Positions 1 to 64,000 of a DNA stretch of 64,000 bases are shown here, in pieces. Made by a program: the position numbers and the translations under genes. Numbering within the stretch: the first letter of the stretch is position 1; each line of letters starts with the position of its first letter. The stretch comes from Methylobacter sp. (GTDB lineage: Bacteria > Pseudomonadota > Gammaproteobacteria > Methylococcales > Methylomonadaceae): NCBI RefSeq assembly GCF_030680395.1, contig NZ_JAUXVR010000041.1:124001-188000 (forward strand), written 5' to 3'. The notes beneath the pieces are model-generated. The model worked only from the letters and a program-made list of their open reading frames with translations. It was not told the origin of the DNA and did no database searches.

Positions 1-537
1 AGCAGCACCGGCACCGCGCGCTATGTCGATTCATCGGTAGAGCGCGTGCAGATTAAAGTAACCGGCTTTACCGAAGGACGTTATGTGTTGACTTGTAACG
101 GCAGGCGCCTGCCGTTACGCGGCACCGGCCGCAAAGGCGAATATGTTGCCGGAGTGCGTTACCGCGCCTGGCAACCGCCCTCCGCACTGCATCCCACTAT
201 CAGCCCGCATGTGCCGTTGGTGATCGATGTGATCGATACCTGGAACGGGCATTCGGTAGGCGGCTGCACTTATCATGTCGCCCATCCCGGCGGCCGCAGT
301 TACGACGCGTTTCCGGTGAACAGCTATGAAGCCGAGGCGAGGCGCGTCACCCGCTTTTGGGATTTCGGCCATACGCCCGGCGTTATTACGCGCCCGCCGA
401 TAACAATGCCGTTCGACCATCAGGCAGTAGCACAATTCAGCGTCAATGAAGTCGCGCCAAGACCCATGGCGCCGCCTATTGAAGAGCTAAGTCACGAATA
501 TCCGTTTACAATGGACTTGCGGCACCGAAGCAGGTAA
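1..537 (+). CDS. C-terminal end of a DUF2126 (transglutaminase-associated) protein, partial
   Basis: The frame is open from base 1, so the gene begins before the window; about 178 codons are visible. The segment carries the conserved tail of DUF2126 proteins, with motifs TCNGRRLPL, GVRYRAWQPPSALHPTI, DTWNGHSVGGCTYHVAHPGG and FPVNSYEAEARR. Whole family members are about 1,100 residues long, usually with an N-terminal transglutaminase-like domain that cannot be seen here. In many bacteria the gene neighbours a circularly permuted ATP-grasp/alpha-E gene and a further transglutaminase gene, and that pair lies at 2200-5696, beyond citrate synthase. The set is thought to make and break peptide bonds or modify peptides, but no substrate is known. 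The family call is firm; the function is not. Confidence 0.85.
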   Translation, partial: SSTGTARYVDSSVERVQIKVTGFTEGRYVLTCNGRRLPLRGTGRKGEYVAGVRYRAWQPPSALHPTISPHVPLVIDVIDTWNGHSVGGCTYHVAHPGGRSYDAFPVNSYEAEARRVTRFWDFGHTPGVITRPPITMPFDHQAVAQFSVNEVAPRPMAPPIEELSHEYPFTMDLRHRSR

Positions 538-612
538 TACCGGAGTGTGCGGATATAGCCGCGTAAGGTACGCTGTGCGTATCATTAAATTACGCGGCTA
601 GAGCTTCCAAGA

Positions 613-646
613 CGCGGATTGCCAAGCAGGAGCTTGGGAATCCGCG
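613..646. repeat. Palindromic hairpin of the CCAAGC/GCTTGG family
   Basis: Arms 613-627 and 632-646 pair over 15 positions with one G-G mismatch around an AGGA loop. The core CCAAGC...GCTTGG is shared with the larger palindrome clusters at 23395-23502 and 35687-35790. It lies between the DUF2126 gene and gltA and could also stop transcription from upstream, although no clear T-tract follows. Confidence 0.6.
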
Positions 647-703
647 GATAAATAAAATAAAATTAAGTGATGGTCTAGCCATCAGCTTTGGAGATTTATT
701 CAA

Positions 704-2008
704 ATGACCGATAAATTAAAGCAGTTATCCCCAGCCATATTGACATTGGATGATAAAAATTACTCATTACCCACTTTGATAGGGATCGAGGGTGAAAAAG
801 CCATCGATATCTCCAAATTGCGCAGTCAAAGCAGTTACGTGACCCTGGATGAAGGCTATGGCAATACCGCCAGCTGTGAAAGCGCCATCACTTATATTGA
901 CGGCGAGAAAGGCATACTCCGTTATCGCGGTTATCCTATTGAAGAATTGGCCGAAAATTCGCGTTTTGTTGAAGTGGCCTATTTGCTGCTGAATGGCGAA
1001 CTACCTAATAGCCGACAGTTATTGGAGTTTTCAACCAATCTTAACGAGTCTTCGATCATTCCCGAAGACATGCATCATTTTTTTAACGGTTTTCCGCGCG
1101 GCTCGCACCCGATGGGTATTTTGGCGACCATGGTGGCCTCATTATCCACGTTCTACCCGATCCCCGACCGGCTTGATACGGTGACAGAACAGCAAATTGT
1201 TATCAACTTGATCTCTCAGGTACGCACTATCGCAGCTTTCTCCTACAAGAAATCGATCGGCGAACCGCTAGTTTATCCGTCCTACAAGCTTAAATACGTA
1301 CGCAACTTCCTGAACATGATGTTTTCATCGCCGGTGCGGGATTATCAATTGGATGAAGATATTGTCAGAGCCATCGATATGTTCCTGATCCTGCATGCCG
1401 ACCATGAGCAAAATTGCAGCACCTCTTCGGTGCGTACCGCAGGTTCAAGTATGGCGAATGTGTATGCGGTGGCTTCGGCAGGCATCTCGGCGCTTTGGGG
1501 GCCTCGTCATGGCGGCGCCAATCAGCAAGTGATACAGATGCTTGAACAGATACATGCCGACGGCGGCGACGGCACTGAATTTATCAATCAGGCAAAAGAT
1601 AAAAACTCGCCAAGCCGACTGATGGGTTTCGGCCATCGCGTGTACAAGAATTTCGATCCCCGCGCCATGGTATTAAAAAAACAATGCGACAAATTATTCG
1701 CCAAAGCCGGGGTTAGCGATCCTTTGTTCGATATTGCCCGGAAACTGGAAGAAATCGCCTTGAAAGACGACTATTTCATCTCCCGGAAACTGTATCCGAA
1801 CGTCGATTTTTATTCCGGATTGATTCTCCGGGCCGCCGGCATACCCACCAATATGTACACGGTGTTATTCGCTATCGGCCGGATGCCCGGCTGGCTGGCG
1901 CACTGGCGGGAAATGCTGCACAGCGAGCAAGTGATCATTACCCGTCCTCGTCAGATCTATGTGGGCGAGCCGTTACGGCATTATCAAAATATTGAACAAC
2001 GGCCTTGA
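704..2008 (+). CDS. gltA: Citrate synthase (type II)
   Basis: Condenses oxaloacetate and acetyl-CoA to citrate at the entry of the TCA cycle in the cytoplasm. The 434-residue length is typical of the hexameric, NADH-regulated type of Gram-negative bacteria. Motifs seen are HADHEQNCSTSSVR at about 231-244, WGPRHGGAN with a catalytic His near 269, GFGHRVYKNFDPR at about 308-320 with the second catalytic His, and PNVDFYSG near 365 with the catalytic Asp. ATG 704 is preceded by GGAG at 690-693. A strong hairpin plus T-run follows the gene. It sits oddly between DUF2126 and the ATP-grasp/alpha-E gene, which are usually adjacent; this looks like an insertion or rearrangement rather than a functional link. 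Confidence 0.97.
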   Translation: MTDKLKQLSPAILTLDDKNYSLPTLIGIEGEKAIDISKLRSQSSYVTLDEGYGNTASCESAITYIDGEKGILRYRGYPIEELAENSRFVEVAYLLLNGELPNSRQLLEFSTNLNESSIIPEDMHHFFNGFPRGSHPMGILATMVASLSTFYPIPDRLDTVTEQQIVINLISQVRTIAAFSYKKSIGEPLVYPSYKLKYVRNFLNMMFSSPVRDYQLDEDIVRAIDMFLILHADHEQNCSTSSVRTAGSSMANVYAVASAGISALWGPRHGGANQQVIQMLEQIHADGGDGTEFINQAKDKNSPSRLMGFGHRVYKNFDPRAMVLKKQCDKLFAKAGVSDPLFDIARKLEEIALKDDYFISRKLYPNVDFYSGLILRAAGIPTNMYTVLFAIGRMPGWLAHWREMLHSEQVIITRPRQIYVGEPLRHYQNIEQRP

Positions 2009-2073
2009 TACGGTATAACAATCAAATTGCTTAAGCGGAGAATAGTGGTAAACAGACGCTTAACAATCTTTTG

Positions 2074-2130
2074 TTCACCACGAAGGCACGAAGAACATAA
2101 AACTTCGTGTTCTTCGTGGTGAAGTTTTTT
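2074..2130 (+). terminator. Hairpin with T-run after gltA
   Basis: Twelve perfectly paired bases (TTCACCACGAAG against CTTCGTGGTGAA) enclose a further partly paired section, and the right arm is followed closely by TTTTTT. This fits a Rho-independent terminator for gltA. The CACGAAG motif is also common in dispersed repeats, so it may have arisen from one. Confidence 0.65.
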
Positions 2131-2199
2131 CGTTTTTAATGATGAAGGTGCAGCTTAGCGGTGTGCCTGATTCCATTTTCTAACCACTGAGCAGTACGC

Positions 2200-4761
2200 A
2201 TGAACGAATCAACCGGCAATATTGGCGCGCAGTTTTACGCCACCAAACTTGGCGTTTACGATGAAATGGTTGCCAAAGAACATAAAGTGCTGCCTTACTG
2301 GGAGCGTTTTATGGACGCCATTGCAACGCTGGGTAGCGAACAGCTGGAGTTGCGCCGCCGCGAAGCCCAGCGCCTGTTGCGGGAAAACGGCGTCACTTAC
2401 AATGTTTACGGCGATGCGCAAAAACTCGCCCGGCCGTGGCGGCTTGACCCTGTTCCGCTACTGATCAGCAGTGAAGATTGGTCGCTTATTGAAGCCGGTC
2501 TTAAACAACGGGCAGAGCTGCTCAACCTGATTTTAAACGATATTTACGGCAAACAGCAGCTGCTAAAAAAAGGCCTGTTGCCCAGTGAACTGGTGTTGGC
2601 GCACGACGGCTTTTTGCATCCTTGCATGGGTACCCTGCCCCATCTTCAACGCCAGCTGACTGTTTATTCGGCCAACCTTGCCCGTGGTCATAATGGCCGC
2701 ATGCTGGTATTGGATGATCGTAGCCAGGCACCTTCCGGCGCCGGCTATGCCTTGGAAAACCGTACCGTGATGACACGGGTTCTTCCGGATATTTTCCGGG
2801 AAACGCAAGTGAACCGGCTTTCCGGTTTTTTCAAAGCCCTGCGCAAGGGGCTGGCTGATATTGCGCCGCATAATAAAGAAGATCCGCGAATTGTCATACT
2901 CACGCCGGGTTCTCTTAACGAAACCTATTTTGAGCATGCTTATTTATCGTCTTATCTCGGTTTTTCCCTGGTACAGGGCGACGACCTGACCGTACGCGAT
3001 GGCCGCGTCTGGCTTAAATCGCTGGATGGTCTGCAACCGGTCGACGTTATCTTGCGCCGGGTTGACGATTCTTTCTGCGATCCGCTGGAGTTGCGTAGCG
3101 CTTCCCGGCTGGGTGTGGCCGGACTGCTTGAAGCCGTGCGCCGCAATAATGTGGCGATCGCCAATCCTTTGGGCAGCAGTGTTCTGGAAAATCCGGGATT
3201 ATTGGCATTTTTACCCAGACTCTCGCGGTATTTTTTAAATCAGGAATTGATGCTGCCTTCGGTTGCCACTTGGTGGTGCGGCCAGCGCCGTGAACGGGAT
3301 TTTGTACTACAAAATCTTGATCGGCTGGTCATTAAGCCGATCAATCGCAGTTCAGGAAATCATGTCCTTTTTGGCGCACTGTTAAGCGCCAAAGAAAAAG
3401 AGCTTTTACGTGCCGCCATTATCGCCAAACCGCATTGTTATGTCGGTCAGGAGCATGTCAGTTTTTCTACGGTACCCTCATTTATCGACCACCATATTGA
3501 GCCGCGATTTGCGGTATTACGGAGCTTTGTAGTTGCCGGCAGCGATGACTATCAAGTGATGCCCGGCGGCCTTACCCGAATTGCCCGTCAGCAGGACGAT
3601 TTTATTGTTTCAAATCAGGCGGGCGGAATTAGTAAGGATACCTGGGTATTGGCTGATGAACCGGACAATCAGGTCAGTTTGTGGTTCCAGCCCGGTCGGG
3701 ACGTGCTTTTGTCTGCGGACACCGAACCCTTAACCAGTCGCGCGGCCAATAATCTGTTTTGGGTTGGACGATATCTGGAACGTATCAAAGCGGCTACCCG
3801 CTTAATGCGCATGATATTGCTCAAGTTGGCCGAAGCCCGGGAACTTAACGATCCGCTCGACAGCCAGTGTCTCAATGTATTATTGAGCGCGCTGACTCAG
3901 GTAACCGGTACCTATCCGGGGTTTGTTACCAGTCATGCGTCTGTGTTAAAGGAGCCTCAGGATGAATTGCTGGCACTCGCTAAAAATGTCCAGCGCTCCG
4001 GCACGCTGGCGGCCAACATTCAAGCGTTTGCCCAAACTGCGTTCAGTATTCGCGATGTCTGGTCGCAGGATACCTGGCGTTGCGTCGATAATCTTCAACG
4101 ACGCTGGCAACAACGGGTAGTGAGCAATCATTGCGATCTGGAGCAACTGCAAAAATGCCTGGACGATTTAATCACCGGCTTTGTCGCATTTATTGGTCTG
4201 ACCACTGAAAGCATGACCCGCGAAGCAGGTTGGTTGATGCTGGATAGCGGCCGTCGCCTGGAACATGCACTGGCATTGATCGCGTTATTGCGCGCCACGG
4301 TAGTGCAGCGTCATGAGCCGGCATTGCAAAATCAGCTGCTGGAAGCGGTGTTGATCTCCACTGACAGTTTGAGCATTTATCGGCGCCGCTACCGCTCATT
4401 TATCAAGTTGCCGATGGTGCTGGAATTATTGCTGACGGATGAAACCCATCCACGTTCGCTGGCCTATCAGCTACATCAATTATCCAGCCATATCAATGCA
4501 TTGCCAAGAGAACACGGCAAGGGACAGTTGAGTGAAGAAGAACGTTTGATACTCAGAGCCTACACCGATTTACGCTTGGTTAAAGTGCCGGAGCTGATTA
4601 ATATTGATGACGATGCCGGCGTTTACAGTGAACTGGAAAGTGTCTTGTCGGCAATGACGGAGCAGTTATGGCAGCTTTATGAAGTGCTTGCACAAGCCTA
4701 TTTCAGCCATTCTCAAATGCCTCAATTGATGATGCCGATGCAGCCGGAGGATGATCTGTGA
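2200..4761 (+). CDS. Circularly permuted ATP-grasp / alpha-E domain fusion protein
   Basis: The 853-residue protein joins two domains usually encoded apart or fused. The first, about residues 1-490, is a circularly permuted type 2 ATP-grasp ligase (DUF404/407 type), with conserved stretches such as YNVYGDAQ, RPWRLDPVPLLI, LTPGSLNETYFEH, LVIKPINRSSGNHVLFG and RSFVVAGSDDYQVMPGGL. The second, about 515-840, is an alpha-E (DUF403) helical domain starting at LTSRAANNLFWVGRYLERIKA. ATP-grasp enzymes of this group are predicted peptide or amide ligases, and alpha-E proteins accompany them in operons with transglutaminase-like peptidases and Anbu. Its stop overlaps the next start by four bases (ATGA), so translation is probably coupled. 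The substrate is unknown. Confidence 0.9.
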   Translation: MNESTGNIGAQFYATKLGVYDEMVAKEHKVLPYWERFMDAIATLGSEQLELRRREAQRLLRENGVTYNVYGDAQKLARPWRLDPVPLLISSEDWSLIEAGLKQRAELLNLILNDIYGKQQLLKKGLLPSELVLAHDGFLHPCMGTLPHLQRQLTVYSANLARGHNGRMLVLDDRSQAPSGAGYALENRTVMTRVLPDIFRETQVNRLSGFFKALRKGLADIAPHNKEDPRIVILTPGSLNETYFEHAYLSSYLGFSLVQGDDLTVRDGRVWLKSLDGLQPVDVILRRVDDSFCDPLELRSASRLGVAGLLEAVRRNNVAIANPLGSSVLENPGLLAFLPRLSRYFLNQELMLPSVATWWCGQRRERDFVLQNLDRLVIKPINRSSGNHVLFGALLSAKEKELLRAAIIAKPHCYVGQEHVSFSTVPSFIDHHIEPRFAVLRSFVVAGSDDYQVMPGGLTRIARQQDDFIVSNQAGGISKDTWVLADEPDNQVSLWFQPGRDVLLSADTEPLTSRAANNLFWVGRYLERIKAATRLMRMILLKLAEARELNDPLDSQCLNVLLSALTQVTGTYPGFVTSHASVLKEPQDELLALAKNVQRSGTLAANIQAFAQTAFSIRDVWSQDTWRCVDNLQRRWQQRVVSNHCDLEQLQKCLDDLITGFVAFIGLTTESMTREAGWLMLDSGRRLEHALALIALLRATVVQRHEPALQNQLLEAVLISTDSLSIYRRRYRSFIKLPMVLELLLTDETHPRSLAYQLHQLSSHINALPREHGKGQLSEEERLILRAYTDLRLVKVPELINIDDDAGVYSELESVLSAMTEQLWQLYEVLAQAYFSHSQMPQLMMPMQPEDDL

Positions 4762-5696
4762 AATACCGCATTACTCACAGCACGCTCTACCAGTACAGTC
4801 AATTGGTTGGTCTGTGCCAGAATGAAGCACGATTGCAACCCCGCGATTTCTGGCGCCAGCAATGTCAAAGCAGCCGCTTTGACATTAGCCCCACCCCTAG
4901 CGATTTTCACGAACGCCGGGATTTTTTCGGCAATCGTGTCGCTTATTTCGCCATACAACAAGCGCATCAACGCTTGGTGGTCACCGCAGTAAGTGAAGTC
5001 ACGATATTTCCCAGACAAAGCCGTGACGATTTGACTAATTTAATCACTTGGGAGCAAGTGCATGAGCAGTTGCAAGGAGTCCCCGGACAATCACAAGTGC
5101 AAACGCAGTCGCAGTCGCAAGGCCAGTATCAGCAGCAAAATCACTATGATGAGCTACTGGATGCCAAGCTGTTTTTGCTGGACTCGCCGATGGTCATCGC
5201 CAATGCCGAACTGGCTAATTATGCACAAAGCTCATTTTTGCCCAATCGGCCGCTGGTGCAGGCAGTGACGGATTTGATGCAGCGAATCCACGCCGATTTT
5301 ACTTACGATCCGAGCAGCACCACAATTGCCACGCCGTTATCCGACGTGCTTCAATTTCGCCGCGGCGTGTGTCAGGATTTTGCCCATCTGGCGATCGGTT
5401 GCTTACGTTCTTTTGGACTTGCTGCGCGTTACGTCAGCGGCTATGTGGAAACGCAGCCGGAACCGGGCAAGCAGCGCCTGGTCGGGGCGGATGCCTCGCA
5501 TGCCTGGTTTGCCGTGTATGTGCCGGGTACCGGTTGGCTGGAGTTTGATCCTACCAATAATGCCGTGCCATTCGATCAACATATCACCTTGGCTTGGGGA
5601 CGCGACTACACGGATGTCACGCCGTTAAAGGGCATTGCTTTTGGCGGCGGCCAGCATACCTTATCAGTCTCGGTGGATGTGCTTAGGTTGGAATAA
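4758..5696 (+). CDS. Transglutaminase-like cysteine peptidase family protein
   Basis: 312 residues with an N-terminal beta-rich region typical of bacterial transglutaminase-like proteins and a C-terminal transglutaminase core. The catalytic triad is visible: Cys in RRGVCQDFAH (near 205), His in ADASHAWFAVYVPG (near 251) and Asp in WLEFDPTNN (near 267). These proteins are predicted peptidases or amidases rather than cross-linking enzymes. A Gln-rich linker (about 111-131, alternating Q with S, V, T and G) interrupts the N-terminal part and looks like slippage-prone expansion. The ATG overlaps the stop of the ATP-grasp/alpha-E gene, so ligase and predicted peptidase are made together. Downstream, bioD is convergent. 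Confidence 0.9.
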   Translation: MKYRITHSTLYQYSQLVGLCQNEARLQPRDFWRQQCQSSRFDISPTPSDFHERRDFFGNRVAYFAIQQAHQRLVVTAVSEVTIFPRQSRDDLTNLITWEQVHEQLQGVPGQSQVQTQSQSQGQYQQQNHYDELLDAKLFLLDSPMVIANAELANYAQSSFLPNRPLVQAVTDLMQRIHADFTYDPSSTTIATPLSDVLQFRRGVCQDFAHLAIGCLRSFGLAARYVSGYVETQPEPGKQRLVGADASHAWFAVYVPGTGWLEFDPTNNAVPFDQHITLAWGRDYTDVTPLKGIAFGGGQHTLSVSVDVLRLE

Positions 5697-5758
5697 CATA
5701 AGTTACCCTGTCATCCTTAGCATGTGTTTTAAAAGTCTACCAACTCTGGCTGGACGGA

Positions 5759-6472
5759 TTAACCTGTCGTCAACCGGTCAGCCAGGGCCGCCAGCGCAGG
5801 ACAAAGCATCATCCAGCCTGGATCAGTGGTGCTCGCATCGAACCGGTCGGTCACAATCACCGGTTGTCCCAACCAGCGGGACAGGTCTGTTACGTTGTCC
5901 ATAAGCGGATCGCCGTAGGGGCCAAGCCGATTCAACACCACTCCCGCTAGAGTCAAGCCGCGCCGTCTGATCGCTTCCACGGCCATCAGGGTGTGGCCGA
6001 TGGTGCCCAACCGGTCCGCCGCCACCAATAGCACCGGCAGGGACAGCGCCATGGCCAGATCGACGTTGAGCGCACCCGATGCCAACGGCGAGTAGAATCC
6101 CCCTGCGCCTTCCACCAACAGGAAATCTGTATCGGCCACCCCTTTGAAGCAAGCCGCCTGAACATCATCCAAAGTCAAGGTTTTACCGGACAAGGCTGCC
6201 GCCCGTTCCGGCGACAGTGCCGGTTCCATGGGATAAGGGCAGATCTGCGCCAAGGGTTCATCCGTTCGAGATGCGACTTGCAGCGTTCTGGCATCCTCGG
6301 GCACAAGGCGGTTTCCTTTCTTTCGTCGACAACCGGATTCCACCGGTTTGCGGGGGCGCACGATCAGATTCCGCTCTGCGAGTAGATGGGCCAAAGCGGC
6401 GGCAATCTGGGTTTTGCCGACGCCGGTGTCAGTGCCTGTCACGAACAGGCCGTAGGGAATTTGGTTAGCCAT
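5759..6472 (-). CDS. bioD: Dethiobiotin synthetase
   Basis: ATP-dependent carboxylation of 7,8-diaminopelargonate to dethiobiotin, the penultimate step of biotin synthesis. The 237-residue protein shows the P-loop GTDTGVGKT at about 11-19, the substrate-binding region VESGCRR, and the Mg-binding motif VEGAGGFYSPL. The frame extends upstream to 6685, but the start at 6472 is favoured: CGGAGG lies about eight bases ahead of it and the family begins at this point. The other bio genes are not in the window. It lies 70 bases downstream of cysD and is probably cotranscribed, an unusual pairing. Residues following the P-loop (RNLIVRPRKPVESGCRRKKGN) differ slightly from the usual KPV.SG context, but the key lysine is kept. 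Confidence 0.93.
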   Translation of the reverse strand: MANQIPYGLFVTGTDTGVGKTQIAAALAHLLAERNLIVRPRKPVESGCRRKKGNRLVPEDARTLQVASRTDEPLAQICPYPMEPALSPERAAALSGKTLTLDDVQAACFKGVADTDFLLVEGAGGFYSPLASGALNVDLAMALSLPVLLVAADRLGTIGHTLMAVEAIRRRGLTLAGVVLNRLGPYGDPLMDNVTDLSRWLGQPVIVTDRFDASTTDPGWMMLCPALAALADRLTTG

Positions 6473-6542
6473 TACAAATCCTCCGGGAGAGGATTTGGAC
6501 GCGCAATGCGCGCCCACAGTGTGAAAACAGGGATGTTTTTCA

Positions 6543-7451
6543 TCAAAAATAACCCTCCTTCTTTTTATCTTCCATCGAACCGGTCTGGTCGTGATCGATG
6601 AGCCGACCTTGCCGTTCTGAGGTGGTTGCCAATAGCATTTCCTGAATGATTTCAGGCAACGTGCTGGCGGTGGATTCGACGGCACCAGTTAACGGATAAC
6701 AACCCAGGGTACGGAAACGCACCATAAGCATCTGAGGCTGCTCACCTGGCTCCAGCGGCATACGCTCGTCATCGACCATGATCCATGTGCCTTCGCGCTG
6801 GACGACGGGACGTTCCTTGGCGAAATATAATGTTGGGATAGGAATTTTTTCCAAATGGATGTATTGCCAAATATCCAGTTCGGTCCAGTTGGACAAGGGA
6901 AATACACGGATCGACTCGCCTTTGTCTATCTTGCCGTTGTAGAGACTCCACAGTTCAGGGCGTTGGCTCTTGGGATCCCAGCGGTGGTTCCGGTCGCGAA
7001 ACGAATAAACGCGCTCCTTGGCGCGGGATTTTTCCTCGTCGCGGCGGGCGCCGCCGAAGGCCGCATCGAACTGATATTTATTGAGCGCCTGTTTGAGCGA
7101 CTCGGTCTTCATGATGTCGGTGTGTTTCTTGCTGCCGTAGGTGAAAGGGTTGACTCCCTTCCTTACCCCTTCCTCGTTGATATGAACGATCAGCTCCAGA
7201 CCCAGTTCACGCACCAGTCGGTCGCGGAATTCGATCATTTCGCGGAATTTCCAGGTGGTATCCACATGCAGCAGCCGAAACGGGGGCTTGCCGGGAAAGA
7301 ATGCCTTCAGCGCCAGTTGCAGCATGACGGCGGAATCCTTGCCGATGGAATAGAGCATTACCGGCCGCTCGAACTCCGCAGCCACCTCGCGGATGATGTG
7401 GATGCTTTCTGCTTCAAGCTGTTTCAGATGGGTCAACTGATATGAAGTCAC
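6543..7451 (-). CDS. cysD: Sulfate adenylyltransferase subunit 2 (ATP sulfurylase small subunit)
   Basis: Activates sulfate to adenosine 5'-phosphosulfate in assimilation, together with the GTPase CysN. The protein aligns along its whole 302 residues with enterobacterial Cys[23 protein letters not shown], the PP-loop [31 protein letters not shown], and the C-terminal [23 protein letters not shown] (abridged motifs). Translation begins at GTG 7451 without a strong ribosome-binding site; alignment with the family supports this start. CysN should follow, but bioD does instead, and no cysN is in the window. Either cysN lies elsewhere or this copy is a relic or second copy. A 137-bp inverted-repeat element lies just upstream. 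Confidence 0.95.
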
Positions 7452-7503
7452 GCAGGTAATCTCTTGTGTAAGAAGGGTTAAAATTTGCGCGGCGGGTACT
7501 TAG

Positions 7504-7640
7504 GGAGGCGCTGATTAAATCCTTAGGCAGGCTCAGGATGAACGGTAACCTATTGATTCCGTTCATGGTGATCCTTCGGCTGCGCTCAGGACTAAAGGCC
7601 TTGTCGAACCACAAGTAAAAATGATTTGTTCAGCGCTTCC
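7504..7640. mobile_element. MITE-like 137-bp element with terminal inverted repeats
   Basis: The ends GGAGGCGCTGATTAAATCCT (7504 on) and, on the other strand, GGAAGCGCTGAACAAATCAT (7640 back) match at 16 of 20 positions. Inside are paired GCTCAGGATGAACGG and CCGTTCAT segments and the common CCTTCGGCTGCGCTCAGGAC core. It carries no coding capacity; the short frame at 7414-7614 is a by-product. It separates cysD from the carbonic anhydrase gene. No clear target-site duplication was seen. Confidence 0.55.
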
Positions 7641-7666
7641 TTAATAGTATTCGCCCGAAAGTTGTC

Positions 7667-8317
7667 TTATGACGGGTTGTTAATAATCAACGTATCATCA
7701 TAAAAACTAACCTCGCCTGTTAAGAGATCATGATTGCCGCCAATAATTTCTATCTCACCTGCGTCTATCATTTCCTTCAAAATAGGACTGCGTTCGATAA
7801 TGGCATGTACCGTTCTTTTTACATTAATGGCGGCCACTTTTTCGACAAATTCACTGTTGTCCGAATTACGGTTTTCTGTGACGGTTTTTTCGTCATAAAC
7901 CGCAGGTTGTATCTTGCTTAACAGGGCTGTCAGGTTACCCATTTCCACATGATCGCAAGCGCCTTTTATTGCGCCGCATTTGGTATGACCCAACACCACT
8001 ATTATTTTAGAACCGGCCACCTTGCAGCCAAACTCCATGCTGCCTAAAATATCTTCGTTAATGATATTGCCGGCAATACGGACGCTGAATACATCGCCCA
8101 AACCCTGATCAAAAATCAACTCAACCGAGGTCCGGGAATCAATGCAACTTAAAATAACCGCAAACGGATGTTGTCCGTCGGACGTGTCATTGGCCTGTTG
8201 CAGCAGGTTACGGTTGATTTTAAGGTTATTTACAAAGCGTTTATTGCCTTCTTTTAATAAGTCCAACGCCATTGCCGGTGTGATGGCGGCTTGCATTTCT
8301 TTGGTTAATGTTTTCAT
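7667..8317 (-). CDS. Beta-class carbonic anhydrase
   Basis: Interconverts CO2 and bicarbonate in the cytoplasm or periplasm; no clear signal peptide is visible. The 216-residue protein has all beta-class zinc and catalytic residues: Cys-x-Asp-x-Arg in LSCIDSRTSVE (near 58-62) and His-x-x-Cys in GHTKCGAIKGACD (near 110-113). It ends with a well-conserved GEIEIIGGNHDLLTGEVSFYD-type tail (abridged). The gene starts nine bases after the end of a bestrophin-family channel gene and is almost certainly cotranscribed with it. That pairing suggests that the enzyme sets bicarbonate concentration for the channel, or handles bicarbonate that enters through it. Confidence 0.94.
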   Translation of the reverse strand: MKTLTKEMQAAITPAMALDLLKEGNKRFVNNLKINRNLLQQANDTSDGQHPFAVILSCIDSRTSVELIFDQGLGDVFSVRIAGNIINEDILGSMEFGCKVAGSKIIVVLGHTKCGAIKGACDHVEMGNLTALLSKIQPAVYDEKTVTENRNSDNSEFVEKVAAINVKRTVHAIIERSPILKEMIDAGEIEIIGGNHDLLTGEVSFYDDTLIINNPS

Positions 8318-8326
8318 TTTTTGATC

Positions 8327-9268
8327 TCAAGGAAAGTTATGGTTTCCACTGCGTTGGGACTGTTCCAGCAATGCCGAACAATGAAGCTTTATAGTGTCGC
8401 AAATAGAGTCTAAAGGCAGGTGGCTTAAATTTTTAGTGACAAACGGGTTTTGTAGTTCAATGCCAATTCTGTCCAAAGACAGCAATGGATAAGCCACTAA
8501 AAAGAAAATAAATACCGCGCTGAAGCCCAAATTTTCTATTAATGAAAACGGCAACAATAATAAGAAAATCAAAATGAACCGCCTGGCTTTGATTGCATAA
8601 ACCAAGGGCATGGGCGTTTTCAGGATTCTTTCGCAAGCACCGATGTGATCGATCAGCAAAACCCGTTGGCCTTCCAACCCCATAAAAACAAAGCCATCGA
8701 TATAATGGCTAAGTCGTGCCTGTTGCAATAGTTCCGCTATTTTTCCGGCAACAAACAGCGGCATATGACCAGCAGACTTCAACGCATCCAGCTCCTGTTC
8801 GTTCAGTAAATCGCTTAACTCATCGAAGTTCTTGCCATTGCGCAAGGATTCTTTAGTTGCAAAAGAAAATGCAATCGTCCATTTCACCATGTCTTTAGTC
8901 CACAGAGGCTGTTGGGAGCTGACATTCAAAATATCGCCGTAACTTAACGCCCCGATGGCAATATTTCTGCTCTGATTAACAATAGCGCCCCATAATTTTC
9001 TGGCCTCCCACCAGCGTTCGTGGCCTGCGTTGGTCCGAAATACAAGAACCAATCCGAGTACCACGCCGGTATATTCAAACGGAGTCACGGCAAGATGCGG
9101 CAAGGGCTGCCAGTATTGATCCAATGCAACTATTAACGCACAGTAACAAGTCATTAGCAGCAGGCTGAAAAAAATACGAGGGGTAACAGAACCCCGCCAC
9201 ATTAGGGCGCCACGCAAAAAACCGGGTGATTCATCTTTATTGCTATGAAGGTGTAAAAAATCTTTCAT
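8327..9268 (-). CDS. Bestrophin-family anion channel
   Basis: Bestrophins are pentameric anion channels of the inner membrane; the bacterial members are UPF0187/YneE-like. The 313-residue protein shows the family hallmarks: LMWRGSVTPRIFFSLL at the start, VVLGLVLVFRTNAGHERWWEARKLWG (abridged motif), QSRNIA, and the late hydrophobic segments RFILIFLLLLPFSL and FSAVFIFFLVAYPLLSLDRIGIELQNPF in part. ATG 9268 is preferred to GTG 9307 because AGGT lies a few bases upstream and MKDFLHLH precedes the first conserved block. The carbonic anhydrase gene follows after nine bases. Bestrophin-like proteins of algae are linked to bicarbonate supply, so bicarbonate passage is a reasonable inference here, not shown by the sequence. 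Confidence 0.9.
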   Translation of the reverse strand: MKDFLHLHSNKDESPGFLRGALMWRGSVTPRIFFSLLLMTCYCALIVALDQYWQPLPHLAVTPFEYTGVVLGLVLVFRTNAGHERWWEARKLWGAIVNQSRNIAIGALSYGDILNVSSQQPLWTKDMVKWTIAFSFATKESLRNGKNFDELSDLLNEQELDALKSAGHMPLFVAGKIAELLQQARLSHYIDGFVFMGLEGQRVLLIDHIGACERILKTPMPLVYAIKARRFILIFLLLLPFSLIENLGFSAVFIFFLVAYPLLSLDRIGIELQNPFVTKNLSHLPLDSICDTIKLHCSALLEQSQRSGNHNFP

Positions 9269-9536
9269 GCTATACCTGCTATTTAGAATAAAAGTTAAAA
9301 TAAGCACTGAAGGAAGTAAATCAACCCGTAAAAGATAGTAACACTATCTTTTAAAATTACAATACTTTCGGGTATCATTTTTATCATGACATGCGGTAAA
9401 GCTACTGCTTAATTGGCTTAGTTGTTAATAGCCTTATGATTTAGTGTCAGACATGCTTTAAGTGACATGGACGTTGGCGTTGCTTTGTTGGATAATGGTT
9501 AATAGTATTTTTAACCTCCCAACAGCCGAATGTTTT

Positions 9537-10292
9537 ATGACTTATTGTATTGCAGCTTCTATAGACGAAGGGCTTATTCTTGTTTCCGACTCAAGAACCA
9601 ATGCCGGTATTGATAACGTCAGTACTTACGGAAAAATGCATGCATTTAAAACCAACGATGACCGCAAGATTGTTTTGCTGTGCGCCGGCAATCTTGCGAC
9701 CACTCAAGCCGTTTTAGAGCAGTTGCATCGCGATAAAATCAAAAATGCCGACGTCAATCTCAATAATGTGGAATGCTTGTCCGAGGCGGCCGCCTACCTG
9801 GGTCATGTCAGCGTCGAAAAACAAAAACAACATATCAATTCCGAAGGACAATCGGCATTTAATCCTTCGGCCAGTTTTATTTTAGCCGGTCAAATCGGTG
9901 ATGAGCCGCATGGCGCTTATATGGTTTATGCAGAAGGCAACAGCATAACCAGTTCAGCCAATACACCCTTTTTACAAATTGGCGAGAGTAAATACGGCAA
10001 GCCGATACTGGACCGTTTTCTCAAACTGAACACCTCAATCGATGAAGCGGCGCGCTGCTGTCTGGTATCGATGGACTCGACCATCCGCAGTAACGCCAGT
10101 GTCGGGGCGCCTGTAGAAATGCTCATTTATCGCAAAAACAGTTCCAGCCTTGATGAGTATTATTGCTTTGATGACGATGATGATTATTTGCTGCAACTCA
10201 GACGCAGCTGGGAAAACAAGCTTCGGGAAGCGATCGCCACACTGCCCTGTCTTAATAAAAGCACAGTGAGAGTCATGCGGGTTGATTTGTAG
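9537..10292 (+). CDS. Anbu, proteasome-like peptidase (ancestral beta subunit)
   Basis: Anbu is a bacterial relative of HslV and proteasome beta subunits (Ntn-hydrolase fold). The start at 9537 gives MTYCIAASIDEGLILVSDSR, which places Thr directly after Met, as needed for an N-terminal nucleophile. An upstream ATG at 9462 would add 25 unrelated residues. DEGLILVSDSRTNAGIDNVSTYGKM carries the family Asp/Ser-Asp-Ser-Arg pattern, and VLLCAGNLATTQ resembles the beta-subunit Gly-rich turn; the Lys of the catalytic set is probably in GKM. Length 251 fits the family. Anbu genes are often beside alpha-E, ATP-grasp and transglutaminase genes; here those lie 4-5 kb before it and 6 kb after. A bidirectional terminator follows. 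Confidence 0.9.
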   Translation: MTYCIAASIDEGLILVSDSRTNAGIDNVSTYGKMHAFKTNDDRKIVLLCAGNLATTQAVLEQLHRDKIKNADVNLNNVECLSEAAAYLGHVSVEKQKQHINSEGQSAFNPSASFILAGQIGDEPHGAYMVYAEGNSITSSANTPFLQIGESKYGKPILDRFLKLNTSIDEAARCCLVSMDSTIRSNASVGAPVEMLIYRKNSSSLDEYYCFDDDDDYLLQLRRSWENKLREAIATLPCLNKSTVRVMRVDL

Positions 10293-10320
10293 CTTGAGAA
10301 CAGCTGGCCGGTTTTTTTAA

Positions 10321-10349
10321 CAACAGGGAAATCTATATTTTCCCTGTTG
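10321..10349. terminator. Bidirectional hairpin between anbu and glk
   Basis: CAACAGGGAAA and TTTCCCTGTTG form an 11-bp stem around a short AT-rich loop, between the convergent ends of anbu (+) and glk (-). It is placed to stop transcription from both sides; the A/T-rich top of the stem replaces a long T-run. Confidence 0.6.
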
Positions 10350-10378
10350 CATACAAGTCACCTGTTGCATACAAGTCA
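10343..10378. repeat. Tandem direct repeat, two 18-bp copies
   Basis: CCTGTTGCATACAAGTCA occurs twice head to tail. The first copy overlaps the right arm of the adjacent terminator hairpin, so a small local duplication is the simplest explanation. Confidence 0.75.
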
Positions 10379-10416
10379 TAGGTACCGATCGGGCCGGAAT
10401 GCAAACATGATCGGCT

Positions 10417-11385
10417 CTATAAATCAAAATAATTAATCGCGCCAATTAAAGGCGTACGCGGGTTTAATGATAATTTCACCGAGATCTTATCGAGCAAGGG
10501 AAGAAAACGGCCTTTGGCTTTAAAGGCGCGAATAAAGTTACCATCCTGCATAGCCGATAATATTTTTGGGCCTATGCCCCCGCCAATAAAAACCCCGCCC
10601 GTGGCAAGCGACTTTAATGCCAAGTTACCTGTTTCAGCCCCATAAAGCTCAACAAAAATCCTGACTACCGCAACACATAAAGGGTCTTTACCGGAAAGCC
10701 CCCGTTCGGAAATGGCGGCATTTCTGTCAACGCCGCTGTCAGGAATATCAGGGCAAGGCGGCGCAAATTTCTGCTCACAGAGAAAATCATACAAATGACT
10801 GAAACCGATACCCGACAGGATGCGCTCGCAACTGACATGATCAGGATAACTTTTTCTAAGATACGCCAGCAATAGATCCTGCTGCGCATTTTGAGCCGCA
10901 AAGTCGCTGTGGCCGCCTTCGGTAGCCATAGGATAGTGTTTGTTGCCGTCCCAATAGAGAATGGCTTCGCCCAAGCCTGTTCCCGCCGCTATGACGGCGA
11001 TATTGCCCGCCTGGGTTTCTGCATGAGGGTTTAACTCGATCAGGTCGTGTTCGGGCAGATACAACATGCCCAGCGCCATGGCTTCCAGATCATTCAGAAG
11101 CTTTACTTTAGCCGTGCCCAGTTTTATTTTCAGCGCTGCTGCATCCAACAACCACGGCAGATTGGTGGTTTGGCAGCGTTGATTGACGACCGGGCCCGCA
11201 ACGCCGAAACACGCCGACCTGATAGTAATGTCAGCGGGTAAAAAGGCGGTCAGAATGTCGTCAAATTTCGGAAACTGCCGGCTTGAATAGGTTTGCTCCT
11301 GCACGCAGGTCAGCGAGCCGTTGGCATCTCTGCTTAAAATGGATAATACCGTTTTCGTTCCGCCTATATCTCCAGCTAGTATCAT
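10417..11385 (-). CDS. glk: Glucokinase
   Basis: Phosphorylates glucose to glucose 6-phosphate with ATP. The 322-residue protein has the ATP-binding AGDIGGTKTVLSI at the N-terminus, the substrate-binding LLNDLEAMALG near 96-106, GTGLGEAILYW near 135-145 and the EGGHSDFA glucose-contact motif near 158-165. GGVFIGGGIGPKI near 282-294 completes the second nucleotide-binding part. It is the GlK family of proteobacteria rather than a ROK-type kinase. Its start overlaps the end of the upstream GH15/phosphorylase-kinase-like gene by four bases, so the two are translationally coupled and probably act in the same glucose or glycogen pathway. Confidence 0.94.
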   Translation of the reverse strand: MILAGDIGGTKTVLSILSRDANGSLTCVQEQTYSSRQFPKFDDILTAFLPADITIRSACFGVAGPVVNQRCQTTNLPWLLDAAALKIKLGTAKVKLLNDLEAMALGMLYLPEHDLIELNPHAETQAGNIAVIAAGTGLGEAILYWDGNKHYPMATEGGHSDFAAQNAQQDLLLAYLRKSYPDHVSCERILSGIGFSHLYDFLCEQKFAPPCPDIPDSGVDRNAAISERGLSGKDPLCVAVVRIFVELYGAETGNLALKSLATGGVFIGGGIGPKILSAMQDGNFIRAFKAKGRFLPLLDKISVKLSLNPRTPLIGAINYFDL

Positions 11386-14300
11386 AAGGCCTCTCTCTCA
11401 TTATTGTTAAGCAGATATGTTAAAGCATCGAGGACGCCGTTGGCGACTTTATGCGGTGGTAATCGATAAATATCCTGCCATGCCAGCGATACATACTCTT
11501 CGTAATTTTCTTTGCTTTCAGGATGAGATTGTAACCAGATAATCCTTACTGCATGACCAATAATAATATCCGTTAACAAGGTATCGTCAATATGTAACGA
11601 TACGTTTTCACGAAAAATAGATGCGATTGCTTTTAGAGCTTCTACCGTTAATTGACGATAAACCGGGGCTTGAATTTTGTTAAGCAAATGATTGACGTGT
11701 AACTTGAAACTTTGCTCGCCCGCCGTTGATTGCGACAGGGTGTTGTCGCTATCCAGCCGGCTTTTACTGTTGAGTTTATCGCCTATCGTTAAGCCTTTGC
11801 AATGGTGCAAGGTTTCCCAGACACTGGCAAAAAAAGCATCATTTTCCCTGCCGACACTGCCTTGCTGTTCGCGCCATTGGTACCAATCGACAATTTCTCC
11901 CCGGTCCGTCGGATCCATGTTTTTTGGAAAGCGAGCATCGGTTAATTCCCGACAATCGCCTTCGTAGTGCAGCGTTTCAGCCAAACCCAGTTGATCTTCT
12001 GTGTTGCTATAGTCTTCCAGTGTTTCTTTTACTTTTCCGAACAATTGATAAGGCGGCAAAGAAAGAATTTCGTTAAAAGCCTGATCCAATGTACCGCAGC
12101 CTGATTCGCGCTTTTGTCTGGCAACAAGCAACTGCAGAATATGACCCACTCGCACCGTGTGCATATCGGTAAACAAGTCAGGATCGGACTTGATCAACAT
12201 GCCCAAATAAATGATCAATTCCTGAATAATGATATGCTCACTGGCGTCATTATTATTGTAGGCGCGAATAGTCTGCAAAATTTCCGAGGAATCGGCGGGA
12301 CGGGTCAAGGTTGCCCGGCCGCTGTAAGCCCGACCTAATGTCAGCGCATGCTGACGAACCAGTATATCGGTGGCCGCCTGTTCCAGATTGATGTCGTATT
12401 TACCCAGTAAACCGGCACAGCGCCTGACCACATACCAGGCATGTAGGTCCCCTGCCCGCTCATAGATTTCTTCCAGCAAGTCACGCACACGACCGGCAGC
12501 GCCATCCATCGCCGATAAGCCGGTATCGTAATCCAGACCATGACGCAGGCTCAGTAAACTTAATACTTCAAGTTGTGCGTAAAGGTTGGCGTTGGTTTTT
12601 AGTTGCTCAATCAGTATTTCATCGGCACTGATTTCCCATTCCGTTACTGTGTAGGTATCAAGTAGTGTTGGTGGGGATAGGGCTGTGTCTATCGGTAATA
12701 CCTGAAAAAAAGGCCGCTCAGCTTCTTCCCAAGAGGCCTTGGAAAACTCAAAGTCATGCAGATAGCTAATTTTTTCATGACTTGAAGTTTCTGCGAAATC
12801 GGAGAGGGTTCCAAGTTGCACGGGAATACCCAAAGTAGAACCTTGTTGCAGTTCTTTGATAAAGTCAATCAGGACTTCACGGTTATGGATGCCCAACATA
12901 TTCTGTTTGATGGTCATAACCACCAAAGGATTGCCCGGTCTATCCCAATGCTTATAAATGTAGGCCAGTTCCAGTCGTAAGCGCTGCATCAACATACGGT
13001 TATCCATCGCAAGATAAAAACCTTTTTGATTAAGGCATTGCGGCAGAAAAAGCAGAATCTCGCCTGCCAATATATACATCTTGGATGTCGCCAAAGTCCG
13101 CAACTGCCTTAACGGTCTGCCGGTTAAGCCGATACGATCATTTCTGCCCACATGCGTATAGGCATCGGCGAGTTCATTGGCTTCCCTGATCTGAATAGGG
13201 GCTATAGCGGCGAGTGTTTGAGTACGAATGCCGTATTTCATTAAGTTGTTTTGTACGGATTCATCCTGGGCCAGCAACTGAATTTGCAGATTGCAATCCT
13301 GAGCTTGTTTAATAACTTTGTGCCGACCTAAGGGGTCGACGTCGTCAATTTCAAGTAAACCATCTTGAATAAGACTGCCCAGCATAAAAAGACTTTGCGC
13401 CCAAACCAAAGGTATATTTTCATTTGGTACCCGTTCCTGGCTGTGTGCGTCGACTTTTTCCGCTTCAATTAACTCTTTTGGGACACTATAAAGCTCGGGC
13501 AATAATTGCCGGCCATCTTGTTCAACCAGCAAGCGTTCCAATTTAGTGCGATACTTCAAGGCGGCATCGTTATCGCCTGTGAATAAATTGTTAAGCAATA
13601 AATAGGTGAAAAACAGCGGCCATTCGCACTCAATATTCATGAATTGTTTTAATTCATGCGGATCGTAATGGAGACGATGGCTATCTTCTATGGCGGTTTG
13701 GTGACCATCCAACAAAAAGCGTTTGCAGCCGTATCGGCCTTCCAATTTCTCGCAAATAATCGCTTCTGTTTTTGCGCGGATGATTTGGTTATCGACTGCG
13801 AAAGCCGGGAATCCGGTGATACTGAGAACGGCGGAATCCGCCTCTTTAGAAATGGATTCCCTGGGCAGCAGCGATTCCAGCGTAATCCGCGTCCTGGCGA
13901 TGTCGTCACTGATCACATGAACGACAGACGCTTGTCCGCTGTCCTTACCGAATAGATTAAAGCCTGACAGCGCTTCCAGCGCCGCTTTTGCCATGCCGAT
14001 CGAACTGGCATTCAACTCGGCAATGCCATGATTGGTTTTGTGGCCGCGCTCCCAAATACCGTAGTCAGGCGTACGGTAAGTCCGGCTGATATAGTGCACC
14101 AGGTTTTGCACAAAATTGACTTCGTCTATCGTAAACACAATGCGCAAGCCGGACGCGGTCATTTGCGCCAACATCAACAGAAACAAAGACGTGGCGTCCA
14201 GTTGCAAATGCCCCCATTCATGATCGCCCACCACCACGGCGCCGGTTTTCGTATCGTACTTGGCGTGCAAGGCATCCAGCGGATTCTGCGTGTGCTTGAA

Positions 14301-14621
14301 TTTCTCGACTTTGGACGCTTGCCGCATCATCGCCGTCAGCAGTCCGCGCATCAGCTTGACGACGCTTTGCTCCAGCAAATAAGCGCGTCCGCTGTTTTTT
14401 TCAGCCTGGCTGTCTTCAACGCGCCGGTAAGCAAGCGCCAGACCCCATGCCGAGAGAATACTGTAAACATTATCCCTGACCCAGGCATCGGTATAATTGC
14501 CGTGCACATTGACAGCGGTACTGGCCGGCAATAAGCCGGTCACCCAATCCTGCCGACTCAGAATAATATCTTGTACCTGCTGGAAATAAGTGTCTAGTTT
14601 GTCGTGTTGAGTCGGTTTCAT
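11382..14621 (-). CDS. GH15-like / phosphorylase kinase alpha-beta-like large protein
   Basis: A 1079-residue protein related to the regulatory alpha/beta subunits of eukaryotic phosphorylase kinase, which carry a glucoamylase-like (GH15) N-terminal half. Visible motifs: NYTDAWVRDNVYSILSAWGLALAYRR (abridged), GDHEWGHLQLDATSLFLL, YRTPDYGIWERGHKTNHG, AELNASSIGMAKAALEAL. The WERG and TNHG-type residues occupy the place of the glucoamylase catalytic acid region. ATG 14621 is preferred to TTG 14627, though neither has a strong ribosome-binding site. It overlaps glk by four bases. A hydrolase releasing glucose for glucokinase would make sense, but a regulatory role in glycogen metabolism is equally possible; no kinase domain is present. 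Confidence 0.85.
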   Translation of the reverse strand: MKPTQHDKLDTYFQQVQDIILSRQDWVTGLLPASTAVNVHGNYTDAWVRDNVYSILSAWGLALAYRRVEDSQAEKNSGRAYLLEQSVVKLMRGLLTAMMRQASKVEKFKHTQNPLDALHAKYDTKTGAVVVGDHEWGHLQLDATSLFLLMLAQMTASGLRIVFTIDEVNFVQNLVHYISRTYRTPDYGIWERGHKTNHGIAELNASSIGMAKAALEALSGFNLFGKDSGQASVVHVISDDIARTRITLESLLPRESISKEADSAVLSITGFPAFAVDNQIIRAKTEAIICEKLEGRYGCKRFLLDGHQTAIEDSHRLHYDPHELKQFMNIECEWPLFFTYLLLNNLFTGDNDAALKYRTKLERLLVEQDGRQLLPELYSVPKELIEAEKVDAHSQERVPNENIPLVWAQSLFMLGSLIQDGLLEIDDVDPLGRHKVIKQAQDCNLQIQLLAQDESVQNNLMKYGIRTQTLAAIAPIQIREANELADAYTHVGRNDRIGLTGRPLRQLRTLATSKMYILAGEILLFLPQCLNQKGFYLAMDNRMLMQRLRLELAYIYKHWDRPGNPLVVMTIKQNMLGIHNREVLIDFIKELQQGSTLGIPVQLGTLSDFAETSSHEKISYLHDFEFSKASWEEAERPFFQVLPIDTALSPPTLLDTYTVTEWEISADEILIEQLKTNANLYAQLEVLSLLSLRHGLDYDTGLSAMDGAAGRVRDLLEEIYERAGDLHAWYVVRRCAGLLGKYDINLEQAATDILVRQHALTLGRAYSGRATLTRPADSSEILQTIRAYNNNDASEHIIIQELIIYLGMLIKSDPDLFTDMHTVRVGHILQLLVARQKRESGCGTLDQAFNEILSLPPYQLFGKVKETLEDYSNTEDQLGLAETLHYEGDCRELTDARFPKNMDPTDRGEIVDWYQWREQQGSVGRENDAFFASVWETLHHCKGLTIGDKLNSKSRLDSDNTLSQSTAGEQSFKLHVNHLLNKIQAPVYRQLTVEALKAIASIFRENVSLHIDDTLLTDIIIGHAVRIIWLQSHPESKENYEEYVSLAWQDIYRLPPHKVANGVLDALTYLLNNNEREAL

Positions 14622-15125
14622 GTTCAATTAATGCATTATTTTAGAAATAGACTCTTAGGATAGTCGATCAACCCTGTCGGACCGCAATTATAATCCCTGC
14701 AATTCATAATAATCAGCAATTAATGCGCCATAATCCGTGTTAATCAGCAGAGAACGACTTCGTGTTCTTTACGGTTACACTTACTCTCGCTGCTTGCCCT
14801 GGATCACGACTTAAAACAATAGAATCTGAATAACCGATCTTCGTAATGATTTGCACCAATTTGAGATAAAAACCGGTTTCTTGCACTAAAAATGCCCAAA
14901 AATAGGGTTGATTGCTTCGCAACAATACATTTCTCCGGACAGTTATCCCGGTACCGCGCTACATGTGCAGGGTGTCGGCCATCAATAAAACGACTATTGG
15001 TTTGATTATTGCTTTCTGCTGATTAGATGGGCATTGATCCAGCTTGGTTACGGCTTGAGCAAACGCCCCGGATTCCAATAAAAAACCAAACCACGAACCT
15101 GAATCTTTAACTTAATGGAGAAACA
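14622..15125. other. Intergenic region without a supported gene
   Basis: About 500 bases separate the GH15-like gene (-) from a ParA-like gene (+), so both promoters should lie here. A 61-codon minus-strand frame at 14740-14925 has no ribosome-binding site and no recognisable content. GGAG eight bases before 15126 is the ribosome-binding site of the ParA-like gene. Confidence 0.5.
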
Positions 15126-15830
15126 ATGGGCGCTATTCATTTTATCGGCGGCGAAAAAGGCGGTGTAGGCAAATCGGTCGTAGCACGTGTGCTGGCTCAA
15201 TACATGATAGACAGTGAAATAGCGTTTATCGGTTTTGACACGGATCGTTCGCATGGTTCCTTACTGCGTTTTTATACGGACTATGCATCGCCTACCGTCA
15301 TTGATAATTACCAAAGCCTGGATGCCATTATGGAGACTGCATTAGCGAATCCCGGGCAGCGCATTCTGGTTGATCTCGCCGCCCAAACCCATCATCCGCT
15401 GGCGAAATGGATCGATGAATCCGGCGTGCTGGAACTGGCAGAGGAGTTGGGGATTGCTTTGTACTACTGGAATGTAATGGACTCCGGCAAAGATTGCGTA
15501 GATTTGCTCGGCAAACTGCTCGATCAATACGACTCACGGTTGAATTACATACTGGTGCAAAACCAGCTTCGCGACGATCACTTTACTATTTTAGAATCAT
15601 CAGGCGTCAAAGAACGCGCTTTGGCATTGAATGCCAAAGTGATTACCTTGAAGCGACTGCATGCCCCGGTAATGACCAAGATCGATGGCAACAGCTCCAG
15701 TTTTTGGGCGGCAAAAAACAAGGATACTGAAAGCCTGAACGCCTTGGGTTTACTGGACCGGCAACGCGTCAAAATATGGCTGAGACACGCGTATAACGAG
15801 ATTCAATCGGTGGGACTTTTATGTCAGTAA
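15126..15830 (+). CDS. ParA/MinD-type P-loop ATPase (mobilization-protein-like)
   Basis: 234 residues beginning with a deviant Walker A, FIGGEKGGVGKSVVARVLAQ at about 6-25, with the signature lysine of the ParA/MinD/ArsA group. FIGFDTDRSHGSLLRFY at about 36-52 resembles the switch I region and RILVDLAAQTHHPL at about 79-92 the Walker B. The remainder is not closely related to chromosome-partitioning ParA: no ParB gene or parS-like site was seen. ATG 15126 has GGAG at a good distance. A transglutaminase-like gene follows after 40 bases on the same strand. The cellular cargo is unknown; similar proteins are sometimes labelled mobilization proteins, but no relaxase or other transfer gene is nearby. 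Confidence 0.8.
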   Translation: MGAIHFIGGEKGGVGKSVVARVLAQYMIDSEIAFIGFDTDRSHGSLLRFYTDYASPTVIDNYQSLDAIMETALANPGQRILVDLAAQTHHPLAKWIDESGVLELAEELGIALYYWNVMDSGKDCVDLLGKLLDQYDSRLNYILVQNQLRDDHFTILESSGVKERALALNAKVITLKRLHAPVMTKIDGNSSSFWAAKNKDTESLNALGLLDRQRVKIWLRHAYNEIQSVGLLCQ

Positions 15831-15870
15831 ACACATCGTTCACAACAGCAATAACGGATTATTTATCAGC

Positions 15871-16665
15871 ATGAAGTTGAGCGTTAGTTGCGATCTTCGT
15901 TTCCAGATAGACGCCCCGACAGCCTTGATTTTAATGCTGCGCCCATTGAGCGGAGCACAGCAAAGGATTACAAAATCCACTTATGTCGTTGAGCCTGACG
16001 TACCGATAACCGAGAGCAAAGACAACTATGGCAATTTTCGTCAACGTCTGGTTGCCCCTCCCGGAGAATTTATTATTCATACCTCTGCCGAGGTCATCAC
16101 TGCTGAAAATATTGATAGTGCACCGGGGGCTTATTTTGTTGAAATACAGAATCTTCCTCACCAAATTCTGCCTTATCTGTTACCCAGCCGTTATTGCGAA
16201 TCCGACCGATTTGGCGATCTTGCCAGAGAGGTAGTCAACGATGCACTGCCGGGCTACGATCAGGTCGGCAGAATTACTGATTGGGTTCGTAACTCCATCC
16301 GCTATATTCCCGGTTCCAGCGATTCTCCGCTATCGGCGATTGAAGTTCATAACCGCGGCTATGGCGTTTGCAGAGACCTTGCACAACTGGCTATTACATT
16401 ATGCCGGAGCATCAGTATACCTGCGCGACTGGTGGTGGGTTATTTGTATCAACTTGAACCGATGGACCTGCATGCCTGGTTTGAGGCTTATGTCGGCGGT
16501 CGATGGTATGCATTCGATCCTACCCAGGGCGATTTACGCGGCGGCAGGGTGATTATTGCTTTTGGGCGCGATGCCGCCGATGTTTCGATATTTCATCAAT
16601 TCGGCTTGGGTTGTGTTTTGAATAGCATGGATGTTCAGGTCAATTTACTGAACCAGTCCCTGTAA
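15871..16665 (+). CDS. Transglutaminase-like protein (second copy)
   Basis: 264 residues with the bacterial transglutaminase N-terminal domain followed by the cysteine-peptidase-like core. The triad is visible as Cys in GYGVCRDLAQLAI (near 169), His in PMDLHAWFEAYVGG (near 203) and Asp in WYAFDPTQG (near 218). It is clearly diverged from the transglutaminase encoded at 4758-5696, with a different N-terminal half and no Gln-rich linker. It lies 40 bases after the ParA-like gene. It may be part of the dispersed Anbu-linked peptide-modification set, but no ligase gene is adjacent here, so that link is only an inference. Confidence 0.88.
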   Translation: MKLSVSCDLRFQIDAPTALILMLRPLSGAQQRITKSTYVVEPDVPITESKDNYGNFRQRLVAPPGEFIIHTSAEVITAENIDSAPGAYFVEIQNLPHQILPYLLPSRYCESDRFGDLAREVVNDALPGYDQVGRITDWVRNSIRYIPGSSDSPLSAIEVHNRGYGVCRDLAQLAITLCRSISIPARLVVGYLYQLEPMDLHAWFEAYVGGRWYAFDPTQGDLRGGRVIIAFGRDAADVSIFHQFGLGCVLNSMDVQVNLLNQSL

Positions 16666-16810
16666 CCGGTTCCGCCTGCTTTATTTACATGGCTTGTGGC
16701 TCGAGACGCCAAAGTATAAAGCATCGCCTCGCCACCTAGCTGATGGTCAACGCCTGATGATCACTGCATTACGCACACTAAACAATGCAAACCAACTCTT
16801 TATTATGAAC

Positions 16811-16951
16811 TTAACCTTGCCGTGAGATATGCCGATTATAATCTTGCTGAAAAAACAGATTATTCGTCAGTAAAACAAAAAGCTGGAAAAAGGCGGCTCC
16901 GGCTATCGCAAAAAGAGAGGCCAGTAAAACTATTCCTGTGATAATTTTCAT
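16811..16951 (-). CDS. Possible 46-residue single-pass membrane protein
   Basis: A short frame beginning MKIITGIVLLASLFAIAGAA and continuing with a second hydrophobic stretch rich in F and L, then a charged tail ending ISRQG. The first 30 residues would make one transmembrane helix or a signal-anchor. GGTAA lies upstream at a workable distance but is weak. No homologue is recognised. It sits alone in an 800-base gap between a transglutaminase-like gene (+) and a ferredoxin reductase gene (-). Hydrophobic composition and an ATG start support it; conservation would have to be shown. Confidence 0.35.
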   Translation of the reverse strand: MKIITGIVLLASLFAIAGAAFFQLFVLLTNNLFFQQDYNRHISRQG

Positions 16952-17464
16952 AATTAGTTACCAAATATTTGTTTAATTTGAGCGCGAATAATCCTCCCGT
17001 TAAATAAGCAAAACAAGTGATTTAATTATTAATTAAATAAAAGGAAGCCAAGCATTTCAGCACCTTGACCTGTGTCCAGCCTGCCCGTTGTTAGCTCGCA
17101 ACAGCCTTTTTAACCTCGATATTAGCTGCTAAAGAGGTCCTTATTATTGATATTCCGTGCAGATATATAAACAGGTGGATTTTGACCGCTTTGTCTGCTT
17201 TTTTGTGTAAAAGCAACAGAATAATCAGTCGCTATTCAGCAAGAAATTATTACTTTAATACAGACAGGATGCTGATAATAACCGCAACAATTGCCGGGCG
17301 TGTTAGCTCTGCTTTATCAGACTCATTCATGCCAATTGAAGCATTAGCTGCCGGCTCTGGCAGCTAAGCCATGAATCGCATGCATGTTACGCAAGCGCCC
17401 ATACGGACTACCTGCCTGATACTTTAAATAAAAAACGGCTTATGTCGGTTATGAGCGGCATTGT
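16952..17464. other. Intergenic region with an isolated hairpin
   Basis: No convincing gene. A perfect 9-bp hairpin (TTAGCTGCC/GGCAGCTAA, 17344-17367) is the only strong structure and may end transcription of the reductase gene coming from the right, though it lacks a T-run. A 61-codon plus-strand frame at 17182-17367 runs into this hairpin and has no ribosome-binding site at its first ATG. Confidence 0.45.
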
Positions 17465-18436
17465 TCAGCTCGGTGAGGCCAAAAAAGCATCCGCGTAAAT
17501 ATCGGCCGATGCCGCGCCTTTGAGAAAGGTCATTTTTTTCATTTGGTTGACCATTTCAGGATGACCGCAGAGAAATACGCGCCAACCTTTTAAATCTGTC
17601 AGCGAAGACAACGCAACTTCGTTGACACGTCCGTGACCAAATCCTTCAGGAACATGATGGCCTGATACGCAAGGGACGTAATGGAAATTTTCATGCTGCC
17701 TGCTAAGTTGGCGCATCTCATCAATCCGGTAAAGATCTTCAACTTCACGACTGCCATGAAACAGATAAATGGGACCGGAGTGACCATGTGCAAGTGCATC
17801 GGTCAGAATACCCGCCAATGGCGCCAAGCCTGTTCCCGTTCCTACCAGGAGTATGCCTTGATCGCTTCTTTCCGGCAGATAAAAACAGTGTCCGCGCGGT
17901 TCGGATACGGCTACGGTATCCCCTACCTTAAGCTCATCATGTAGCCATTCACTAAACCTGCCATTGGCTAGCCTACGAATGTGAAATTCCAAAGTATTGG
18001 ATTCTTGCGGAGTATTGGCAATCGAATAGCTGCGCGTTAATCCATCGGGTCTTTGCAAATTAACAAATTGTCCGGCGTTAAATTCAAATGCATCCTTAAA
18101 AGCTATGATCAACAGCAGCGTATTTCTATTGAGCATTTCGTTGGCAACAACGGTTCCCTGGGTATAGAACTCCGATTGATCGGGCAGTTTAATCACCATG
18201 TCCTGTTCCGGATGACACAGGCAGGCAAGAAAGTGATTATGTTTTTTCAGCGTATTCTTTAAACCGGCCTGAGCGGCTTGCGGCGGTAAGATATCGGGAC
18301 TGCGCACCATGCAACTGTGACAGGTACCTTTTTTACAGGCGTAGGAAATATTAACATTTTCGCGTAATAACGCATCCAGCACTGTTTCATCCGGTTGACA
18401 AGAATAAGTGTTTTCTTCAATCGTTAATTTATACAT
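17465..18436 (-). CDS. 2Fe-2S ferredoxin-type flavin reductase
   Basis: 323 residues with an N-terminal plant-type [2Fe-2S] domain (CKKGTCHSCM near 34-43 and a fourth Cys in LACLCHPEQ near 72), an FAD-binding barrel (RSYSIANTP near 140-148) and an NAD(P)-binding domain (LLVGTGTGLAPLAGIL near 200-215; FLCGHPEMV near 294-302). This order is that of the reductase components of oxygenases such as MmoC, BenC or toluene monooxygenase reductases. No oxygenase is encoded nearby. Instead a truncated haemoglobin gene lies 65 bases upstream on the same strand, so it may reduce that haemoglobin in NO or oxygen chemistry. The usual electron path would be NAD(P)H to FAD to 2Fe-2S. Confidence 0.9.
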   Translation of the reverse strand: MYKLTIEENTYSCQPDETVLDALLRENVNISYACKKGTCHSCMVRSPDILPPQAAQAGLKNTLKKHNHFLACLCHPEQDMVIKLPDQSEFYTQGTVVANEMLNRNTLLLIIAFKDAFEFNAGQFVNLQRPDGLTRSYSIANTPQESNTLEFHIRRLANGRFSEWLHDELKVGDTVAVSEPRGHCFYLPERSDQGILLVGTGTGLAPLAGILTDALAHGHSGPIYLFHGSREVEDLYRIDEMRQLSRQHENFHYVPCVSGHHVPEGFGHGRVNEVALSSLTDLKGWRVFLCGHPEMVNQMKKMTFLKGAASADIYADAFLASPS

Positions 18437-18501
18437 GATTCTACCGTTAAACCCGACTCCATAATGCCCAATAAAACATCATGGAGCAGCGTTGTTTTTG
18501 T

Positions 18502-18903
18502 TTATCTGCCTAATACATCGTTGCGAGTAGTTTCACAAATCGCCACCACTTCGGTAATGAGTTCCTGCGGGACATTTAACTCTTCCAAAGTTGCTCCCAA
18601 ATTTTCTACAACTGCGTCGAAATGACTGTCATCCAAGCCCATCTTAAGCAGGTGTGCATGACCTTTACGCATGTCCTCCCCTGTATAATTATGCGGACCG
18701 CCAAATGCCATCGTCAAAAAAGATTTTTGTTTGGCTGCTTGTTTTTCCATGTCAACGTTGTCGAAAAAACGGTTGATACGGTCGTCACTCAGAACCTTGC
18801 GGTAAAAAATATCAACGGCTGCATTGACCGCCGGTTCCCCACCTATTCTTTCGTAAAGAGGTTTACTCATGATTCCTTCCCCATTGTTTTGTGTGTCAGT
18901 CAT
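18502..18903 (-). CDS. Truncated haemoglobin, group 1
   Basis: A small haem protein of about 133 residues. The 2-on-2 fold pattern is visible: PLYERIGGEPAVNAAVDIFY at the start, FFDNVDMEKQAAKQKSFL in the middle, and KGHAHLLKMG with the proximal His. Two starts have good ribosome-binding sites: ATG 18903 (AAGGAA) and ATG 18870 (GGGAAGGA); the family alignment begins at the second. The further upstream extension to 18960 is not supported. Group 1 members bind O2 and often detoxify NO. A ferredoxin-type reductase gene follows directly and could keep the haem ferrous. Confidence 0.9.
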   Translation of the reverse strand: MTDTQNNGEGIMSKPLYERIGGEPAVNAAVDIFYRKVLSDDRINRFFDNVDMEKQAAKQKSFLTMAFGGPHNYTGEDMRKGHAHLLKMGLDDSHFDAVVENLGATLEELNVPQELITEVVAICETTRNDVLGR

Positions 18904-19335
18904 TATTATTTCCTTAGCTGTTATATCGCCTGCGGTTGGCGACGAGGAAAAGAATATCAAGTTAACGCACCTTATACAACTTAAATATGTTAAAACTTAT
19001 TTTTAAGTTTTAATTAATGTCCGTTGCTATACATCCAAACTTTGGAACGGACTAAAAAAGAATTTTTATGACTAACGAGATAAGACCACAGCAGCAGGGT
19101 CCTGTGGGTATTTTTGCTTTGACAGAAGCAGGAATTAACAGCTTCCCGAAACAATGCCTGATTTTTTGAACTCATTCTTAGTGAATACCCCTGTCCCTAT
19201 TCCGCTTCAGCTTCTGTTCAGCGAACAAAGCGCATTTTAGCCATGGCTTACAGAAATTATTGCTTATCAAGCCGAGAAACTTATCTGTATTACACCAAAT
19301 TTTGTATATCAGTCAGCGAGACAGGAAGGTAAAAG
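18904..19335. other. Divergent intergenic region between haemoglobin and a small-protein gene
   Basis: About 430 bases, AT-rich, carrying the upstream regions of the haemoglobin gene (-) and of the small gene at 19336 (+). A 33-codon frame at 19066 lacks a ribosome-binding site and is not called. No clear operator was identified. Confidence 0.4.
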
Positions 19336-19512
19336 ATGATTAACCATAATTTCGATACGTATAGTGATATTGTCGCTCCCATGAATCAGGCTTTTGATAA
19401 TGGCAATTTTTATGGACTGGAATATATCCTTGACGAGTTGATTAGTGAAAAGCCGACGCCTGCAAGTCAAAATACGGTAGATTGGTTTGGCGCTACCGAT
19501 TATTTCGCTTAA
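19336..19512 (+). CDS. Small acidic hypothetical protein (58 residues)
   Basis: ATG 19336 is preceded by AGGAAGG, the best ribosome-binding site in this area, five bases before the start. The product starts MINHNFDTYSDIVAPMNQAF and ends with DWFGATDYFA; it is acidic, soluble and rich in aromatic residues and Asn. It is not recognised. A stand-alone gene with such a strong site, flanked by long non-coding stretches, is likely real and well expressed. A 61-codon frame overlapping its end (19482-19667) is the less likely reading. Confidence 0.6.
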   Translation: MINHNFDTYSDIVAPMNQAFDNGNFYGLEYILDELISEKPTPASQNTVDWFGATDYFA

Positions 19513-19907
19513 ATATTTTCAATTTCCGAATCATGCTTCGGATAGAGCGTAATCTCGCTCATGACAAGAAAATGAACGTAATTACCATAGAACAATCGGA
19601 ACGGTTCTTTAGAATATATAGGGTTTTGAGGTGTGACTTAACATTCGATTGCCACTTCAGTAACTAACGCGTTGGACAATGCGACATACGCTTTACAGGA
19701 TGGATTTTGATGCTCTTTACTGGCAATATTTGAGATTAACTGACGGTGTAAACGAAGCAGATTGAAATCATCCGATTCAACAAGATGATTAAGGGTCGTG
19801 TTAATAACAGTTAAAGTTAGTCGACTTTAATTTATTACAGACTTTGATTGAACTTTTGAAGCCAAACTGCGGCACAGATAATTGTGCCGCCGCATGTAAT
19901 TTATAAC
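19513..19907. other. Intergenic region
   Basis: Nearly 400 AT-rich bases between the small acidic protein gene and the end of the cold-shock gene. No frame with a convincing start and no strong hairpin was found. Confidence 0.4.
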
Positions 19908-20123
19908 TTAGCTGATGACGCTTACATTTTCAGCTTGTGGGCCTTTTTGGCCTTGCGCTACGCTGAACTGTACTTTTTGGCCTTCATCCAGCGATTTGTA
20001 GCCGCCGGAGTTATTGATTTGTTGAAAATGTACGAAAACATCGGGGCCTGATTGCTGCTCGATAAAACCGAAGCCTTTATCAGAATTAAACCATTTAACG
20101 ATGCCAGTAGTAATTGTAGACAT
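19908..20123 (-). CDS. Cold-shock domain protein (CspA family)
   Basis: A 71-residue single-stranded nucleic acid-binding protein with both RNA-binding motifs, KGFGFIEQ (RNP1) and DVFVHF (RNP2), and the N-terminal [15 protein letters not shown] 20123 has AGGA seven bases upstream; the frame reading back to 20174 is untranslated leader. Csp proteins melt RNA structure and act as RNA chaperones. It is monocistronic, with about 450 bases of leader and promoter region shared with trhO, which is divergent. Which cold-shock paralogue it is cannot be told. Confidence 0.95.
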
Positions 20124-20460
20124 AATGAGTCCTATAAATATTTGAATATAAAAAGCCTTAAAAAGGCGGGTCAAGCCGGTAAATTTGAAAATTACAAAAT
20201 GAAAAACAGGACGAGGAACTACAGAAGATACATCGAAATGGTAAGCAGAGGGTAAATCTTATTTTCAAGCTGGGTGCAGTATGGTCTTCTCGACACTATG
20301 AGTCAAGGTATATTTTTTCAATACGTGTAATATTTACCATGATTGCATTTATGAGTTGAATCCAGGAACATTCATATCGTTTAACGTCAGGGCTATTAAT
20401 ATACTTCCCCGCGTTTCCCATAAATTAATTTTAAAAAGATTTAGTGTTATCATTCAACTG

Positions 20461-20558
20461 TTTCTTTGAGAACCTTTTCTCAAAGAAATTCTCTACTTTT
20501 CAGGAAGCTACTTTCCTGGAAGTCTATCGTTTTCATCTGCACCGGATTTACGTTCCGG
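20461..20558 (+). promoter_or_regulatory. Three successive hairpins in the trhO leader
   Basis: Immediately before trhO there are a perfect 12-bp hairpin (20461-20472 with 20477-20488, loop CCTT), a 7-bp hairpin (20501-20518, CAGGAA/TTCCTG) and a 5-bp hairpin (20542-20558, CCGGA/TCCGG). The ribosome-binding site AAGGA follows at 20567. The row of stems could control trhO by attenuation or by masking; the first could simply be a terminator of upstream transcription. Confidence 0.45.
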
Positions 20559-20577
20559 CTCGCAACAAGGAATAATA

Positions 20578-21555
20578 ATGTCTCACATAGTCGTTTGTGC
20601 TCTGTACAAATTTGTCACCCTGAAAAATTATCAGGCTTTGCGCCAACCCCTTCATGATGTCATGGAAGCCAACCAGATTCGCGGCACCTTGTTGCTGGCC
20701 GGCGAAGGCATCAACGGCACGATAGCCGGATCACGCCAAGCCATCGACACCGTGCTGGATTGGTTGCGTAACGACCCGCGTCTGGCGGATATCGATCATA
20801 AGGAATCGCTGACCGACAAATTACCTTTCAACCGCGCCAAGGTTAAACTCAAAAAAGAGATCGTGACGATGGGCGTCGAAGGCATCGACCCTAAACGCGT
20901 AGTGGGCACTTATGTCAGCCCCAAAGACTGGAACAAACTGATCTCCGATCCTGATGTGATACTGGTGGATACCCGCAACGACTACGAATATCAAGTCGGC
21001 ACCTTTAAAAACGCCATTAACCCGAATACAACCAGCTTTCGCGAATTTCCCCAGTACATTAAAGAAAACCTCGACCCCGAAAAACACAAAAAAGTGGCGA
21101 TGTTCTGCACCGGCGGTATCCGCTGCGAAAAATCGACAGCCTTTTTAAAAGAACAGGGCTTTGACGAGGTTTATCATCTCAAAGGCGGCATATTAAAATA
21201 TCTGGAAGAAGTTCCCGCACAAGAAACGCTTTGGGAAGGCGAATGCTTTGTTTTTGACGACCGGGTAACGGTTAATCTCCAACTTGAAAAAGGCAACTAC
21301 GACCAATGTAACGCCTGCCGCCTGCCCATCACCGAAACCGACAAAGCCAGCGAACACTATCAGCAAGGTGTTAGCTGCCCTCATTGTTACGATAAAATCA
21401 CGGCCGAGCGGAAAACCCGTTTCATGGAGCGTGAAAAGCAAATGGAATTAGCCAAAAAACGCGGCGAGGCGCATATCGGCGCAGATGCCGCCAAAACGCT
21501 GGTGCAAAAACGCGTAGCCAAACTGCAACGGCGGCAGCGAGCATTAGAGGAGTAA
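20578..21555 (+). CDS. trhO: tRNA uridine(34) hydroxylase TrhO (YceA family, rhodanese domain)
   Basis: Catalyses oxygen-dependent formation of 5-hydroxyuridine at wobble position 34 of certain tRNAs. The 325-residue protein has the YceA N-terminal domain ([14 protein letters not shown] near 38-51) and a rhodanese domain ([14 protein letters not shown] near 125-138; active-site loop [11 protein letters not shown] near 178-188). Cys in TGGIRC is the rhodanese catalytic position. The C-terminal part has paired cysteines (CNACRLP, CPHCYDK) that look like a zinc site. ATG 20578 has AAGGA. It precedes a convergent RNA-repair operon; several nearby genes also act on tRNA (rtcB, selU, selD). Confidence 0.94.
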
Positions 21556-21599
21556 AACGAAAAACAACCGTTTTAGCAAGAATACCTCAGTTGTAGCGC

Positions 21600-21657
21600 T
21601 TCAAATCTAACCTGACAATTACTGATTTTTAGAAGTATTTTTCAGATTGGGTTTGAA
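21600..21657. terminator. Imperfect inverted repeat between trhO and the slipin gene
   Basis: TTCAAATCTAACCTGA (21600-21615) and TCAGATTGGGTTTGAA (21642-21657) can form a 16-position stem with several mismatches around a T-rich loop. It lies between convergent genes and could terminate both. Evidence is structural only. Confidence 0.35.
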
Positions 21658-21673
21658 CCACTACGCATAAGTG

Positions 21674-22831
21674 CTATCTGCTCCTCTCAGTCAAGCGCAC
21701 CATATCATTCATCACGCCCTCCAAACCGCCGTAAACGTTCAGCGTGTTAATACGGCCGGTGATTTTTTCTAATATCTCCAGCTCTTTCAACCGCAACAAC
21801 ACGGGGTTGCCTTCCATGACTTTTGCTGTGTTATGCAAAGAACGCGTGGCCTGGGTTTCTTCCTGACGCTTGATTAAATTCGCTTCGGCGAGTTTTTGCG
21901 CCTCAACCACTTGGGTCAAAATCGCCTTCATTTCACCGGGCAGGACAATATCGCGCGCACCGACGGTTTTTACTTCGATACCATAAACGGCCGCTTTTCC
22001 GGCGACGATCGTTAACACCTGCGTGTTCAAAGAGTTTTTATCGGCTAACAGTTCATCCAACGTTTGCGTGCTGACAACCGTCCGCAACGCCAATTGCAAT
22101 TCGCGGTACAAATAATCCTTGGCATCGGCCAGCTCGGCTTTAACCACTTCGGCATGCTTAATCTGCCAGGTTGACGACAAATTCACCCGCAAACTCACGC
22201 GGTCTTTGGTCAAAATCTCCTGGCCGTTGACTTCCATGTTTTGCAAACGGCTATCGAATAACGTGACGGCGATATTGCGGTTAAACCGCCACCAAACATG
22301 CGTGCCCGACTTTAATGTTGCGACCGTTTCGCCATCCACCGTCAAAAATCCCAGATGATTTTCCGGCACTGTCGCTACGACTATCGCTCTCAAAGCGGCA
22401 CAACGTAACATGTCTTCTTTGGCATTCGCCAATAAGGCCGCTAGTTTCTTGGGCACGGTAAAGTCCTGGCTGATGTCCAGCTTGTCCACATGTATCTCTT
22501 GCTGAGTTTTCCAGTAAGCGCCGCGTTGCCCGGGAGCTTTTATGTCTTTTAGAACATTTTTTTGATAAACCAGACCGACTTCCTGCTCGCCCGTTTCCCA
22601 TTGCGTCATCACCTCGGCGAACGCATCCGGATGTAATTGCGCCAAGTGCAGCAAGTCTTTACCGATCTCTTCCTGCAAGGTGTTGGTCAGGGTGACTGTC
22701 TGAACCTGGTATTGATCGAACCAATCCCAAAATCTATAGACACCGGCGGGTAATATTTTTAAAAATTGCTGCTCTTTGAACAACAAGCCTTTTTGCGTTT
22801 CCGCGATTATTATTTTTTTGATTAAACGCAT
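21674..22831 (-). CDS. Slipin (SPFH/band 7) protein of the RNA repair operon
   Basis: 385 residues of the stomatin/prohibitin (SPFH) superfamily. Typical features: N-terminal MRLIKKIIIAETQKGLLFKE, GTHVWWRFNRNIAVTLFDSR, the band-7 core LTKDRVSLRVNLSSTWQI, and the helical tail AQKLAEANLIKRQEETQATR that usually oligomerises. There is no obvious transmembrane helix, unlike classical stomatins. ATG 22831 is chosen because AAGGAG precedes it; an extension to 22885 is not supported. SPFH genes occur with rtcB in several bacterial RNA-repair operons. Here the gene is the last of the operon rtcB - tRNA-like RNAs - slipin. Its job in RNA repair is unknown; a scaffold for RtcB or for the tRNA-like RNAs is a guess. 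Confidence 0.88.
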   Translation of the reverse strand: MRLIKKIIIAETQKGLLFKEQQFLKILPAGVYRFWDWFDQYQVQTVTLTNTLQEEIGKDLLHLAQLHPDAFAEVMTQWETGEQEVGLVYQKNVLKDIKAPGQRGAYWKTQQEIHVDKLDISQDFTVPKKLAALLANAKEDMLRCAALRAIVVATVPENHLGFLTVDGETVATLKSGTHVWWRFNRNIAVTLFDSRLQNMEVNGQEILTKDRVSLRVNLSSTWQIKHAEVVKAELADAKDYLYRELQLALRTVVSTQTLDELLADKNSLNTQVLTIVAGKAAVYGIEVKTVGARDIVLPGEMKAILTQVVEAQKLAEANLIKRQEETQATRSLHNTAKVMEGNPVLLRLKELEILEKITGRINTLNVYGGLEGVMNDMVRLTERSR

Positions 22832-22947
22832 TGCTGTCTCCTTAAAATTAAAGTGATAAAGCCTCCGCACAGCCACCGGCTCCAAGCCTTATGGCGAGCG
22901 GGCAAACCCACGCTTGCTGTTTGCGCGCCCGTCAGACCCGGCCCAAA

Positions 22948-23007
22948 GGCAGTGTCTGTGCTGATGTCAGGCGACCATGACATGAAGACAGACAAACCGC
23001 ATCTGCC
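22948..23007 (-). ncRNA. Long imperfect hairpin in the leader before the slipin gene
   Basis: Nested stems: GGCAG (22948-22952) with CTGCC (23003-23007), TGTCTGT (22953-22959) with ACAGACA (22988-22994), and ATGTCA (22964-22969) with TGACAT (22978-22983), closed by an eight-base loop. Together with the GCCC-TTTC-GGGC hairpin at 23049-23060 (a GAAA tetraloop on the transcribed strand) and a CTACC/GGTAG hairpin at 23074-23090, the 250 bases between the tRNA-like RNAs and the slipin start look like a structured RNA. It could be a Y-RNA-like tail or a processing or protective element. No frame is conserved in appearance here. Confidence 0.45.
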
Positions 23008-23090
23008 TGCACGCAACTGCCGCCTTCAATCGGGAGGCCCTATCTAATGCCCTTTCGGGCTTTGCTTTTCAAGCTACCTTGGAAGGGTAG

Positions 23091-23163
23091 TTTCACTAGC
23101 CGGATTCGAACCGGCTACAAACTGATTAACCGTCAGTTGCTCTACCTGGATGAGCTATAGTGA
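23091..23163 (-). tRNA. tRNA-like RNA 2 (Asn-like body, abnormal loop)
   Basis: A cloverleaf can be drawn on the minus strand. D arm GCTC/GAGC; anticodon stem ACTGA/TCAGT (5 bp); T arm GCCGG-TTCGAAT-CCGGC (perfect). The acceptor pairs only six bases (TCACTA/TAGTGA). The loop CGGTTAA would carry anticodon GTT (Asn), and stem and loop resemble tRNA-Asn, but base 33, nearly always U, is G. No CCA follows; the end reads A-A-C-T. It begins directly after the CCA of tRNA-like RNA 1. It may be a degenerate tRNA or a non-decoding mimic. It lies within the rtcB-slipin operon. Confidence 0.6.
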
Positions 23164-23239
23164 TGGAGCTGCCAGTTGGATTCGAACCAACGACCTACCG
23201 AGTAATCTCGGACGCTCTACCTGACTGAGCTATGGCAGC
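23164..23239 (-). tRNA. tRNA-like RNA 1 with a shortened anticodon loop
   Basis: Minus-strand cloverleaf with a perfect 7-bp acceptor (GCTGCCA/TGGCAGC), discriminator T and encoded CCA. It has a 4-bp D arm (GCTC/GAGC) with the GG of the D loop, and a T arm GTTGG-TTCGAAT-CCAAC. The anticodon arm is abnormal: CCGA/TCGG encloses only six bases (GATTAC), or CCGAG/CTCGG a four-base ATTA loop. The seven-base loop needed for decoding is missing. Selection on the rest of the molecule is suggested by the intact pairing elsewhere. Its position between rtcB and the slipin gene, same strand, suggests a role in RNA repair rather than translation. Confidence 0.65.
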
Positions 23240-23349
23240 GTTATTTGACACCGTCTCAACACCGATACGCACATGTCCTACAAGGTTTGCGTCAGTCAGG
23301 CGTTTTGAACCTGAACCGCTGGTGTTGTTGGTATGTCAAATTCTTGTTT

Positions 23350-23375
23350 GCGTTGCCTATGGTTCGCGGCAACGC
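23350..23375. repeat. Perfect 8-bp hairpin
   Basis: GCGTTGCC (23350-23357) pairs with GGCAACGC (23368-23375) around a ten-base loop. It lies between the rtcB end and tRNA-like RNA 1 and might mark a processing point or partial terminator inside the operon. Confidence 0.45.
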
Positions 23376-23394
23376 TGAATATATTTATTATGCT

Positions 23395-23502
23395 GGTTCC
23401 CAAGCTCCAGCTTGGGAACCCAGTCTTGGAAGCTCCAGCTTCCTGTCCCGCAAAGCTGGAGCTTCGCCTCGCTAATTCCCAAGCTAGAGCTTGGGAATTA
23501 GC
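23395..23502. repeat. Cluster of CCAAGCT/AGCTTGG palindromes, copy A
   Basis: Four palindromes in a row: GGTTCCCAAGCT... at 23395-23420, GGAAGCTCCAGCTTCC at 23428-23443, AAGCTGGAGCTT at 23453-23464, and a 32-base palindrome at 23471-23502. The same ordered arrangement recurs at 35687-35790, so it is a dispersed repeat unit of about 105 bp. It lies just after the rtcB stop. Confidence 0.8.
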
Positions 23503-23527
23503 GAACCTAGAAGGTCTAAGTTCGGTT

Positions 23528-24751
23528 TTAACCTTTCACACAAACCACTTGTTTCAACGTATGCACAATTTCAACCAAATCCGCCTGCGCCGCCATGACC
23601 GCTTCAATGGGCTTGTAGGCGGAAGGCGTTTCATCGATCACGGCTTCATCTTTACGGCATTCCACCCCTGCCGTGGCTTGAATATGCTCGGCCAAGGACA
23701 CCAGTTTTTTCGCTTGGGTGCGCGACATAACCCGCCCTGCGCCGTGGCTGCAACTGCAAAAACTTTCTTCGTTACCCAAGCCGCGCACGATGAATGATTT
23801 AGCACCCATGCTGCCCGGAATAATCCCCATTTCGCCCAGCTTGGCACTGACCGCGCCTTTCCGGGTAACCAGCACGTTTTTATCATAATGATGTTCACGG
23901 CTGATGTAGTTGTGATGACAGTTGACCGCTTCCAGCTCTGCGCTAAACGGTACAGGCAACACCTCCCGCATTGCTGCTAACACGTTGTTCATCATCATGA
24001 TCCGGTTGGCAAGCGCAAAATCCTGCGCCCAGCTCACCGCTTCCAGATAGCTTTTAAAATGCTCGCTGCCTTCGGGAATGTAGGCCAAATCTTTATCGGG
24101 CAGATGGATAAACCAGCGTTCCATATCTTTTTTAGCCAGCTCGATAAAATGCGTACCGATCCGGTTGCCGACGCCGCGCGAACCGCTATGCAACATCACC
24201 CACACCGCATCCGCCTCATCCAGGCAAATCTCGATAAAATGGTTGCCGGTTCCCAAGGTACCCAAATGATTGAGGTTGTTGGTATTTTTCAAGCACGGAT
24301 GTTTTTCGCACAAGCGTTGAAAACCCTCGCTTAGCGGTAACCATGCTTGCACAACGTCTTCAGGCGCTTGCCCCCAACTGCCGGTATCGCGCACTTTAAA
24401 ATTGGCAACGCGGCCATGCGGCACTCGTTTTTCAATCTCACTGCGTAACGCGGTCAACGAATCGGGCAGTTGCGAGGCGCTTAACGTGGTTTTAGTCGCC
24501 ATCATGCCGCAGCCCAAATCCACACCGACCGCAGCAGGAATCACCGCGCCGACGGTAGGAATGACGCTGCCGATCGTCGCGCCTTTACCCAGATGAACAT
24601 CGGGCATTACCGCTATCCATTTGTGAATAAACGGCAGTCCGGCGATATTCAGCAATTGTTGCCTGGAGTTTTCATCAAAGCTTACGCCGCGTGTCCATGC
24701 CTTAATAGGGTGTTGACCTTGTTGGTGTAAGACTTCGTAGGAGCTAGTCAT
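23528..24751 (-). CDS. rtcB: RNA ligase RtcB (3'-phosphate/5'-OH ligase)
   Basis: Joins RNA 3'-phosphate or 2',3'-cyclic phosphate ends to 5'-OH ends using GTP and Mn, restoring cleaved RNAs such as tRNAs. The 407-residue protein has the metal site DLGCGM, the GTGNHFIE and MLHSGSRGVGNRIG motifs, and the guanylylated His in CSCSHGAGRVMSR. ATG 24751 is chosen: AAGGAATC precedes it, family members start MTSSYEVLH-like, and the start lies about 30 bases after the sigma-54 promoter. The frame back to 24814 would run through that promoter. It heads an operon with two tRNA-like RNAs and a slipin; rtcA (RNA cyclase) is absent. Confidence 0.96.
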   Translation of the reverse strand: MTSSYEVLHQQGQHPIKAWTRGVSFDENSRQQLLNIAGLPFIHKWIAVMPDVHLGKGATIGSVIPTVGAVIPAAVGVDLGCGMMATKTTLSASQLPDSLTALRSEIEKRVPHGRVANFKVRDTGSWGQAPEDVVQAWLPLSEGFQRLCEKHPCLKNTNNLNHLGTLGTGNHFIEICLDEADAVWVMLHSGSRGVGNRIGTHFIELAKKDMERWFIHLPDKDLAYIPEGSEHFKSYLEAVSWAQDFALANRIMMMNNVLAAMREVLPVPFSAELEAVNCHHNYISREHHYDKNVLVTRKGAVSAKLGEMGIIPGSMGAKSFIVRGLGNEESFCSCSHGAGRVMSRTQAKKLVSLAEHIQATAGVECRKDEAVIDETPSAYKPIEAVMAAQADLVEIVHTLKQVVCVKG

Positions 24752-24790
24752 GATTGATTCCTTGAGTTTGTTTACTAACGATTTGTATAG

Positions 24791-24806
24791 AGCAAGCCTT
24801 GTGCCA
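24791..24806 (-). promoter_or_regulatory. Sigma-54 (-24/-12) promoter of rtcB
   Basis: Read on the minus strand the site is TGGCACAAGGCTTGCT. It matches the sigma-54 consensus TGGCAC-N5-TTGC with exact spacing. Transcription would begin around 24780, about 30 bases before the rtcB ATG at 24751. The divergent gene rtcR encodes the matching sigma-54 activator, so regulation of rtcB by RtcR is strongly suggested. Confidence 0.88.
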
Positions 24807-24855
24807 AACCGCATGTAAGCGATTCACTGCCATTACGTTAAGAAGACAAGGCACA

Positions 24856-24937
24856 GTAGGAGCGGGCCGCGCCCGCGATATTTGCGAGGCGATTGCAGAC
24901 TTGCAGATCCTTCATCGCGGGCATGGCCCGCTCCTAC
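24856..24937. repeat. REP/BIME-like inverted repeat
   Basis: The arms GTAGGAGCGGGCC...GCCCGCGAT and ATCGCGGGC...GGCCCGCTCCTAC are inverted copies separated by about 35 bases. It resembles the GTAGGAGCG-type extragenic palindromes of gammaproteobacteria. It sits in the rtcB-rtcR divergent region, upstream of the sigma-54 promoter, where activator-binding sites are expected. Confidence 0.8.
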
Positions 24938-25023
24938 AGTTGCTCAGCTAGAGTAGATTTACAACGCCCAAGAAGCTAAACTCCAGGTAAATAATTTATC
25001 AATATAGATACCGGATTATCAAA

Positions 25024-26616
25024 ATGGATACAGTCATCATCGGCATTTTAGGATCCCGCCTGGATCACGGCGGTTTGGGTAGCAGACGGCACGAACGTTG
25101 GCGGCCCAGCATCTCGCTATTGATGCACGACAACCTTCCCGTCGATGAGTTTGTGTTGATTTACCATGCCGATGAACAGCAGCTCGCCACCTTGACGCTC
25201 AACGATATGGCGGCGATGTCTCCGCAAATACGGCTGACACCGTATCAAGTCGATTATGAAAACCCTTGGGACTTCGAACAGGTTTACAGCCAGCTGCACG
25301 AATTCACCCGCAGCTATCATTTCGATCCCGAGCAGCATGATTATTATGTCCACATCACGACCGGCACCCATGTCGCGCAAATCTGCCTGTATCTGCTGAC
25401 CGAAGCCAACTACATTCCGGCCAAGTTGCTGCAAACCTCGCCGAGCAAGGAAGGCGTGCACGGTTGTTATCAAGTCATCGATTTGGATTTATCGCGCTAC
25501 GATCAAATTGCCTCACGCTTTGCCCGCGAAGCCCAGGACGGCATCGCTTATTTAAAAGGCGGCATAGCAACCCATAATCCTGCGTTTAATAATCTGATTT
25601 CCCAACTGGAACATGTCTCGATCAAATCGTCGGCGCCGATGTTATTAACAGGCCCGACAGGCGCAGGAAAATCGCGTCTGGCAAAACGCATTTACGAGCT
25701 GAAAAAACAGCGCGGTTTGGTGACCGGAAAATTGGTGGAAGTCAACTGCGCGATCTTGCGCGGCGATAACGCGATGTCGGCTTTATTCGGGCATGTGCGG
25801 GGCGCTTATACCGGCGCGATGAATCAGCGCATGGGCTTATTGCGCGAGGCCGATAAAGGCTTGCTGTTTTTGGATGAAATCGGCGAATTGGGTCTGGACG
25901 AGCAAGCCATGCTGCTGCGCGCCATTGAAGATAAAGTGTTTATGCCGTTGGGCAGCGATCGGGAAGTCGGCAGCGATTTTCAATTGATAGTCGGGACTAA
26001 CCGCGACTTGTTCGAACAAGTACAACGGGGATTGTTTCGGGAGGATTTGTTGGCGCGAATTAATTTATGGACCTATCAACTGCCCTCGTTAAAACAGCGC
26101 ATCGAAGATTTAGAGCCCAATATTGAACACGAGCTGCAACAATTTACTATCAAGGCAGGCTATAAAGTCAGTTTTAATAAAGCCGCACGCGAACAGTATT
26201 TAAAATTTGCGCGTTCGACGCAGGCGCTATGGCGAGCGAATTTCCGGGATTTAAACTCCAGCATTACCCGCATGGCAACTCTGGCAACGGGCGGGCGCAT
26301 TACCGAAGAACTGGTGACCGAAGAAATCGGCCGCTTGCAGTATGCATGGTCCGGTTTCGGGCAACCAGCGCCGGTTGACGATGGACTTGCCGGCGTGTTG
26401 TCAGCGCAAGCCTTGGCGGAAGTGGATTTATTTGATCGTTTGCAACTTACCGAAGTGGTGCGCGTATGCCGAGCCAGCCGCAGCTTAGCCGAGGCGGGAC
26501 GGGTATTGTTCAATCATAGCCGTACTCAAAAAGCCAGCGCCAATGACTCGCACCGGCTTAAGCAGTATTTACAGAAGTTTGGCTTGGAATTTCAGGCTAT
26601 TGTAAAAAGCATCTAA
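25024..26616 (+). CDS. rtcR: RtcR, sigma-54-dependent activator of RNA repair genes
   Basis: 530 residues. The N-terminal RtcR domain (about 1-180) is related to CARF-type Rossmann sensors and is thought to sense RNA ends or damaged tRNA; GILGSRLDHGG marks its start. The central AAA+ domain has Walker A GPTGAGKS near 214, the sigma-54 contact loop GAYTGA near 263 (usual GAFTGA) and Walker B LLFLDEIGEL near 282. The C-terminus has a helix-turn-helix-like SLAEAGRVLFNHSR region. It is divergent from rtcB, which has a matching sigma-54 promoter. Its own promoter is presumably in the same 270-base gap, which also holds a REP element. Confidence 0.95.
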   Translation: MDTVIIGILGSRLDHGGLGSRRHERWRPSISLLMHDNLPVDEFVLIYHADEQQLATLTLNDMAAMSPQIRLTPYQVDYENPWDFEQVYSQLHEFTRSYHFDPEQHDYYVHITTGTHVAQICLYLLTEANYIPAKLLQTSPSKEGVHGCYQVIDLDLSRYDQIASRFAREAQDGIAYLKGGIATHNPAFNNLISQLEHVSIKSSAPMLLTGPTGAGKSRLAKRIYELKKQRGLVTGKLVEVNCAILRGDNAMSALFGHVRGAYTGAMNQRMGLLREADKGLLFLDEIGELGLDEQAMLLRAIEDKVFMPLGSDREVGSDFQLIVGTNRDLFEQVQRGLFREDLLARINLWTYQLPSLKQRIEDLEPNIEHELQQFTIKAGYKVSFNKAAREQYLKFARSTQALWRANFRDLNSSITRMATLATGGRITEELVTEEIGRLQYAWSGFGQPAPVDDGLAGVLSAQALAEVDLFDRLQLTEVVRVCRASRSLAEAGRVLFNHSRTQKASANDSHRLKQYLQKFGLEFQAIVKSI

Positions 26617-26716
26617 CCGGCCATGACAGCTCACAACGCCCTCTTCCAGCGTAGCAAGAAGATCGCCAGCCGTTTCTGTTATATTAAGGCGAATTCTTGC
26701 TGACCATAATTTCAAT

Positions 26717-27823
26717 ATGAACCACCCTACCCTTCCCGCTGCCGAAGCTTTTAGCCTGCTTAGTACCAATAAACAAGTAACTATGATCGATGTAAGGTCG
26801 GAGGGAGAATATGAAAAAGCGCACTTTGCAAACACGCTAAACATCCCGATACTTTCAGACGCCCATCGCCATGATGTGGGACTGACCTATAAGACCGAAG
26901 GCTCGGAAGCCGCCAAAGCGCTTGGGCACAAACTGGTCAGCGGCGATTATAAAGAGCGAATGATTCAGCAATGGTGCGAATCGATTAAAAGCCATCCCCG
27001 GCATCCCGCTTTGATCTTTTGTTGGCGCGGCGGCCTACGCTCCCGGTTAGCCCAGGATTGGGTCTATCAAAACGGGCTTGAAGTTTTACGGGTCGATTCC
27101 GGCTACAAAGGCTTAAGGCATGAGGCGCTTAAGGCCATAGAAAATCCCGCGCCCTTTGTCGTCCTGTCCGGCATGACCGGATCGGGCAAAACCCGCTTAA
27201 TCCATCAGCTCCGGCACTTTGTCGATCTTGAAGCGCTTGCCGATCATCGCGGCAGCGCTTTCGGAGCCTATGTTGGCAGAAGCCAGCCCCAGCAAGCCAC
27301 GTTTGAAAACAAGTTGGCGCAATCGTTATATCAAATTGCCGATAACTTTGTGCTGGAGGATGAAAGCCCCAATATCGGCCGATGCCATGTGCCTGACCTG
27401 TTTTATGCCCGGATGGTCCCTGCGCCGATGGTGATGATCGAAACACCGGCCCGGGTTCGGGCATTGGAAATCTTTAAGGAATATGTCCAAGCGCCTTTTG
27501 CAGGCGGCATGCCGTTACCCGAACTGGAAGCAAGTTTTGCCAAAAATGTTGAACGGATCAGGAACAAGCTGGGCGGCATGGAGTGCGATAACATTAAGAC
27601 CATGCTGAGCCAATCGTTCCAATTCGATGTGCTGAATGAGGCTTATGCAGACGCTTATCTCGACTGGATTGAGCGCCTGCTGACGCATTATTACGACAAA
27701 CTGTATATCCATTCGCTGTCATTAAAATCACGGAAGACCTTGTTTAAAGGCTGCTGGCAAGACTGTTTGGATTTTTTAGCCGATTCTCAAGAAAGAACAT
27801 TCCATCAAAAACTTGATCGGTAG
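26717..27823 (+). CDS. selU: tRNA 2-selenouridine synthase
   Basis: Replaces sulfur with selenium in 2-thiouridine at tRNA wobble position 34 using selenophosphate, via a geranylated intermediate. The 368-residue protein has an N-terminal rhodanese domain (TMIDVRSEGEYEKAHF near 22-37, catalytic Cys102 in IFCWRGGLRSR) and a P-loop domain (LSGMTGSGKTRLIHQL near 150-165). No ribosome-binding site stands out before ATG 26717. selD, the selenophosphate supplier, follows after a repeat-filled gap. There is no selA, selB or tRNA-Sec in the window, so selenium may be used only for tRNA. Confidence 0.95.
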   Translation: MNHPTLPAAEAFSLLSTNKQVTMIDVRSEGEYEKAHFANTLNIPILSDAHRHDVGLTYKTEGSEAAKALGHKLVSGDYKERMIQQWCESIKSHPRHPALIFCWRGGLRSRLAQDWVYQNGLEVLRVDSGYKGLRHEALKAIENPAPFVVLSGMTGSGKTRLIHQLRHFVDLEALADHRGSAFGAYVGRSQPQQATFENKLAQSLYQIADNFVLEDESPNIGRCHVPDLFYARMVPAPMVMIETPARVRALEIFKEYVQAPFAGGMPLPELEASFAKNVERIRNKLGGMECDNIKTMLSQSFQFDVLNEAYADAYLDWIERLLTHYYDKLYIHSLSLKSRKTLFKGCWQDCLDFLADSQERTFHQKLDR

Positions 27824-27850
27824 GAAAATATGGTCCACACAAGTCAAGAT

Positions 27851-28110
27851 CGTCATTCCGGCATGGATGGAGTTGAGATTACCATCCATGACACTGGATA
27901 CCCGCTCCCGGCGGACATAAATATCTCCACAAATTTTTTGTATTATAAATACAATAAGTTACAAGCCGACCTAGCTCCCTCTCCTGCTGGAGAGGGTTGG
28001 GGTGAGGAGAATAAAAATAACCGTTTATATCCCCCTCATCCCAACCTTCTCCCTCAAGGGAGAAGGGGCCGGTACTTGTGTAAACACTTGTGCCCGGCGG
28101 GTATGACGAG
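27851..28110. repeat. Nested palindromic repeats between selU and selD
   Basis: The outer pair begins CGTCATTCCGGCATGG (27851) and ends CCCGGCGGGTATGACG (to 28109), an inverted CGTCAT...CC motif. Inside is a second element: CTCCCTCTCCTGCTGGAGAG and GGTTGGGGTGAGGAG (27975-28009) inverted against the CCCCTCATCCCAACC arm up to 28066. The arrangement looks like one dispersed repeat inserted in another. A 105-codon frame across it (27830-28147) is not a gene. Confidence 0.7.
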
Positions 28111-28139
28111 TTTGAGCATAATCGGACTCATACATCTGC

Positions 28140-30410
28140 ATGAATAACAACTCAACCCCGATAGTTTCAGACCTGGTCTTGCTCGGCGGCGGGCATGCCA
28201 ACATTCAGGTCTTGAAAATGCTGGCCATGAATCCGATTGGCGGGCTTAGGATTACTTTAATATCCGACCAAACGCATTCGCCATACTCCGGCATGATACC
28301 CGGCTACTTGGCGGGCTATTATTCCTATGAAGAATGCCATTTCGATTTAAGACGCATCTGCGAAGAACTCGGCCAGCGCTTTATCAAGGCCAACATCATC
28401 GGCATCGATCCGCAACGAAAAAAAATCCGGCTGGAAAACAGGGTGGAAGTCGGTTACGACTGCGCGTCCATTAACGTCGGCATAGCCCCTAAAAGCCTAG
28501 AAAACTCATCAGAAGAAGCGGCGTTAAAGCTTATCCCGCTTAAACCGATTTCCAGGTTTATCGCACACTGGGAGCGGTTGATCGCCGACCTGAAAGCTTA
28601 CAAAGGTAGCAAATCTCTACAGATCGCCGTTGTTGGCGCCGGTGCATCCGGCGTTGAAATATCGATTATCCTGAAAATGTTGATCGACCAACATAACTGG
28701 AATGCCGAAGTGAGCCTTATCCACCGACATGAATTCCTGGTTTCAGCCAAAGATATTTCAGCCCAAAGAAGACTGTCAAAAACGCTTAAAGAGCTGGACA
28801 TAAAAGTCTTTAAAAACACCCAGGCGCTTAAAGAACAGGAAAACGGCCTGATGCTTAAAGACGATAAAGGACTGATCCAGACGAAAGATTTTTATCGGGT
28901 GCTGACGGCTACGCAAGCCGCCGCGCCGCAGTGGTTTAAAGACTCGGGACTGCCGGTGAGCCCGGACGGTTTTGTAAAGGTCAACAAAAACCTGCTGGTT
29001 GAAAACGAACACGACCTGTTTACCGCCGGAGATTGCATACATTTTTCGCCGTCCCCGTTGAAAAAGGCCGGCGTTTATGCGGTCCGGCAAGGCATGGTGC
29101 TTGAGCACAATATCCGCGCCTATTTCACCGAAAAACCCGCGTTAAAAACCTTTCATCCCAAGAAAAATGTGCTGTCTTTGATCACTATAGGCGAGCGTAA
29201 AGCCTTGGTGCATCAAGACAGCGCATCAATCCTCAGATGGATGTGGCCTTCATTATTGTGGACGGTTAAGGACGGCATCGACAGGCGCTTTATGAAGCGC
29301 TTCCAGGCCAGGACTTTCAGCGTAAAGCCCCGGCATTTCGATAAAACCATGCCAGTGCCCAAGACCACGCTGGTCCCCGAAGATTGGGAAAGCAACACCT
29401 GCGGCGGCTGCGGCAGCAAGCTTGGTGCCTCCACGTTAATGCAAAGCCTGAACAAGCTGGACATACCCACAGACGACGCCGTTTTGCTGGGCGTCAAGGA
29501 TGGCGAAGACTGCGCGTTGACCCGGCTTTCCGAGCATAGCCTGTGCCTGCAAAGCATCGATCAATTCCGCTCGTTTATTTCAGACCCTTACTTGCTGGGG
29601 CAAATTGCCACCCAGCATGCATTAAGCGACATCTACGCGATGGGCGGCGTTGCCAAGACCGCGCAAGTCGGCCTGACGCTCGGTGCTGCAAACAAGAAGA
29701 TTCAGCAGGAAGATATTTTTCAACTGATGTCGGGCGTGCTGAATATTCTGAGCCAAAGCGCCGCCTCCCTGGTCGGCGGCCACACCGGCGAAGGCGCGGA
29801 GCTTGCCATTTCGCTTGCCGTCCAGGGCGAAGTCGCGCCGGAACAGGTTTTAAGAAAACAGCTCACTCAACCCGGAAACCGGCTGATACTGACCAAATCC
29901 ATCGGCACCGGCGTAATCTTCGCCGCCAATATGCTGGCCCAGGCCAACGGCAAACTGGTGGATCAGGCGCTTTCAAGCATGCTGCAATCCAACAAAACCG
30001 CGATGGAAATCATCAAGTCCTTTAGCGTTTCCGGCTGCACCGATATTACCGGCTTCGGCCTGCTAGGCCATGCCTTTGAGATGATGGGGAAAAATACCGA
30101 TCAGGCTTTGGGCGTTAAAATCGACTACAAGGCGATCCCCTTATTCGACGGTGTTGACGAATTATTTGTCAAAGGCTATTACGCTTCTATTGCCGAGGAA
30201 AATTATCGGTCTTTAAGCGCAGTATTGGATGCCGAGATAAGTAATCAAAAGTTTCCGGCGCTGTTCGATCCCCAAACCAGCGGCGGGCTGTTGTTTTCAG
30301 TGCCTTTCGATCAGGCGGATTCATGCCTGAAAGCTCTGCATCAAAACGGTGTAGCCAAGGCCTGTGTTATAGGCGAAGTTATTGATCAGCGGAAAATAGT
30401 CGTGTTTTGA
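28140..30410 (+). CDS. selD: NADH-dehydrogenase-like / selenophosphate synthetase fusion
   Basis: 756 residues in two parts. Residues about 1-395 form a pyridine nucleotide-disulfide oxidoreductase of the NDH-2-like type: LVLLGGGHANIQVLKML near 11-27 (FAD site), IAVVGAGASGVEIS near 161-174 (NAD site), and LFTAGDCIHF near 296. Residues from about 415 are SelD, with TCGGCGSKLGAS carrying Cys where others have selenocysteine; later VGGHTGEGAE, GCTDITGFGLLGH and FDPQTSGGLL are typical of the AIR-synthase-like fold. SelD makes selenophosphate from selenide and ATP. The fused oxidoreductase may supply or reduce selenium. No ribosome-binding site is obvious. It follows selU, its likely consumer. Confidence 0.95.
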   Translation: MNNNSTPIVSDLVLLGGGHANIQVLKMLAMNPIGGLRITLISDQTHSPYSGMIPGYLAGYYSYEECHFDLRRICEELGQRFIKANIIGIDPQRKKIRLENRVEVGYDCASINVGIAPKSLENSSEEAALKLIPLKPISRFIAHWERLIADLKAYKGSKSLQIAVVGAGASGVEISIILKMLIDQHNWNAEVSLIHRHEFLVSAKDISAQRRLSKTLKELDIKVFKNTQALKEQENGLMLKDDKGLIQTKDFYRVLTATQAAAPQWFKDSGLPVSPDGFVKVNKNLLVENEHDLFTAGDCIHFSPSPLKKAGVYAVRQGMVLEHNIRAYFTEKPALKTFHPKKNVLSLITIGERKALVHQDSASILRWMWPSLLWTVKDGIDRRFMKRFQARTFSVKPRHFDKTMPVPKTTLVPEDWESNTCGGCGSKLGASTLMQSLNKLDIPTDDAVLLGVKDGEDCALTRLSEHSLCLQSIDQFRSFISDPYLLGQIATQHALSDIYAMGGVAKTAQVGLTLGAANKKIQQEDIFQLMSGVLNILSQSAASLVGGHTGEGAELAISLAVQGEVAPEQVLRKQLTQPGNRLILTKSIGTGVIFAANMLAQANGKLVDQALSSMLQSNKTAMEIIKSFSVSGCTDITGFGLLGHAFEMMGKNTDQALGVKIDYKAIPLFDGVDELFVKGYYASIAEENYRSLSAVLDAEISNQKFPALFDPQTSGGLLFSVPFDQADSCLKALHQNGVAKACVIGEVIDQRKIVVF

Positions 30411-30441
30411 TTAGTCAGCGATAATGCAAGTCTTATAATCC

Positions 30442-31458
30442 TCATTCTTCATTCCTGGTTTGCAGCCAGATCCTGGCCTTTGCGGATAAGCGGTAGCGTT
30501 GCGTCGGGCTTCGAGGAGAACCGGGTTGGGTGCGGTCAAGCCAGCCGCCTTCCATGGCAGGGTTTAGGTAGTTTGCCCTGAAAGTCGGACGATGAGAAAA
30601 GCCCAATGCACTCATCAGCTCGGAACCGCTCAGTTCGTTGTTGCCAATGGCCTCAAGCAGCATTTTTACTTGGTCGGCAACTTGATCGCTTACTTGATCG
30701 GTATCACCCGCCTCGCGCATAGCATCCCGCAGAGCTTGCAACATGAACTCGACAAACGGCGCGGCATCGGCGCGCTCATCCGCTTCGGCCAGCGCTCGAT
30801 AATATTCGTTCTGCCGTTCGCGAATGACAGTTTCTACCGGCAAATAACCCAGCAAGGGTTTCCACTGACGAAGAATCAGCGTTTGCCACAATCGCCCCAT
30901 GCGACCGTTGCCATCGGCGAAAGGATGAATAAATTCCAGTTCGTAATGAAACAGGCAACTGCTGATTAACGGGTGCTCTTCTCTGCGTTTCAGCCAATCC
31001 AGCAAATCGGCCATCAAATAAGGCACCCGGTCGGCAGGCGGCGCCATATGCACCAGATGCTCACCCCGAAATATGCCGACACCGCCGGAGCGAAATACTC
31101 CCGGCTGGTCAACCAACATCGACATCAGCAAACCATGCGCAACCAGCAAATCGGCTTCAGAAGCCGGATGCCAATTATCCATCGCCTCATAGGCGGCAAA
31201 TGCGTTGCGGACTTCTTGAATTTCGCGCGGCAGACCTAGCACGCGTTTGCCGTCAATCACCGCAGTCACTTGTTCCAAGGTCAGCGTGTTGTTTTCAATA
31301 GCCAGCGAAGCTTGAATCGTGCGAATCCGGTTTTCCCGGCGCAGGCGCGGCGTCAGGTTTTGCTCGGCCAACATCGTATAGCGACCGATCAGTTCGCTGA
31401 TTTCCGCGACCAAGTTCAGGATGGTTGGAGTGATGGTATAGGGCGGTTGGTAGTTCAT
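30442..31458 (-). CDS. Fic-family AMP-transferase with winged-helix C-terminus
   Basis: Fic proteins move AMP (or another nucleotide) onto hydroxyl groups of proteins. The 338-residue protein has the catalytic HPFADGNGRMGR at 178-189. At 51-56 it has SLAIEN, matching the S/T-x-x-x-E-G/N inhibitory helix at the N-terminal side (class II Fic), so it is probably self-inhibited. A C-terminal winged-helix-like segment (LSGSELMSALGFSHRPTFRANYLNPAMEGG, abridged) follows about residue 260. It is convergent with selD and close to the MNT gene, in an accessory-looking stretch. The target protein is unknown. Confidence 0.92.
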   Translation of the reverse strand: MNYQPPYTITPTILNLVAEISELIGRYTMLAEQNLTPRLRRENRIRTIQASLAIENNTLTLEQVTAVIDGKRVLGLPREIQEVRNAFAAYEAMDNWHPASEADLLVAHGLLMSMLVDQPGVFRSGGVGIFRGEHLVHMAPPADRVPYLMADLLDWLKRREEHPLISSCLFHYELEFIHPFADGNGRMGRLWQTLILRQWKPLLGYLPVETVIRERQNEYYRALAEADERADAAPFVEFMLQALRDAMREAGDTDQVSDQVADQVKMLLEAIGNNELSGSELMSALGFSHRPTFRANYLNPAMEGGWLDRTQPGSPRSPTQRYRLSAKARIWLQTRNEE

Positions 31459-31582
31459 GTGAGTCAGGTTAATTTTTTAACCATAATACAGGGAAATCGG
31501 TTCGATGCTTACTTGATCCGTCAAATCAGATGGTTAGATTGCTGCGGCCGCCTCCCTTGCATCCCAAAGATAAGCCCATGGA

Positions 31583-31894
31583 TCACGCTGCATAGACGAC
31601 TTCGCAGCTTTGATTGACGCTGGCTTGAACATAGGGGTTGCGCAGAGCGGAGGTTTCCGCCAGATCAACGGCTCGCCCAAGAATTTGCGACAAGTCGGCT
31701 TGTAAGCCAAAAAATACTTTTAGCGTAGGGCTATCGGCAGACGGTGAGAACACCACCAAAAAATCGGCATCGCTGCGGTCCGGGGCGAAATCGGTTCCCC
31801 GTGCGGCTGAACCGAACACTTCAAGCCGTTGTACGTGATAACGTCGACAGAGTTCAGCGATAGCGGATTGATGTTGTTGGATAAAGGGGTGCAT
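31583..31894 (-). CDS. MNT-type minimal nucleotidyltransferase
   Basis: 103 residues with the polymerase-beta-like nucleotidyltransferase signature EVFGSAARG followed by SDADFLVVF, giving the two metal-binding aspartates at about 42 and 44. MNT proteins usually act as antitoxins that AMPylate a partner HEPN toxin. No HEPN gene is found on either side; the neighbours are a Fic gene and an AT-rich two-gene cassette after 250 bases. It may be an orphan or may have lost its partner. RBS before 31894 is AAGGAGG-like (CTAAGGAGGC on the minus strand). Confidence 0.88.
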   Translation of the reverse strand: MHPFIQQHQSAIAELCRRYHVQRLEVFGSAARGTDFAPDRSDADFLVVFSPSADSPTLKVFFGLQADLSQILGRAVDLAETSALRNPYVQASVNQSCEVVYAA

Positions 31895-32144
31895 TTTTAA
31901 TGCCTCCTTAGGTTTATGTGAAGCCGAGTGTTTTGGTTTGCGGCTAGTAGCATTTCAGAGCAGTTTAATTGGTGATACTCACTGTAGCAGTTCTTCGGCT
32001 AGTTCAATGGTACGCACAGCATACCCTATATGGCTTTTTACATCGCCTCGATCAGGATCAATGTTCCAAATTTTAAATAGGGTTTAAATTGGTAATCATG
32101 TCTGACAAAGACAACATATCTTAAGGTTTTCACCCATCATCGCA

Positions 32145-32786
32145 TTAAAATTTTGGCAAACTTCTAATAAAAATACCGAAGCTTTCATTTAATTTTATAC
32201 ATTGATTAATAGCGTTTTTAGTTTTGAATGCCTTAGCCAAATTTTTATAAACTTCGTATTCTTTTTTATAAAATATATTTCTTTTGGCAACTGCTATACA
32301 TAAATGCCCAGCGCAATTTTTGCTTCTTGATTGCTTTGCTCTTAATGTTTCAAAAAGCGGAAGGTACCAGCACTCAAGTGAATGTACAGATATAGCAAAC
32401 AATATTCTCTCTTTATATTCGCTGTAGACATCTTCACCAATCTTAGAGATAAGTAGATTTATGACGTCATTAATAATATCGATCTGAGGTCTATCTTTGC
32501 CATTGTCGGTTATAGCCACTCCAAAATTGACGTGTTCTGCACAGTCAGTGTCAATTTGTATGACGACATATTCATTAAATAAAAAACTATCTTGAAAGTC
32601 TGGTAATGTACAATATTCAAACACCTTTTCCCAGCCACCACTATCCTGTTGTCGACTTTCATCTGTCGCATCTCTAATGGGTTGTATGGAGGTTATTTCT
32701 AAATCGCTGTCATAGTGCTCATATAAAATCGTTTCAAGAGTTATTTGATCTGTAATACCCTCTGTAATCAAAGCAAAACTGCTCAT
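32145..32786 (-). CDS. TOPRIM-like protein paired with an AAA ATPase
   Basis: 213 residues, not recognised with certainty. The start SFALITEGITDQITLETIL resembles the Glu-containing first strand of TOPRIM folds (EGxTD), YVVIQIDTDCAEH the DxD strand, and FAISVHSLECWYL a third conserved strand. Such a TOPRIM-like protein could be a nuclease, as in OLD-family systems where ATPase and TOPRIM occur together. It lies two bases after the stop of the AAA ATPase gene and is surely cotranscribed with it. Base composition is AT-rich, unlike the neighbours, suggesting transfer. RloB-like or DUF4276-like identity is an alternative. Confidence 0.6.
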   Translation of the reverse strand: MSSFALITEGITDQITLETILYEHYDSDLEITSIQPIRDATDESRQQDSGGWEKVFEYCTLPDFQDSFLFNEYVVIQIDTDCAEHVNFGVAITDNGKDRPQIDIINDVINLLISKIGEDVYSEYKERILFAISVHSLECWYLPLFETLRAKQSRSKNCAGHLCIAVAKRNIFYKKEYEVYKNLAKAFKTKNAINQCIKLNESFGIFIRSLPKF

Positions 32787-32788
32787 CT

Positions 32789-34078
32789 CTAAAAGCCTTT
32801 TGGTAGGCCGCCCAAAATACCTTTTATGAACATTTCGGATAATCGGACAGGAGATGAACCTTCTTTTGATAATGGTTTTTTTATACGTTTTACTTTGGTT
32901 TCACCCGATCGGCCTCTAGAAACAACAAATAGGCGCTGTTCATCATCATCAAGATTTAAACCATCTAATGTTGCTGGGTTATGGGTAGTTAGGACAATCT
33001 GTTTGTCATGCTTTTTGGCAAAGAAGACCATTTTTTTTACTAACCCTTCACATAGCTTTGGGTTTAGAGAGGCATCAATATTGTCAATAGCGAAGAACTT
33101 GGGGGTAAGTTTGCTGGTAATGGCTGCGAAGTAAAAGAGTAAAAAGAGAAAGCCCTCATTGGTGCTCATCTGGTCGAAGTATCGCTTCTCACTATCAATA
33201 TAGCTGTCTTTAACCTCCATACGGCTATAAGACATGATGTCGTTTATTAGTTTAAAATCTTCAAACCATCCCAAAAGCTTGAGCGACGCTTTAATTTCCT
33301 CCAAACACGATTTGTCGCTGTCTTCAGCGATAACCGAAATGAGTTTTAGTAGACCTTCGCCATTAATACCTAATGGTTCTACTTGCCCTTCACGTTGAAA
33401 TGTGCGTAATGCGGTATGTTCTGGAGAATAGATAATAAAATTTTCGAGTTCTTTACAAAGATGTGTTTTCGATAAAATTAACTCAATAAATTTTCTTTTT
33501 AAATTATTATCATTTTCACTTTCCATTTTGAAGGTGCTGCTAAAAAAACTTTCGGTTTCGCTAGACTCTGCTTTTGATGGAGATGAATCAGATAGATTGC
33601 GGACAATAGTATCAACAAATTCAAGCACTATCTTTTTGGCTTCGTCCTTATTTGTCCCATTTTCCTTTGCATGTGTAGAAAAATCTTTAACTGTTTCGAT
33701 CAAACCATTTAAACCTAACGATGCTATTGCATTGTCAGCAACTTTGCACTCCCACTTCGAATAAGGTTCATTATCGTTAGATAACAAAAACTCTTTGGAT
33801 TCACCGTGTGAGTCAACGACGGAAATAGAAATTGACTCTGTCGAATTAGTTCCGGGAAATGCTGGGCGCATGTATTCTGCTTGCGTAATCCTTACGCCCC
33901 TTGAAGCAAGAAACTCATTGTCTAATTTGTTTGCTGATGCTGCGCCGACTAAGGCTATTGCCTCCAATATATTGCTTTTTCCAGCGCCATTTTCACCAAT
34001 GAAAACATTCACTCGTGAAAGTGATAAAGGAACATCTATAATGGATTTATAGTTTTTTATTGTGATATTCGTAATCAA
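32789..34078 (-). CDS. AAA ATPase of the SMC/RecF/OLD-like type
   Basis: 429 residues starting MITNITIKNYKSIIDVPLSL, with Walker A FIGENGAGKSNILEAI at about 27-42 and a late Walker B-like FFAIDNIDASLNP followed by the switch His in IVLTTHNPATLDGL. This is the ABC-type ATPase head arrangement seen in OLD-family and AAA_21 proteins, without an obvious coiled coil. The gene runs directly into a TOPRIM-like gene (two-base gap). Ribosome-binding site is not strong. The pair has low GC and lies between a lone MNT gene and a GH30 gene, so it resembles a laterally acquired defence cassette, though no experiment or database match is at hand. Confidence 0.8.
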   Translation of the reverse strand: MITNITIKNYKSIIDVPLSLSRVNVFIGENGAGKSNILEAIALVGAASANKLDNEFLASRGVRITQAEYMRPAFPGTNSTESISISVVDSHGESKEFLLSNDNEPYSKWECKVADNAIASLGLNGLIETVKDFSTHAKENGTNKDEAKKIVLEFVDTIVRNLSDSSPSKAESSETESFFSSTFKMESENDNNLKRKFIELILSKTHLCKELENFIIYSPEHTALRTFQREGQVEPLGINGEGLLKLISVIAEDSDKSCLEEIKASLKLLGWFEDFKLINDIMSYSRMEVKDSYIDSEKRYFDQMSTNEGFLFLLFYFAAITSKLTPKFFAIDNIDASLNPKLCEGLVKKMVFFAKKHDKQIVLTTHNPATLDGLNLDDDEQRLFVVSRGRSGETKVKRIKKPLSKEGSSPVRLSEMFIKGILGGLPKGF

Positions 34079-34158
34079 GTTATTCTCAAAACGTTTGGGT
34101 ATTCGATTTTTGCCACTTCATCAATACGATCTTACATATCATCATACAATAGTAGTAG

Positions 34159-34209
34159 GTCGGGCAACAGCTTTCGTTGCCCGACATTTGATATATGCAA
34201 ATGTCGGGC
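34159..34209 (-). promoter_or_regulatory. Two mutually exclusive hairpins upstream of the AAA gene
   Basis: GTCGGGCAAC (34159-34168) pairs with GTTGCCCGAC (34176-34185). The segment GCCCGACATTTG (34179-34190) pairs perfectly with CAAATGTCGGGC (34198-34209). Both stems use 34179-34185, so only one can form at a time. The arrangement resembles an attenuator; it could also be a compact dispersed repeat or the terminator of the GH30 gene that precedes it on this strand. Confidence 0.45.
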
Positions 34210-34232
34210 ATAAACAACTTACCCAGCCGTTA

Positions 34233-35579
34233 TTAAAAAGCAAAAGTCTTGATCCCCCGAGCCGGTATTGAGGTTTTACCCTGTAATCCCTGGCTCTTTA
34301 GTACGAAGTCAATCGCCTGCTCGGTGCGGTTCAAGACCACGACGGCCACAGTCCCATCAACATTCAAAAATGCGCTTGCTTCAAGGCTGTCCAGGGTTTT
34401 GGCGCAGGCCACCCGGCGAGCCCCTGGCCGGATGAAACGGGAAAAATGGCCGATGTAGTTATAAGAGCTTTGATAGAGTATTTCTCCGGCTTGGGTGTCG
34501 GCAATAATCGGCGCGCTACAGAAATTGCCGACATGGTTAGGACCACCCGTTTCATCCAGAACCAGGTTCCAATCCACCCATGCCTCGGTCCAGCGGTTAA
34601 GATCGTTTATGATCGAGTGGGCATAACGCTCTCCGGTATCCCACGAACCGAGATGCGGTCCGCATTCCTGGCAACCCTCCGTGAAAATAAGGTGTTTATC
34701 GGGATAGGCGTCATGAGTCAGCTGCACGATGTCGAAATGGTCGCCGCAATACCAATGAAAACCGACGCCCCAGACATAGTGAGCGGCTTTCGGATCGTCC
34801 AGCACAGCCTTGGCGCGTTCGAACAGCCGGTCGCGATTGTGATCCCAGACAATCACTTTCACATTGCCAAGCCCGGCATCATGAAGGGTTGGGCCTAGGT
34901 AATCCCTGACAAAATCCCGCTCTTCTTCGCCGGTGTAAATACAGGAATCCCAGGTTTGCGTGGCTTCCGGCTCGTTTTGCACGGTCAGCCCCCAAATCGG
35001 TATGCCCTCTTGCCCGTATTCCTGAATGTAACGAACGTAATAATCCGCCCAGGCTTGGCGATATTCCGGCTTAAGCTTGCCGCCGTTATTCATCATGCCA
35101 TTGGTTTTCATCCAGGCCGGCGGGCTCCAGGGAGAAGCGAACAGTTTTAATGTGCCGCCGGACAAATCGATGGCCTCGCGAATCATCGGAATCAGGGCTT
35201 GCCGGTCATGCTCGATGCTGAAATGCTTAAGTTCTACATCGCCGTCCACTTCCGTATAGGCGTAATTTCCAAGCGAGAAATCGCAGCTGTTGATGTGGGT
35301 TCGGCATAAGGTATAGGCATTGCCCGTGTCTGGAGAGAAATAGGCTTGCATAATTTCTTGCCGCAAGTGGCTTGGCATTTTATCTAAGGTTACCGCCGCC
35401 GCTTCGGTGAAAGCGCCTCCGAAGCCCTGAATTTCTTGAAACTTGACGGTCGTGTCTATGAACACCGAGGGATCGGAAATATTCGTGGCAGGTTCGAACT
35501 CTATCGGCGCCAGTTCCGACAGTCGATAGGCTGTGTCACGAGCGGTACAAAATTGCTTTACCAGCCGCTGTTTTGTCAT
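34233..35579 (-). CDS. Glycoside hydrolase family 30 (glucosylceramidase-like)
   Basis: 448 residues. The (beta/alpha)8 core has QGFGGAFTEAAAVTL near 51-65, WSPPAWMKTNG near 151-161, the acid/base in TVQNEPEATQTWDSC (Glu203) and the nucleophile in IFTEGCQECG (Glu301). GH30 enzymes cleave beta-linked glucans, xylans or glucosylceramides; the sequence does not tell which. No signal peptide is present at MTKQRLVKQFCTAR, so the enzyme may be cytoplasmic or exported otherwise. It is isolated, flanked by repeats and an accessory cassette, with no transporter or other carbohydrate genes nearby, which suggests lateral acquisition. Confidence 0.92.
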   Translation of the reverse strand: MTKQRLVKQFCTARDTAYRLSELAPIEFEPATNISDPSVFIDTTVKFQEIQGFGGAFTEAAAVTLDKMPSHLRQEIMQAYFSPDTGNAYTLCRTHINSCDFSLGNYAYTEVDGDVELKHFSIEHDRQALIPMIREAIDLSGGTLKLFASPWSPPAWMKTNGMMNNGGKLKPEYRQAWADYYVRYIQEYGQEGIPIWGLTVQNEPEATQTWDSCIYTGEEERDFVRDYLGPTLHDAGLGNVKVIVWDHNRDRLFERAKAVLDDPKAAHYVWGVGFHWYCGDHFDIVQLTHDAYPDKHLIFTEGCQECGPHLGSWDTGERYAHSIINDLNRWTEAWVDWNLVLDETGGPNHVGNFCSAPIIADTQAGEILYQSSYNYIGHFSRFIRPGARRVACAKTLDSLEASAFLNVDGTVAVVVLNRTEQAIDFVLKSQGLQGKTSIPARGIKTFAF

Positions 35580-35686
35580 TTTGCTAACTCCACTTGTTGC
35601 GTGTTATTGAAGACGACAATCGCTAAACCTAGCTATTGAGAATCATCTAATGGATTTTTTCTAAATTAATCACTGATCATTACGCT

Positions 35687-35790
35687 GGTTCCCAAGCTCC
35701 AGCTTGGTAACCCAGTTAACGAAGCTCCAGCTTCGTGAGATGGGAAGCTGGAGCTTCCCGCACTGAATTCCCAAGCTGGAGCTTGGGAAC
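35687..35790. repeat. Cluster of CCAAGCT/AGCTTGG palindromes, copy B
   Basis: The same order of palindromes as at 23395-23502: GGTTCCCAAGCTCCAGCTTGG first, then a GAAGCTCCAGCTTC palindrome, GGGAAGCTGGAGCTTCCC, and finally GTTCCCAAGCTC-type (reverse) ending at 35790. It occupies most of the 290-base gap between the GH30 gene and the dihydroorotate-dehydrogenase-like gene. Confidence 0.8.
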
Positions 35791-35869
35791 TAGCGCACTA
35801 GCGCTCACTAAAATCCTTAACTTAATGGCAGTGGCGCGCCGCATGGGAATGCGAATCGAGCAACAAAAA

Positions 35870-36883
35870 CTACCTCAACACCCCTGCCGGGCTGGAATAA
35901 CTATCCAACACCTGCACATAATTGGCCCGTTCGTAAGCGCTGGGATCGATGGCATGTTGCTGGCTGACGCTGCCTTTTAGCTGGCTGACTGACTCGTATT
36001 CATGCTCGCCCAGCCACTGTTCCATTTCTATCAGAATTTCGGCTAAACGACCCGAGCCATGCTTTAACAACACACTGCAAAGATGCACCACATCGGCTCC
36101 GGCCAATAGCGCTTTCAACACATCGGGTGTCTGGTGGAAACCGCCGGTTACCGCAAGCGACAGCTTGGTCCGTCCATACAGCAACGCAGTCCAGCGTATG
36201 CGCAACAACGCTTCCGCTGAAGATGACAGCTCCAGTTTTGGCACCACTTCCAAAGTTTCCAGATCGATGTCGGGCTGGTAAAAACGGTTGAATAGAGCGA
36301 TACCGTCGGCTCCGGCGGCCTCCAGACGTTTGGCAAAATGAATAGGCGAACTGAACTGCGAAGAAAGCTTCATCACAATCGGCACGCTGACCTGCCCTTT
36401 CAATTCCTGCAATATGTCCAGGTAACGTTGTTCGACCGCGTCGCCGCTTTCATCGCTATTGGCGGCCAGATGATAGATATTCAGCTCCAGTGCGTCGGCA
36501 CCCGCCTGTTGCAATTGCTTGCCGTACTCGACCCAGCCGCTCAATGACGTGCCGTTCAAACTGGCGATGACCGGAATCGCCAGGGTGGACTTGAGCTGTT
36601 GCAAATGCTCCAGATACTGCTCTTGATAAGTCTGGATGTTATCCGGCATCGGATGAAACGAATCCGATTCATTATGCCCAATCGATTGATTATAAAAAAA
36701 CCGGTCCATTTGATGTTCCTCGGCTTCGATTTTTTCCTCGAACAGCGAATACATCACCAGCGCCGATGCGCCTGCGTCTTCCAGTCTGCGCGCGCTGTCC
36801 GTGTCCCTGCTCAACGGCGACGCTGACGGCACCAAGGGGTTAGCCAGTTTCAAGCCTAAATAATCAGTCGTTAAATCAACCAT
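35870..36883 (-). CDS. Dihydroorotate dehydrogenase-like flavoprotein
   Basis: 337 residues of the DHODH TIM-barrel family: NPLVPSASPLSRDTDSARRL near 15-34, IPVIASLNGTS near 103-113, GADALELNIYHLA near 128-140, VPIVMKLS near 170-177 and LAVTGGFHQTPDVLKALLAGAD (abridged) near 250-270. Key residues of true pyrimidine-pathway enzymes (NxSxPN) are not evident, so a role in uridine synthesis is unlikely. The start overlaps the nifJ stop by eight bases, so it is coupled to pyruvate:ferredoxin oxidoreductase. Similar DHODH-like genes often follow nifJ; an electron-transfer or maturation role is inferred, not known. Confidence 0.88.
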   Translation of the reverse strand: MVDLTTDYLGLKLANPLVPSASPLSRDTDSARRLEDAGASALVMYSLFEEKIEAEEHQMDRFFYNQSIGHNESDSFHPMPDNIQTYQEQYLEHLQQLKSTLAIPVIASLNGTSLSGWVEYGKQLQQAGADALELNIYHLAANSDESGDAVEQRYLDILQELKGQVSVPIVMKLSSQFSSPIHFAKRLEAAGADGIALFNRFYQPDIDLETLEVVPKLELSSSAEALLRIRWTALLYGRTKLSLAVTGGFHQTPDVLKALLAGADVVHLCSVLLKHGSGRLAEILIEMEQWLGEHEYESVSQLKGSVSQQHAIDPSAYERANYVQVLDSYSSPAGVLR

Positions 36884-39800
36884 TGTCGGTCTCCTTGGCA
36901 GTTTCGCTTTTGAGTTGGGCTTTCACCGCTGAAACACTGGTCGATTCGTTCCACGCCAGCTCAGACAGTTGTTTGTAATAGTGATAACGGTTTTTAACAT
37001 CCTGCTGCGCCTGTTCCAGAAAACGCTCTGCATCTTCAGGGTGTGTTTGCCACAACATGCTGAAACGGGTTTCGGTTTTGACGAAATCGCGGTAAGGAAT
37101 CGACGGTTCCGCAGAATCCAGGTGCATCGGGTTCTTGCCCTGTTTGATTTTGCCGGGATCGAACCTGAACAACGGCCAATGCCCGCTTTTGACGGCCAGG
37201 TTTTGCTGCCGATGATTGTTGGACAGATCCACGCCGTGTGCGATGCAAGGCGCATAAGCGATAATAATGGACGGGCCGTCGTGGGCTTCCGCTTCCAAAA
37301 ACGCATTCAGGGTTTGGGTATCTTTACCTGCGTAAGCGACATGAGCGACATAAACATTGCTGTAATCCATCGCCAGCAATGCCAAATCTTTTTTAGCCGT
37401 GGCTTTGCCGCCGGCAGAGAATTTTGCCACTGCGCCTAGCGGTGTCGATTTGGACGTCTGCCCGCCGGTATTGGAATAAACCTCGGTGTCCAGCACCAGA
37501 ATGTTGACATTGCGCCCGCTCGCCAAGACATGATCGAGACCGCCAAAACCGATATCGTAAGCCCAGCCGTCGCCGCCGATAATCCAGACGCTTTTCTTGC
37601 ACAAGCTGTCCGCCAACTGGAGCAGCGTTTGGGCGGCTTGATCGGTCAACGATTGCAAGTGTTGTTTGAGTGCCGCAACCCGCTCGCGTTGCTCGTAAAT
37701 CCCGGCTTCATCGGACTGATCTGCGTTCAGTATCGCATCGACCAATTCTCCGCCTAACGGTTCGCGCAATGAGGCCAGCAACTCCTTGGCGTATTCGTTT
37801 TGCTTGTCGAGAGCGATGCGCATGCCCAAACCGAATTCCGCATTGTCCTCAAACAAGGAGTTGCTCCATGCAGGCCCCCGGCCTTCGGGGTTTTTGGTCC
37901 ACGGCGTCGTCGGCAAATTGCCGCCGTAAATCGACGAACAGCCGGTGGCATTGGCAACCACCATGCGATCGCCGAACAACTGCGATGCCAGTTTTATGTA
38001 CGGCGTCTCGCCGCAGCCCACGCACGCGCCGGAAAACTCGAACAACGGCTGCAGCACCATCGAACCTTTGATAGTGTTGGTTTTCAAAAGCCTGCGATCG
38101 TATTCGGGGATAGACAGGAAGAAATCCCAATTGTCGCGCTCGGCTTCACGCAACGGTGGTTGCGGCTGCATATTGATGGCTTTGCGGCTGGCGTTGGATT
38201 TATCCCGGATCGGGCAAATATCGACGCACAGCGTGCAGCCGGTACAATCTTCCGGCGCAACCTGATAGCTGATTTCCAAACCGGCCGGAAAATCCTTGCC
38301 CAACATCGCTACATGTTTGAAGGTTGCGGGCGCATTGGCCACGACCTCGGTCGGAAAAATTTTGCTGCGAATGACCGAATGCGGACAAACCATGACGCAT
38401 TTGCCGCATTGGGTACACAGATCGGTTTCCCAGACCGGGATTTCCAATGCCAAATTGCGTTTTTCATAAGCCGCCGTGCCGGTTGGAAAGGTGCCGTCAA
38501 TCGGCATCGCGCTGACCGGCAACGCATCTCCCCGTCCGGCAATAATTTCTCCCGTCACCCGTTTGACAAAATCGGGCGCGGCATCGCTGATCGTGGATTG
38601 AATGTCGAATTGGCTGCTGACCTGTGTCGGCAGCGGCACGGCATGCAAGCAGGCCAACGTTTCATCAATGGCTTTGAAATTCAGTTCGACGATATGGCGA
38701 CCTTTTTTGCCATAGGTTTTTTCGACCGCGTGTTTAATTGCGGTAACCGCCTGCTCTTGGGGCAACACGCCGGATATGGCGAAGAAGCAAGTCTGCATAA
38801 TGGTATTGATGCGCTTGCCCATGCCGCTTTTTTCGGCCACTTCATAGCCGTCGATCACATAAAAGCGGATTTTTTTGGCTATCATTTGCCGCTGCATTTT
38901 AGCGGGTAGCGACGCCCAAGCCTGTTCCGCCGACTCCGGCGAGTTCAGCAAAAATACCGCGTTTTCCGCCGCATTGGCGAGCATGTCGTAGCGCTCCAGG
39001 AAAATCGTCTGATGGCAGCCTATGAAGTTGGCGTCGTTTTCGGCAATCAGGTAAGTGGAGCGTATCGGCTTGGGACCGAAGCGCAAATGCGAGACGGTAA
39101 TCGCGCCGGATTTTTTCGAGTCGTAAACGAAATAGCCCTGAGCGTGCAAATCGGTCGCTTCGCCGATTATTTTAATGGTGTTTTTATTGGCGCTGACCGT
39201 GCCGTCGCTGCCCAAGCCGTAAAACATAGCCTGGAAAGTTTCGGCCTGTGCGTCGGTGCGATAACTTGCATCCCAATCCAGGCTGGTGTGCGTGACATCG
39301 TCGTGGATGCCGATGGTGAAATTATTTTTCGGTTGCGCCTGTTTCAATTCATCGAAAATCGCCTTGATCATGCCGGGCGTGAATTCCTTGGAAGACAGGC
39401 CGTAACGGCCGCCAACCACTTTCGGCAGCACCGAAAATTTGGCCGCGCCGCCGATAAAATCCTGGGCCAGCGCGCCAAGCACGTCCTTATACAGCGGTTC
39501 TCCATCCGCACCGGGCTCTTTGGTGCGATCGAGCACCGCTATTTTGCGGCAACTGACAGGAAGCGCTGCTAACAGGCTGGCGGCATCGAAGGGCCGGTAT
39601 AACCGCACTTTAAGCAAGCCGACCGATTCGCCCTGACGGTTGAGATAATCCAGCGTCTCCGCGACCGCCTCCGCGCCTGAGCCCATCATCACGATGACGC
39701 GCTCGGCGTCCGGCGAACCCAGATATTCAAACAAACGATAAGACCGGCCGGTCAGCTGGGCAAAACGATCCATTGCAGCCTGCACGATTCCCGGCATCGC

Positions 39801-40514
39801 CTGATAATAGGCATTGACCGATTCCCTGGCCTGAAAATACACATCGGGATTCTGGGCCGTGCCGCGCAACACCGGACTATCGGGCGTCAATGCTCTGCTT
39901 CTATGCGCCCTCACCCACTCTTCGTTAATCATGGCCCGCATGATGTCGTCATCAAGCAGTTTAATCTTGGCGACTTCGTGTGAGGTTCTGAAGCCGTCGA
40001 AAAAATGCATCAGCGGAATGCGGCCTTCCAGCGCTACGGCATGGGCGATCAGCGCAAAGTCCATGACTTCCTGCGGCGAATTGGAACACAGCATGCCGAA
40101 ACCGGTCATGCGCGCCGACATCACATCGCTATGGTCTCCAAAAATCGACAAGCCCTGGCAGGCCAGCGAACGGGCGGCAATATGGAATACTGTCGGCGTT
40201 AATTCACCGGCAATTTTGTACATATTGGGCAGCATCAACAGCAAACCCTGGGAGGCGGTAAACGTGGTCGCCATCGATCCGGCCTGCAACGCGCCGTGGA
40301 TGGCTCCGGCTGCACCGGCCTCGCTTTGCATTTCGGTCACCTGCGGCACCGTCCCCCATAAATTGACCTGTCCGCGAGACGACCATTCGTCGGCCCATTC
40401 GCCCATATTGGATGACGGCGTTATCGGATAGATTGCGATGACTTCGTTGAGTTTGTGGGCTACCGTAGCGGCGGCCTGATTTCCATCGATTGTAAGTGTT
40501 TGCTGATTTTGCAT
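36876..40514 (-). CDS. nifJ: Pyruvate:ferredoxin (flavodoxin) oxidoreductase
   Basis: Oxidises pyruvate to acetyl-CoA and CO2, passing electrons to ferredoxin or flavodoxin; common under low oxygen and in nitrogen fixation. The 1212-residue single chain has the domains in the usual order: N-terminal pyrimidine-binding half (YPITPSSNMGEWADEW near 30-45), gamma domain, a two-cluster ferredoxin domain with CTQCGKCVMVCPHS and CTGCTLCVDICP (about 690-760), and the TPP-binding domain with GGDGWAYDIGFGGLDH and YSNTGGQTSKSTPLGA near 985-1050. AGGG precedes ATG 40514. A DHODH-like gene overlaps the end. No nif genes are nearby, so nitrogen fixation is not implied by the window alone. Confidence 0.97.
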   Translation of the reverse strand: MQNQQTLTIDGNQAAATVAHKLNEVIAIYPITPSSNMGEWADEWSSRGQVNLWGTVPQVTEMQSEAGAAGAIHGALQAGSMATTFTASQGLLLMLPNMYKIAGELTPTVFHIAARSLACQGLSIFGDHSDVMSARMTGFGMLCSNSPQEVMDFALIAHAVALEGRIPLMHFFDGFRTSHEVAKIKLLDDDIMRAMINEEWVRAHRSRALTPDSPVLRGTAQNPDVYFQARESVNAYYQAMPGIVQAAMDRFAQLTGRSYRLFEYLGSPDAERVIVMMGSGAEAVAETLDYLNRQGESVGLLKVRLYRPFDAASLLAALPVSCRKIAVLDRTKEPGADGEPLYKDVLGALAQDFIGGAAKFSVLPKVVGGRYGLSSKEFTPGMIKAIFDELKQAQPKNNFTIGIHDDVTHTSLDWDASYRTDAQAETFQAMFYGLGSDGTVSANKNTIKIIGEATDLHAQGYFVYDSKKSGAITVSHLRFGPKPIRSTYLIAENDANFIGCHQTIFLERYDMLANAAENAVFLLNSPESAEQAWASLPAKMQRQMIAKKIRFYVIDGYEVAEKSGMGKRINTIMQTCFFAISGVLPQEQAVTAIKHAVEKTYGKKGRHIVELNFKAIDETLACLHAVPLPTQVSSQFDIQSTISDAAPDFVKRVTGEIIAGRGDALPVSAMPIDGTFPTGTAAYEKRNLALEIPVWETDLCTQCGKCVMVCPHSVIRSKIFPTEVVANAPATFKHVAMLGKDFPAGLEISYQVAPEDCTGCTLCVDICPIRDKSNASRKAINMQPQPPLREAERDNWDFFLSIPEYDRRLLKTNTIKGSMVLQPLFEFSGACVGCGETPYIKLASQLFGDRMVVANATGCSSIYGGNLPTTPWTKNPEGRGPAWSNSLFEDNAEFGLGMRIALDKQNEYAKELLASLREPLGGELVDAILNADQSDEAGIYEQRERVAALKQHLQSLTDQAAQTLLQLADSLCKKSVWIIGGDGWAYDIGFGGLDHVLASGRNVNILVLDTEVYSNTGGQTSKSTPLGAVAKFSAGGKATAKKDLALLAMDYSNVYVAHVAYAGKDTQTLNAFLEAEAHDGPSIIIAYAPCIAHGVDLSNNHRQQNLAVKSGHWPLFRFDPGKIKQGKNPMHLDSAEPSIPYRDFVKTETRFSMLWQTHPEDAERFLEQAQQDVKNRYHYYKQLSELAWNESTSVSAVKAQLKSETAKETDNG

Positions 40515-40876
40515 TAGAAACCCTCAGGAACAAAAAAGTGTAACTGCCGCATTCTTTACCATAGTTTAAAGACCTGGACGTTACGCATTGGCTGACAGTA
40601 CAGAATATGGAGATTTAAAACAACCCTGACCAACCGTGATAAGAAAAAACAAGTCGTCCATTCGACGACGCGTTGCCGCTTGCCGATGTATTTTTATTGA
40701 GCGAACCCATATCCGTCAATTATTGTTGCTTAGCGGTAATTATAGTTATTTCTCACGGCAGTAAAGTATGCCGGAGTTTTTATGGGTTCTGTCTCTGAGG
40801 CATCCCTATAAAATAAGTTTATAAAACAACAGGTTTTTGATATTTTGCGCATTCAATATATACAACATAGCCGAAA

Positions 40877-41100
40877 AGTCGTCATGCCGGCAGGGATGCC
40901 GGACTCCAGTCACAAGGATGTGAAACTTTAAAATACCACCCGCTTTTATTAAGCACCTGGAAAGTCACCAAAGTTACCATCCCCTTCGACTACGCTCAGG
41001 ACAGGCATGGCACTGGATTCCGGCATAACCCACAGGGATGTGGGGAATGCAGATATTGCAGGAGCAAATATCTGTCCCTGCCGGAACGGCGAGTTTGGGA
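40877..41100. repeat. Repeat-rich gap upstream of nifJ
   Basis: The 685-base gap 40515-41200 contains no gene. Within it, CGTCATGCCGGCAGGGATGCCGG (from 40882, abridged) is inverted against CTGTCCCTGCCGGAACGGCGAG near 41077-41094, with CCTTCGACTACGCTCAGGAC and an ATTGCAGGAGCAAATATCTG stretch between. These match the families seen at 7504-7640 and 27851-28110. The apparent 74-codon frame at 40974-41198 is made of repeat sequence. Confidence 0.65.
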
Positions 41101-41200
41101 AATTCGTGGGGATACCTCAGGCTCTGTCTCAAATATTCAAGGATTTTAGCAGCTACCAAGATGACCTTTAAGTTATGCCGAAAAATGGCAATCCTCAACG

Positions 41201-41761
41201 TTAAAGCTGTTTGATCAGCCGGGTCAGTTCATTTAGTTCGCCAAGCTGATGTCCGGTCATGCCTTGGTCAAGCTTTAGTTGCTCAACCTGGGCATTTATC
41301 CTGGCAACCACTTCCTGCTGCTCACTTTTTCGAGTGCGTAACTTATCGACCATATGGGTAAAAGCCAAGCCCAGCGCCTGAAGCTGGTCCGTTTCCCGCA
41401 ACGACACATAATCGTCAAAATTACCCTCGCCGATGTGTTCGCAGTTTTTTTCAAAGCGATAAAGAGGCCCGACGATTTTATGGGTGGCATGCAAGACCCA
41501 ATACCAGGCGAGGGTTCCGGCGATAATCATGGCTACCGCGTTACTGATCAAGATGGATAGCCCCAGCCGTTCCCAGCTATTGGCGATATTGGCATGCGCG
41601 GATTGGGATTGCGCTTGCAAATCGCCGCCGGTTATCCAGAAAATCAATAAGGCAGAACACAATCCCGATAACAAAATCATCAGCAAAGCGCCTGCAATAA
41701 AGCGGACCTGGATGGCTTTGTTGATGAAAATATGACTGCGTTTAAAAGGCATTCTGGACAT
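41201..41761 (-). CDS. HAMP-domain membrane protein
   Basis: 186 residues with two transmembrane segments, FIAGALLMILLSGLCSALLIFW and LGLSILISNAVAMIIAGTLAWYWV (abridged), and a HAMP-like region after the second (HKIVGPLYRFEKNCEHIGEGNF), then a coiled coil. There is no kinase, GGDEF or methyl-accepting domain. ATG 41761 is used because it overlaps the stop of the cytochrome gene as TAATG; the frame reading back to 41800 is not needed. It is the third gene of an operon porin - tetraheme cytochrome - HAMP protein. Short HAMP proteins of this type accompany multihaem cytochromes in some bacteria; the role is unknown. Confidence 0.8.
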   Translation of the reverse strand: MSRMPFKRSHIFINKAIQVRFIAGALLMILLSGLCSALLIFWITGGDLQAQSQSAHANIANSWERLGLSILISNAVAMIIAGTLAWYWVLHATHKIVGPLYRFEKNCEHIGEGNFDDYVSLRETDQLQALGLAFTHMVDKLRTRKSEQQEVVARINAQVEQLKLDQGMTGHQLGELNELTRLIKQL

Positions 41762-42351
41762 TACTTGGACTCCTGGTTTGAATTGTGACAAATTAAGCAA
41801 AGTTCGCCATCGACGTTATTGCGGCGCAGTAAAAAACTCTTGTGCAACCGATCATCATTAAGCAGTCGATCCATAAAGCTGAAGCTGGCTTGCGGCTTGG
41901 CGCTGGTCAAATCGCCGTGCGTGTAATGGCAGGTTAAACAGGATAGCGCGTTCTTTTTATTGAACGGCATATCGGCCGGGATCTCAAAATCCAGCTTTAA
42001 GCCTACTTTATGGCCATCCTCCGTTTTATGACACCCTGAACACATGGCTACGCCGTCATTATTGAAAGCGTTTAAATCGACGCGCTTATTTTTGGTATTC
42101 AGCGCTTCAACGTTGTCATAATGAATTCGGGCGACATGGCAACCGGCACAGTCGCCGGACTTGCCGGCGGCAATCGTGTGCGGATTGTCAGCCGCTTGCA
42201 CCGCAGACATCGAAAACAGTACGCAGCCTCCGATAACCATCATGAACCTTTGAACCCGTCGATTGCGTTCATGCGTCGGCCGTTCGACAAGACGCTCCCG
42301 GGCGCCGTCGAAGGACTCAAAACCAACGCTACGTTTTTTAAGCTGTTTCAT
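41761..42351 (-). CDS. Tetraheme c-type cytochrome
   Basis: 196 residues with four haem-binding motifs, CAGCH, CSGCH, CLTCH and CLICH, spread over about residues 67-190. Many additional His residues could serve as distal ligands. A hydrophobic signal segment FMMVIGGCVLFSMSAVQAAD ends near residue 55, so the protein is periplasmic or membrane-anchored. The 34 residues before it are unusually long and polar (SFDGARERLVERPTHERNRR), and their DNA resembles dispersed repeats found at 7504-7640. ATG 42351 is preferred since AGGG lies eight bases ahead. Neighbours are a porin gene before it and a HAMP membrane protein after it. Confidence 0.88.
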   Translation of the reverse strand: MKQLKKRSVGFESFDGARERLVERPTHERNRRVQRFMMVIGGCVLFSMSAVQAADNPHTIAAGKSGDCAGCHVARIHYDNVEALNTKNKRVDLNAFNNDGVAMCSGCHKTEDGHKVGLKLDFEIPADMPFNKKNALSCLTCHYTHGDLTSAKPQASFSFMDRLLNDDRLHKSFLLRRNNVDGELCLICHNSNQESK

Positions 42352-42364
42352 AGTCATATCCCTA

Positions 42365-43834
42365 TTAAAACGACACAACCATTTGCGCTATTCCCAGTTT
42401 TTCATCAAAGTAACGCTCCTGCGTTGAGGTGCCCAAGGAATCGGTGTACTCGAATTTAAGCCTGAAATAGTCATTGAATTTGTAATTCAAGCCAAGCGTT
42501 AAAGCGGATACATTATTGATAGCGACCAGTGTTGCGCCATCATAGTCGTAGGCAATCCTGTTATGAGGCTGCCATCGGCCATAGCGGGCAAAAGCGGTGA
42601 TCGGGTAACGGATAAAACGTTCAAGATCGGCCAGCAACGTGGTGTGATAGCCGAGTTCGTCGGGCTTCCCGACGTCGCTGACAGTGCCATCGCCATTGTC
42701 GAGTACGAAACTGTTATGCGCGTTAAGCCACATCAATTCGCTTTGCAGCTTTAAAAAACGGTAGCCGAAACTGAGATCGGCACCATACACGGAATGCCTG
42801 ATGTTTCTGTTTTTATCAAGGTCGCTCAAGTGTGAAACGCCAAACTCGACGCCTTCGCCGGTGTTGTTATGGGTGCGATACGCGTTTTTGCCCAGCGACA
42901 CGCCCAAGCGCCCGCCCAGGGACGTGCCATCGTTGGCATACATGGCATCGGTCCAAAATACGGAATAGTTAAACTCATGCCAGGCGCCGTAAGAACGAAC
43001 GCCGTCACCGTTAAAACCTCCAAATTGCATTCTTGACGTGGTGATCGGTGCCGTGATGGTCTCGCGATCGGAATTGGCGAAATTTTGATAATCGCTTGAG
43101 AACGGCAAGTCGAAACGCCCGGCCTGAACATGAAGGCCCGCGGCATTAAAAATTCGGCCTCTGGGAGGAATGGAGTGGTCAAACAGGTGGTAATCGATCA
43201 CGGCAACAGCAATGCCCGCGCCACCCGCGCCAATGCCACCGGGGCCACTGCCCCCGCAGGTAATAGCGGCCGGCGCTGAAAAATCGGCGCCCGATGAGTT
43301 GCCGCACAGTACCAAAGCCGAGCTGGCAGCAAAATTGTCGCTATGGTTATACTCCAGATCAATCTCAACCGAACCCACGCTAAAAGTCTGGTCTGTCGAG
43401 TTATCGGTTTTAGCATTCACGTCAAAAAAACCGCTAATGTCCAGGCCTTTTTCTTTTGCCGCGTCTTTAAGCGCTTCCACTTCCTCGGTTAAATCACCGA
43501 GCTTATTGACAATGGCATACCCGGATTTGGCATCAGGCGCTGTTCCCGTTTCAGTCGGTGTCTTTTCAGCAGATTTTTCGTTAACGGCTGCGCCGGGTTC
43601 CACGGGAGCGGTAACCACTACAGCTGGCGCGTGCTCCAATTGCTGGAGTCGGGCCTCGAGTTGGGCAATTTTTTGATCTTTTTTCTTCAGCTGTTCCTCG
43701 ACAATCTGCCGGATATGTTCGTCGGAAACACTGGCAGCACCGGCCGCCGCATTTGCCGCAGGCACGTGTAGGGTAAAAAGAAACAAGAAAAATAGAGAAT
43801 TCTTGGCCCAAAAAATGATCTGTGTAAAAGTCAT
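42365..43834 (-). CDS. Outer-membrane porin with N-terminal coiled coil
   Basis: 489 residues. A signal peptide (FFLFLFTLHVPAANA) is followed by a coiled coil (EEQLKKKDQKIAQLEARLQQ) and an Ala/Pro/Glu-rich linker, then a beta-barrel of repeated short amphipathic strands, ending in MVVSF with the terminal Phe typical of outer-membrane proteins. The barrel resembles phosphate-selective or carbohydrate porins in general design (GISGFFDVNAKTD, LQAGRFDLPF-like segments). The tetraheme cytochrome gene starts 14 bases after its stop. The substrate of the pore cannot be told; a conduit for electrons is possible only if the cytochrome sits in it. Confidence 0.85.
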   Translation of the reverse strand: MTFTQIIFWAKNSLFFLFLFTLHVPAANAAAGAASVSDEHIRQIVEEQLKKKDQKIAQLEARLQQLEHAPAVVVTAPVEPGAAVNEKSAEKTPTETGTAPDAKSGYAIVNKLGDLTEEVEALKDAAKEKGLDISGFFDVNAKTDNSTDQTFSVGSVEIDLEYNHSDNFAASSALVLCGNSSGADFSAPAAITCGGSGPGGIGAGGAGIAVAVIDYHLFDHSIPPRGRIFNAAGLHVQAGRFDLPFSSDYQNFANSDRETITAPITTSRMQFGGFNGDGVRSYGAWHEFNYSVFWTDAMYANDGTSLGGRLGVSLGKNAYRTHNNTGEGVEFGVSHLSDLDKNRNIRHSVYGADLSFGYRFLKLQSELMWLNAHNSFVLDNGDGTVSDVGKPDELGYHTTLLADLERFIRYPITAFARYGRWQPHNRIAYDYDGATLVAINNVSALTLGLNYKFNDYFRLKFEYTDSLGTSTQERYFDEKLGIAQMVVSF

Positions 43835-44024
43835 AGTTAATTTATTTTTATTATTTATGTGTAAATTTGAATGTAGTGTTCATGCTTTTAATATGACAAG
43901 CATCGCCAGTGCTCATACAGGGCAATCCCGCCCTGCTTAAAGACACGATAAAATCAATTAGTTGAATGATGGCGACACTTCCCGCCGGTAAGGCGGTTTA
44001 TTGATTTATTTGAATATTAAAAAA

Positions 44025-47000
44025 TCAAATGCGATCACTCCGGGGGCTGGCCGTACTCTCTTGCAACAGTACGGCGAAGTCCTCTGCCGGCAACGGGCGG
44101 CTTTTTAAATAACCCTGGTATAAATCGCAACCTTGTGCTTGTAAGAAATCCAGCTGTTCTATCGTTTCCACCCCTTCGGCAAGCACTTTAAAACCCAAGA
44201 TACGGCCCATTGCGACAATAGTGGCTGCAATTTCCATGTCGTCGGAACTGTTAGGGATCTCATCAATAAAACTCTTGTCGATTTTCAGCACGTCCAATGG
44301 AAAATGCTTTAAACAAGCCAGCGATGAATAACCGGTGCCAAAGTCATCAACGGCCAAACGGACACCTTGGGCGCGCAGATTATTGAGCAGTTCGACTGCC
44401 TGATCCTGATACTCCATTAATCCGCTTTCGGTCAGCTCCAGTTCTAACCATTCTGCCGGATAGGCGGTTTCGGCCAATACGGCAGTGACCAAGGTACTCA
44501 TGTCGGAACGCTTGAATTGGTGAGGCGAAACATTGACCGACAGGGTCAGAGCAGGCAAACCGGCATCCAGCCACTGCCGGCCCTGGCGACAGGTTTCCCG
44601 CAGCACCCATTCGCCAATCGCTATAATCAAGCCGGTTTCTTCCGCTAAGGGAATGAAGCGCAAGGGAGGAATAAGTCCTTCTGCAGGATCTTGCCAGCGA
44701 ACCAGCGCTTCGGCACCCACGATATTGCCGGTCGCAATATCAACCTGCGGTTGAAAATAAACCCTCAATTCATTCTGCACAATTGCCCGGCGCAGTCGGG
44801 CTTCCAGCTCCATGCGTTCGCGCGCACCGACAGTCAGCTCATTGGAGAAATAGGCATAGCAACCGCGCCCTTGGGCTTTAGCCCGATAAAGTGCGGTATC
44901 GGCCTGCTGTAGCAGTATTTCAGGCGTGTAGCCGTGTTGCGGGTAGAGGCTGATTCCAATACTGACACCGATCCGTACTTCGCCATAAGGAGGAATTTGC
45001 CAGGGCTCGCTAAAGTCGGCAATGATCTCATCAGCCACCCGTGCCGCATCTTCCGGGCGAGTGATATCTTCCAGCATCACGGTAAATTCATCACCACCCA
45101 GGCGAGCGACCGTATCTACCTCGCGCAATCGTGAAGACAGTCGTTCGGCGACTTGTTGCAGCAGTTGGTCACCCGCGAAATGGCCAAAACTATCGTTGAC
45201 ATCTTTAAAACGATCCAGATCCAGCATCAGCACAGCAAATTGTTTTCCCTCCCGCCACGACATGTTAATGCCATGCTTAATCCTGGAAAACAACAGTCGC
45301 CGATTGGGAAGAGCGGTGAGAGGATCATTATGCGCAAGAAACTCAAGCTGGGCTTCGGAAGCCTTGATCTGGGATATGTCGGAAAAGACAGCAACGTATT
45401 CGGATACTTCGCCGGACTCATTCGTCACTACACTGATACTCAGCATTTCAGGATATACATCACCGTTTTTACGCCGGTTCCATATTTCGCCTTTCCAGTA
45501 TCCAATCGTGGCAAGATGTTTCCACATGGCGAGAAAAAAATCCTGATCGTGTTGCCCGGAGGATAGCAGGTGCGGATTCCGGCCTATTACGTCAGTCTCG
45601 CTGTAGCCGGTAATAACGGTAAAGGCATGGTTTACTTTTACAATATTGCAGTCGGCATCGGTAATCATCAGGCCTTCAGCACTTTGCTCGAACACTTTGG
45701 CGGAGAGCCTGAGTTGTTCCTGGGCGTATTTTCTGCCGGTGATATCTTCTACCGTGGCAACAACGAGGCTCACTGTGCCATCGAGTTGTCTCACGCACTT
45801 GACATCGAGACTGGTATGCACGACAGCGCCATCCTTGCGAATGAAGCGCTTTTCCTTGGTATAACCTTCACATTCTCCTTGCATAACACGCTCAAATTGA
45901 ACAATATCCAAAGCAAGATCATCCGGATGAGTCATCTCCGCCCAATCCTTCTCATCGAGTTCTTCACGGGTATAACCCAGAATATCGCACAGGCGATCAT
46001 TGAATTGCAGCCAGCGTTTTGTTTCCGGTGAAGTAATTGCCATGCCGATGAACGGCAAGTCGAAAAAATGCCTGAGCAGATCGTCCGATTTCCTCTTTTC
46101 AACGAGCAAAGCCAAGCTTTGCACGCGTTTTTGCTCTCTCCAGAACAACAGAAGTGCCACGCTGAGTGTCACCATGGAAAAAAAAGCCACCCAACTAATC
46201 CAATAGATTAATGCTCTCAGCGACGCCAGCACATTATCGCGTTCAACCTTGGCAACAATATGCCAAGCCGTCCCGGCCACCGGCCGGTAAGCGGCCAGCA
46301 CTGAGACGCCCCGGTAATCCCTGCCTTTGATGGTGCCGGGCCGGGCCTCATGAATGGCGGCCGCGGCCGGCAGGTCCGGATCGTTTAAAGATAATAAATG
46401 CGTCATGGCTGTGCCGCTACGACGATCCAATTCGTTTAGGAAAATAACGGAATTGCCTTGACGACGAACCAGCAAGATTTCAGTGGCGGGACTGGCAGTC
46501 GACCAAGCCTGAATCAGAGGATAAAGAAAATGCTGTGCGGTAGCACGCAACACGACTGCGGCCACTACACGGCGGGGACTTTGCGGCTCTGAAACAATCA
46601 CCGGCACCACCCAGTCCAGATGAACCGCGCCGGATCTATCGAGGTAAAGTTCGCCGCGTAGCACCGATTTATCGGTCATTGCCTGATGTAGCTGCTCTTG
46701 CAAAGCGGGAGGCGTATCAGCATGCTCGCCTAACTTGAGCAACAACCGGCCGTCATTATCCAGCAAGAGAATGCTATCGAAACCATGAGCGGTACGTAGC
46801 GTATTGAGGTTATCCCGAATAGGTCCGGAGAGTTCAACATCCTGTTGCCGACCCACAAATTGACCAACCTGGGTTGCGAAACCGGTAGATGCCGCCAGCG
46901 ATGCGGCATTGCCATGCCGTTCGTCCAGCCAATTTTTAACCTGGTCAGACTTGAGGCGGGCAATGGTTTCCAGATTGGCATAAGTATCGAGCTCTATCTT

Positions 47001-47156
47001 AGGACCATGTAGCATGATACTGGTCAAACCTATCAAAGGTACAACCAGCGTCAAAGCAATAAACAACAGTACCGTTCCGGGGATTACAGGCGGATGTTTT
47101 TTGTCGGCCTTGATTGGCTTTGCCGCCCATGTTGTTACTAATCTAATCAGCGCCAT
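44025..47156 (-). CDS. Membrane PAS-GGDEF-EAL cyclic-di-GMP protein
   Basis: About 1,043 residues. An N-terminal transmembrane segment (TVLLFIALTLVVPLIGLTSIM) precedes a periplasmic sensor of the Cache/CHASE kind, followed by a second transmembrane segment (LIYWISWVAFFSMVTLSVALLLF, abridged) near 320-345. Then come two PAS domains (about 360-490 and 495-620), a GGDEF domain with intact RLGGDEFTVML, and an EAL domain with EALVRWQDP and VDDFGTGYSSL. It may both make and degrade cyclic di-GMP. ATG 47156 is favoured because a hydrophobic N-terminus follows; the frame runs back to 47384 and overlaps the chemoreceptor gene, with no clear ribosome-binding site at either place. The gene follows a chemoreceptor on the same strand. 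Confidence 0.9.
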   Translation of the reverse strand: MALIRLVTTWAAKPIKADKKHPPVIPGTVLLFIALTLVVPLIGLTSIMLHGPKIELDTYANLETIARLKSDQVKNWLDERHGNAASLAASTGFATQVGQFVGRQQDVELSGPIRDNLNTLRTAHGFDSILLLDNDGRLLLKLGEHADTPPALQEQLHQAMTDKSVLRGELYLDRSGAVHLDWVVPVIVSEPQSPRRVVAAVVLRATAQHFLYPLIQAWSTASPATEILLVRRQGNSVIFLNELDRRSGTAMTHLLSLNDPDLPAAAAIHEARPGTIKGRDYRGVSVLAAYRPVAGTAWHIVAKVERDNVLASLRALIYWISWVAFFSMVTLSVALLLFWREQKRVQSLALLVEKRKSDDLLRHFFDLPFIGMAITSPETKRWLQFNDRLCDILGYTREELDEKDWAEMTHPDDLALDIVQFERVMQGECEGYTKEKRFIRKDGAVVHTSLDVKCVRQLDGTVSLVVATVEDITGRKYAQEQLRLSAKVFEQSAEGLMITDADCNIVKVNHAFTVITGYSETDVIGRNPHLLSSGQHDQDFFLAMWKHLATIGYWKGEIWNRRKNGDVYPEMLSISVVTNESGEVSEYVAVFSDISQIKASEAQLEFLAHNDPLTALPNRRLLFSRIKHGINMSWREGKQFAVLMLDLDRFKDVNDSFGHFAGDQLLQQVAERLSSRLREVDTVARLGGDEFTVMLEDITRPEDAARVADEIIADFSEPWQIPPYGEVRIGVSIGISLYPQHGYTPEILLQQADTALYRAKAQGRGCYAYFSNELTVGARERMELEARLRRAIVQNELRVYFQPQVDIATGNIVGAEALVRWQDPAEGLIPPLRFIPLAEETGLIIAIGEWVLRETCRQGRQWLDAGLPALTLSVNVSPHQFKRSDMSTLVTAVLAETAYPAEWLELELTESGLMEYQDQAVELLNNLRAQGVRLAVDDFGTGYSSLACLKHFPLDVLKIDKSFIDEIPNSSDDMEIAATIVAMGRILGFKVLAEGVETIEQLDFLQAQGCDLYQGYLKSRPLPAEDFAVLLQESTASPRSDRI

Positions 47157-47368
47157 TTTTAAATGAACATCGATAGCGGCAGCAAGCTTGCGGACTGCGC
47201 AGGACATAGGCGTGGCAGGGTAATGGTGATATTCATCGGCATCTATAACGTGTCGTAAAGAAAAATTGCTGAATTTTTGGTGCTGTGGCGCGAGTAAGGT
47301 CGGCATGCCGTCATTTGCGCTAAACCGTGGGCGCAATACCAATGAGCCCACACGCAGCAACGACGATA

Positions 47369-49588
47369 TTAAAACTCTTCCCATTCATCGCCGACGGAAG
47401 TCATTAATAATGGCTTGGCTACTGCTAACTTTTTACTGACATTTGCCTTGGCTATTGTTGTTACTTTTTGTACCGGAGCCGCATTAAAAGAACCGCCCGA
47501 ACTATTTACATTATCGTGTAATTTGAAATTCGCTACGGTACCCGACAGGTGATGCGTTTGTTCTTCCAGCGATTCTGCGGCAGCTGCGGCTTGCTCTACC
47601 AGGGCGGCATTTTGCTGGGTCACATCGTCCATTTGAGTGATGGCCTGATTAACCTGTTCGATACCGGATGTTTGTTCAATTGAGGCCGCGCTGATCTCGG
47701 CCATGATGACGGTAACGCCGCGAATGGCATTAACAATTTCTTCCATGGTTACACCTGCCTGGGCCACCAGTTTAGTACCGCCTTCAACCTTCTCTACCGA
47801 ATCGCCAATCAGGCTTTTAATCTCTCCCGCTGCAGCGGCGGCGCGTTGTGCGAGGTTACGCACTTCACCGGCAACAACGGCAAAGCCACGGCCTTGTTCA
47901 CCGGCCCGAGCCGCTTCGACCGCGGCGTTAAGGGCAAGTATATTGGTCTGAAAAGCGATACCGTCAATGACCGAGATAATGTCTACAATCTTACTGGAGG
48001 CTTCGTTGATGCCTTCCATGGTAGTGACAACCTGATCAATCACTACCACACCCTTGCCGGCGATGTTTGACGCGCCGGCAGCAAGCTCGTTGGCATGTCG
48101 GGCGCTTGCGGTATTTTGCTGCACGGTAGAGGTCAGCTCTTCCATGCTGGCGGCAGTTTCTTCCAGACTGGCGGCTTGTTCCTCAGTGCGATGAGATAAA
48201 TCATTATTGCCCGCTGCGATTTCCTTAGCCGCATTACCGATGGTGTCGGTGGAGTCCTTGATGTCTCCTACCAAGTCTTTGAGGTTTTCTACAATGCTAT
48301 TCATGCCGGTAATCACTTCACCATAAGTGCCTGGATAGTTCTTGTGGATGGTTTGAGTCAGATCCCCTTCGGACAGTGCTTTGGCGATATGCGCTATGTC
48401 GCTCAGGACACTAAGTTCATCGAGAGAGATATTGATGTTATCTTTCAATTTGGCAAGATCGCCGCGTCCTTCGGCTTTAACGCGCTGACTGACGTCGCCT
48501 TGAGCAACTTCGGCCATAATCTCACCCACATCGTCCAGCATGGTTTGCATCGCTTTCATTGCGTTATCGACAGTCAGTTTGAATTCGCCTTCGACCCTGA
48601 CATCAACCCGTTTGGTAAAATCGCCTTCATACAGGGCTTTCATGACCTCGGTAAGCGCATCCATGGTTAGTTCAAGCTTGTCTACGCTGGCGTTAACGTT
48701 CTCTTTCAGACAATTCAAGTCACCACGCGCGGCGACGTTTACCCGCGTAGTGAAATTGCCCTTGGCTACCGCTCCCATAACGGTATTGGTGTCAGACAGC
48801 ACGCTTTGCAAAGAGTCCATCATACTGTTGAAGGAAGACGCGACGTGTCCCAGCTCATCCTCAGTTTGAATATCCGAGCGTATGCCAAAGTTTCCGGTAT
48901 GGTTGATTTCCTGGGTAATCTTTACCAAAGCAGCCAGGGGATGCGCAATACGACGGAAGATATACCAAGCCAGCATACTAAAAACAGTCATCGACACAGC
49001 CAGAATCAGCAGGGTATTTATGCGGCTACCGGATACACGGTCATCCGCGGCTTGCTGTGCCGTATCGGCTTCTTTCTGAATCAGGTCGGCGAGCTTCTCC
49101 ATCTCATCTTCCAATGCCTTGAACTCGTGATCGAAAGTCGCCCTTGCATCCGTTTCAACCTTTCCGTTTTGAATTGCAGCTACGACGACCGCTTGAGCTT
49201 GCTGGGTATAGGAGTTTACAACGGGAATAATGGTCTCAATCTGGCGCTTGACAGACGCGTCCAACTGAGCCTGGGCATTGTCGGCAAAGTTCTTGTTAAA
49301 GCGCGCGATGTGGTCGTTTAGCTCATCCTGGATTGCCTTCATCTTTTCGGTATGTCCGTCCAGGCTGGCTAATACAACGCCGAGAACATCGCTGCGGATG
49401 GCATCGTGCATCATGTCTGCATCCATCTGCCTGCGTAGGGCCTGTCCGGTATTGGCAACGAAAGTTATGCCCTCGTTGAGTTGCTGAACATTACGCAACC
49501 CCACAAAGGAAAGCAGTAGCATGGACAGCAAAACCACTAGGGTCATCGCCATCAACATCTGACTTACTGTGAGCTGGAGCTTATTCAT
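47369..49588 (-). CDS. Methyl-accepting chemotaxis protein
   Basis: 739 residues: transmembrane segment near 12-32, periplasmic four-helix sensor (about 35-190), second transmembrane segment near 190-210, then several HAMP-like repeats ([58 protein letters not shown]). The signalling domain has the conserved hairpin [42 protein letters not shown] (abridged). The C-terminus ends EWEEF, matching the tail pentapeptide that tethers CheR and CheB. The repeated HAMP units are notable. No che operon is in the window. The cyclic-di-GMP gene lies just downstream. Confidence 0.96.
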
Positions 49589-49711
49589 TTGGGTAATTCC
49601 TTTATCTTTATAATGTATCGTGAAGAGTTGCTGAATGTATCGGTTCTGCTACGAGCTTGTATAAGCGCGTTATTTTTAATAAATTTGTGTTTGTCACAAG
49701 TGTTTCGGCTG

Positions 49712-49984
49712 CTATCGTTGGCCCGCATTACGAGCACTTAAAACCTTAAAGTCGAGCATGATGGCGCGTTTTATCCATGCCTCGCATGACGACTTAAGCG
49801 TCTCGTTTTCCTGCTCTAAGGTAGCAATATAGGCTTTTGAGTGTTTTAAATTAGCGTTTATGGTCTCAAGCAGACTTTCAATCTCTCTCAGCGTTTTAAT
49901 GCTGTTGTTCAGCTTTTCACCCAACACATATTGAGCATTCAAACTTTCGCTTAATTCATTTTCAAGTTGTTCGATCTTTGTCAT
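49712..49984 (-). CDS. Small coiled-coil protein
   Basis: 90 residues, almost wholly predicted coiled coil: heptad-like leucines in KIEQLENELSESLNAQYVLG and SIKTLREIESLLETINANL. It ends with a basic, less helical tail (IKRAIMLDFKVLSARN). No family is recognised. The start overlaps the stop of a possible 26-residue membrane peptide gene, and it precedes the chemoreceptor gene, so it may belong to the signalling operon as an adaptor or scaffold; this is inference only. Confidence 0.65.
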   Translation of the reverse strand: MTKIEQLENELSESLNAQYVLGEKLNNSIKTLREIESLLETINANLKHSKAYIATLEQENETLKSSCEAWIKRAIMLDFKVLSARNAGQR

Positions 49985-50061
49985 TTAAATTTCCTCTTCA
50001 TAATTACCAATGTTGTGATTCCGGCTATGGCAATCACAAATACGGCGTGTAACCAAGCCAT
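49981..50061 (-). CDS. Possible 26-residue membrane peptide
   Basis: MAWLHAVFVIAIAGITTLVI followed by a positively charged tail (MKRKFK). The composition is that of one transmembrane helix with a cytoplasmic basic end. Its TGA overlaps the ATG of the coiled-coil gene (ATGA), suggesting translational coupling. GGGGA lies about 11 bases upstream. Below normal annotation size; function unknown. Confidence 0.35.
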   Translation of the reverse strand: MAWLHAVFVIAIAGITTLVIMKRKFK

Positions 50062-50206
50062 AAAAACCACATCCCCGGTCACAACCACTTAAATATTGCC
50101 GGGGTGGACAAGCTTTTTTGTTTGCAGACTCTGTATCGGTTACCGGCATATTGATCTTCATAAACGGTCTCTGTATTGGTATTTTCCCGAAAGGCGGGCT
50201 GTAAGC

Positions 50207-53200
50207 TTATGGGTTAATGTCATTGTGTTCTTTTGCCGTCATCGGCACTGGTGACACAGGCAGGGCATGCTGTTGCAAATCGGCTGTATGTTTCATCTCA
50301 AGCATTCCTGATCCTGCAGGCAACTGATTTTTGAAAGTTTTTCGGATCAGAGCAATCAGTTCGGACACGTTGAACGGTTTGGTCAGGTAAGCCAGAAAAC
50401 CGGCTTTCAGCCCTGCCTCAATATCATCAGGCATAGCCGCAGCGCTTACGGCAATCACCGGAATAGAGCTAGTATTCGGATTGGACTTGAGTGCATGCAG
50501 TGCCTCCAGACCCCTCATGCCGGGCAGGTTAACGTCCATCAGCACAAGTCCGGGCGGTGTCCTGCGAATCAGTTCCAACCCTGCTTCGGCGTTTTCGGCG
50601 GTTAGCAGCTCAATATCAGGAAGCCGGCAAAAAACGTCTCTCATCACATTAAGGTTGATCGGGCTGTCTTCAATGTAGAGCACTTGAGCGCTGACCAGCC
50701 CGCTTTGATCCGAGACTCCCGTTCTTGCCTTAGCCGACGGTTCGGTAAAAGTTCCGCAAGCGGGCGCGACAATAGGAAGTTCGATCCAGAACTGGCTACC
50801 GATACCCAAGAAGCTGTGGAAGCCGATGCTGCCGCCCATGGCCTTAATCAGTCGATTGCAGATGACAAGACCGATACCGGCGCCCTCAATAGCGGTTTTT
50901 TCGATACCCAAGCGCTGGAACGGTTGAAATACCTCTGCTTGATACTGATCGGATATGCCCATACCCGTATCCAATACGGTGATACGTACATTATTGCCGA
51001 TTACGTCGGAGGACAGCGCTATGCTGCCGCCCTGCCGGTTATACTTGATGGCGTTGGACAGCAGGTTTAGCAATATCTGCCGGAGACGGCGCGCGTCAGC
51101 GCGGACCAACACTCTGTCGTGGCCGGTGTAGCTGTGACCAATGTCGATATGGCGTATTGCGGCCATCGGCCGTATGCGCGATAACACTTCGTCCTTCAAT
51201 ACTTCCAGATCAACCGTTTCGATGTTCAGCTTCAGCTTGCCGTTTTCGATGCGCGCCAGATCGAGAATTTCGTTAATCAGGCTTAACAGATGGCTGCCGC
51301 TGGTCATGATGTGTCCAACCGCCTCTTTTTGGACACTGCTCAGCGGCGTTAATTCGTCAATTTCCAGCAATTGTGCGAAACCGATGATGGCGTTGAGCGG
51401 CGTGCGCAGTTCGTGACTCATGTGCGACAGAAAATCCGACTTGGCTTTATTGCCGTCTTCGGCGGCGGTTTTAGCCTCAACCAGCTTGTCTTCGATGTGT
51501 TTGCGTTCGCTGATGTCCCATAAAATGCAATGAGTGCGCATAAATTCGCCATTGACATCGCGTTGGATGCGTCCGTCGATTAACACCGTTAAGGTGCTGC
51601 CATCCTTGCGGCGCAATTGCAGTTCGGAATCAACACCGCGTGCAGTTTTAAAGTCTTCGCAGATAACAGGAAACTGACACTTAGCTGTTTCAACCAAAAA
51701 ATCCTTAAAACAACGGCCTAGCAATTGTTCCCGGCTATAGCCCAACATTTCCGCCATTTTGCTATTCAAGTCCAGGTAATGGCCTTCAATATCCAGCGAC
51801 TGGTAAGCGACCGGAACATGCTCAAACATTTGCCGGAAACGGTTTTCGCTGTTTTGCAAGATCTGCTCCGCATGTTTACGTTCAGTAATGTCGCGAATAA
51901 AACCATGCCATAAAACAGCATCACCGTTCAGCCGTTCCGGTGTGGAGTGGCTTTCCAGCCAGATTTCGCCTTTTTGGGGATGAATCACGCGAAACTGTTG
52001 CATACAATCGGTCATTTGCTGTGCGGAATTACGGATAGATTCCCAGACAAGTGCGATATCATCGGGATGCAACCGTAAAAAAATCGCAGTGGCGTCGTGT
52101 TTAACGGTCTTCGCCTCAATACCGAAAACGTCGGCAATGCCTTTGCTCGCAAAAGGGAAGCGGCTGCTGCCGTCGGCATTGAGTTGAAATTGATACGTCA
52201 TGCCCGGCGCGTTACCGACTAACTTATCCAGGGTTAACTTGGCGATACGTAATTTATGACGACTGTGCGCTACATAGGCGCTAAAGAGCGCTAATATCAC
52301 CAGCAAAAATGCCCCGCCGCCCAGCCATGGATAAAGTTGCTGCAAATCGTAAGGCTTGGAGTCGTAAAGCATGCCCGAGAAATCAAAGTCTGGCGGCAGC
52401 ATGCCCAATTGCGCATAAGTATCGGCAATATGTTGCCAGCGTCTGGAGCTCATGTGTCCAAGTTCGATCAAATCCGCCATGATGAAAGGCCGGTAGCGAC
52501 GCGCTTCCCACAGCAAATGGTCGAGCGAACGGTCTGTGGCATAGCGTTGATGAATCAGCTCGGCAATTTCGTCGGGATGTTGCATGGCATACGCCCAACC
52601 TTGCAAGCTGGCCTGGCGAAAAGCTTTTACCTGTTCGGGATGATCCTTAATCTGTTGTTCGGTGGTGAACAACACATCGCCGTAAAAATCGATACCGCCA
52701 TTCAGGGCTCTCAACTCCAGGTAATCGACCCCGGCTTGTTCCAAGGCATAAGGCTGATTCGGCGTGTAAGCCGATAAGCCGTCGGTGCGCCTGTTAATCA
52801 GGTCAACGACGTTCTGACTGTGCTGTTGCCGCTGGAAACTGCCTTCATCAAGCCCGCTTTGTTTAAAATAAGCCCGTAGTTCGGCATCATCGGGGCCGAT
52901 CATCAGTTTCCGGCCCGCCAAATCCTTTACCGTCCGGATACCGCTATCGCGGCGAACCACCATACTCAACGGCGAGTGTTGAATAATCGCGGCCAAAGCC
53001 ACGACCTGTGCGCCATGACTTCTCTCCAGCAGCAGTTGGGTATTACTGACACCAAAATCCGCGCCGCCATTGATCACGGTCCGGACCGGCGGGCGTTCGG
53101 GGCCGCCCTCCAGAATCCGCACATCCAGGCCCTCTTTCCGGTAATAACCTTTTTCAAGTGCTGCGTAATAACCGGCAAACTGAAACTGATGCTTCCATTT

Positions 53201-53353
53201 CAGTTGCAAAGTAACACGCTGTAAAGGTCTTGAAGCAATGTCGTCAGCCAATATCTGCGGCGATAACAGCAGTACGCACAAATAGCAGGCCATAAAAAAT
53301 CCTTTCATGGCGATAGCGATAACCGGGCTGGCCGGGGATTTCTTACGGCTCAA
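50207..53353 (-). CDS. Hybrid histidine kinase with a THI5/NMT1-like periplasmic sensor
   Basis: About 1,048 residues. After a signal peptide comes an ABC-type substrate-binding domain of the NMT1/THI5 kind (TLQLKWKHQFQFAGYYAALE, then GVSNTQLLLERSHGAQVV), a transmembrane helix (FLLVILALFSAYVAH, near 350), two PAS domains, HisKA with MSHELRTPLNAIIGFAQL, a HATPase domain (LLSNAIKYNRQGGSIAL; DTGMGISDQYQAEVF) and a C-terminal receiver (VLYIEDSPINLNVM, LVLMDVNLPGMRG). The best start is TTG 53353: AAGGAGCG precedes it and it overlaps the upstream stop as TTGA. ATG 53308 is an alternative. It is coupled to the EAL protein gene before it. Confidence 0.88.
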   Translation of the reverse strand: MSRKKSPASPVIAIAMKGFFMACYLCVLLLSPQILADDIASRPLQRVTLQLKWKHQFQFAGYYAALEKGYYRKEGLDVRILEGGPERPPVRTVINGGADFGVSNTQLLLERSHGAQVVALAAIIQHSPLSMVVRRDSGIRTVKDLAGRKLMIGPDDAELRAYFKQSGLDEGSFQRQQHSQNVVDLINRRTDGLSAYTPNQPYALEQAGVDYLELRALNGGIDFYGDVLFTTEQQIKDHPEQVKAFRQASLQGWAYAMQHPDEIAELIHQRYATDRSLDHLLWEARRYRPFIMADLIELGHMSSRRWQHIADTYAQLGMLPPDFDFSGMLYDSKPYDLQQLYPWLGGGAFLLVILALFSAYVAHSRHKLRIAKLTLDKLVGNAPGMTYQFQLNADGSSRFPFASKGIADVFGIEAKTVKHDATAIFLRLHPDDIALVWESIRNSAQQMTDCMQQFRVIHPQKGEIWLESHSTPERLNGDAVLWHGFIRDITERKHAEQILQNSENRFRQMFEHVPVAYQSLDIEGHYLDLNSKMAEMLGYSREQLLGRCFKDFLVETAKCQFPVICEDFKTARGVDSELQLRRKDGSTLTVLIDGRIQRDVNGEFMRTHCILWDISERKHIEDKLVEAKTAAEDGNKAKSDFLSHMSHELRTPLNAIIGFAQLLEIDELTPLSSVQKEAVGHIMTSGSHLLSLINEILDLARIENGKLKLNIETVDLEVLKDEVLSRIRPMAAIRHIDIGHSYTGHDRVLVRADARRLRQILLNLLSNAIKYNRQGGSIALSSDVIGNNVRITVLDTGMGISDQYQAEVFQPFQRLGIEKTAIEGAGIGLVICNRLIKAMGGSIGFHSFLGIGSQFWIELPIVAPACGTFTEPSAKARTGVSDQSGLVSAQVLYIEDSPINLNVMRDVFCRLPDIELLTAENAEAGLELIRRTPPGLVLMDVNLPGMRGLEALHALKSNPNTSSIPVIAVSAAAMPDDIEAGLKAGFLAYLTKPFNVSELIALIRKTFKNQLPAGSGMLEMKHTADLQQHALPVSPVPMTAKEHNDINP

Positions 53354-56300
53354 GCGTTGCGCTCCTTTAGCCACACAAGCAGCGCTTCCATCGGCATCGC
53401 CTTGGCGACAAACCAGCCCTGCACCAAATCACAGCCAAGACCGCGCACAAGATCCAGTTCGGCCTGGATTTCAACGCCCTCGGCAACGGTGGAAAGTCGC
53501 ATTTTTTTTGCCATCTCGATGGTTGAGGCCAGGATAGCGCGTGCGGCGGTTTTCTCGATGGCGCCCTGAACGAAACTCCGATCAAGCTTTAGCTCGCCAA
53601 AAGGAATACGCTGCAATTGCTCCATGGATGAGTAGCCCGTTCCGAAGTCGTCAATGGAAAGCTTGAAGCCCTTGAGCCGCAAGCGGGTCATTACGTCCAG
53701 CGCTGTCGCCATATCGGCCATCACCCCGGTTTCGGTGATTTCCAGGATCAGATTTTCGGCCTTGAAACCGGTTGCCTGGACGTTGGCCAATATGAATTCC
53801 GGCAGCCGGATGTCGGAGAGCCAGTTGGCTGAAAGATTAACAGCGAGAGTCAATGAATATCCCGCTTCGGCCAGACGGGCTCCGCCGACCAGCGCTTTGG
53901 TGACCAGCAGCTCGGAGAGCTCCCCAATCAGGCCGTGCCGCTCAGCCATGCTGATGAAGACATCCGGAGAAATCATCTGGCCATTGTGCTGCCAGCGAGC
54001 CAGGGCTTCCATACCCACGACGCGGAGTCTGGCTGCATCCACCTTGGGTTGAAAATGCACCTCAAATTCGTTGTGGCGGATGCCCTTTTGAATATCGTCC
54101 GGCGTAATGGCGATCTGTTCACGTTGCGCCGAAGGTACCGTCGTTGTTTCGCAAGCGCCCGTCAACAGACGCAGAAGAGCGTCTTGCGTCACCGGTTTTT
54201 TTAAGATGCCGCGCAGATTCATACCCTTGGCACGCACCATTTCAGCGGCGGTCTGCAACAACTGTTCCTCGACGCCGCTGGCAATAATTATACAGCCCCG
54301 GTAATTGTTGTCGGCCAAGTGGCGCAAGAACTCAATGCCGTCCATGCCGGGCATTTTAAGATCGCTGACGAGCAAATCGATGCCGCCATTGGCGCGGGCG
54401 ATTTCTATCAGCGCCACTTCGGCGCTCTCAACTGCCCGTACCTCATGGACGCCCAATGAATACAACAGCATTGCAATTTGCCGCCGCGCTACGGGGTCGT
54501 CATCCACGATCAGCACACAACCCGGCCGCATGTCTGCTGTTATTGATACGGTATCTACCTGTTGAATAGTCGATACCATCGACACGCCAAGCCGACTCAC
54601 TGCGGTTTCCACGTCGCTCAGTGCGTGCTCAAGCTCGGTGAGCAAGTTTGCTGCCGCATCTAATCGATTCGCTTTGGCAACGTTCTCAAGGTTTTCGGCC
54701 AAGTGAGCGAAAACCAGCGCCCCTACCATGCATGCCGATGACTTGAGTTTGTGCATTACCAAGGACAGCTTATGCCCGTTGCGTTCGGCGAGATGCTCCC
54801 GACAGGCCGGCAGATCGTGGCGTGCCGTGGTCGTAAATAAATCGATGAGTTCCCGCTTCTGCTTCGGATCTGCGTTACCGATGATGCGCGCCAGATAATC
54901 GGTATCCAGTATTGCTTTGTTTTCCCCGATGCGCATATTGACTTCGCCGTTGCGAGATGCGAGCGGCGACGCGTGCGGTAGCCACAGCTCCAACATACTT
55001 CGCAAATCATCCAATTCAATAGGTTTAGGCAGGACGTCATCCATGCCCGCTTGTCGGCAAAGCGAGATCTCTTCCGGGTGCTGAGCGGCGGTGATGGCAA
55101 TGATGGGCACATACGCGCCCGTTTCTCTTTCGGTGGCGCGGATGGCGCGTGTCAATTCCAGGCCATCCATGCCGGGCATGTTACGGTCGGTCAGGATTAG
55201 ATCGTGCCCTCCTGCTTGCCATTTAAGCATTGCTGCCGCGCCGTCGACAGCAATATCGGCAATAAAACCCAGCACACCGAGTTGCATCCGCAGTACTGCC
55301 TGGTTGGCGGGGTTATCTTCGGCAACCAGAATGCGCCGCTTCTCCGAATCGCTGTTACGTTGGGCTTCGGCTATGATCGGCGTTTTGGACTCCTGCGGTA
55401 TCTTGGCACTACCCTTGGCGTTGATATGATCGAACAAACCGCTGATCAAGTGAGTGAGCCGTTGACCGTCTTTTGCAATTTCGACGACTTTTTGCCGGGT
55501 TTCGGCCTCCAGCGTATCGTTCATTTGCAGAGTCTTAATATGACTGAGCATCGCGTTCAAGGGTCTGTGAAGTTCGAGCCCCCAATTGGCGAGGAATACT
55601 GACTTGGCTTGATTGGCGCGTTCTGCGTCGTCTCTGGCCTGTTGCAAGTCGAGCATAACCTGTTGCCGGAAATGCCTTACCCGTGCCGCTTCGAGGATGC
55701 TGGCGTAGGTGGCTGTAAAGGATTGCAAAAAGTCCCCTATGGTGGATACGTCGTAAGCGTCGGACGGGTTAGCCAGGCCAACGATGCCGATAAGCGCCTC
55801 CCCATAGTAAATAGGTATGCCAATAAAATCTTCCCGCAGAGGATTGCTTTCGGCTGAATCGTTGGCGATAACAACTCCGCCGGTAGACAACACTTTGTTG
55901 ATCAGGCTGTCGAGATTGAGAGACGCCATGCCGGCAACCTGTTTTTCCATAGAGAGGCCGCGAACAGTATCGTCCCAGGCGACATTGATCAGGGCATGAG
56001 TCTTTAGGTAAGGCAACCCGTCCGGGTCATAAAGTACTTCACCCAGAAAACCGGAGGCGCTGTCGATTAACAGCAGCATGCCTTCCAGTAACAAAGTGCT
56101 GGTCACGCCGATGTCACGGTCGGTAATGTATTGCTGGAACGCCTGACACAGCAGGTTGAGCAGGCGGGTTTGATGTTGCCGTTTTGCCTGTATGCTCTTT
56201 TGCACAGTAATATCATTACGGATGGCGACATACTGCTCCGGCACACCGAACTCGTCCAAAATGGGTACTATGGTGCTTTGCACCCAATAGGAACTACCGT

Positions 56301-57657
56301 CTTTCCGTCGGTTTTGAATTTCACCCTGCCAGATTCGGCCTTCGGAAAGCGTCTGCCACATCCCTTCGAAGAAGTCTGCCGGGTGACGGCCGGACTTGAC
56401 GATGCGGTGGTTACGGCCGATTAATTCCTCGCGGCTGTAGCCGCTAAGTTCGCAGAACCGGCAGTTGGCGTCAATGATAGTACCGTCTGCGGCAGCAATG
56501 GAGACAACGGCGTGTGCATCCATTGCTGTCCTGAGATTATCGAGCTGACGCCATGCATGCCGGCGCTGACGATAGGCCGCTTCGAGCATGCGAAATTGCT
56601 GTGTTCGCGCCATAACCGCTGTTACCAGCAGGCGCGTATCGACCGGCTTGACCAAATAATCCTCTCCACCGGCATGGCGGGCGTCAAGCTGATGGTTTAT
56701 ATCGGCGAAGGCGGACAGATAGATGATCGGCAAGCGGGTGTAGCGCTTGTCCCTGCGCAGCAGAGCGGCAAGGTCGGTACCTCGACAAGCCGGCATTTCT
56801 ACGTCCAGCACACAAGCCTCTGGCGCGAAGTCGCTCAGAAAATCCCGCGCGGCAACCGGATCGTCGATTGCCAACACTTCGAAACCGGCGGCCTGTAGGA
56901 TGTTGGCATGCAGAGTCATAACAGCGCTATCGTCATCGACGAGCATGACGCGATAGGCATTGCGCGGCATCCAGGCTAGACCGGCCAGTTCCGTTATCAA
57001 GCGCGTGACATCCAGCGGCGGGTCGAGCAGAAGTCGGGCGCCGATCTGTCGGGCCTTGACCTGGGTGCGAAAATCGTCGGTATCGGCAATAGCCGCCAGC
57101 AACACCGAAGCGGGAAAGCTGTCGCTCGTTGTCGGCAAGAGTGCAGCTATGCGCTCCAGGTTTTCGGTCAGCCAGCTTGCGGCGGCGATCAGGATGACTT
57201 GATCGACCTGACAAGCTTCCGCTACGTCATCAATATTTTCCACGCGGATCACCGAGAATCCCAGCGAAGCCAGATTTCCGGCCAGCTCTGCGTTGCTGTC
57301 GAAAATATGACTCGCCAGAACAAACAACCACTCCTGCGGTCGAGCAGGCAGAAAGTCACGCTCCACATGGGCTGCATGCTGCCCCGCCTCCAGCAGGTCA
57401 GCCAATGCCGTGGCGGCTTTCAGCGCATATTTAAGACTGGACTCCTTGGGTGCTTCCTGAGCGAACTCGCAGAACAAATCAGCGAGCTCACTGGCACGGC
57501 CGATGGCTTCCATCCATTTGATGCGTCTGCACTCTTCAAGGCTATCCGCCGCAGTATGCGCCAAACGAAGTCCACGAAGACGGTCCCAGCCATCGACAGT
57601 TAACTTGACTGTCAATTCACGGATTTCGTGTGCAAGTTGTCGTTGGGTTGTTGTCAT
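53350..57657 (-). CDS. Large multi-receiver PAS-GAF-Hpt-EAL signalling protein
   Basis: 1,435 residues in the order: N-terminal helical and degenerate receiver-like region (about 1-235), receiver 1 (YRVMLVDDDSAVMTLHANIL; LDVEMPACRG), PAS (ANCRFCELSGYSREELIGRN), GAF-like, a degenerate HisKA (LANWGLELHRPLNAML), receiver 2 (ILVAEDNPANQAVL; LTDRNMPGMDG), Hpt (VMHKLKSSACMVGA), receiver 3 (VLIVDDDPVARRQIAML; SDLKMPGMDG) and EAL (GMEALARWQHNG; IDDFGTGYSSME). In the HisKA the phosphate-accepting His is Leu, and no HATPase domain follows, so it is not a kinase. It probably collects phosphate from others to control cyclic-di-GMP breakdown. Its stop overlaps the next start (TTGA). Confidence 0.9.
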   Translation of the reverse strand: MTTTQRQLAHEIRELTVKLTVDGWDRLRGLRLAHTAADSLEECRRIKWMEAIGRASELADLFCEFAQEAPKESSLKYALKAATALADLLEAGQHAAHVERDFLPARPQEWLFVLASHIFDSNAELAGNLASLGFSVIRVENIDDVAEACQVDQVILIAAASWLTENLERIAALLPTTSDSFPASVLLAAIADTDDFRTQVKARQIGARLLLDPPLDVTRLITELAGLAWMPRNAYRVMLVDDDSAVMTLHANILQAAGFEVLAIDDPVAARDFLSDFAPEACVLDVEMPACRGTDLAALLRRDKRYTRLPIIYLSAFADINHQLDARHAGGEDYLVKPVDTRLLVTAVMARTQQFRMLEAAYRQRRHAWRQLDNLRTAMDAHAVVSIAAADGTIIDANCRFCELSGYSREELIGRNHRIVKSGRHPADFFEGMWQTLSEGRIWQGEIQNRRKDGSSYWVQSTIVPILDEFGVPEQYVAIRNDITVQKSIQAKRQHQTRLLNLLCQAFQQYITDRDIGVTSTLLLEGMLLLIDSASGFLGEVLYDPDGLPYLKTHALINVAWDDTVRGLSMEKQVAGMASLNLDSLINKVLSTGGVVIANDSAESNPLREDFIGIPIYYGEALIGIVGLANPSDAYDVSTIGDFLQSFTATYASILEAARVRHFRQQVMLDLQQARDDAERANQAKSVFLANWGLELHRPLNAMLSHIKTLQMNDTLEAETRQKVVEIAKDGQRLTHLISGLFDHINAKGSAKIPQESKTPIIAEAQRNSDSEKRRILVAEDNPANQAVLRMQLGVLGFIADIAVDGAAAMLKWQAGGHDLILTDRNMPGMDGLELTRAIRATERETGAYVPIIAITAAQHPEEISLCRQAGMDDVLPKPIELDDLRSMLELWLPHASPLASRNGEVNMRIGENKAILDTDYLARIIGNADPKQKRELIDLFTTTARHDLPACREHLAERNGHKLSLVMHKLKSSACMVGALVFAHLAENLENVAKANRLDAAANLLTELEHALSDVETAVSRLGVSMVSTIQQVDTVSITADMRPGCVLIVDDDPVARRQIAMLLYSLGVHEVRAVESAEVALIEIARANGGIDLLVSDLKMPGMDGIEFLRHLADNNYRGCIIIASGVEEQLLQTAAEMVRAKGMNLRGILKKPVTQDALLRLLTGACETTTVPSAQREQIAITPDDIQKGIRHNEFEVHFQPKVDAARLRVVGMEALARWQHNGQMISPDVFISMAERHGLIGELSELLVTKALVGGARLAEAGYSLTLAVNLSANWLSDIRLPEFILANVQATGFKAENLILEITETGVMADMATALDVMTRLRLKGFKLSIDDFGTGYSSMEQLQRIPFGELKLDRSFVQGAIEKTAARAILASTIEMAKKMRLSTVAEGVEIQAELDLVRGLGCDLVQGWFVAKAMPMEALLVWLKERNA

Positions 57658-57773
57658 GATGACGCCGACAGCATCGTCAGACGCCGGATCATTTTAAGAC
57701 CACCCGTTTCCGGCATGGACAAGTCGATGATGATGGTTTGGAGGATTTCCCCTGATTGCTGGATAGCGATCAT
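57654..57773 (-). pseudogene. Receiver-domain fragment or tiny coupled ORF
   Basis: A 39-residue frame that reads MIAIQQSGEILQTIIIDLSM and continues PETGGLKMIRRLTML. The stretch IIIDLSMPETGGLKMIRRL resembles the middle of a receiver domain around the phosphate-accepting Asp (D-x-x-MP). The frame is open upstream to a TAA near 57836 without an earlier ATG. Its TGA overlaps the start of the large EAL protein (ATGA). Either a decayed receiver gene or a short coupled leader peptide; the resemblance is short. Confidence 0.35.
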
Positions 57774-58454
57774 GCAGATGCCGTCGCACAATAGGCGCGG
57801 GTTGCCGCAATCAAGCAGCAAAGCGGCAAAGATATGTTAACCGGAGCGGAAAAGTAAATTGTAAATTGCCTGAACACAGCGTCTCCTGCCTTTTGGGCAT
57901 TTTTCGTCAATTCCCGTTTATGAAAAAATCTACACGGGTAGCTTAACGAGGCGTGTTCTGGGCCTCAAAGATTCGGCGCCGGGGTCAAAGGCAAACCGTA
58001 ATCATTGTGTAAGTTATATCCTACATTCATCGTGGAATCAAAATATTTTTCTAATTCCCAAGATTCAGGAGTTCATTTTTTGATAACGTCCAGCGTCAGT
58101 TTCGACCGTTTTCGGTACCGGCGATTGTCTGACTGATACCCGGCTTGTTGCCATTTTTATGATTATCCATATACCAAAAACCTGTCTAAAATATCACCCG
58201 TATCAGGATTTGTTCAGGCTTGCGACAAGAACGGGCATACTGGACATAAAAAACAGCGTGGAGAATAATATCTCTCGGGTAATGGGTGCCTTTAAATCCG
58301 ATTACCGGTTTTTTCAATCGCTTTGACCCATTTTGCGACGGCAGCCTTTTTTATCGACCCAGCCCCTAATAATGCCTTGCTGTGAGGCGCTCAAAAACGG
58401 CATATCGTTATCATTTTATTCAACCCGTCCAACCATTACATTGAGGTGTAAACC
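57774..58454. other. Divergent intergenic region between the signalling block and rpiA
   Basis: No convincing gene in about 680 bases. A plus-strand 70-codon frame (57628-57840) overlaps the EAL gene start and is not supported. GAGGTG before 58455 is the ribosome-binding site of rpiA. No strong hairpin was recognised. Confidence 0.4.
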
Positions 58455-59132
58455 ATGAACGACAAAGAACTTATTGCCAAACATGCCGCCGACCAGGTGG
58501 CGGACGGGATGCTGGTTGGGCTTGGGACCGGCTCGACTGCGAATTGTTTTATTGAGGAACTGGCACATCGCAGCCGTGAACAGGGGCTTAAAGTGACCGC
58601 TGTCTCCAGCTCGATTACGAGTGCGATTAAGGCGCAACAACTGGGTTTACCGGTGCTGGGTTTCGATCAGGTCAGTCACATTGATCTTTATGTCGATGGC
58701 GCCGATGAGGTATCGCCGGAATTAGCCTTGCTCAAAGGTCAAGGGGCCGACTTGGTACGCGAAAAACTGTTGGCTACCGCCAGCAAGCAGTTTTTAGTAC
58801 TGGTTGAATCTAACAAACTGGTTGAGCGGATCGGTCAGCATTTTGCAATTCCCATTGAAGTGATGCCTTTTGCCTGGCAACTGGTTAAAAAGCAGCTGGA
58901 AGCAAAAGGCGGGCACGGCGATTTACGCCAAAATGCCAATAAAAACGGTTTTGCGATAAGCTCTTACGGCAGTTTACTATTGGACATGAGCTTTGACGCG
59001 CATATCGATGCTGAAACACTCAACGATACCTTAAACAGTATCCCCGGCATCGTTGAGCATGGTATTTTTTACGCGTTGGCAACCACGGTTTTAATCGGTG
59101 TCAACGGTCAAGTGCAAGAGCGGAGCCGTTAA
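58455..59132 (+). CDS. rpiA: Ribose-5-phosphate isomerase A
   Basis: Interconverts ribose 5-phosphate and ribulose 5-phosphate in the pentose phosphate pathway and, in methylotrophs, in formaldehyde assimilation through ribulose monophosphate. The 225-residue protein has VGLGTGSTANCFIEEL near 22-37, the VSSSITSAIKAQQLGLPVL region (abridged), DLYVDGADEV near 78-87 with the catalytic Asp, LKGQGADLVREKLLA with the catalytic Glu near 104, and ESNKLVERIG. ATG 58455 has GAGGTG a few bases upstream. It appears to be a single-gene unit, convergent with the TIGR00266 gene. Confidence 0.96.
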   Translation: MNDKELIAKHAADQVADGMLVGLGTGSTANCFIEELAHRSREQGLKVTAVSSSITSAIKAQQLGLPVLGFDQVSHIDLYVDGADEVSPELALLKGQGADLVREKLLATASKQFLVLVESNKLVERIGQHFAIPIEVMPFAWQLVKKQLEAKGGHGDLRQNANKNGFAISSYGSLLLDMSFDAHIDAETLNDTLNSIPGIVEHGIFYALATTVLIGVNGQVQERSR

Positions 59133-59181
59133 TCGTTAACGCGCCTGTCCGGTAAAGTGACTGAATATTTTTTTTACGGCA

Positions 59182-60285
59182 TCAATCGCCGCCCAGTAAA
59201 TTACCCAAACCGCCCAGAATTGAACCTTCATCCTGCTGCCTGCCCCCGCCTTGCGGTGCGGCTGAAAGCATTCGGCCTGCCAATCGGGAAAACGGCAGGC
59301 TTTGCAACCAAACCGTGCCGGGGCCGGTCAATTTGGCAAAAAACAGACCCTCGCCGCCAAACAACATGGTTTTAATGCCGCTTGCCTGTTGAATGTCAAA
59401 ATCAACGCTGCCGGTCATTGCCGCCAGGCAGCCGGTATCGACATGCAGCGTTTCACCGGCGGCCAGTTCTATTTTTTGCAGGCAGCCGCCGGCATGGACA
59501 AAAACCCAGCCGTCGCCTTCCAGCTTTTGCATGATGAAACCTTCGCCGCCAAACAATCCGGTTAAAACACGGCGTTGAAAATGAATACCCACTTGTACGC
59601 CTTTGGCCGCCGCCAAAAAGCTGTCTTTTTGGCAAATCAGTTTTCTATCGTAGTCTTGCAAATGTAAGGCCAGAATGGTGCCTGGAAAGGGCGCGGCAAA
59701 TGCCACTTTGCCTTTACGCTGCGCGGTTTGCGTAAACACGGTAATAAACAGGCTTTCGTTAGTCAGCAAGCGTTTACCCGCACCCAGCAATAGTCCCATA
59801 ATACCGGCTTGTTGCGAAGCCGAGCCATCGCCGAAAACGGTTTCCATTTTCACATCCGCGCTTTTGTACATCATCGCCCCTGCTTCTGCGATCGCGCTCT
59901 CTTGTGGATCAAGCTCGATTTCCACAAACTGCATTTCATGGCCGAATATTTTAAAATCAATACCGTCGGTGACCGAATGCTGACCAAAACCGCTGGAAGA
60001 CTGGGTATGCGCAACGGACGACTGCGCAACAACCGGATTAACTGACTGGGCGACCGGCAATGTCGTCGGCTTGGGCGACATCATATAGGCGGGTGTCGGT
60101 GGAAAAGGCGTGACGCCGTCTTTTTTCATCGGCCTGATTTCAGTCGCGTCATAGACGGGAACCCAGTCGGCGAAACCCTGACGCCAACAATAAGCGCCCT
60201 GATGTTCACGGGCAAACGTTTTTGCATAATCCAGCGTATAGGGCCCGCCGGTTACATTTTCAAAAGAAAAAAACCATTCGTTCAT
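59182..60285 (-). CDS. GYF_2-domain / TIGR00266 (AIM24-like) fusion protein
   Basis: 367 residues. The first 60 form a GYF_2-type domain (MNEWFFSFENVTGGPYTLDY; YCWRQGFADWVPVYD). After a Pro/Val/Ser-rich linker (about 70-105) comes the TIGR00266 beta-rich domain with repeated GGEGF/GGEGLF turns: LFGGEGFIMQKLEGDGWVFV-like and TMLFGGEGLFFAKLTGPGTV. It ends in a Gly-rich tail (GGLGNLLGGD). ATG 60285 has AAGG about eight bases upstream; ATG 60303 is an alternative. TIGR00266 proteins are widespread but their function is unknown. GYF_2 probably mediates protein binding. Confidence 0.85.
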   Translation of the reverse strand: MNEWFFSFENVTGGPYTLDYAKTFAREHQGAYCWRQGFADWVPVYDATEIRPMKKDGVTPFPPTPAYMMSPKPTTLPVAQSVNPVVAQSSVAHTQSSSGFGQHSVTDGIDFKIFGHEMQFVEIELDPQESAIAEAGAMMYKSADVKMETVFGDGSASQQAGIMGLLLGAGKRLLTNESLFITVFTQTAQRKGKVAFAAPFPGTILALHLQDYDRKLICQKDSFLAAAKGVQVGIHFQRRVLTGLFGGEGFIMQKLEGDGWVFVHAGGCLQKIELAAGETLHVDTGCLAAMTGSVDFDIQQASGIKTMLFGGEGLFFAKLTGPGTVWLQSLPFSRLAGRMLSAAPQGGGRQQDEGSILGGLGNLLGGD

Positions 60286-60515
60286 AGTGTCGGCCTTGGT
60301 CATTATTGGGTGTAAAAATAATGCAGGAAAGTATAAACCACTGTGCTTTATACCGTAGCTTTTGATAAAGCGGATCGTTGCATGGCGCTTTAACTGTTTG
60401 CGGAAAAATTTTATTTCGGAGCTACTTTGGTTGCAGCGGTTGTCGCAGGCTTATTGATCGCATAACGGATCGTTGTGTAATTGTTAATTACCGGATGTTT
60501 CCATTAACGCATTGA

Positions 60516-60875
60516 TCAGACTGTGCAGTTTTGCTGCTTTCTGATGATGGAAAAAACGCAGACGACGGTGACGGCGCCAAAACTATCAGCCAGCCAATCA
60601 TCAATACCGGGTGAGCGACCCGGCAGCAGCATTTGGTGCAACTCATCTGCTGCGCCCAACGCAACTGTCAAAATAGCGGCATATTTGAGCTGTATAGTAT
60701 TACTCATGACTATAGCGAAGGTGAAAGTCGCAAAGTAGAAAAAATGCACCAGCTTATCAACCGGAGGCATAAACAAACCGGCAGCTTCCGGCTGTGAACC
60801 ACCTATAAACAAGGCCAGAACAAGACTCAGGGAAAATGTAATAAAGCTAAATCGATAAATATGCGATATTGTCAT
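60516..60875 (-). CDS. VanZ-like membrane protein
   Basis: 119 residues with three or four transmembrane segments. Conserved VanZ-family positions are visible: PPVDKLVHFFYFATFTFAIV (near 37-56), then DELHQMLLPGRSPGIDDWLAD near 78-98, the most conserved part of the family. ATG 60875 is the likely start; the frame reaching 60947 has no better site. Such proteins occur in many bacteria without glycopeptide resistance, so no resistance role is implied. The function is unknown. Confidence 0.85.
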   Translation of the reverse strand: MTISHIYRFSFITFSLSLVLALFIGGSQPEAAGLFMPPVDKLVHFFYFATFTFAIVMSNTIQLKYAAILTVALGAADELHQMLLPGRSPGIDDWLADSFGAVTVVCVFSIIRKQQNCTV

Positions 60876-61074
60876 AGGATAGCAATTGTCTCTCACAAAG
60901 TTATGGTTTAAGGCTGTAATGTCATAATAGTTACAGTGATGACGCACTGTAACTATTATGAACGATAATTACCGTCACGTAATATTACAACTAATATTAT
61001 AACTCGCTCTGTTTCACAATTTTTGGCTGGTAAGGTTAGGATCGTCAAAAAATGCCCGATCCTTGAGCTGCTGA

Positions 61075-62457
61075 TTAAGTGTTTACTGCAGGATTTGACC
61101 CTCTATCGGACGCAACATCTCTGGCCGCGACTCTCAAGGCGCGACGATTTAAAAATTGATCGATATAAACGGCTCCAACGAGAAGATAAAACGGTTCACA
61201 AGGCAATTTATACCGAGCAAGACCCATTGGGCCGCCAGGGATCGTAAAAAACACAATACTCGCAACGAATAAAGCAAAAACGGCCAACTGATGGCGCCTC
61301 ATCAAGACGTAAGCGCCTAATAAAAACGTTGAATAATTTATCAAGAGCAGCACCAATACGATCAAACCCGACGAGATCTCAGCGAAGCTCTTTGTTTGCA
61401 AGAAAAGCGATATAAGCTTGAAGCCCTTCTCATTGACGAATGAGTCCGGCGGCAGCTGTGTAGGGGTCATCCCTAACTTATTGACGATATCGGCAGTACC
61501 CAGGTTGACATATGTGTTAATCATACCTTTGATCCAACGTGATGCAAAAACTACCGGGTGCGTCTTTATATACTGAACCGCGAGCTTCTGTGCAATGGAT
61601 TCGTTGGTAAAAGGATTACTGTTTTCCGAGTAGCCCAAAGCCCTGGCTTGTGACTTGAATTCGGCAGCAATTACCTCACGAGACTGATGCGTCTCCCAGC
61701 CTCGGGTATACCCGACCTGCCAGAACAGGAGAGTCTCCCCCTGAACTGAAGAGAGCTTTACGGTATCGTAGAGCGTGTAATTTCGATATAACCATGGGCT
61801 GATTGTGATTACAAAAGCAAGCGTATATAGAAGCCCCCATTTTAGCCGGGTCACCAAGTTTCTTGTCGGCCACAAGAGGGTAAAAAAAAGTAATATTAAA
61901 AAATAATACTGGCCGACCGGCCTGACCAAAACAGCCAGAGCGAGCAGTCCCCCTGCGATTAGAAAATTCCGCCCCTCCCCTAACTTCAGGCCGCGCAAGT
62001 AAAAGTACAGAAAAGCCGAAAGAAGTGCAACAAAGAGGCTGTCACTATAAAGGCTTGCAGTCGTAAATATCGAATTTGGATTGATGGCGAGGAAGGTCGC
62101 GGCAATAATGCCGACTCGCCTGGAGAAGACCATTTCGCCAATTTTCAAGACATAAAATATCGTTACCAGATCGACAAAAATTTGTGCGAACAAAACCACC
62201 CAGGGCTTAGCGCCGAAGAGCGTGTAGAAAATAGCGATGAAGAATGGATAACCCGGCGTTCTGAACGTATTGCCGCAGAAGGTGAAGTGATTGACAATGC
62301 ACTCTGCAAGCTTGTGATATTCAGGAGCATCGCCGTCTAAAACACTTTCTGTCTGCACTTGGATGTCCCATGGCCGAAAGAGCAAGAAAACCGTCAAACG
62401 AAGGACAAAAGCGACAAGAAATATTAGAAATATTTTTTCTTTTTTGATGATATTCAC
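61075..62457 (-). CDS. GT39-like membrane glycosyltransferase
   Basis: 460 residues with about ten hydrophobic segments. After TM1 comes the loop with DGDAPEYHKLAECIV and FRTPGYPFFIAIFYTL, the catalytic acidic loop of polyprenyl-phosphate-sugar-dependent PMT/ArnT-type transferases, and later AAELKSQARALGYSEN-like periplasmic sequence. GTG 62457 is preferred (AGAGG six bases upstream, MNIIKKEKIF before the first transmembrane helix); ATG 62481 and the frame back to 62511 are alternatives. It probably moves a sugar from a lipid carrier onto lipid or protein. Neighbouring GT2 and SMR-type genes may make and flip the carrier-linked sugar. Confidence 0.78.
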   Translation of the reverse strand: MNIIKKEKIFLIFLVAFVLRLTVFLLFRPWDIQVQTESVLDGDAPEYHKLAECIVNHFTFCGNTFRTPGYPFFIAIFYTLFGAKPWVVLFAQIFVDLVTIFYVLKIGEMVFSRRVGIIAATFLAINPNSIFTTASLYSDSLFVALLSAFLYFYLRGLKLGEGRNFLIAGGLLALAVLVRPVGQYYFLILLFFTLLWPTRNLVTRLKWGLLYTLAFVITISPWLYRNYTLYDTVKLSSVQGETLLFWQVGYTRGWETHQSREVIAAEFKSQARALGYSENSNPFTNESIAQKLAVQYIKTHPVVFASRWIKGMINTYVNLGTADIVNKLGMTPTQLPPDSFVNEKGFKLISLFLQTKSFAEISSGLIVLVLLLINYSTFLLGAYVLMRRHQLAVFALFVASIVFFTIPGGPMGLARYKLPCEPFYLLVGAVYIDQFLNRRALRVAARDVASDRGSNPAVNT

Positions 62458-62753
62458 GATGACCTCTTCATGCTCAAGCATGACTAAATGTATAGATACT
62501 GTTAATAGCAAAGTTGCACAACATGATGAAGACCGTTACAACATCTGCGCATAGATGTATGTAATTTCCTGCCTCTCTGTCAGCTAAGGAACGTGCAAAA
62601 ATAACCGAGTCGAAATTTTATTGGAGCGTAGCGACGCGAGGACTTTATTTTTTGAACAATGGCTATGGCTTCCATGGCGGGAATACCTCCGGCGGCGGTT
62701 GTTGAAAATAGTTCAATGTTAAGGACTCCCGCTCTTCATTTTAAGGCCTTGCT

Positions 62754-63620
62754 CTAGCTGCCCACGGGCTTTCTGGTTGCTCCCCCATTTCTTATAATCG
62801 AATTTCCTCCCGGGGGATTATATTCGCCGAAGCAAGCCTGAATAAGCACCTGCAATACCGATAAATTGCCATTAATGCTACTGATCTTTGTCGGTACTTC
62901 CCCTTTTGGATATTGCCGGATACTCGGCAACTCAAGACAGCGATAACCAAGCTTGGGCGCACGATAGGAAAGATAGGCAAGCAACTCGTAGGTCATGAAT
63001 ACATCGCGGAATACAGCGATCTTGGGATCAAGCAGCATCTTTCTACTATAGGCGCGAAAGCCTTGAGTGGTGTCGGTCCATCTAAAGCCGGAAAACAGAC
63101 TCAGCATTGGCGCATGTATAAAACGGATGGCGAAGTCCCTTAACTTAGGCGTGTTCTCTGCCATCCCTCCTTCGATGAAACGGGAAGCCTGCACAAAATC
63201 CACACCCTGCTTTAATGCTTCAATGAAGCGCGGTATCGCCTCAGGATCATCCTTGTCGTTACCGTCAATGGTAACGATTCCTTCATAGTCCTGGTCAAGT
63301 GCAAAAGCGTAGGCGCAACGAAGCTGTGCGCTCAATTTACCCGGCCCCGTCTTGACCAGCAGGCCGCGCACGCCTTTCTGTTGTAGCGACTCCGGTTCCA
63401 GCGACCCATCGGTACTACCGCCATCCACAATAATGATGTCGGTGATGTCGTCGATTTTTAGAATCGCCATTCTGGAAAGCAGGTTCTTGATTCTTTCGCC
63501 TTCATTAACTACTGGAATTACGACGCACCATGGATGCTGTCGTCCAAGCCAGAGAGGGGTATCAAAGGTGGGTACTTGCCAATTGGCGCGAACGTCTGGA
63601 GTAATGTCAGGGTTATTCAT
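62754..63620 (-). CDS. GT2-family glycosyltransferase (DPM-like)
   Basis: 288 residues. The GT-A fold is visible: VVIPVVNEGERIKNLLSRMA near 33-52, DIIIVDGGSTDGSLE near 62-76, IVTIDGNDKDDPEAIPRFIE near 115-134 (the DxD-like metal site) and TTQGFRAYSRKML near 190. It has no clear transmembrane helix, so it is a cytoplasmic-face enzyme that puts a sugar on a polyprenyl phosphate or another lipid. The SMR-type gene begins upstream on the same strand with 18 bases between, so both are probably in one operon with the GT39-like gene further along. Confidence 0.85.
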   Translation of the reverse strand: MNNPDITPDVRANWQVPTFDTPLWLGRQHPWCVVIPVVNEGERIKNLLSRMAILKIDDITDIIIVDGGSTDGSLEPESLQQKGVRGLLVKTGPGKLSAQLRCAYAFALDQDYEGIVTIDGNDKDDPEAIPRFIEALKQGVDFVQASRFIEGGMAENTPKLRDFAIRFIHAPMLSLFSGFRWTDTTQGFRAYSRKMLLDPKIAVFRDVFMTYELLAYLSYRAPKLGYRCLELPSIRQYPKGEVPTKISSINGNLSVLQVLIQACFGEYNPPGGNSIIRNGGATRKPVGS

Positions 63621-63638
63621 CTTCTATTTTCTCTGTTG

Positions 63639-63998
63639 TTAGGATACTCGGACCGTGATCAGTCCCACACCGACAACCACCAACAAAATGCCCGCGATGG
63701 TTGTCCAGTGGAAAGATTCGCGAAAGATCAGTAAGGAACATAATGCTACGGCGGCTACGGCCCCTGAGGTGAGCACCGGATGCGCCACATTCAGCGGTAA
63801 GCGGGCCAAGGCGGCAGCGTAGAGCAGGAATGCCATACCGTAAAGCACCAGACCCAACCAGAATGGCCAGTTACTAATAACAGACCTGATTGAATCATCT
63901 AAAGCGGGGAATTTACGAGGAGGAAGCATAGCCATCTTAACCAATACGCTGGCTGAAGCATTGGAGGTGATACCGAGAATCAGGATCAGCCACTTCAT
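63639..63998 (-). CDS. Small four-helix EamA/SMR-type membrane protein
   Basis: 119 residues with four transmembrane helices: WLILILGITSNASASVLVKM, WPFWLGLVLYGMAFLLYAAAL (abridged), VLTSGAVAAVALCSLLIF and IAGILLVVVGVGLITV. The length and layout are those of SMR-family members such as ArnE/ArnF, which flip lipid-linked sugars, rather than drug pumps; Glu14 of true EmrE is not apparent. The start at 63998 lies two bases from the window edge, so an earlier start cannot be excluded. It heads the GT2/GT39 group. Confidence 0.75.
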   Translation of the reverse strand: MKWLILILGITSNASASVLVKMAMLPPRKFPALDDSIRSVISNWPFWLGLVLYGMAFLLYAAALARLPLNVAHPVLTSGAVAAVALCSLLIFRESFHWTTIAGILLVVVGVGLITVRVS

Positions 63999-64000
63999 GT

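What the first reader, a model, noticed from the sequence alone, without database searches (positions are those of the whole stretch)
23091..23239. Two tandem tRNA mimics inside an rtcB-slipin RNA-repair operon
Seen in the sequence: adjacent minus-strand cloverleaves lie between rtcB and the slipin gene. RNA 1 has a perfect 7-bp acceptor with CCA and good D and T arms, but its anticodon loop is six (or four) bases. RNA 2 has a tRNA-Asn-like body with G at position 33 and no CCA. Both keep the parts a tRNA-binding protein would recognise and lose those needed to decode. Known: RtcB rejoins cleaved RNA, and RtcR carries a CARF-like domain linked to tRNA-derived ligands. Inferred: they are co-induced substrates, decoys, or sensors that report nuclease attack.
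Basis: partly seen in the sequence, partly recalled or inferred. Interest (0 to 1): 0.9.

Follow-up and report, generated by a model that had tools for sequence, protein, structure and literature searches.

The report
tRNA-shaped RNAs preceding a slipin gene
Next to an RNA-repair gene, this methane-oxidiser-like bacterium carries two RNAs that keep the tRNA body but have lost what is needed to read codons; the same element precedes one kind of membrane-protein-like (slipin) gene in many bacteria, so it is probably that protein's partner RNA rather than a tRNA or a nuclease alarm.

Summary
Two minus-strand cloverleaves lie at 23239-23167 and 23164-23091 (Rfam tRNA 55.7 and 52.1 bits). RNA1 has a 6- or 4-nt anticodon loop; RNA2 has G33 and no CCA. 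The 43 other tRNAs found in the genome all have 7-nt loops and T33, tRNA-Asn(GTT) among them. They are not drifting pseudogenes: cloverleaf pairs hold in 94% of cells with strong covariation.

The element follows the slipin (SPFH/Band-7) gene, not rtcB. R2, a model of it, hits upstream of slipin in 93 of 96 slipin loci. Among 45 rtcB stretches without slipin, the only such pair is in one where slipin is deleted. It is part of a larger structured leader: a second conserved domain, unmatched in Rfam, lies immediately 5'. A sigma-54 site precedes the leader in 15 of 22 loci with RtcR adjacent.

Anticodon arms vary freely, some closed by GNRA or UUCG, while the elbow is nearly invariant: poor evidence for a nuclease bait. 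Best reading: cognate scaffold RNA of slipin in RNA repair, a kind predicted by Burroughs and Aravind 2016 (recalled; echoed in a 2026 preprint).

The parts
23167..23239 (-). tRNA-like RNA1: 7-bp acceptor, normal D and T arms, 6- or 4-nt anticodon loop; T-CCA follows (to 23164)
   Evidence: (R2 72.8 bits; the window copies were among R2's seeds)
23091..23164 (-). tRNA-like RNA2: Asn(GTT)-like anticodon loop with G33, 1:72 mismatch, no CCA
   Evidence: (R2 79.9 bits; seed)
23243..23341 (-). 5' structured domain ('pre-motif'): long closing helix, AGCGG..CAGG-loop-CCTG hairpin, GACGCA/TGCGTA helix
   Evidence: R1 hit 23251-23333, 51.3 bits (seed); covariation; fold; no Rfam match over it
23074..23090 (-). 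hairpin CTACC..GGTAG directly after RNA2; CTGCC..GGCAG in L040
   Evidence: by eye on the alignment of 6 relatives
22856..23060 (-). 3' leader domain: GCCCGAAAGGGC hairpin (23049-23060) and outer helix GGCCTCC (about 23032-23041) with GGAGGCTTT (about 22857-22866) just ahead of the slipin Shine-Dalgarno; by-eye pairing, not tested statistically
   Evidence: alignment of 6 relatives
21674..22831 (-). slipin (start ATG at 22831 is my choice): Band_7/SPFH at 155-326 of the 386-residue query, preceded by two further five-strand beta units in the model (my reading); no obvious TM helix by eye
23528..24751 (-). rtcB RNA ligase (start ATG at 24751 is my choice, downstream of the sigma-54 site)
   Evidence: Pfam RtcB 3.6e-130
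24792..24806 (-). sigma-54 promoter-like site TGGCACAAGGCTTGC, about 40 nt before the rtcB start
   Evidence: scan of relatives
25024..26616 (+). rtcR (divergent): RtcR domain plus sigma-54 interaction domain
   Evidence: Pfam RtcR 1.4e-72

Best explanation
The two RNAs are the tRNA-elbow part of a composite non-coding RNA that belongs to the slipin (SPFH/Band-7) protein. When cleaved tRNAs activate RtcR (known for Salmonella RtcR, Hughes 2020), the sigma-54 operon makes RtcB, the leader RNA and slipin together (sigma-54 site seen; induction inferred). The leader carries a conserved 5' hairpin domain and one to three or more tRNA-shaped modules. Slipin oligomers would bind the elbow modules and so form a ribonucleoprotein scaffold for damaged tRNA, RtcB or their handling enzymes, much as Ro60/Rsr uses the tRNA-mimicking Y RNA in the alternative form of the same operon. 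Decoding parts are lost because only the elbow is read. Shown: conservation, covariation, linkage to slipin, freely varying anticodon arm. Inferred: binding to slipin, scaffolding, processing.
For: Linkage: R2 hit upstream of slipin in 93 of 96 loci and in 17 of 20 further ones (L200's is 1.4 kb away). ARAGORN, which knows nothing of slipin, finds tRNA-likes in 18 of 21 slipin loci of relatives and 80 of 101 others. 14 of 14 slipin loci with about 4 kb on both sides and no rtcB or rtcR hit still have it. 45 rtcB stretches without slipin lack it except L037, where slipin and the 3' leader are gone and RNA2 has lost T-stem pairs by eye, though it still scores 54.4 bits. Structure: 94.0% paired against 67.3% shuffled, 370 two-sided changes against 110.9, covariation 0.692 against 0.172, 0 of 500. 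Elbow: 15 invariant columns, mainly in D and T arms; entropy 0.00 bits in the D stem, 0.37 in the T loop, 1.43 in the anticodon loop. Parallel: 3 of 56 rtcB loci carry Ro60/Rsr beside YrlA arrays and no slipin; no Rsr hit in 101 slipin loci. In one E. coli and one Citrobacter record the leader keeps a sigma-54-like site and a T-arm hairpin ahead of slipin.
Against: No transcript, binding or structure data. Location in the slipin 5' leader fits cis-regulation equally well. No RNA-binding domain is recognised in slipin. In E. coli and Citrobacter only a T arm is recognised (13.2 bits) and R1 finds nothing, which a cloverleaf-binding scaffold would not predict. Some 7-nt copies look like good tRNAs (56 of 78 keep T33). 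Acceptor columns vary even more than the anticodon loop (1.80 and 1.76 bits), although by paired changes. CM seeds came from 50 of the loci and the window; outside seed loci the R2 count is about 41 of 44 (my count). The shuffles do not remove shared ancestry. Slipin could lie off-contig in some of the 45 rtcB stretches (in G047, G068 and G071 it is on another contig).
Confidence: 0.5

Rival explanations
1. Cis-acting leader of the slipin mRNA: the 5' domain and tRNA-like modules set slipin expression, for example by recruiting RNase P, tRNA-modifying enzymes, RtcB or RtcA, or by folding that exposes the Shine-Dalgarno when tRNA is scarce or cut.
For: The element lies upstream of slipin on the same strand, usually starting 180-640 nt away; no terminator-like site at 22800-24900 in the window; in six relatives an outer helix ends just before the slipin Shine-Dalgarno (by eye).
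Against: The stretch between tRNA-like and start codon varies widely in length and, by eye, in sequence; the number of tRNA-likes varies; no alternative pairing that covaries was found by eye (no systematic search).
Confidence: 0.25
2. Bait, decoy or sensor for anticodon nucleases: cleaved copies would give 2',3'-cyclic-phosphate halves that feed RtcR, or spare real tRNAs.
For: RtcR CARF binds 5' tRNA halves ending in cyclic phosphate, and a decoy role was proposed for YrlA in Salmonella (PMC7790460, listing abstract and passages). Fast change of anticodons (26 different in 78 seven-nt loops) could reflect an arms race.
Against: Loops are 4, 5 or 6 nt in 33 of 115 copies, with GNRA or UUCG tetraloops in several loci; mini-modules lack an anticodon arm (by eye); slipin linkage is unexplained; in Salmonella no YrlA fragments were detected (PMC7790460).
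Confidence: 0.12
3. Ordinary or spare tRNAs for decoding during stress.
For: Arrays of ordinary-looking tRNAs sit near slipin in some loci (L120, L126, L132, L142, L177, L182, L202). In Anabaena a tRNA array and rtcB are under TrcR, and a slipin gene (alr0740) rises in the trcR mutant (PMC10272220, passages).
Against: The window copies lack T33 or a 7-nt loop; a genuine tRNA-Asn(GTT) exists (L230); anticodon loops differ among close relatives while the rest of the body changes little.
Confidence: 0.04
4. tRNA pseudogenes or integration scars.
For: Low identity to the genome's tRNAs and broken decoding features.
Against: Same place in many gamma- and betaproteobacterial loci with compensatory changes.
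Confidence: 0.02

Closest known systems
SPFH/Band-7 module with a cognate 'novel tRNA-like molecule' in RtcB RNA-repair systems (Burroughs and Aravind 2016, NAR 44:8525; abstract recalled, the paper is not held)
   Same: SPFH gene beside rtcB, preceded by a tRNA-like non-coding RNA, RNA-repair context
   Different: I could not read that paper, so whether it has the 5' domain, tandem or triple copies, tetraloop anticodon arms, mini-modules or the E. coli T-arm form is unknown to me
Rsr (Ro60) with YrlA Y RNA in rsr-yrlBA-rtcBA operons (Rfam RF02553)
   Same: tRNA-elbow mimic encoded in an RtcR/RtcB operon; D and T arms kept; the YrlA model reaches across RNA1's T arm and RNA2's D arm (29.5 bits)
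   Different: below the YrlA gathering score of 69; here the arms are in normal tRNA order, with an acceptor stem and an anticodon arm; no Rsr gene found
tRNA (Rfam RF00005)
   Same: cloverleaf, elbow nucleotides, score above gathering
   Different: no U33 or no 7-nt loop in the window copies, short or sealed anticodon arms in some relatives, frayed 1:72 and 2:71 pairs, often no CCA
Eukaryotic vault: major vault protein plus vault RNA
   Same: Foldseek matches of the slipin model to MVP (E 2.9e-10 to 1.5e-8); SPFH part after beta units; partner RNA; bacterial MVP homologues, operon ncRNAs and RtcB are linked in PMC13404743 (passages)
   Different: stomatin-type chains rank first; TM-score to MVP low (0.29-0.38 of the query); no Pfam vault family at E 0.1; two extra beta units against MVP's longer repeat (recalled)

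Membership tests
Functional tRNA | cloverleaf scoring above Rfam gathering | tested here: met
   55.7 and 52.1 bits, cut-off 29
Functional tRNA | 7-nt anticodon loop with U33 | tested here: not met
   RNA1 6 or 4 nt; RNA2 G33; 43 of 43 other tRNAs found comply
Functional tRNA | CCA end, encoded in this genome | tested here: inconclusive
   RNA1 yes (T-CCA), RNA2 no; 42 of 43 other tRNAs yes, one cut by a contig end
SPFH-cognate tRNA-like RNA (Burroughs and Aravind 2016, recalled) | tRNA-like RNA encoded beside an SPFH/Band-7 gene | tested here: met
   93 of 96 slipin loci, 17 of 20
SPFH-cognate tRNA-like RNA (Burroughs and Aravind 2016, recalled) | RNA-repair (RtcB) gene context | tested here: met
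   window: rtcB and rtcR adjacent; of 55 slipin loci with at least 3.9 kb on both sides 41 have rtcB
SPFH-cognate tRNA-like RNA (Burroughs and Aravind 2016, recalled) | binds the SPFH protein | not testable with these tools
   needs pull-down or structure
YrlA Y RNA (RF02553) | score above the family's gathering cut-off of 69 bits | tested here: not met
   29.5 bits
YrlA Y RNA (RF02553) | Ro60/Rsr gene in the operon | tested here: not met
   no Rsr hit in window 15001-32000; only L049, L054, L056 of 56 rtcB loci
SPFH/Band-7 (slipin) | Band_7 domain | tested here: met
   PF01145 2.3e-25; 11 of 11 alignment members
Major vault protein | Pfam vault repeat or shoulder family | tested here: not met
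   only Band_7 and Band_7_1 at E up to 0.1
RtcR regulon | sigma-54 -24/-12 site ahead of the operon | tested here: met
   window TGGCACAAGGCTTGC; 15 of 22 and 13 of 20 loci by gene order; 11 of 2200 mononucleotide shuffles of the first group

The most novel reading that the evidence does not exclude
Slipin and its leader form a bacterial vault-like ribonucleoprotein: a soluble SPFH cage with beta-repeat walls, loaded with its own composite RNA (5' hairpin domain plus one to three or more tRNA-elbow modules), made on tRNA damage to hold broken tRNAs for RtcB. The 5' domain is a new RNA class that marks this system across gamma- and betaproteobacteria, and the elbow module can shrink to a lone T arm, as in the slipin locus that about 30% of complete E. 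coli genomes carry.
Probability: 0.22. Interest if true: 0.88.

Novelty: new member of a known kind. Interest (0 to 1): 0.6.

Why it matters
It separates three ideas about operon-encoded tRNA mimics: the mimic follows the scaffold-type protein, not the ligase or the sensor. It gives a conserved, testable RNA domain that no Rfam 15 family matched in the loci scanned, and a possibly tractable form in E. coli: the slipin-plus-leader locus covers at least 80% of the query in 1,621 of 5,426 complete genomes. If slipin binds it, Ro60-Y RNA and slipin-tRNA-like RNA would be two interchangeable solutions in the same repair operon, and the vault comparison would become testable in bacteria.

Tried and rejected
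Rejected: pseudogene drift, ordinary tRNA, YrlA membership, phage carriage (no slipin hit at E 1e-10 in 50,697 phage records). A by-eye idea that RNA2's 3' acceptor strand pairs with the slipin leader tail was dropped because L040 changes one side only. The vault comparison stays a lead: the pdb_via library was not available and Foldseek TM-scores are low.

Misses. R1 found nothing in the E. coli and Citrobacter loci, in L051, L052 and the cut L085 among the slipin-bearing rtcB loci, and in 13 of 96 slipin loci. In some of those 13 (L163, L174, L183, L104, L105) a similar sequence is visible by eye; L095, L097, L098, L106, L124, L136 and L169 are damaged, fragmentary or cut by contig ends; L170 is the last. 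R2 misses are L106 (gene fragment), L136 (contig edge) and L170 (T-arm module only, by eye); L190, L203 and L206 (the last a weak slipin match). The simple pattern gave copies in 91 of 115 slipin loci; 23 are listed without (many of these R2 or ARAGORN do find) and one matched without a scorable loop.

Printed work: the listings showed no paper that I recognised as describing the leader; Burroughs and Aravind 2016 is not held, so I do not claim that it is unpublished.

Full report
OBSERVATION. The window belongs to a genome of 4.36 Mb in 49 contigs; its nearest named slipin loci are Methylobacter MAGs. ARAGORN and Rfam both find two adjacent minus-strand tRNA-like RNAs between rtcB and a slipin gene. 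RNA1 folds with 7 acceptor pairs and a 4-nt anticodon loop in the MFE (or 6 nt if the stem is placed as in a tRNA). RNA2 has a normal-length loop with G33, a 1:72 mismatch and no CCA. The 43 other tRNAs found in the genome (one search scored 150 of 203 candidates) all have T33 and 7-nt loops, including a tRNA-Asn(GTT). So these two are not needed for reading Asn codons and look unfit for decoding.

CONSERVATION IN THE OPERON. I searched rtcB in 200 relatives (102 with a match) and fetched 55 stretches, from the listed matches of 450 bits or more (many are diverged paralogues at about 57% identity; two matches of one genome share a stretch). In the window and 10 of these, slipin is present. In all 11 a tRNA-like RNA lies upstream of slipin, starting 330-541 nt before it (L085 is cut by the contig end and shows only a 3' part). 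In the 45 without slipin, the tRNA-like model R2 hits only L037, an ordinary tRNA-Pro about 6 kb from rtcB in L050, and weak matches (20.7-39.5 bits) in the YrlA-bearing L049, L054, L055 and L056. Some of the 45 stretches are short, and in G047, G068 and G071 slipin lies on another contig, with the element before it. In L051 and L052 the order is RtcR | tRNA-like, slipin, rtcB, so the element moves with slipin. L037 is informative: rtcB, the 5' domain and both tRNA-likes remain, slipin and the 3' part of the leader are gone, and RNA2 has lost T-stem pairs compared with L094, though it still scores 54.4 bits (by eye). This is one case.

BREADTH. Slipin of this type occurs in 21 of 247 relatives and in 22 of 369 genomes drawn from the class; both counts include the own genome. 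R2 finds the element upstream of slipin in 93 of 96 slipin loci and in 17 of 20 more. Some loci repeat, for example L103/L160 and L137/L194 (for the second). 50 of the loci and the window gave seeds to R2; by my count about 41 of the 44 loci without a seed are hit. ARAGORN, which is independent of this, finds tRNA-likes in 18 of 21 and 80 of 101 loci. Fourteen of 55 slipin loci with at least 3.9 kb on both sides have no rtcB or rtcR hit there, yet all 14 have the element; rtcB may lie elsewhere in those genomes.

STRUCTURE AND CHANGE. On 62 aligned copies the cloverleaf is paired in 94.0% of cells against 67.3% in shuffles, with 370 two-sided changes against 110.9 and covariation 0.692 against 0.172 (0 of 500; sliding the partners destroys it). 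These shuffles do not remove shared ancestry, and the count of pairs with a two-sided change (15 against 14.2) is not above chance. The D stem does not vary in the 61 copies with letters there, and the T stem is 99.7% paired. The acceptor is frayed at its end: 30 of 62 copies do not pair at 1:72. Entropy is 0.00 bits in the D stem, 0.37 in the T loop, 1.43 in the anticodon loop, and 1.80 and 1.76 in the two acceptor strands, which change in pairs. Among 115 copies found by a simple pattern in 91 of 115 slipin loci (obvious repeats dropped), anticodon loops are 4 (9), 5 (11), 6 (13), 7 (78), 8 (1) and 9 (3) nt. The 7-nt loops carry 26 anticodons, and 56 of 78 have T33. A few of these copies may be true tRNAs of nearby arrays, and the pattern's length limit leaves out some tetraloop copies. 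GAAA, GCAA, GCGA and UUCG tetraloops close the arm in Burkholderia-type and other loci, and in some lineages RNA1 is reduced to acceptor, stub hairpin and T arm (partly by eye).

THE 5' DOMAIN. Directly before the tRNA-likes lies a second conserved RNA. A model from 40 copies (R1) shows, with a closing helix that I added, three helices paired in 90.6% of cells against 67.4% shuffled, 217 two-sided changes against 76.1, and covariation 0.673 against 0.240. R1 hits 83 of 96 slipin loci (by my count 50 of the 63 loci without a seed) and, among 56 rtcB sources, 8 of the 11 with slipin plus L037 (not L051, L052, L085). Of 20 further slipin loci 17 are hit at E up to 0.003. Across 121 whole genomes 14 have a hit: eleven at slipin leaders, one at the L037 remnant, and two weak ones, E 5e-4 and 7e-4, that I did not follow (only 38 candidates per genome were scored). 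No Rfam family matched it in the window (E up to 5) or in L002-L030 (E up to 1). Beggiatoa-labelled L178 has three copies, each followed by tRNA-likes.

REGULATION. In 22 loci where RtcR is divergent and no rtcB lies between, 15 have TGGCA[ACT]-N5-T[CGT]GC between RtcR and slipin, ahead of the leader; near matches ending in TTGA, TTGT or ATGA are visible in six of the other seven (L144, L156, L175, L179, L186, L198; by eye). In 20 loci with rtcB first, 13 have the site before rtcB. The window is of the second kind. No terminator-like or sigma-70-like site was found at 22800-24900. Two REP-like palindromes, of a family with 46 places in the genome, lie between rtcB and the leader.

PROTEIN AND PARALLEL SYSTEM. 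Slipin is Band_7 by sequence. Its AlphaFold model (mean pLDDT 79.9, pTM 0.58) has, in my reading, two further five-strand units before the SPFH part. Foldseek ranks stomatins first and lists major vault protein. Three rtcB loci instead encode Ro60/Rsr beside YrlA arrays, and no Rsr hit is found in 101 slipin loci, whose flanks are at most about 4 kb. This either-or pattern fits the statement that I recall from the Burroughs and Aravind 2016 abstract, that TROVE and SPFH/Band-7 scaffolds come with Y RNAs and a novel tRNA-like molecule. I could not open that paper; a 2026 preprint cites it for bacterial MVP homologues and operon ncRNAs in RNA repair (passages). A Pseudomonas paper notes an SPFH gene (PaFlo8) inside the rtc locus (passage).

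E. COLI FORM. Slipin homologues in plasmid-collection records of E. coli and Citrobacter (39-41% identity) have a sigma-54-like site and, in place of the cloverleaves, a T-arm hairpin (GGGTTCGATTCCC). R1 does not hit there. The E. coli locus covers at least 80% of the query in 1,621 of 5,426 complete genomes; I did not read the leader in those genomes one by one.

CONCLUSION. I put scaffold RNA of a slipin ribonucleoprotein first (0.5), cis-regulation of slipin second (0.25), nuclease bait or sensor third (0.12).

Noticed in passing
L120, L126, L132, L142, L177, L182, L202: Arrays of several to 15 ordinary-looking tRNA genes lie within a few kb of slipin, as if spare tRNAs were kept with the repair genes.
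   Followed up: no
L049, L054, L055, L056: YrlA copies beside rtcB, in L049, L054 and L056 as arrays with Ro60/Rsr. The tRNA model matches across YrlA copy junctions and the YrlA model matches across tandem tRNA-likes, suggesting that the two could interconvert by circular permutation.
   Followed up: partly
window 23397-23418 and 23476-23497: REP-like palindrome TTCCCAAGCT..AGCTTGGGAA, 46 places in the genome at up to 2 mismatches, two of them between rtcB and the leader.
   Followed up: partly
L178 2321-2409, 2863-2950, 3407-3495: Three copies of the 5' domain, each followed by tRNA-like hits, upstream of one slipin gene.
   Followed up: no
L249 4634-5425, L250 4637-5422: A nucleotidyltransferase-domain gene follows slipin directly in E. 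coli and Citrobacter.
   Followed up: no
G053:C131:8413-8470 and G132:C7:167847-167911: Two weak 5'-domain hits (E 5.2e-4, 7.0e-4) whose surroundings were not examined.
   Followed up: no
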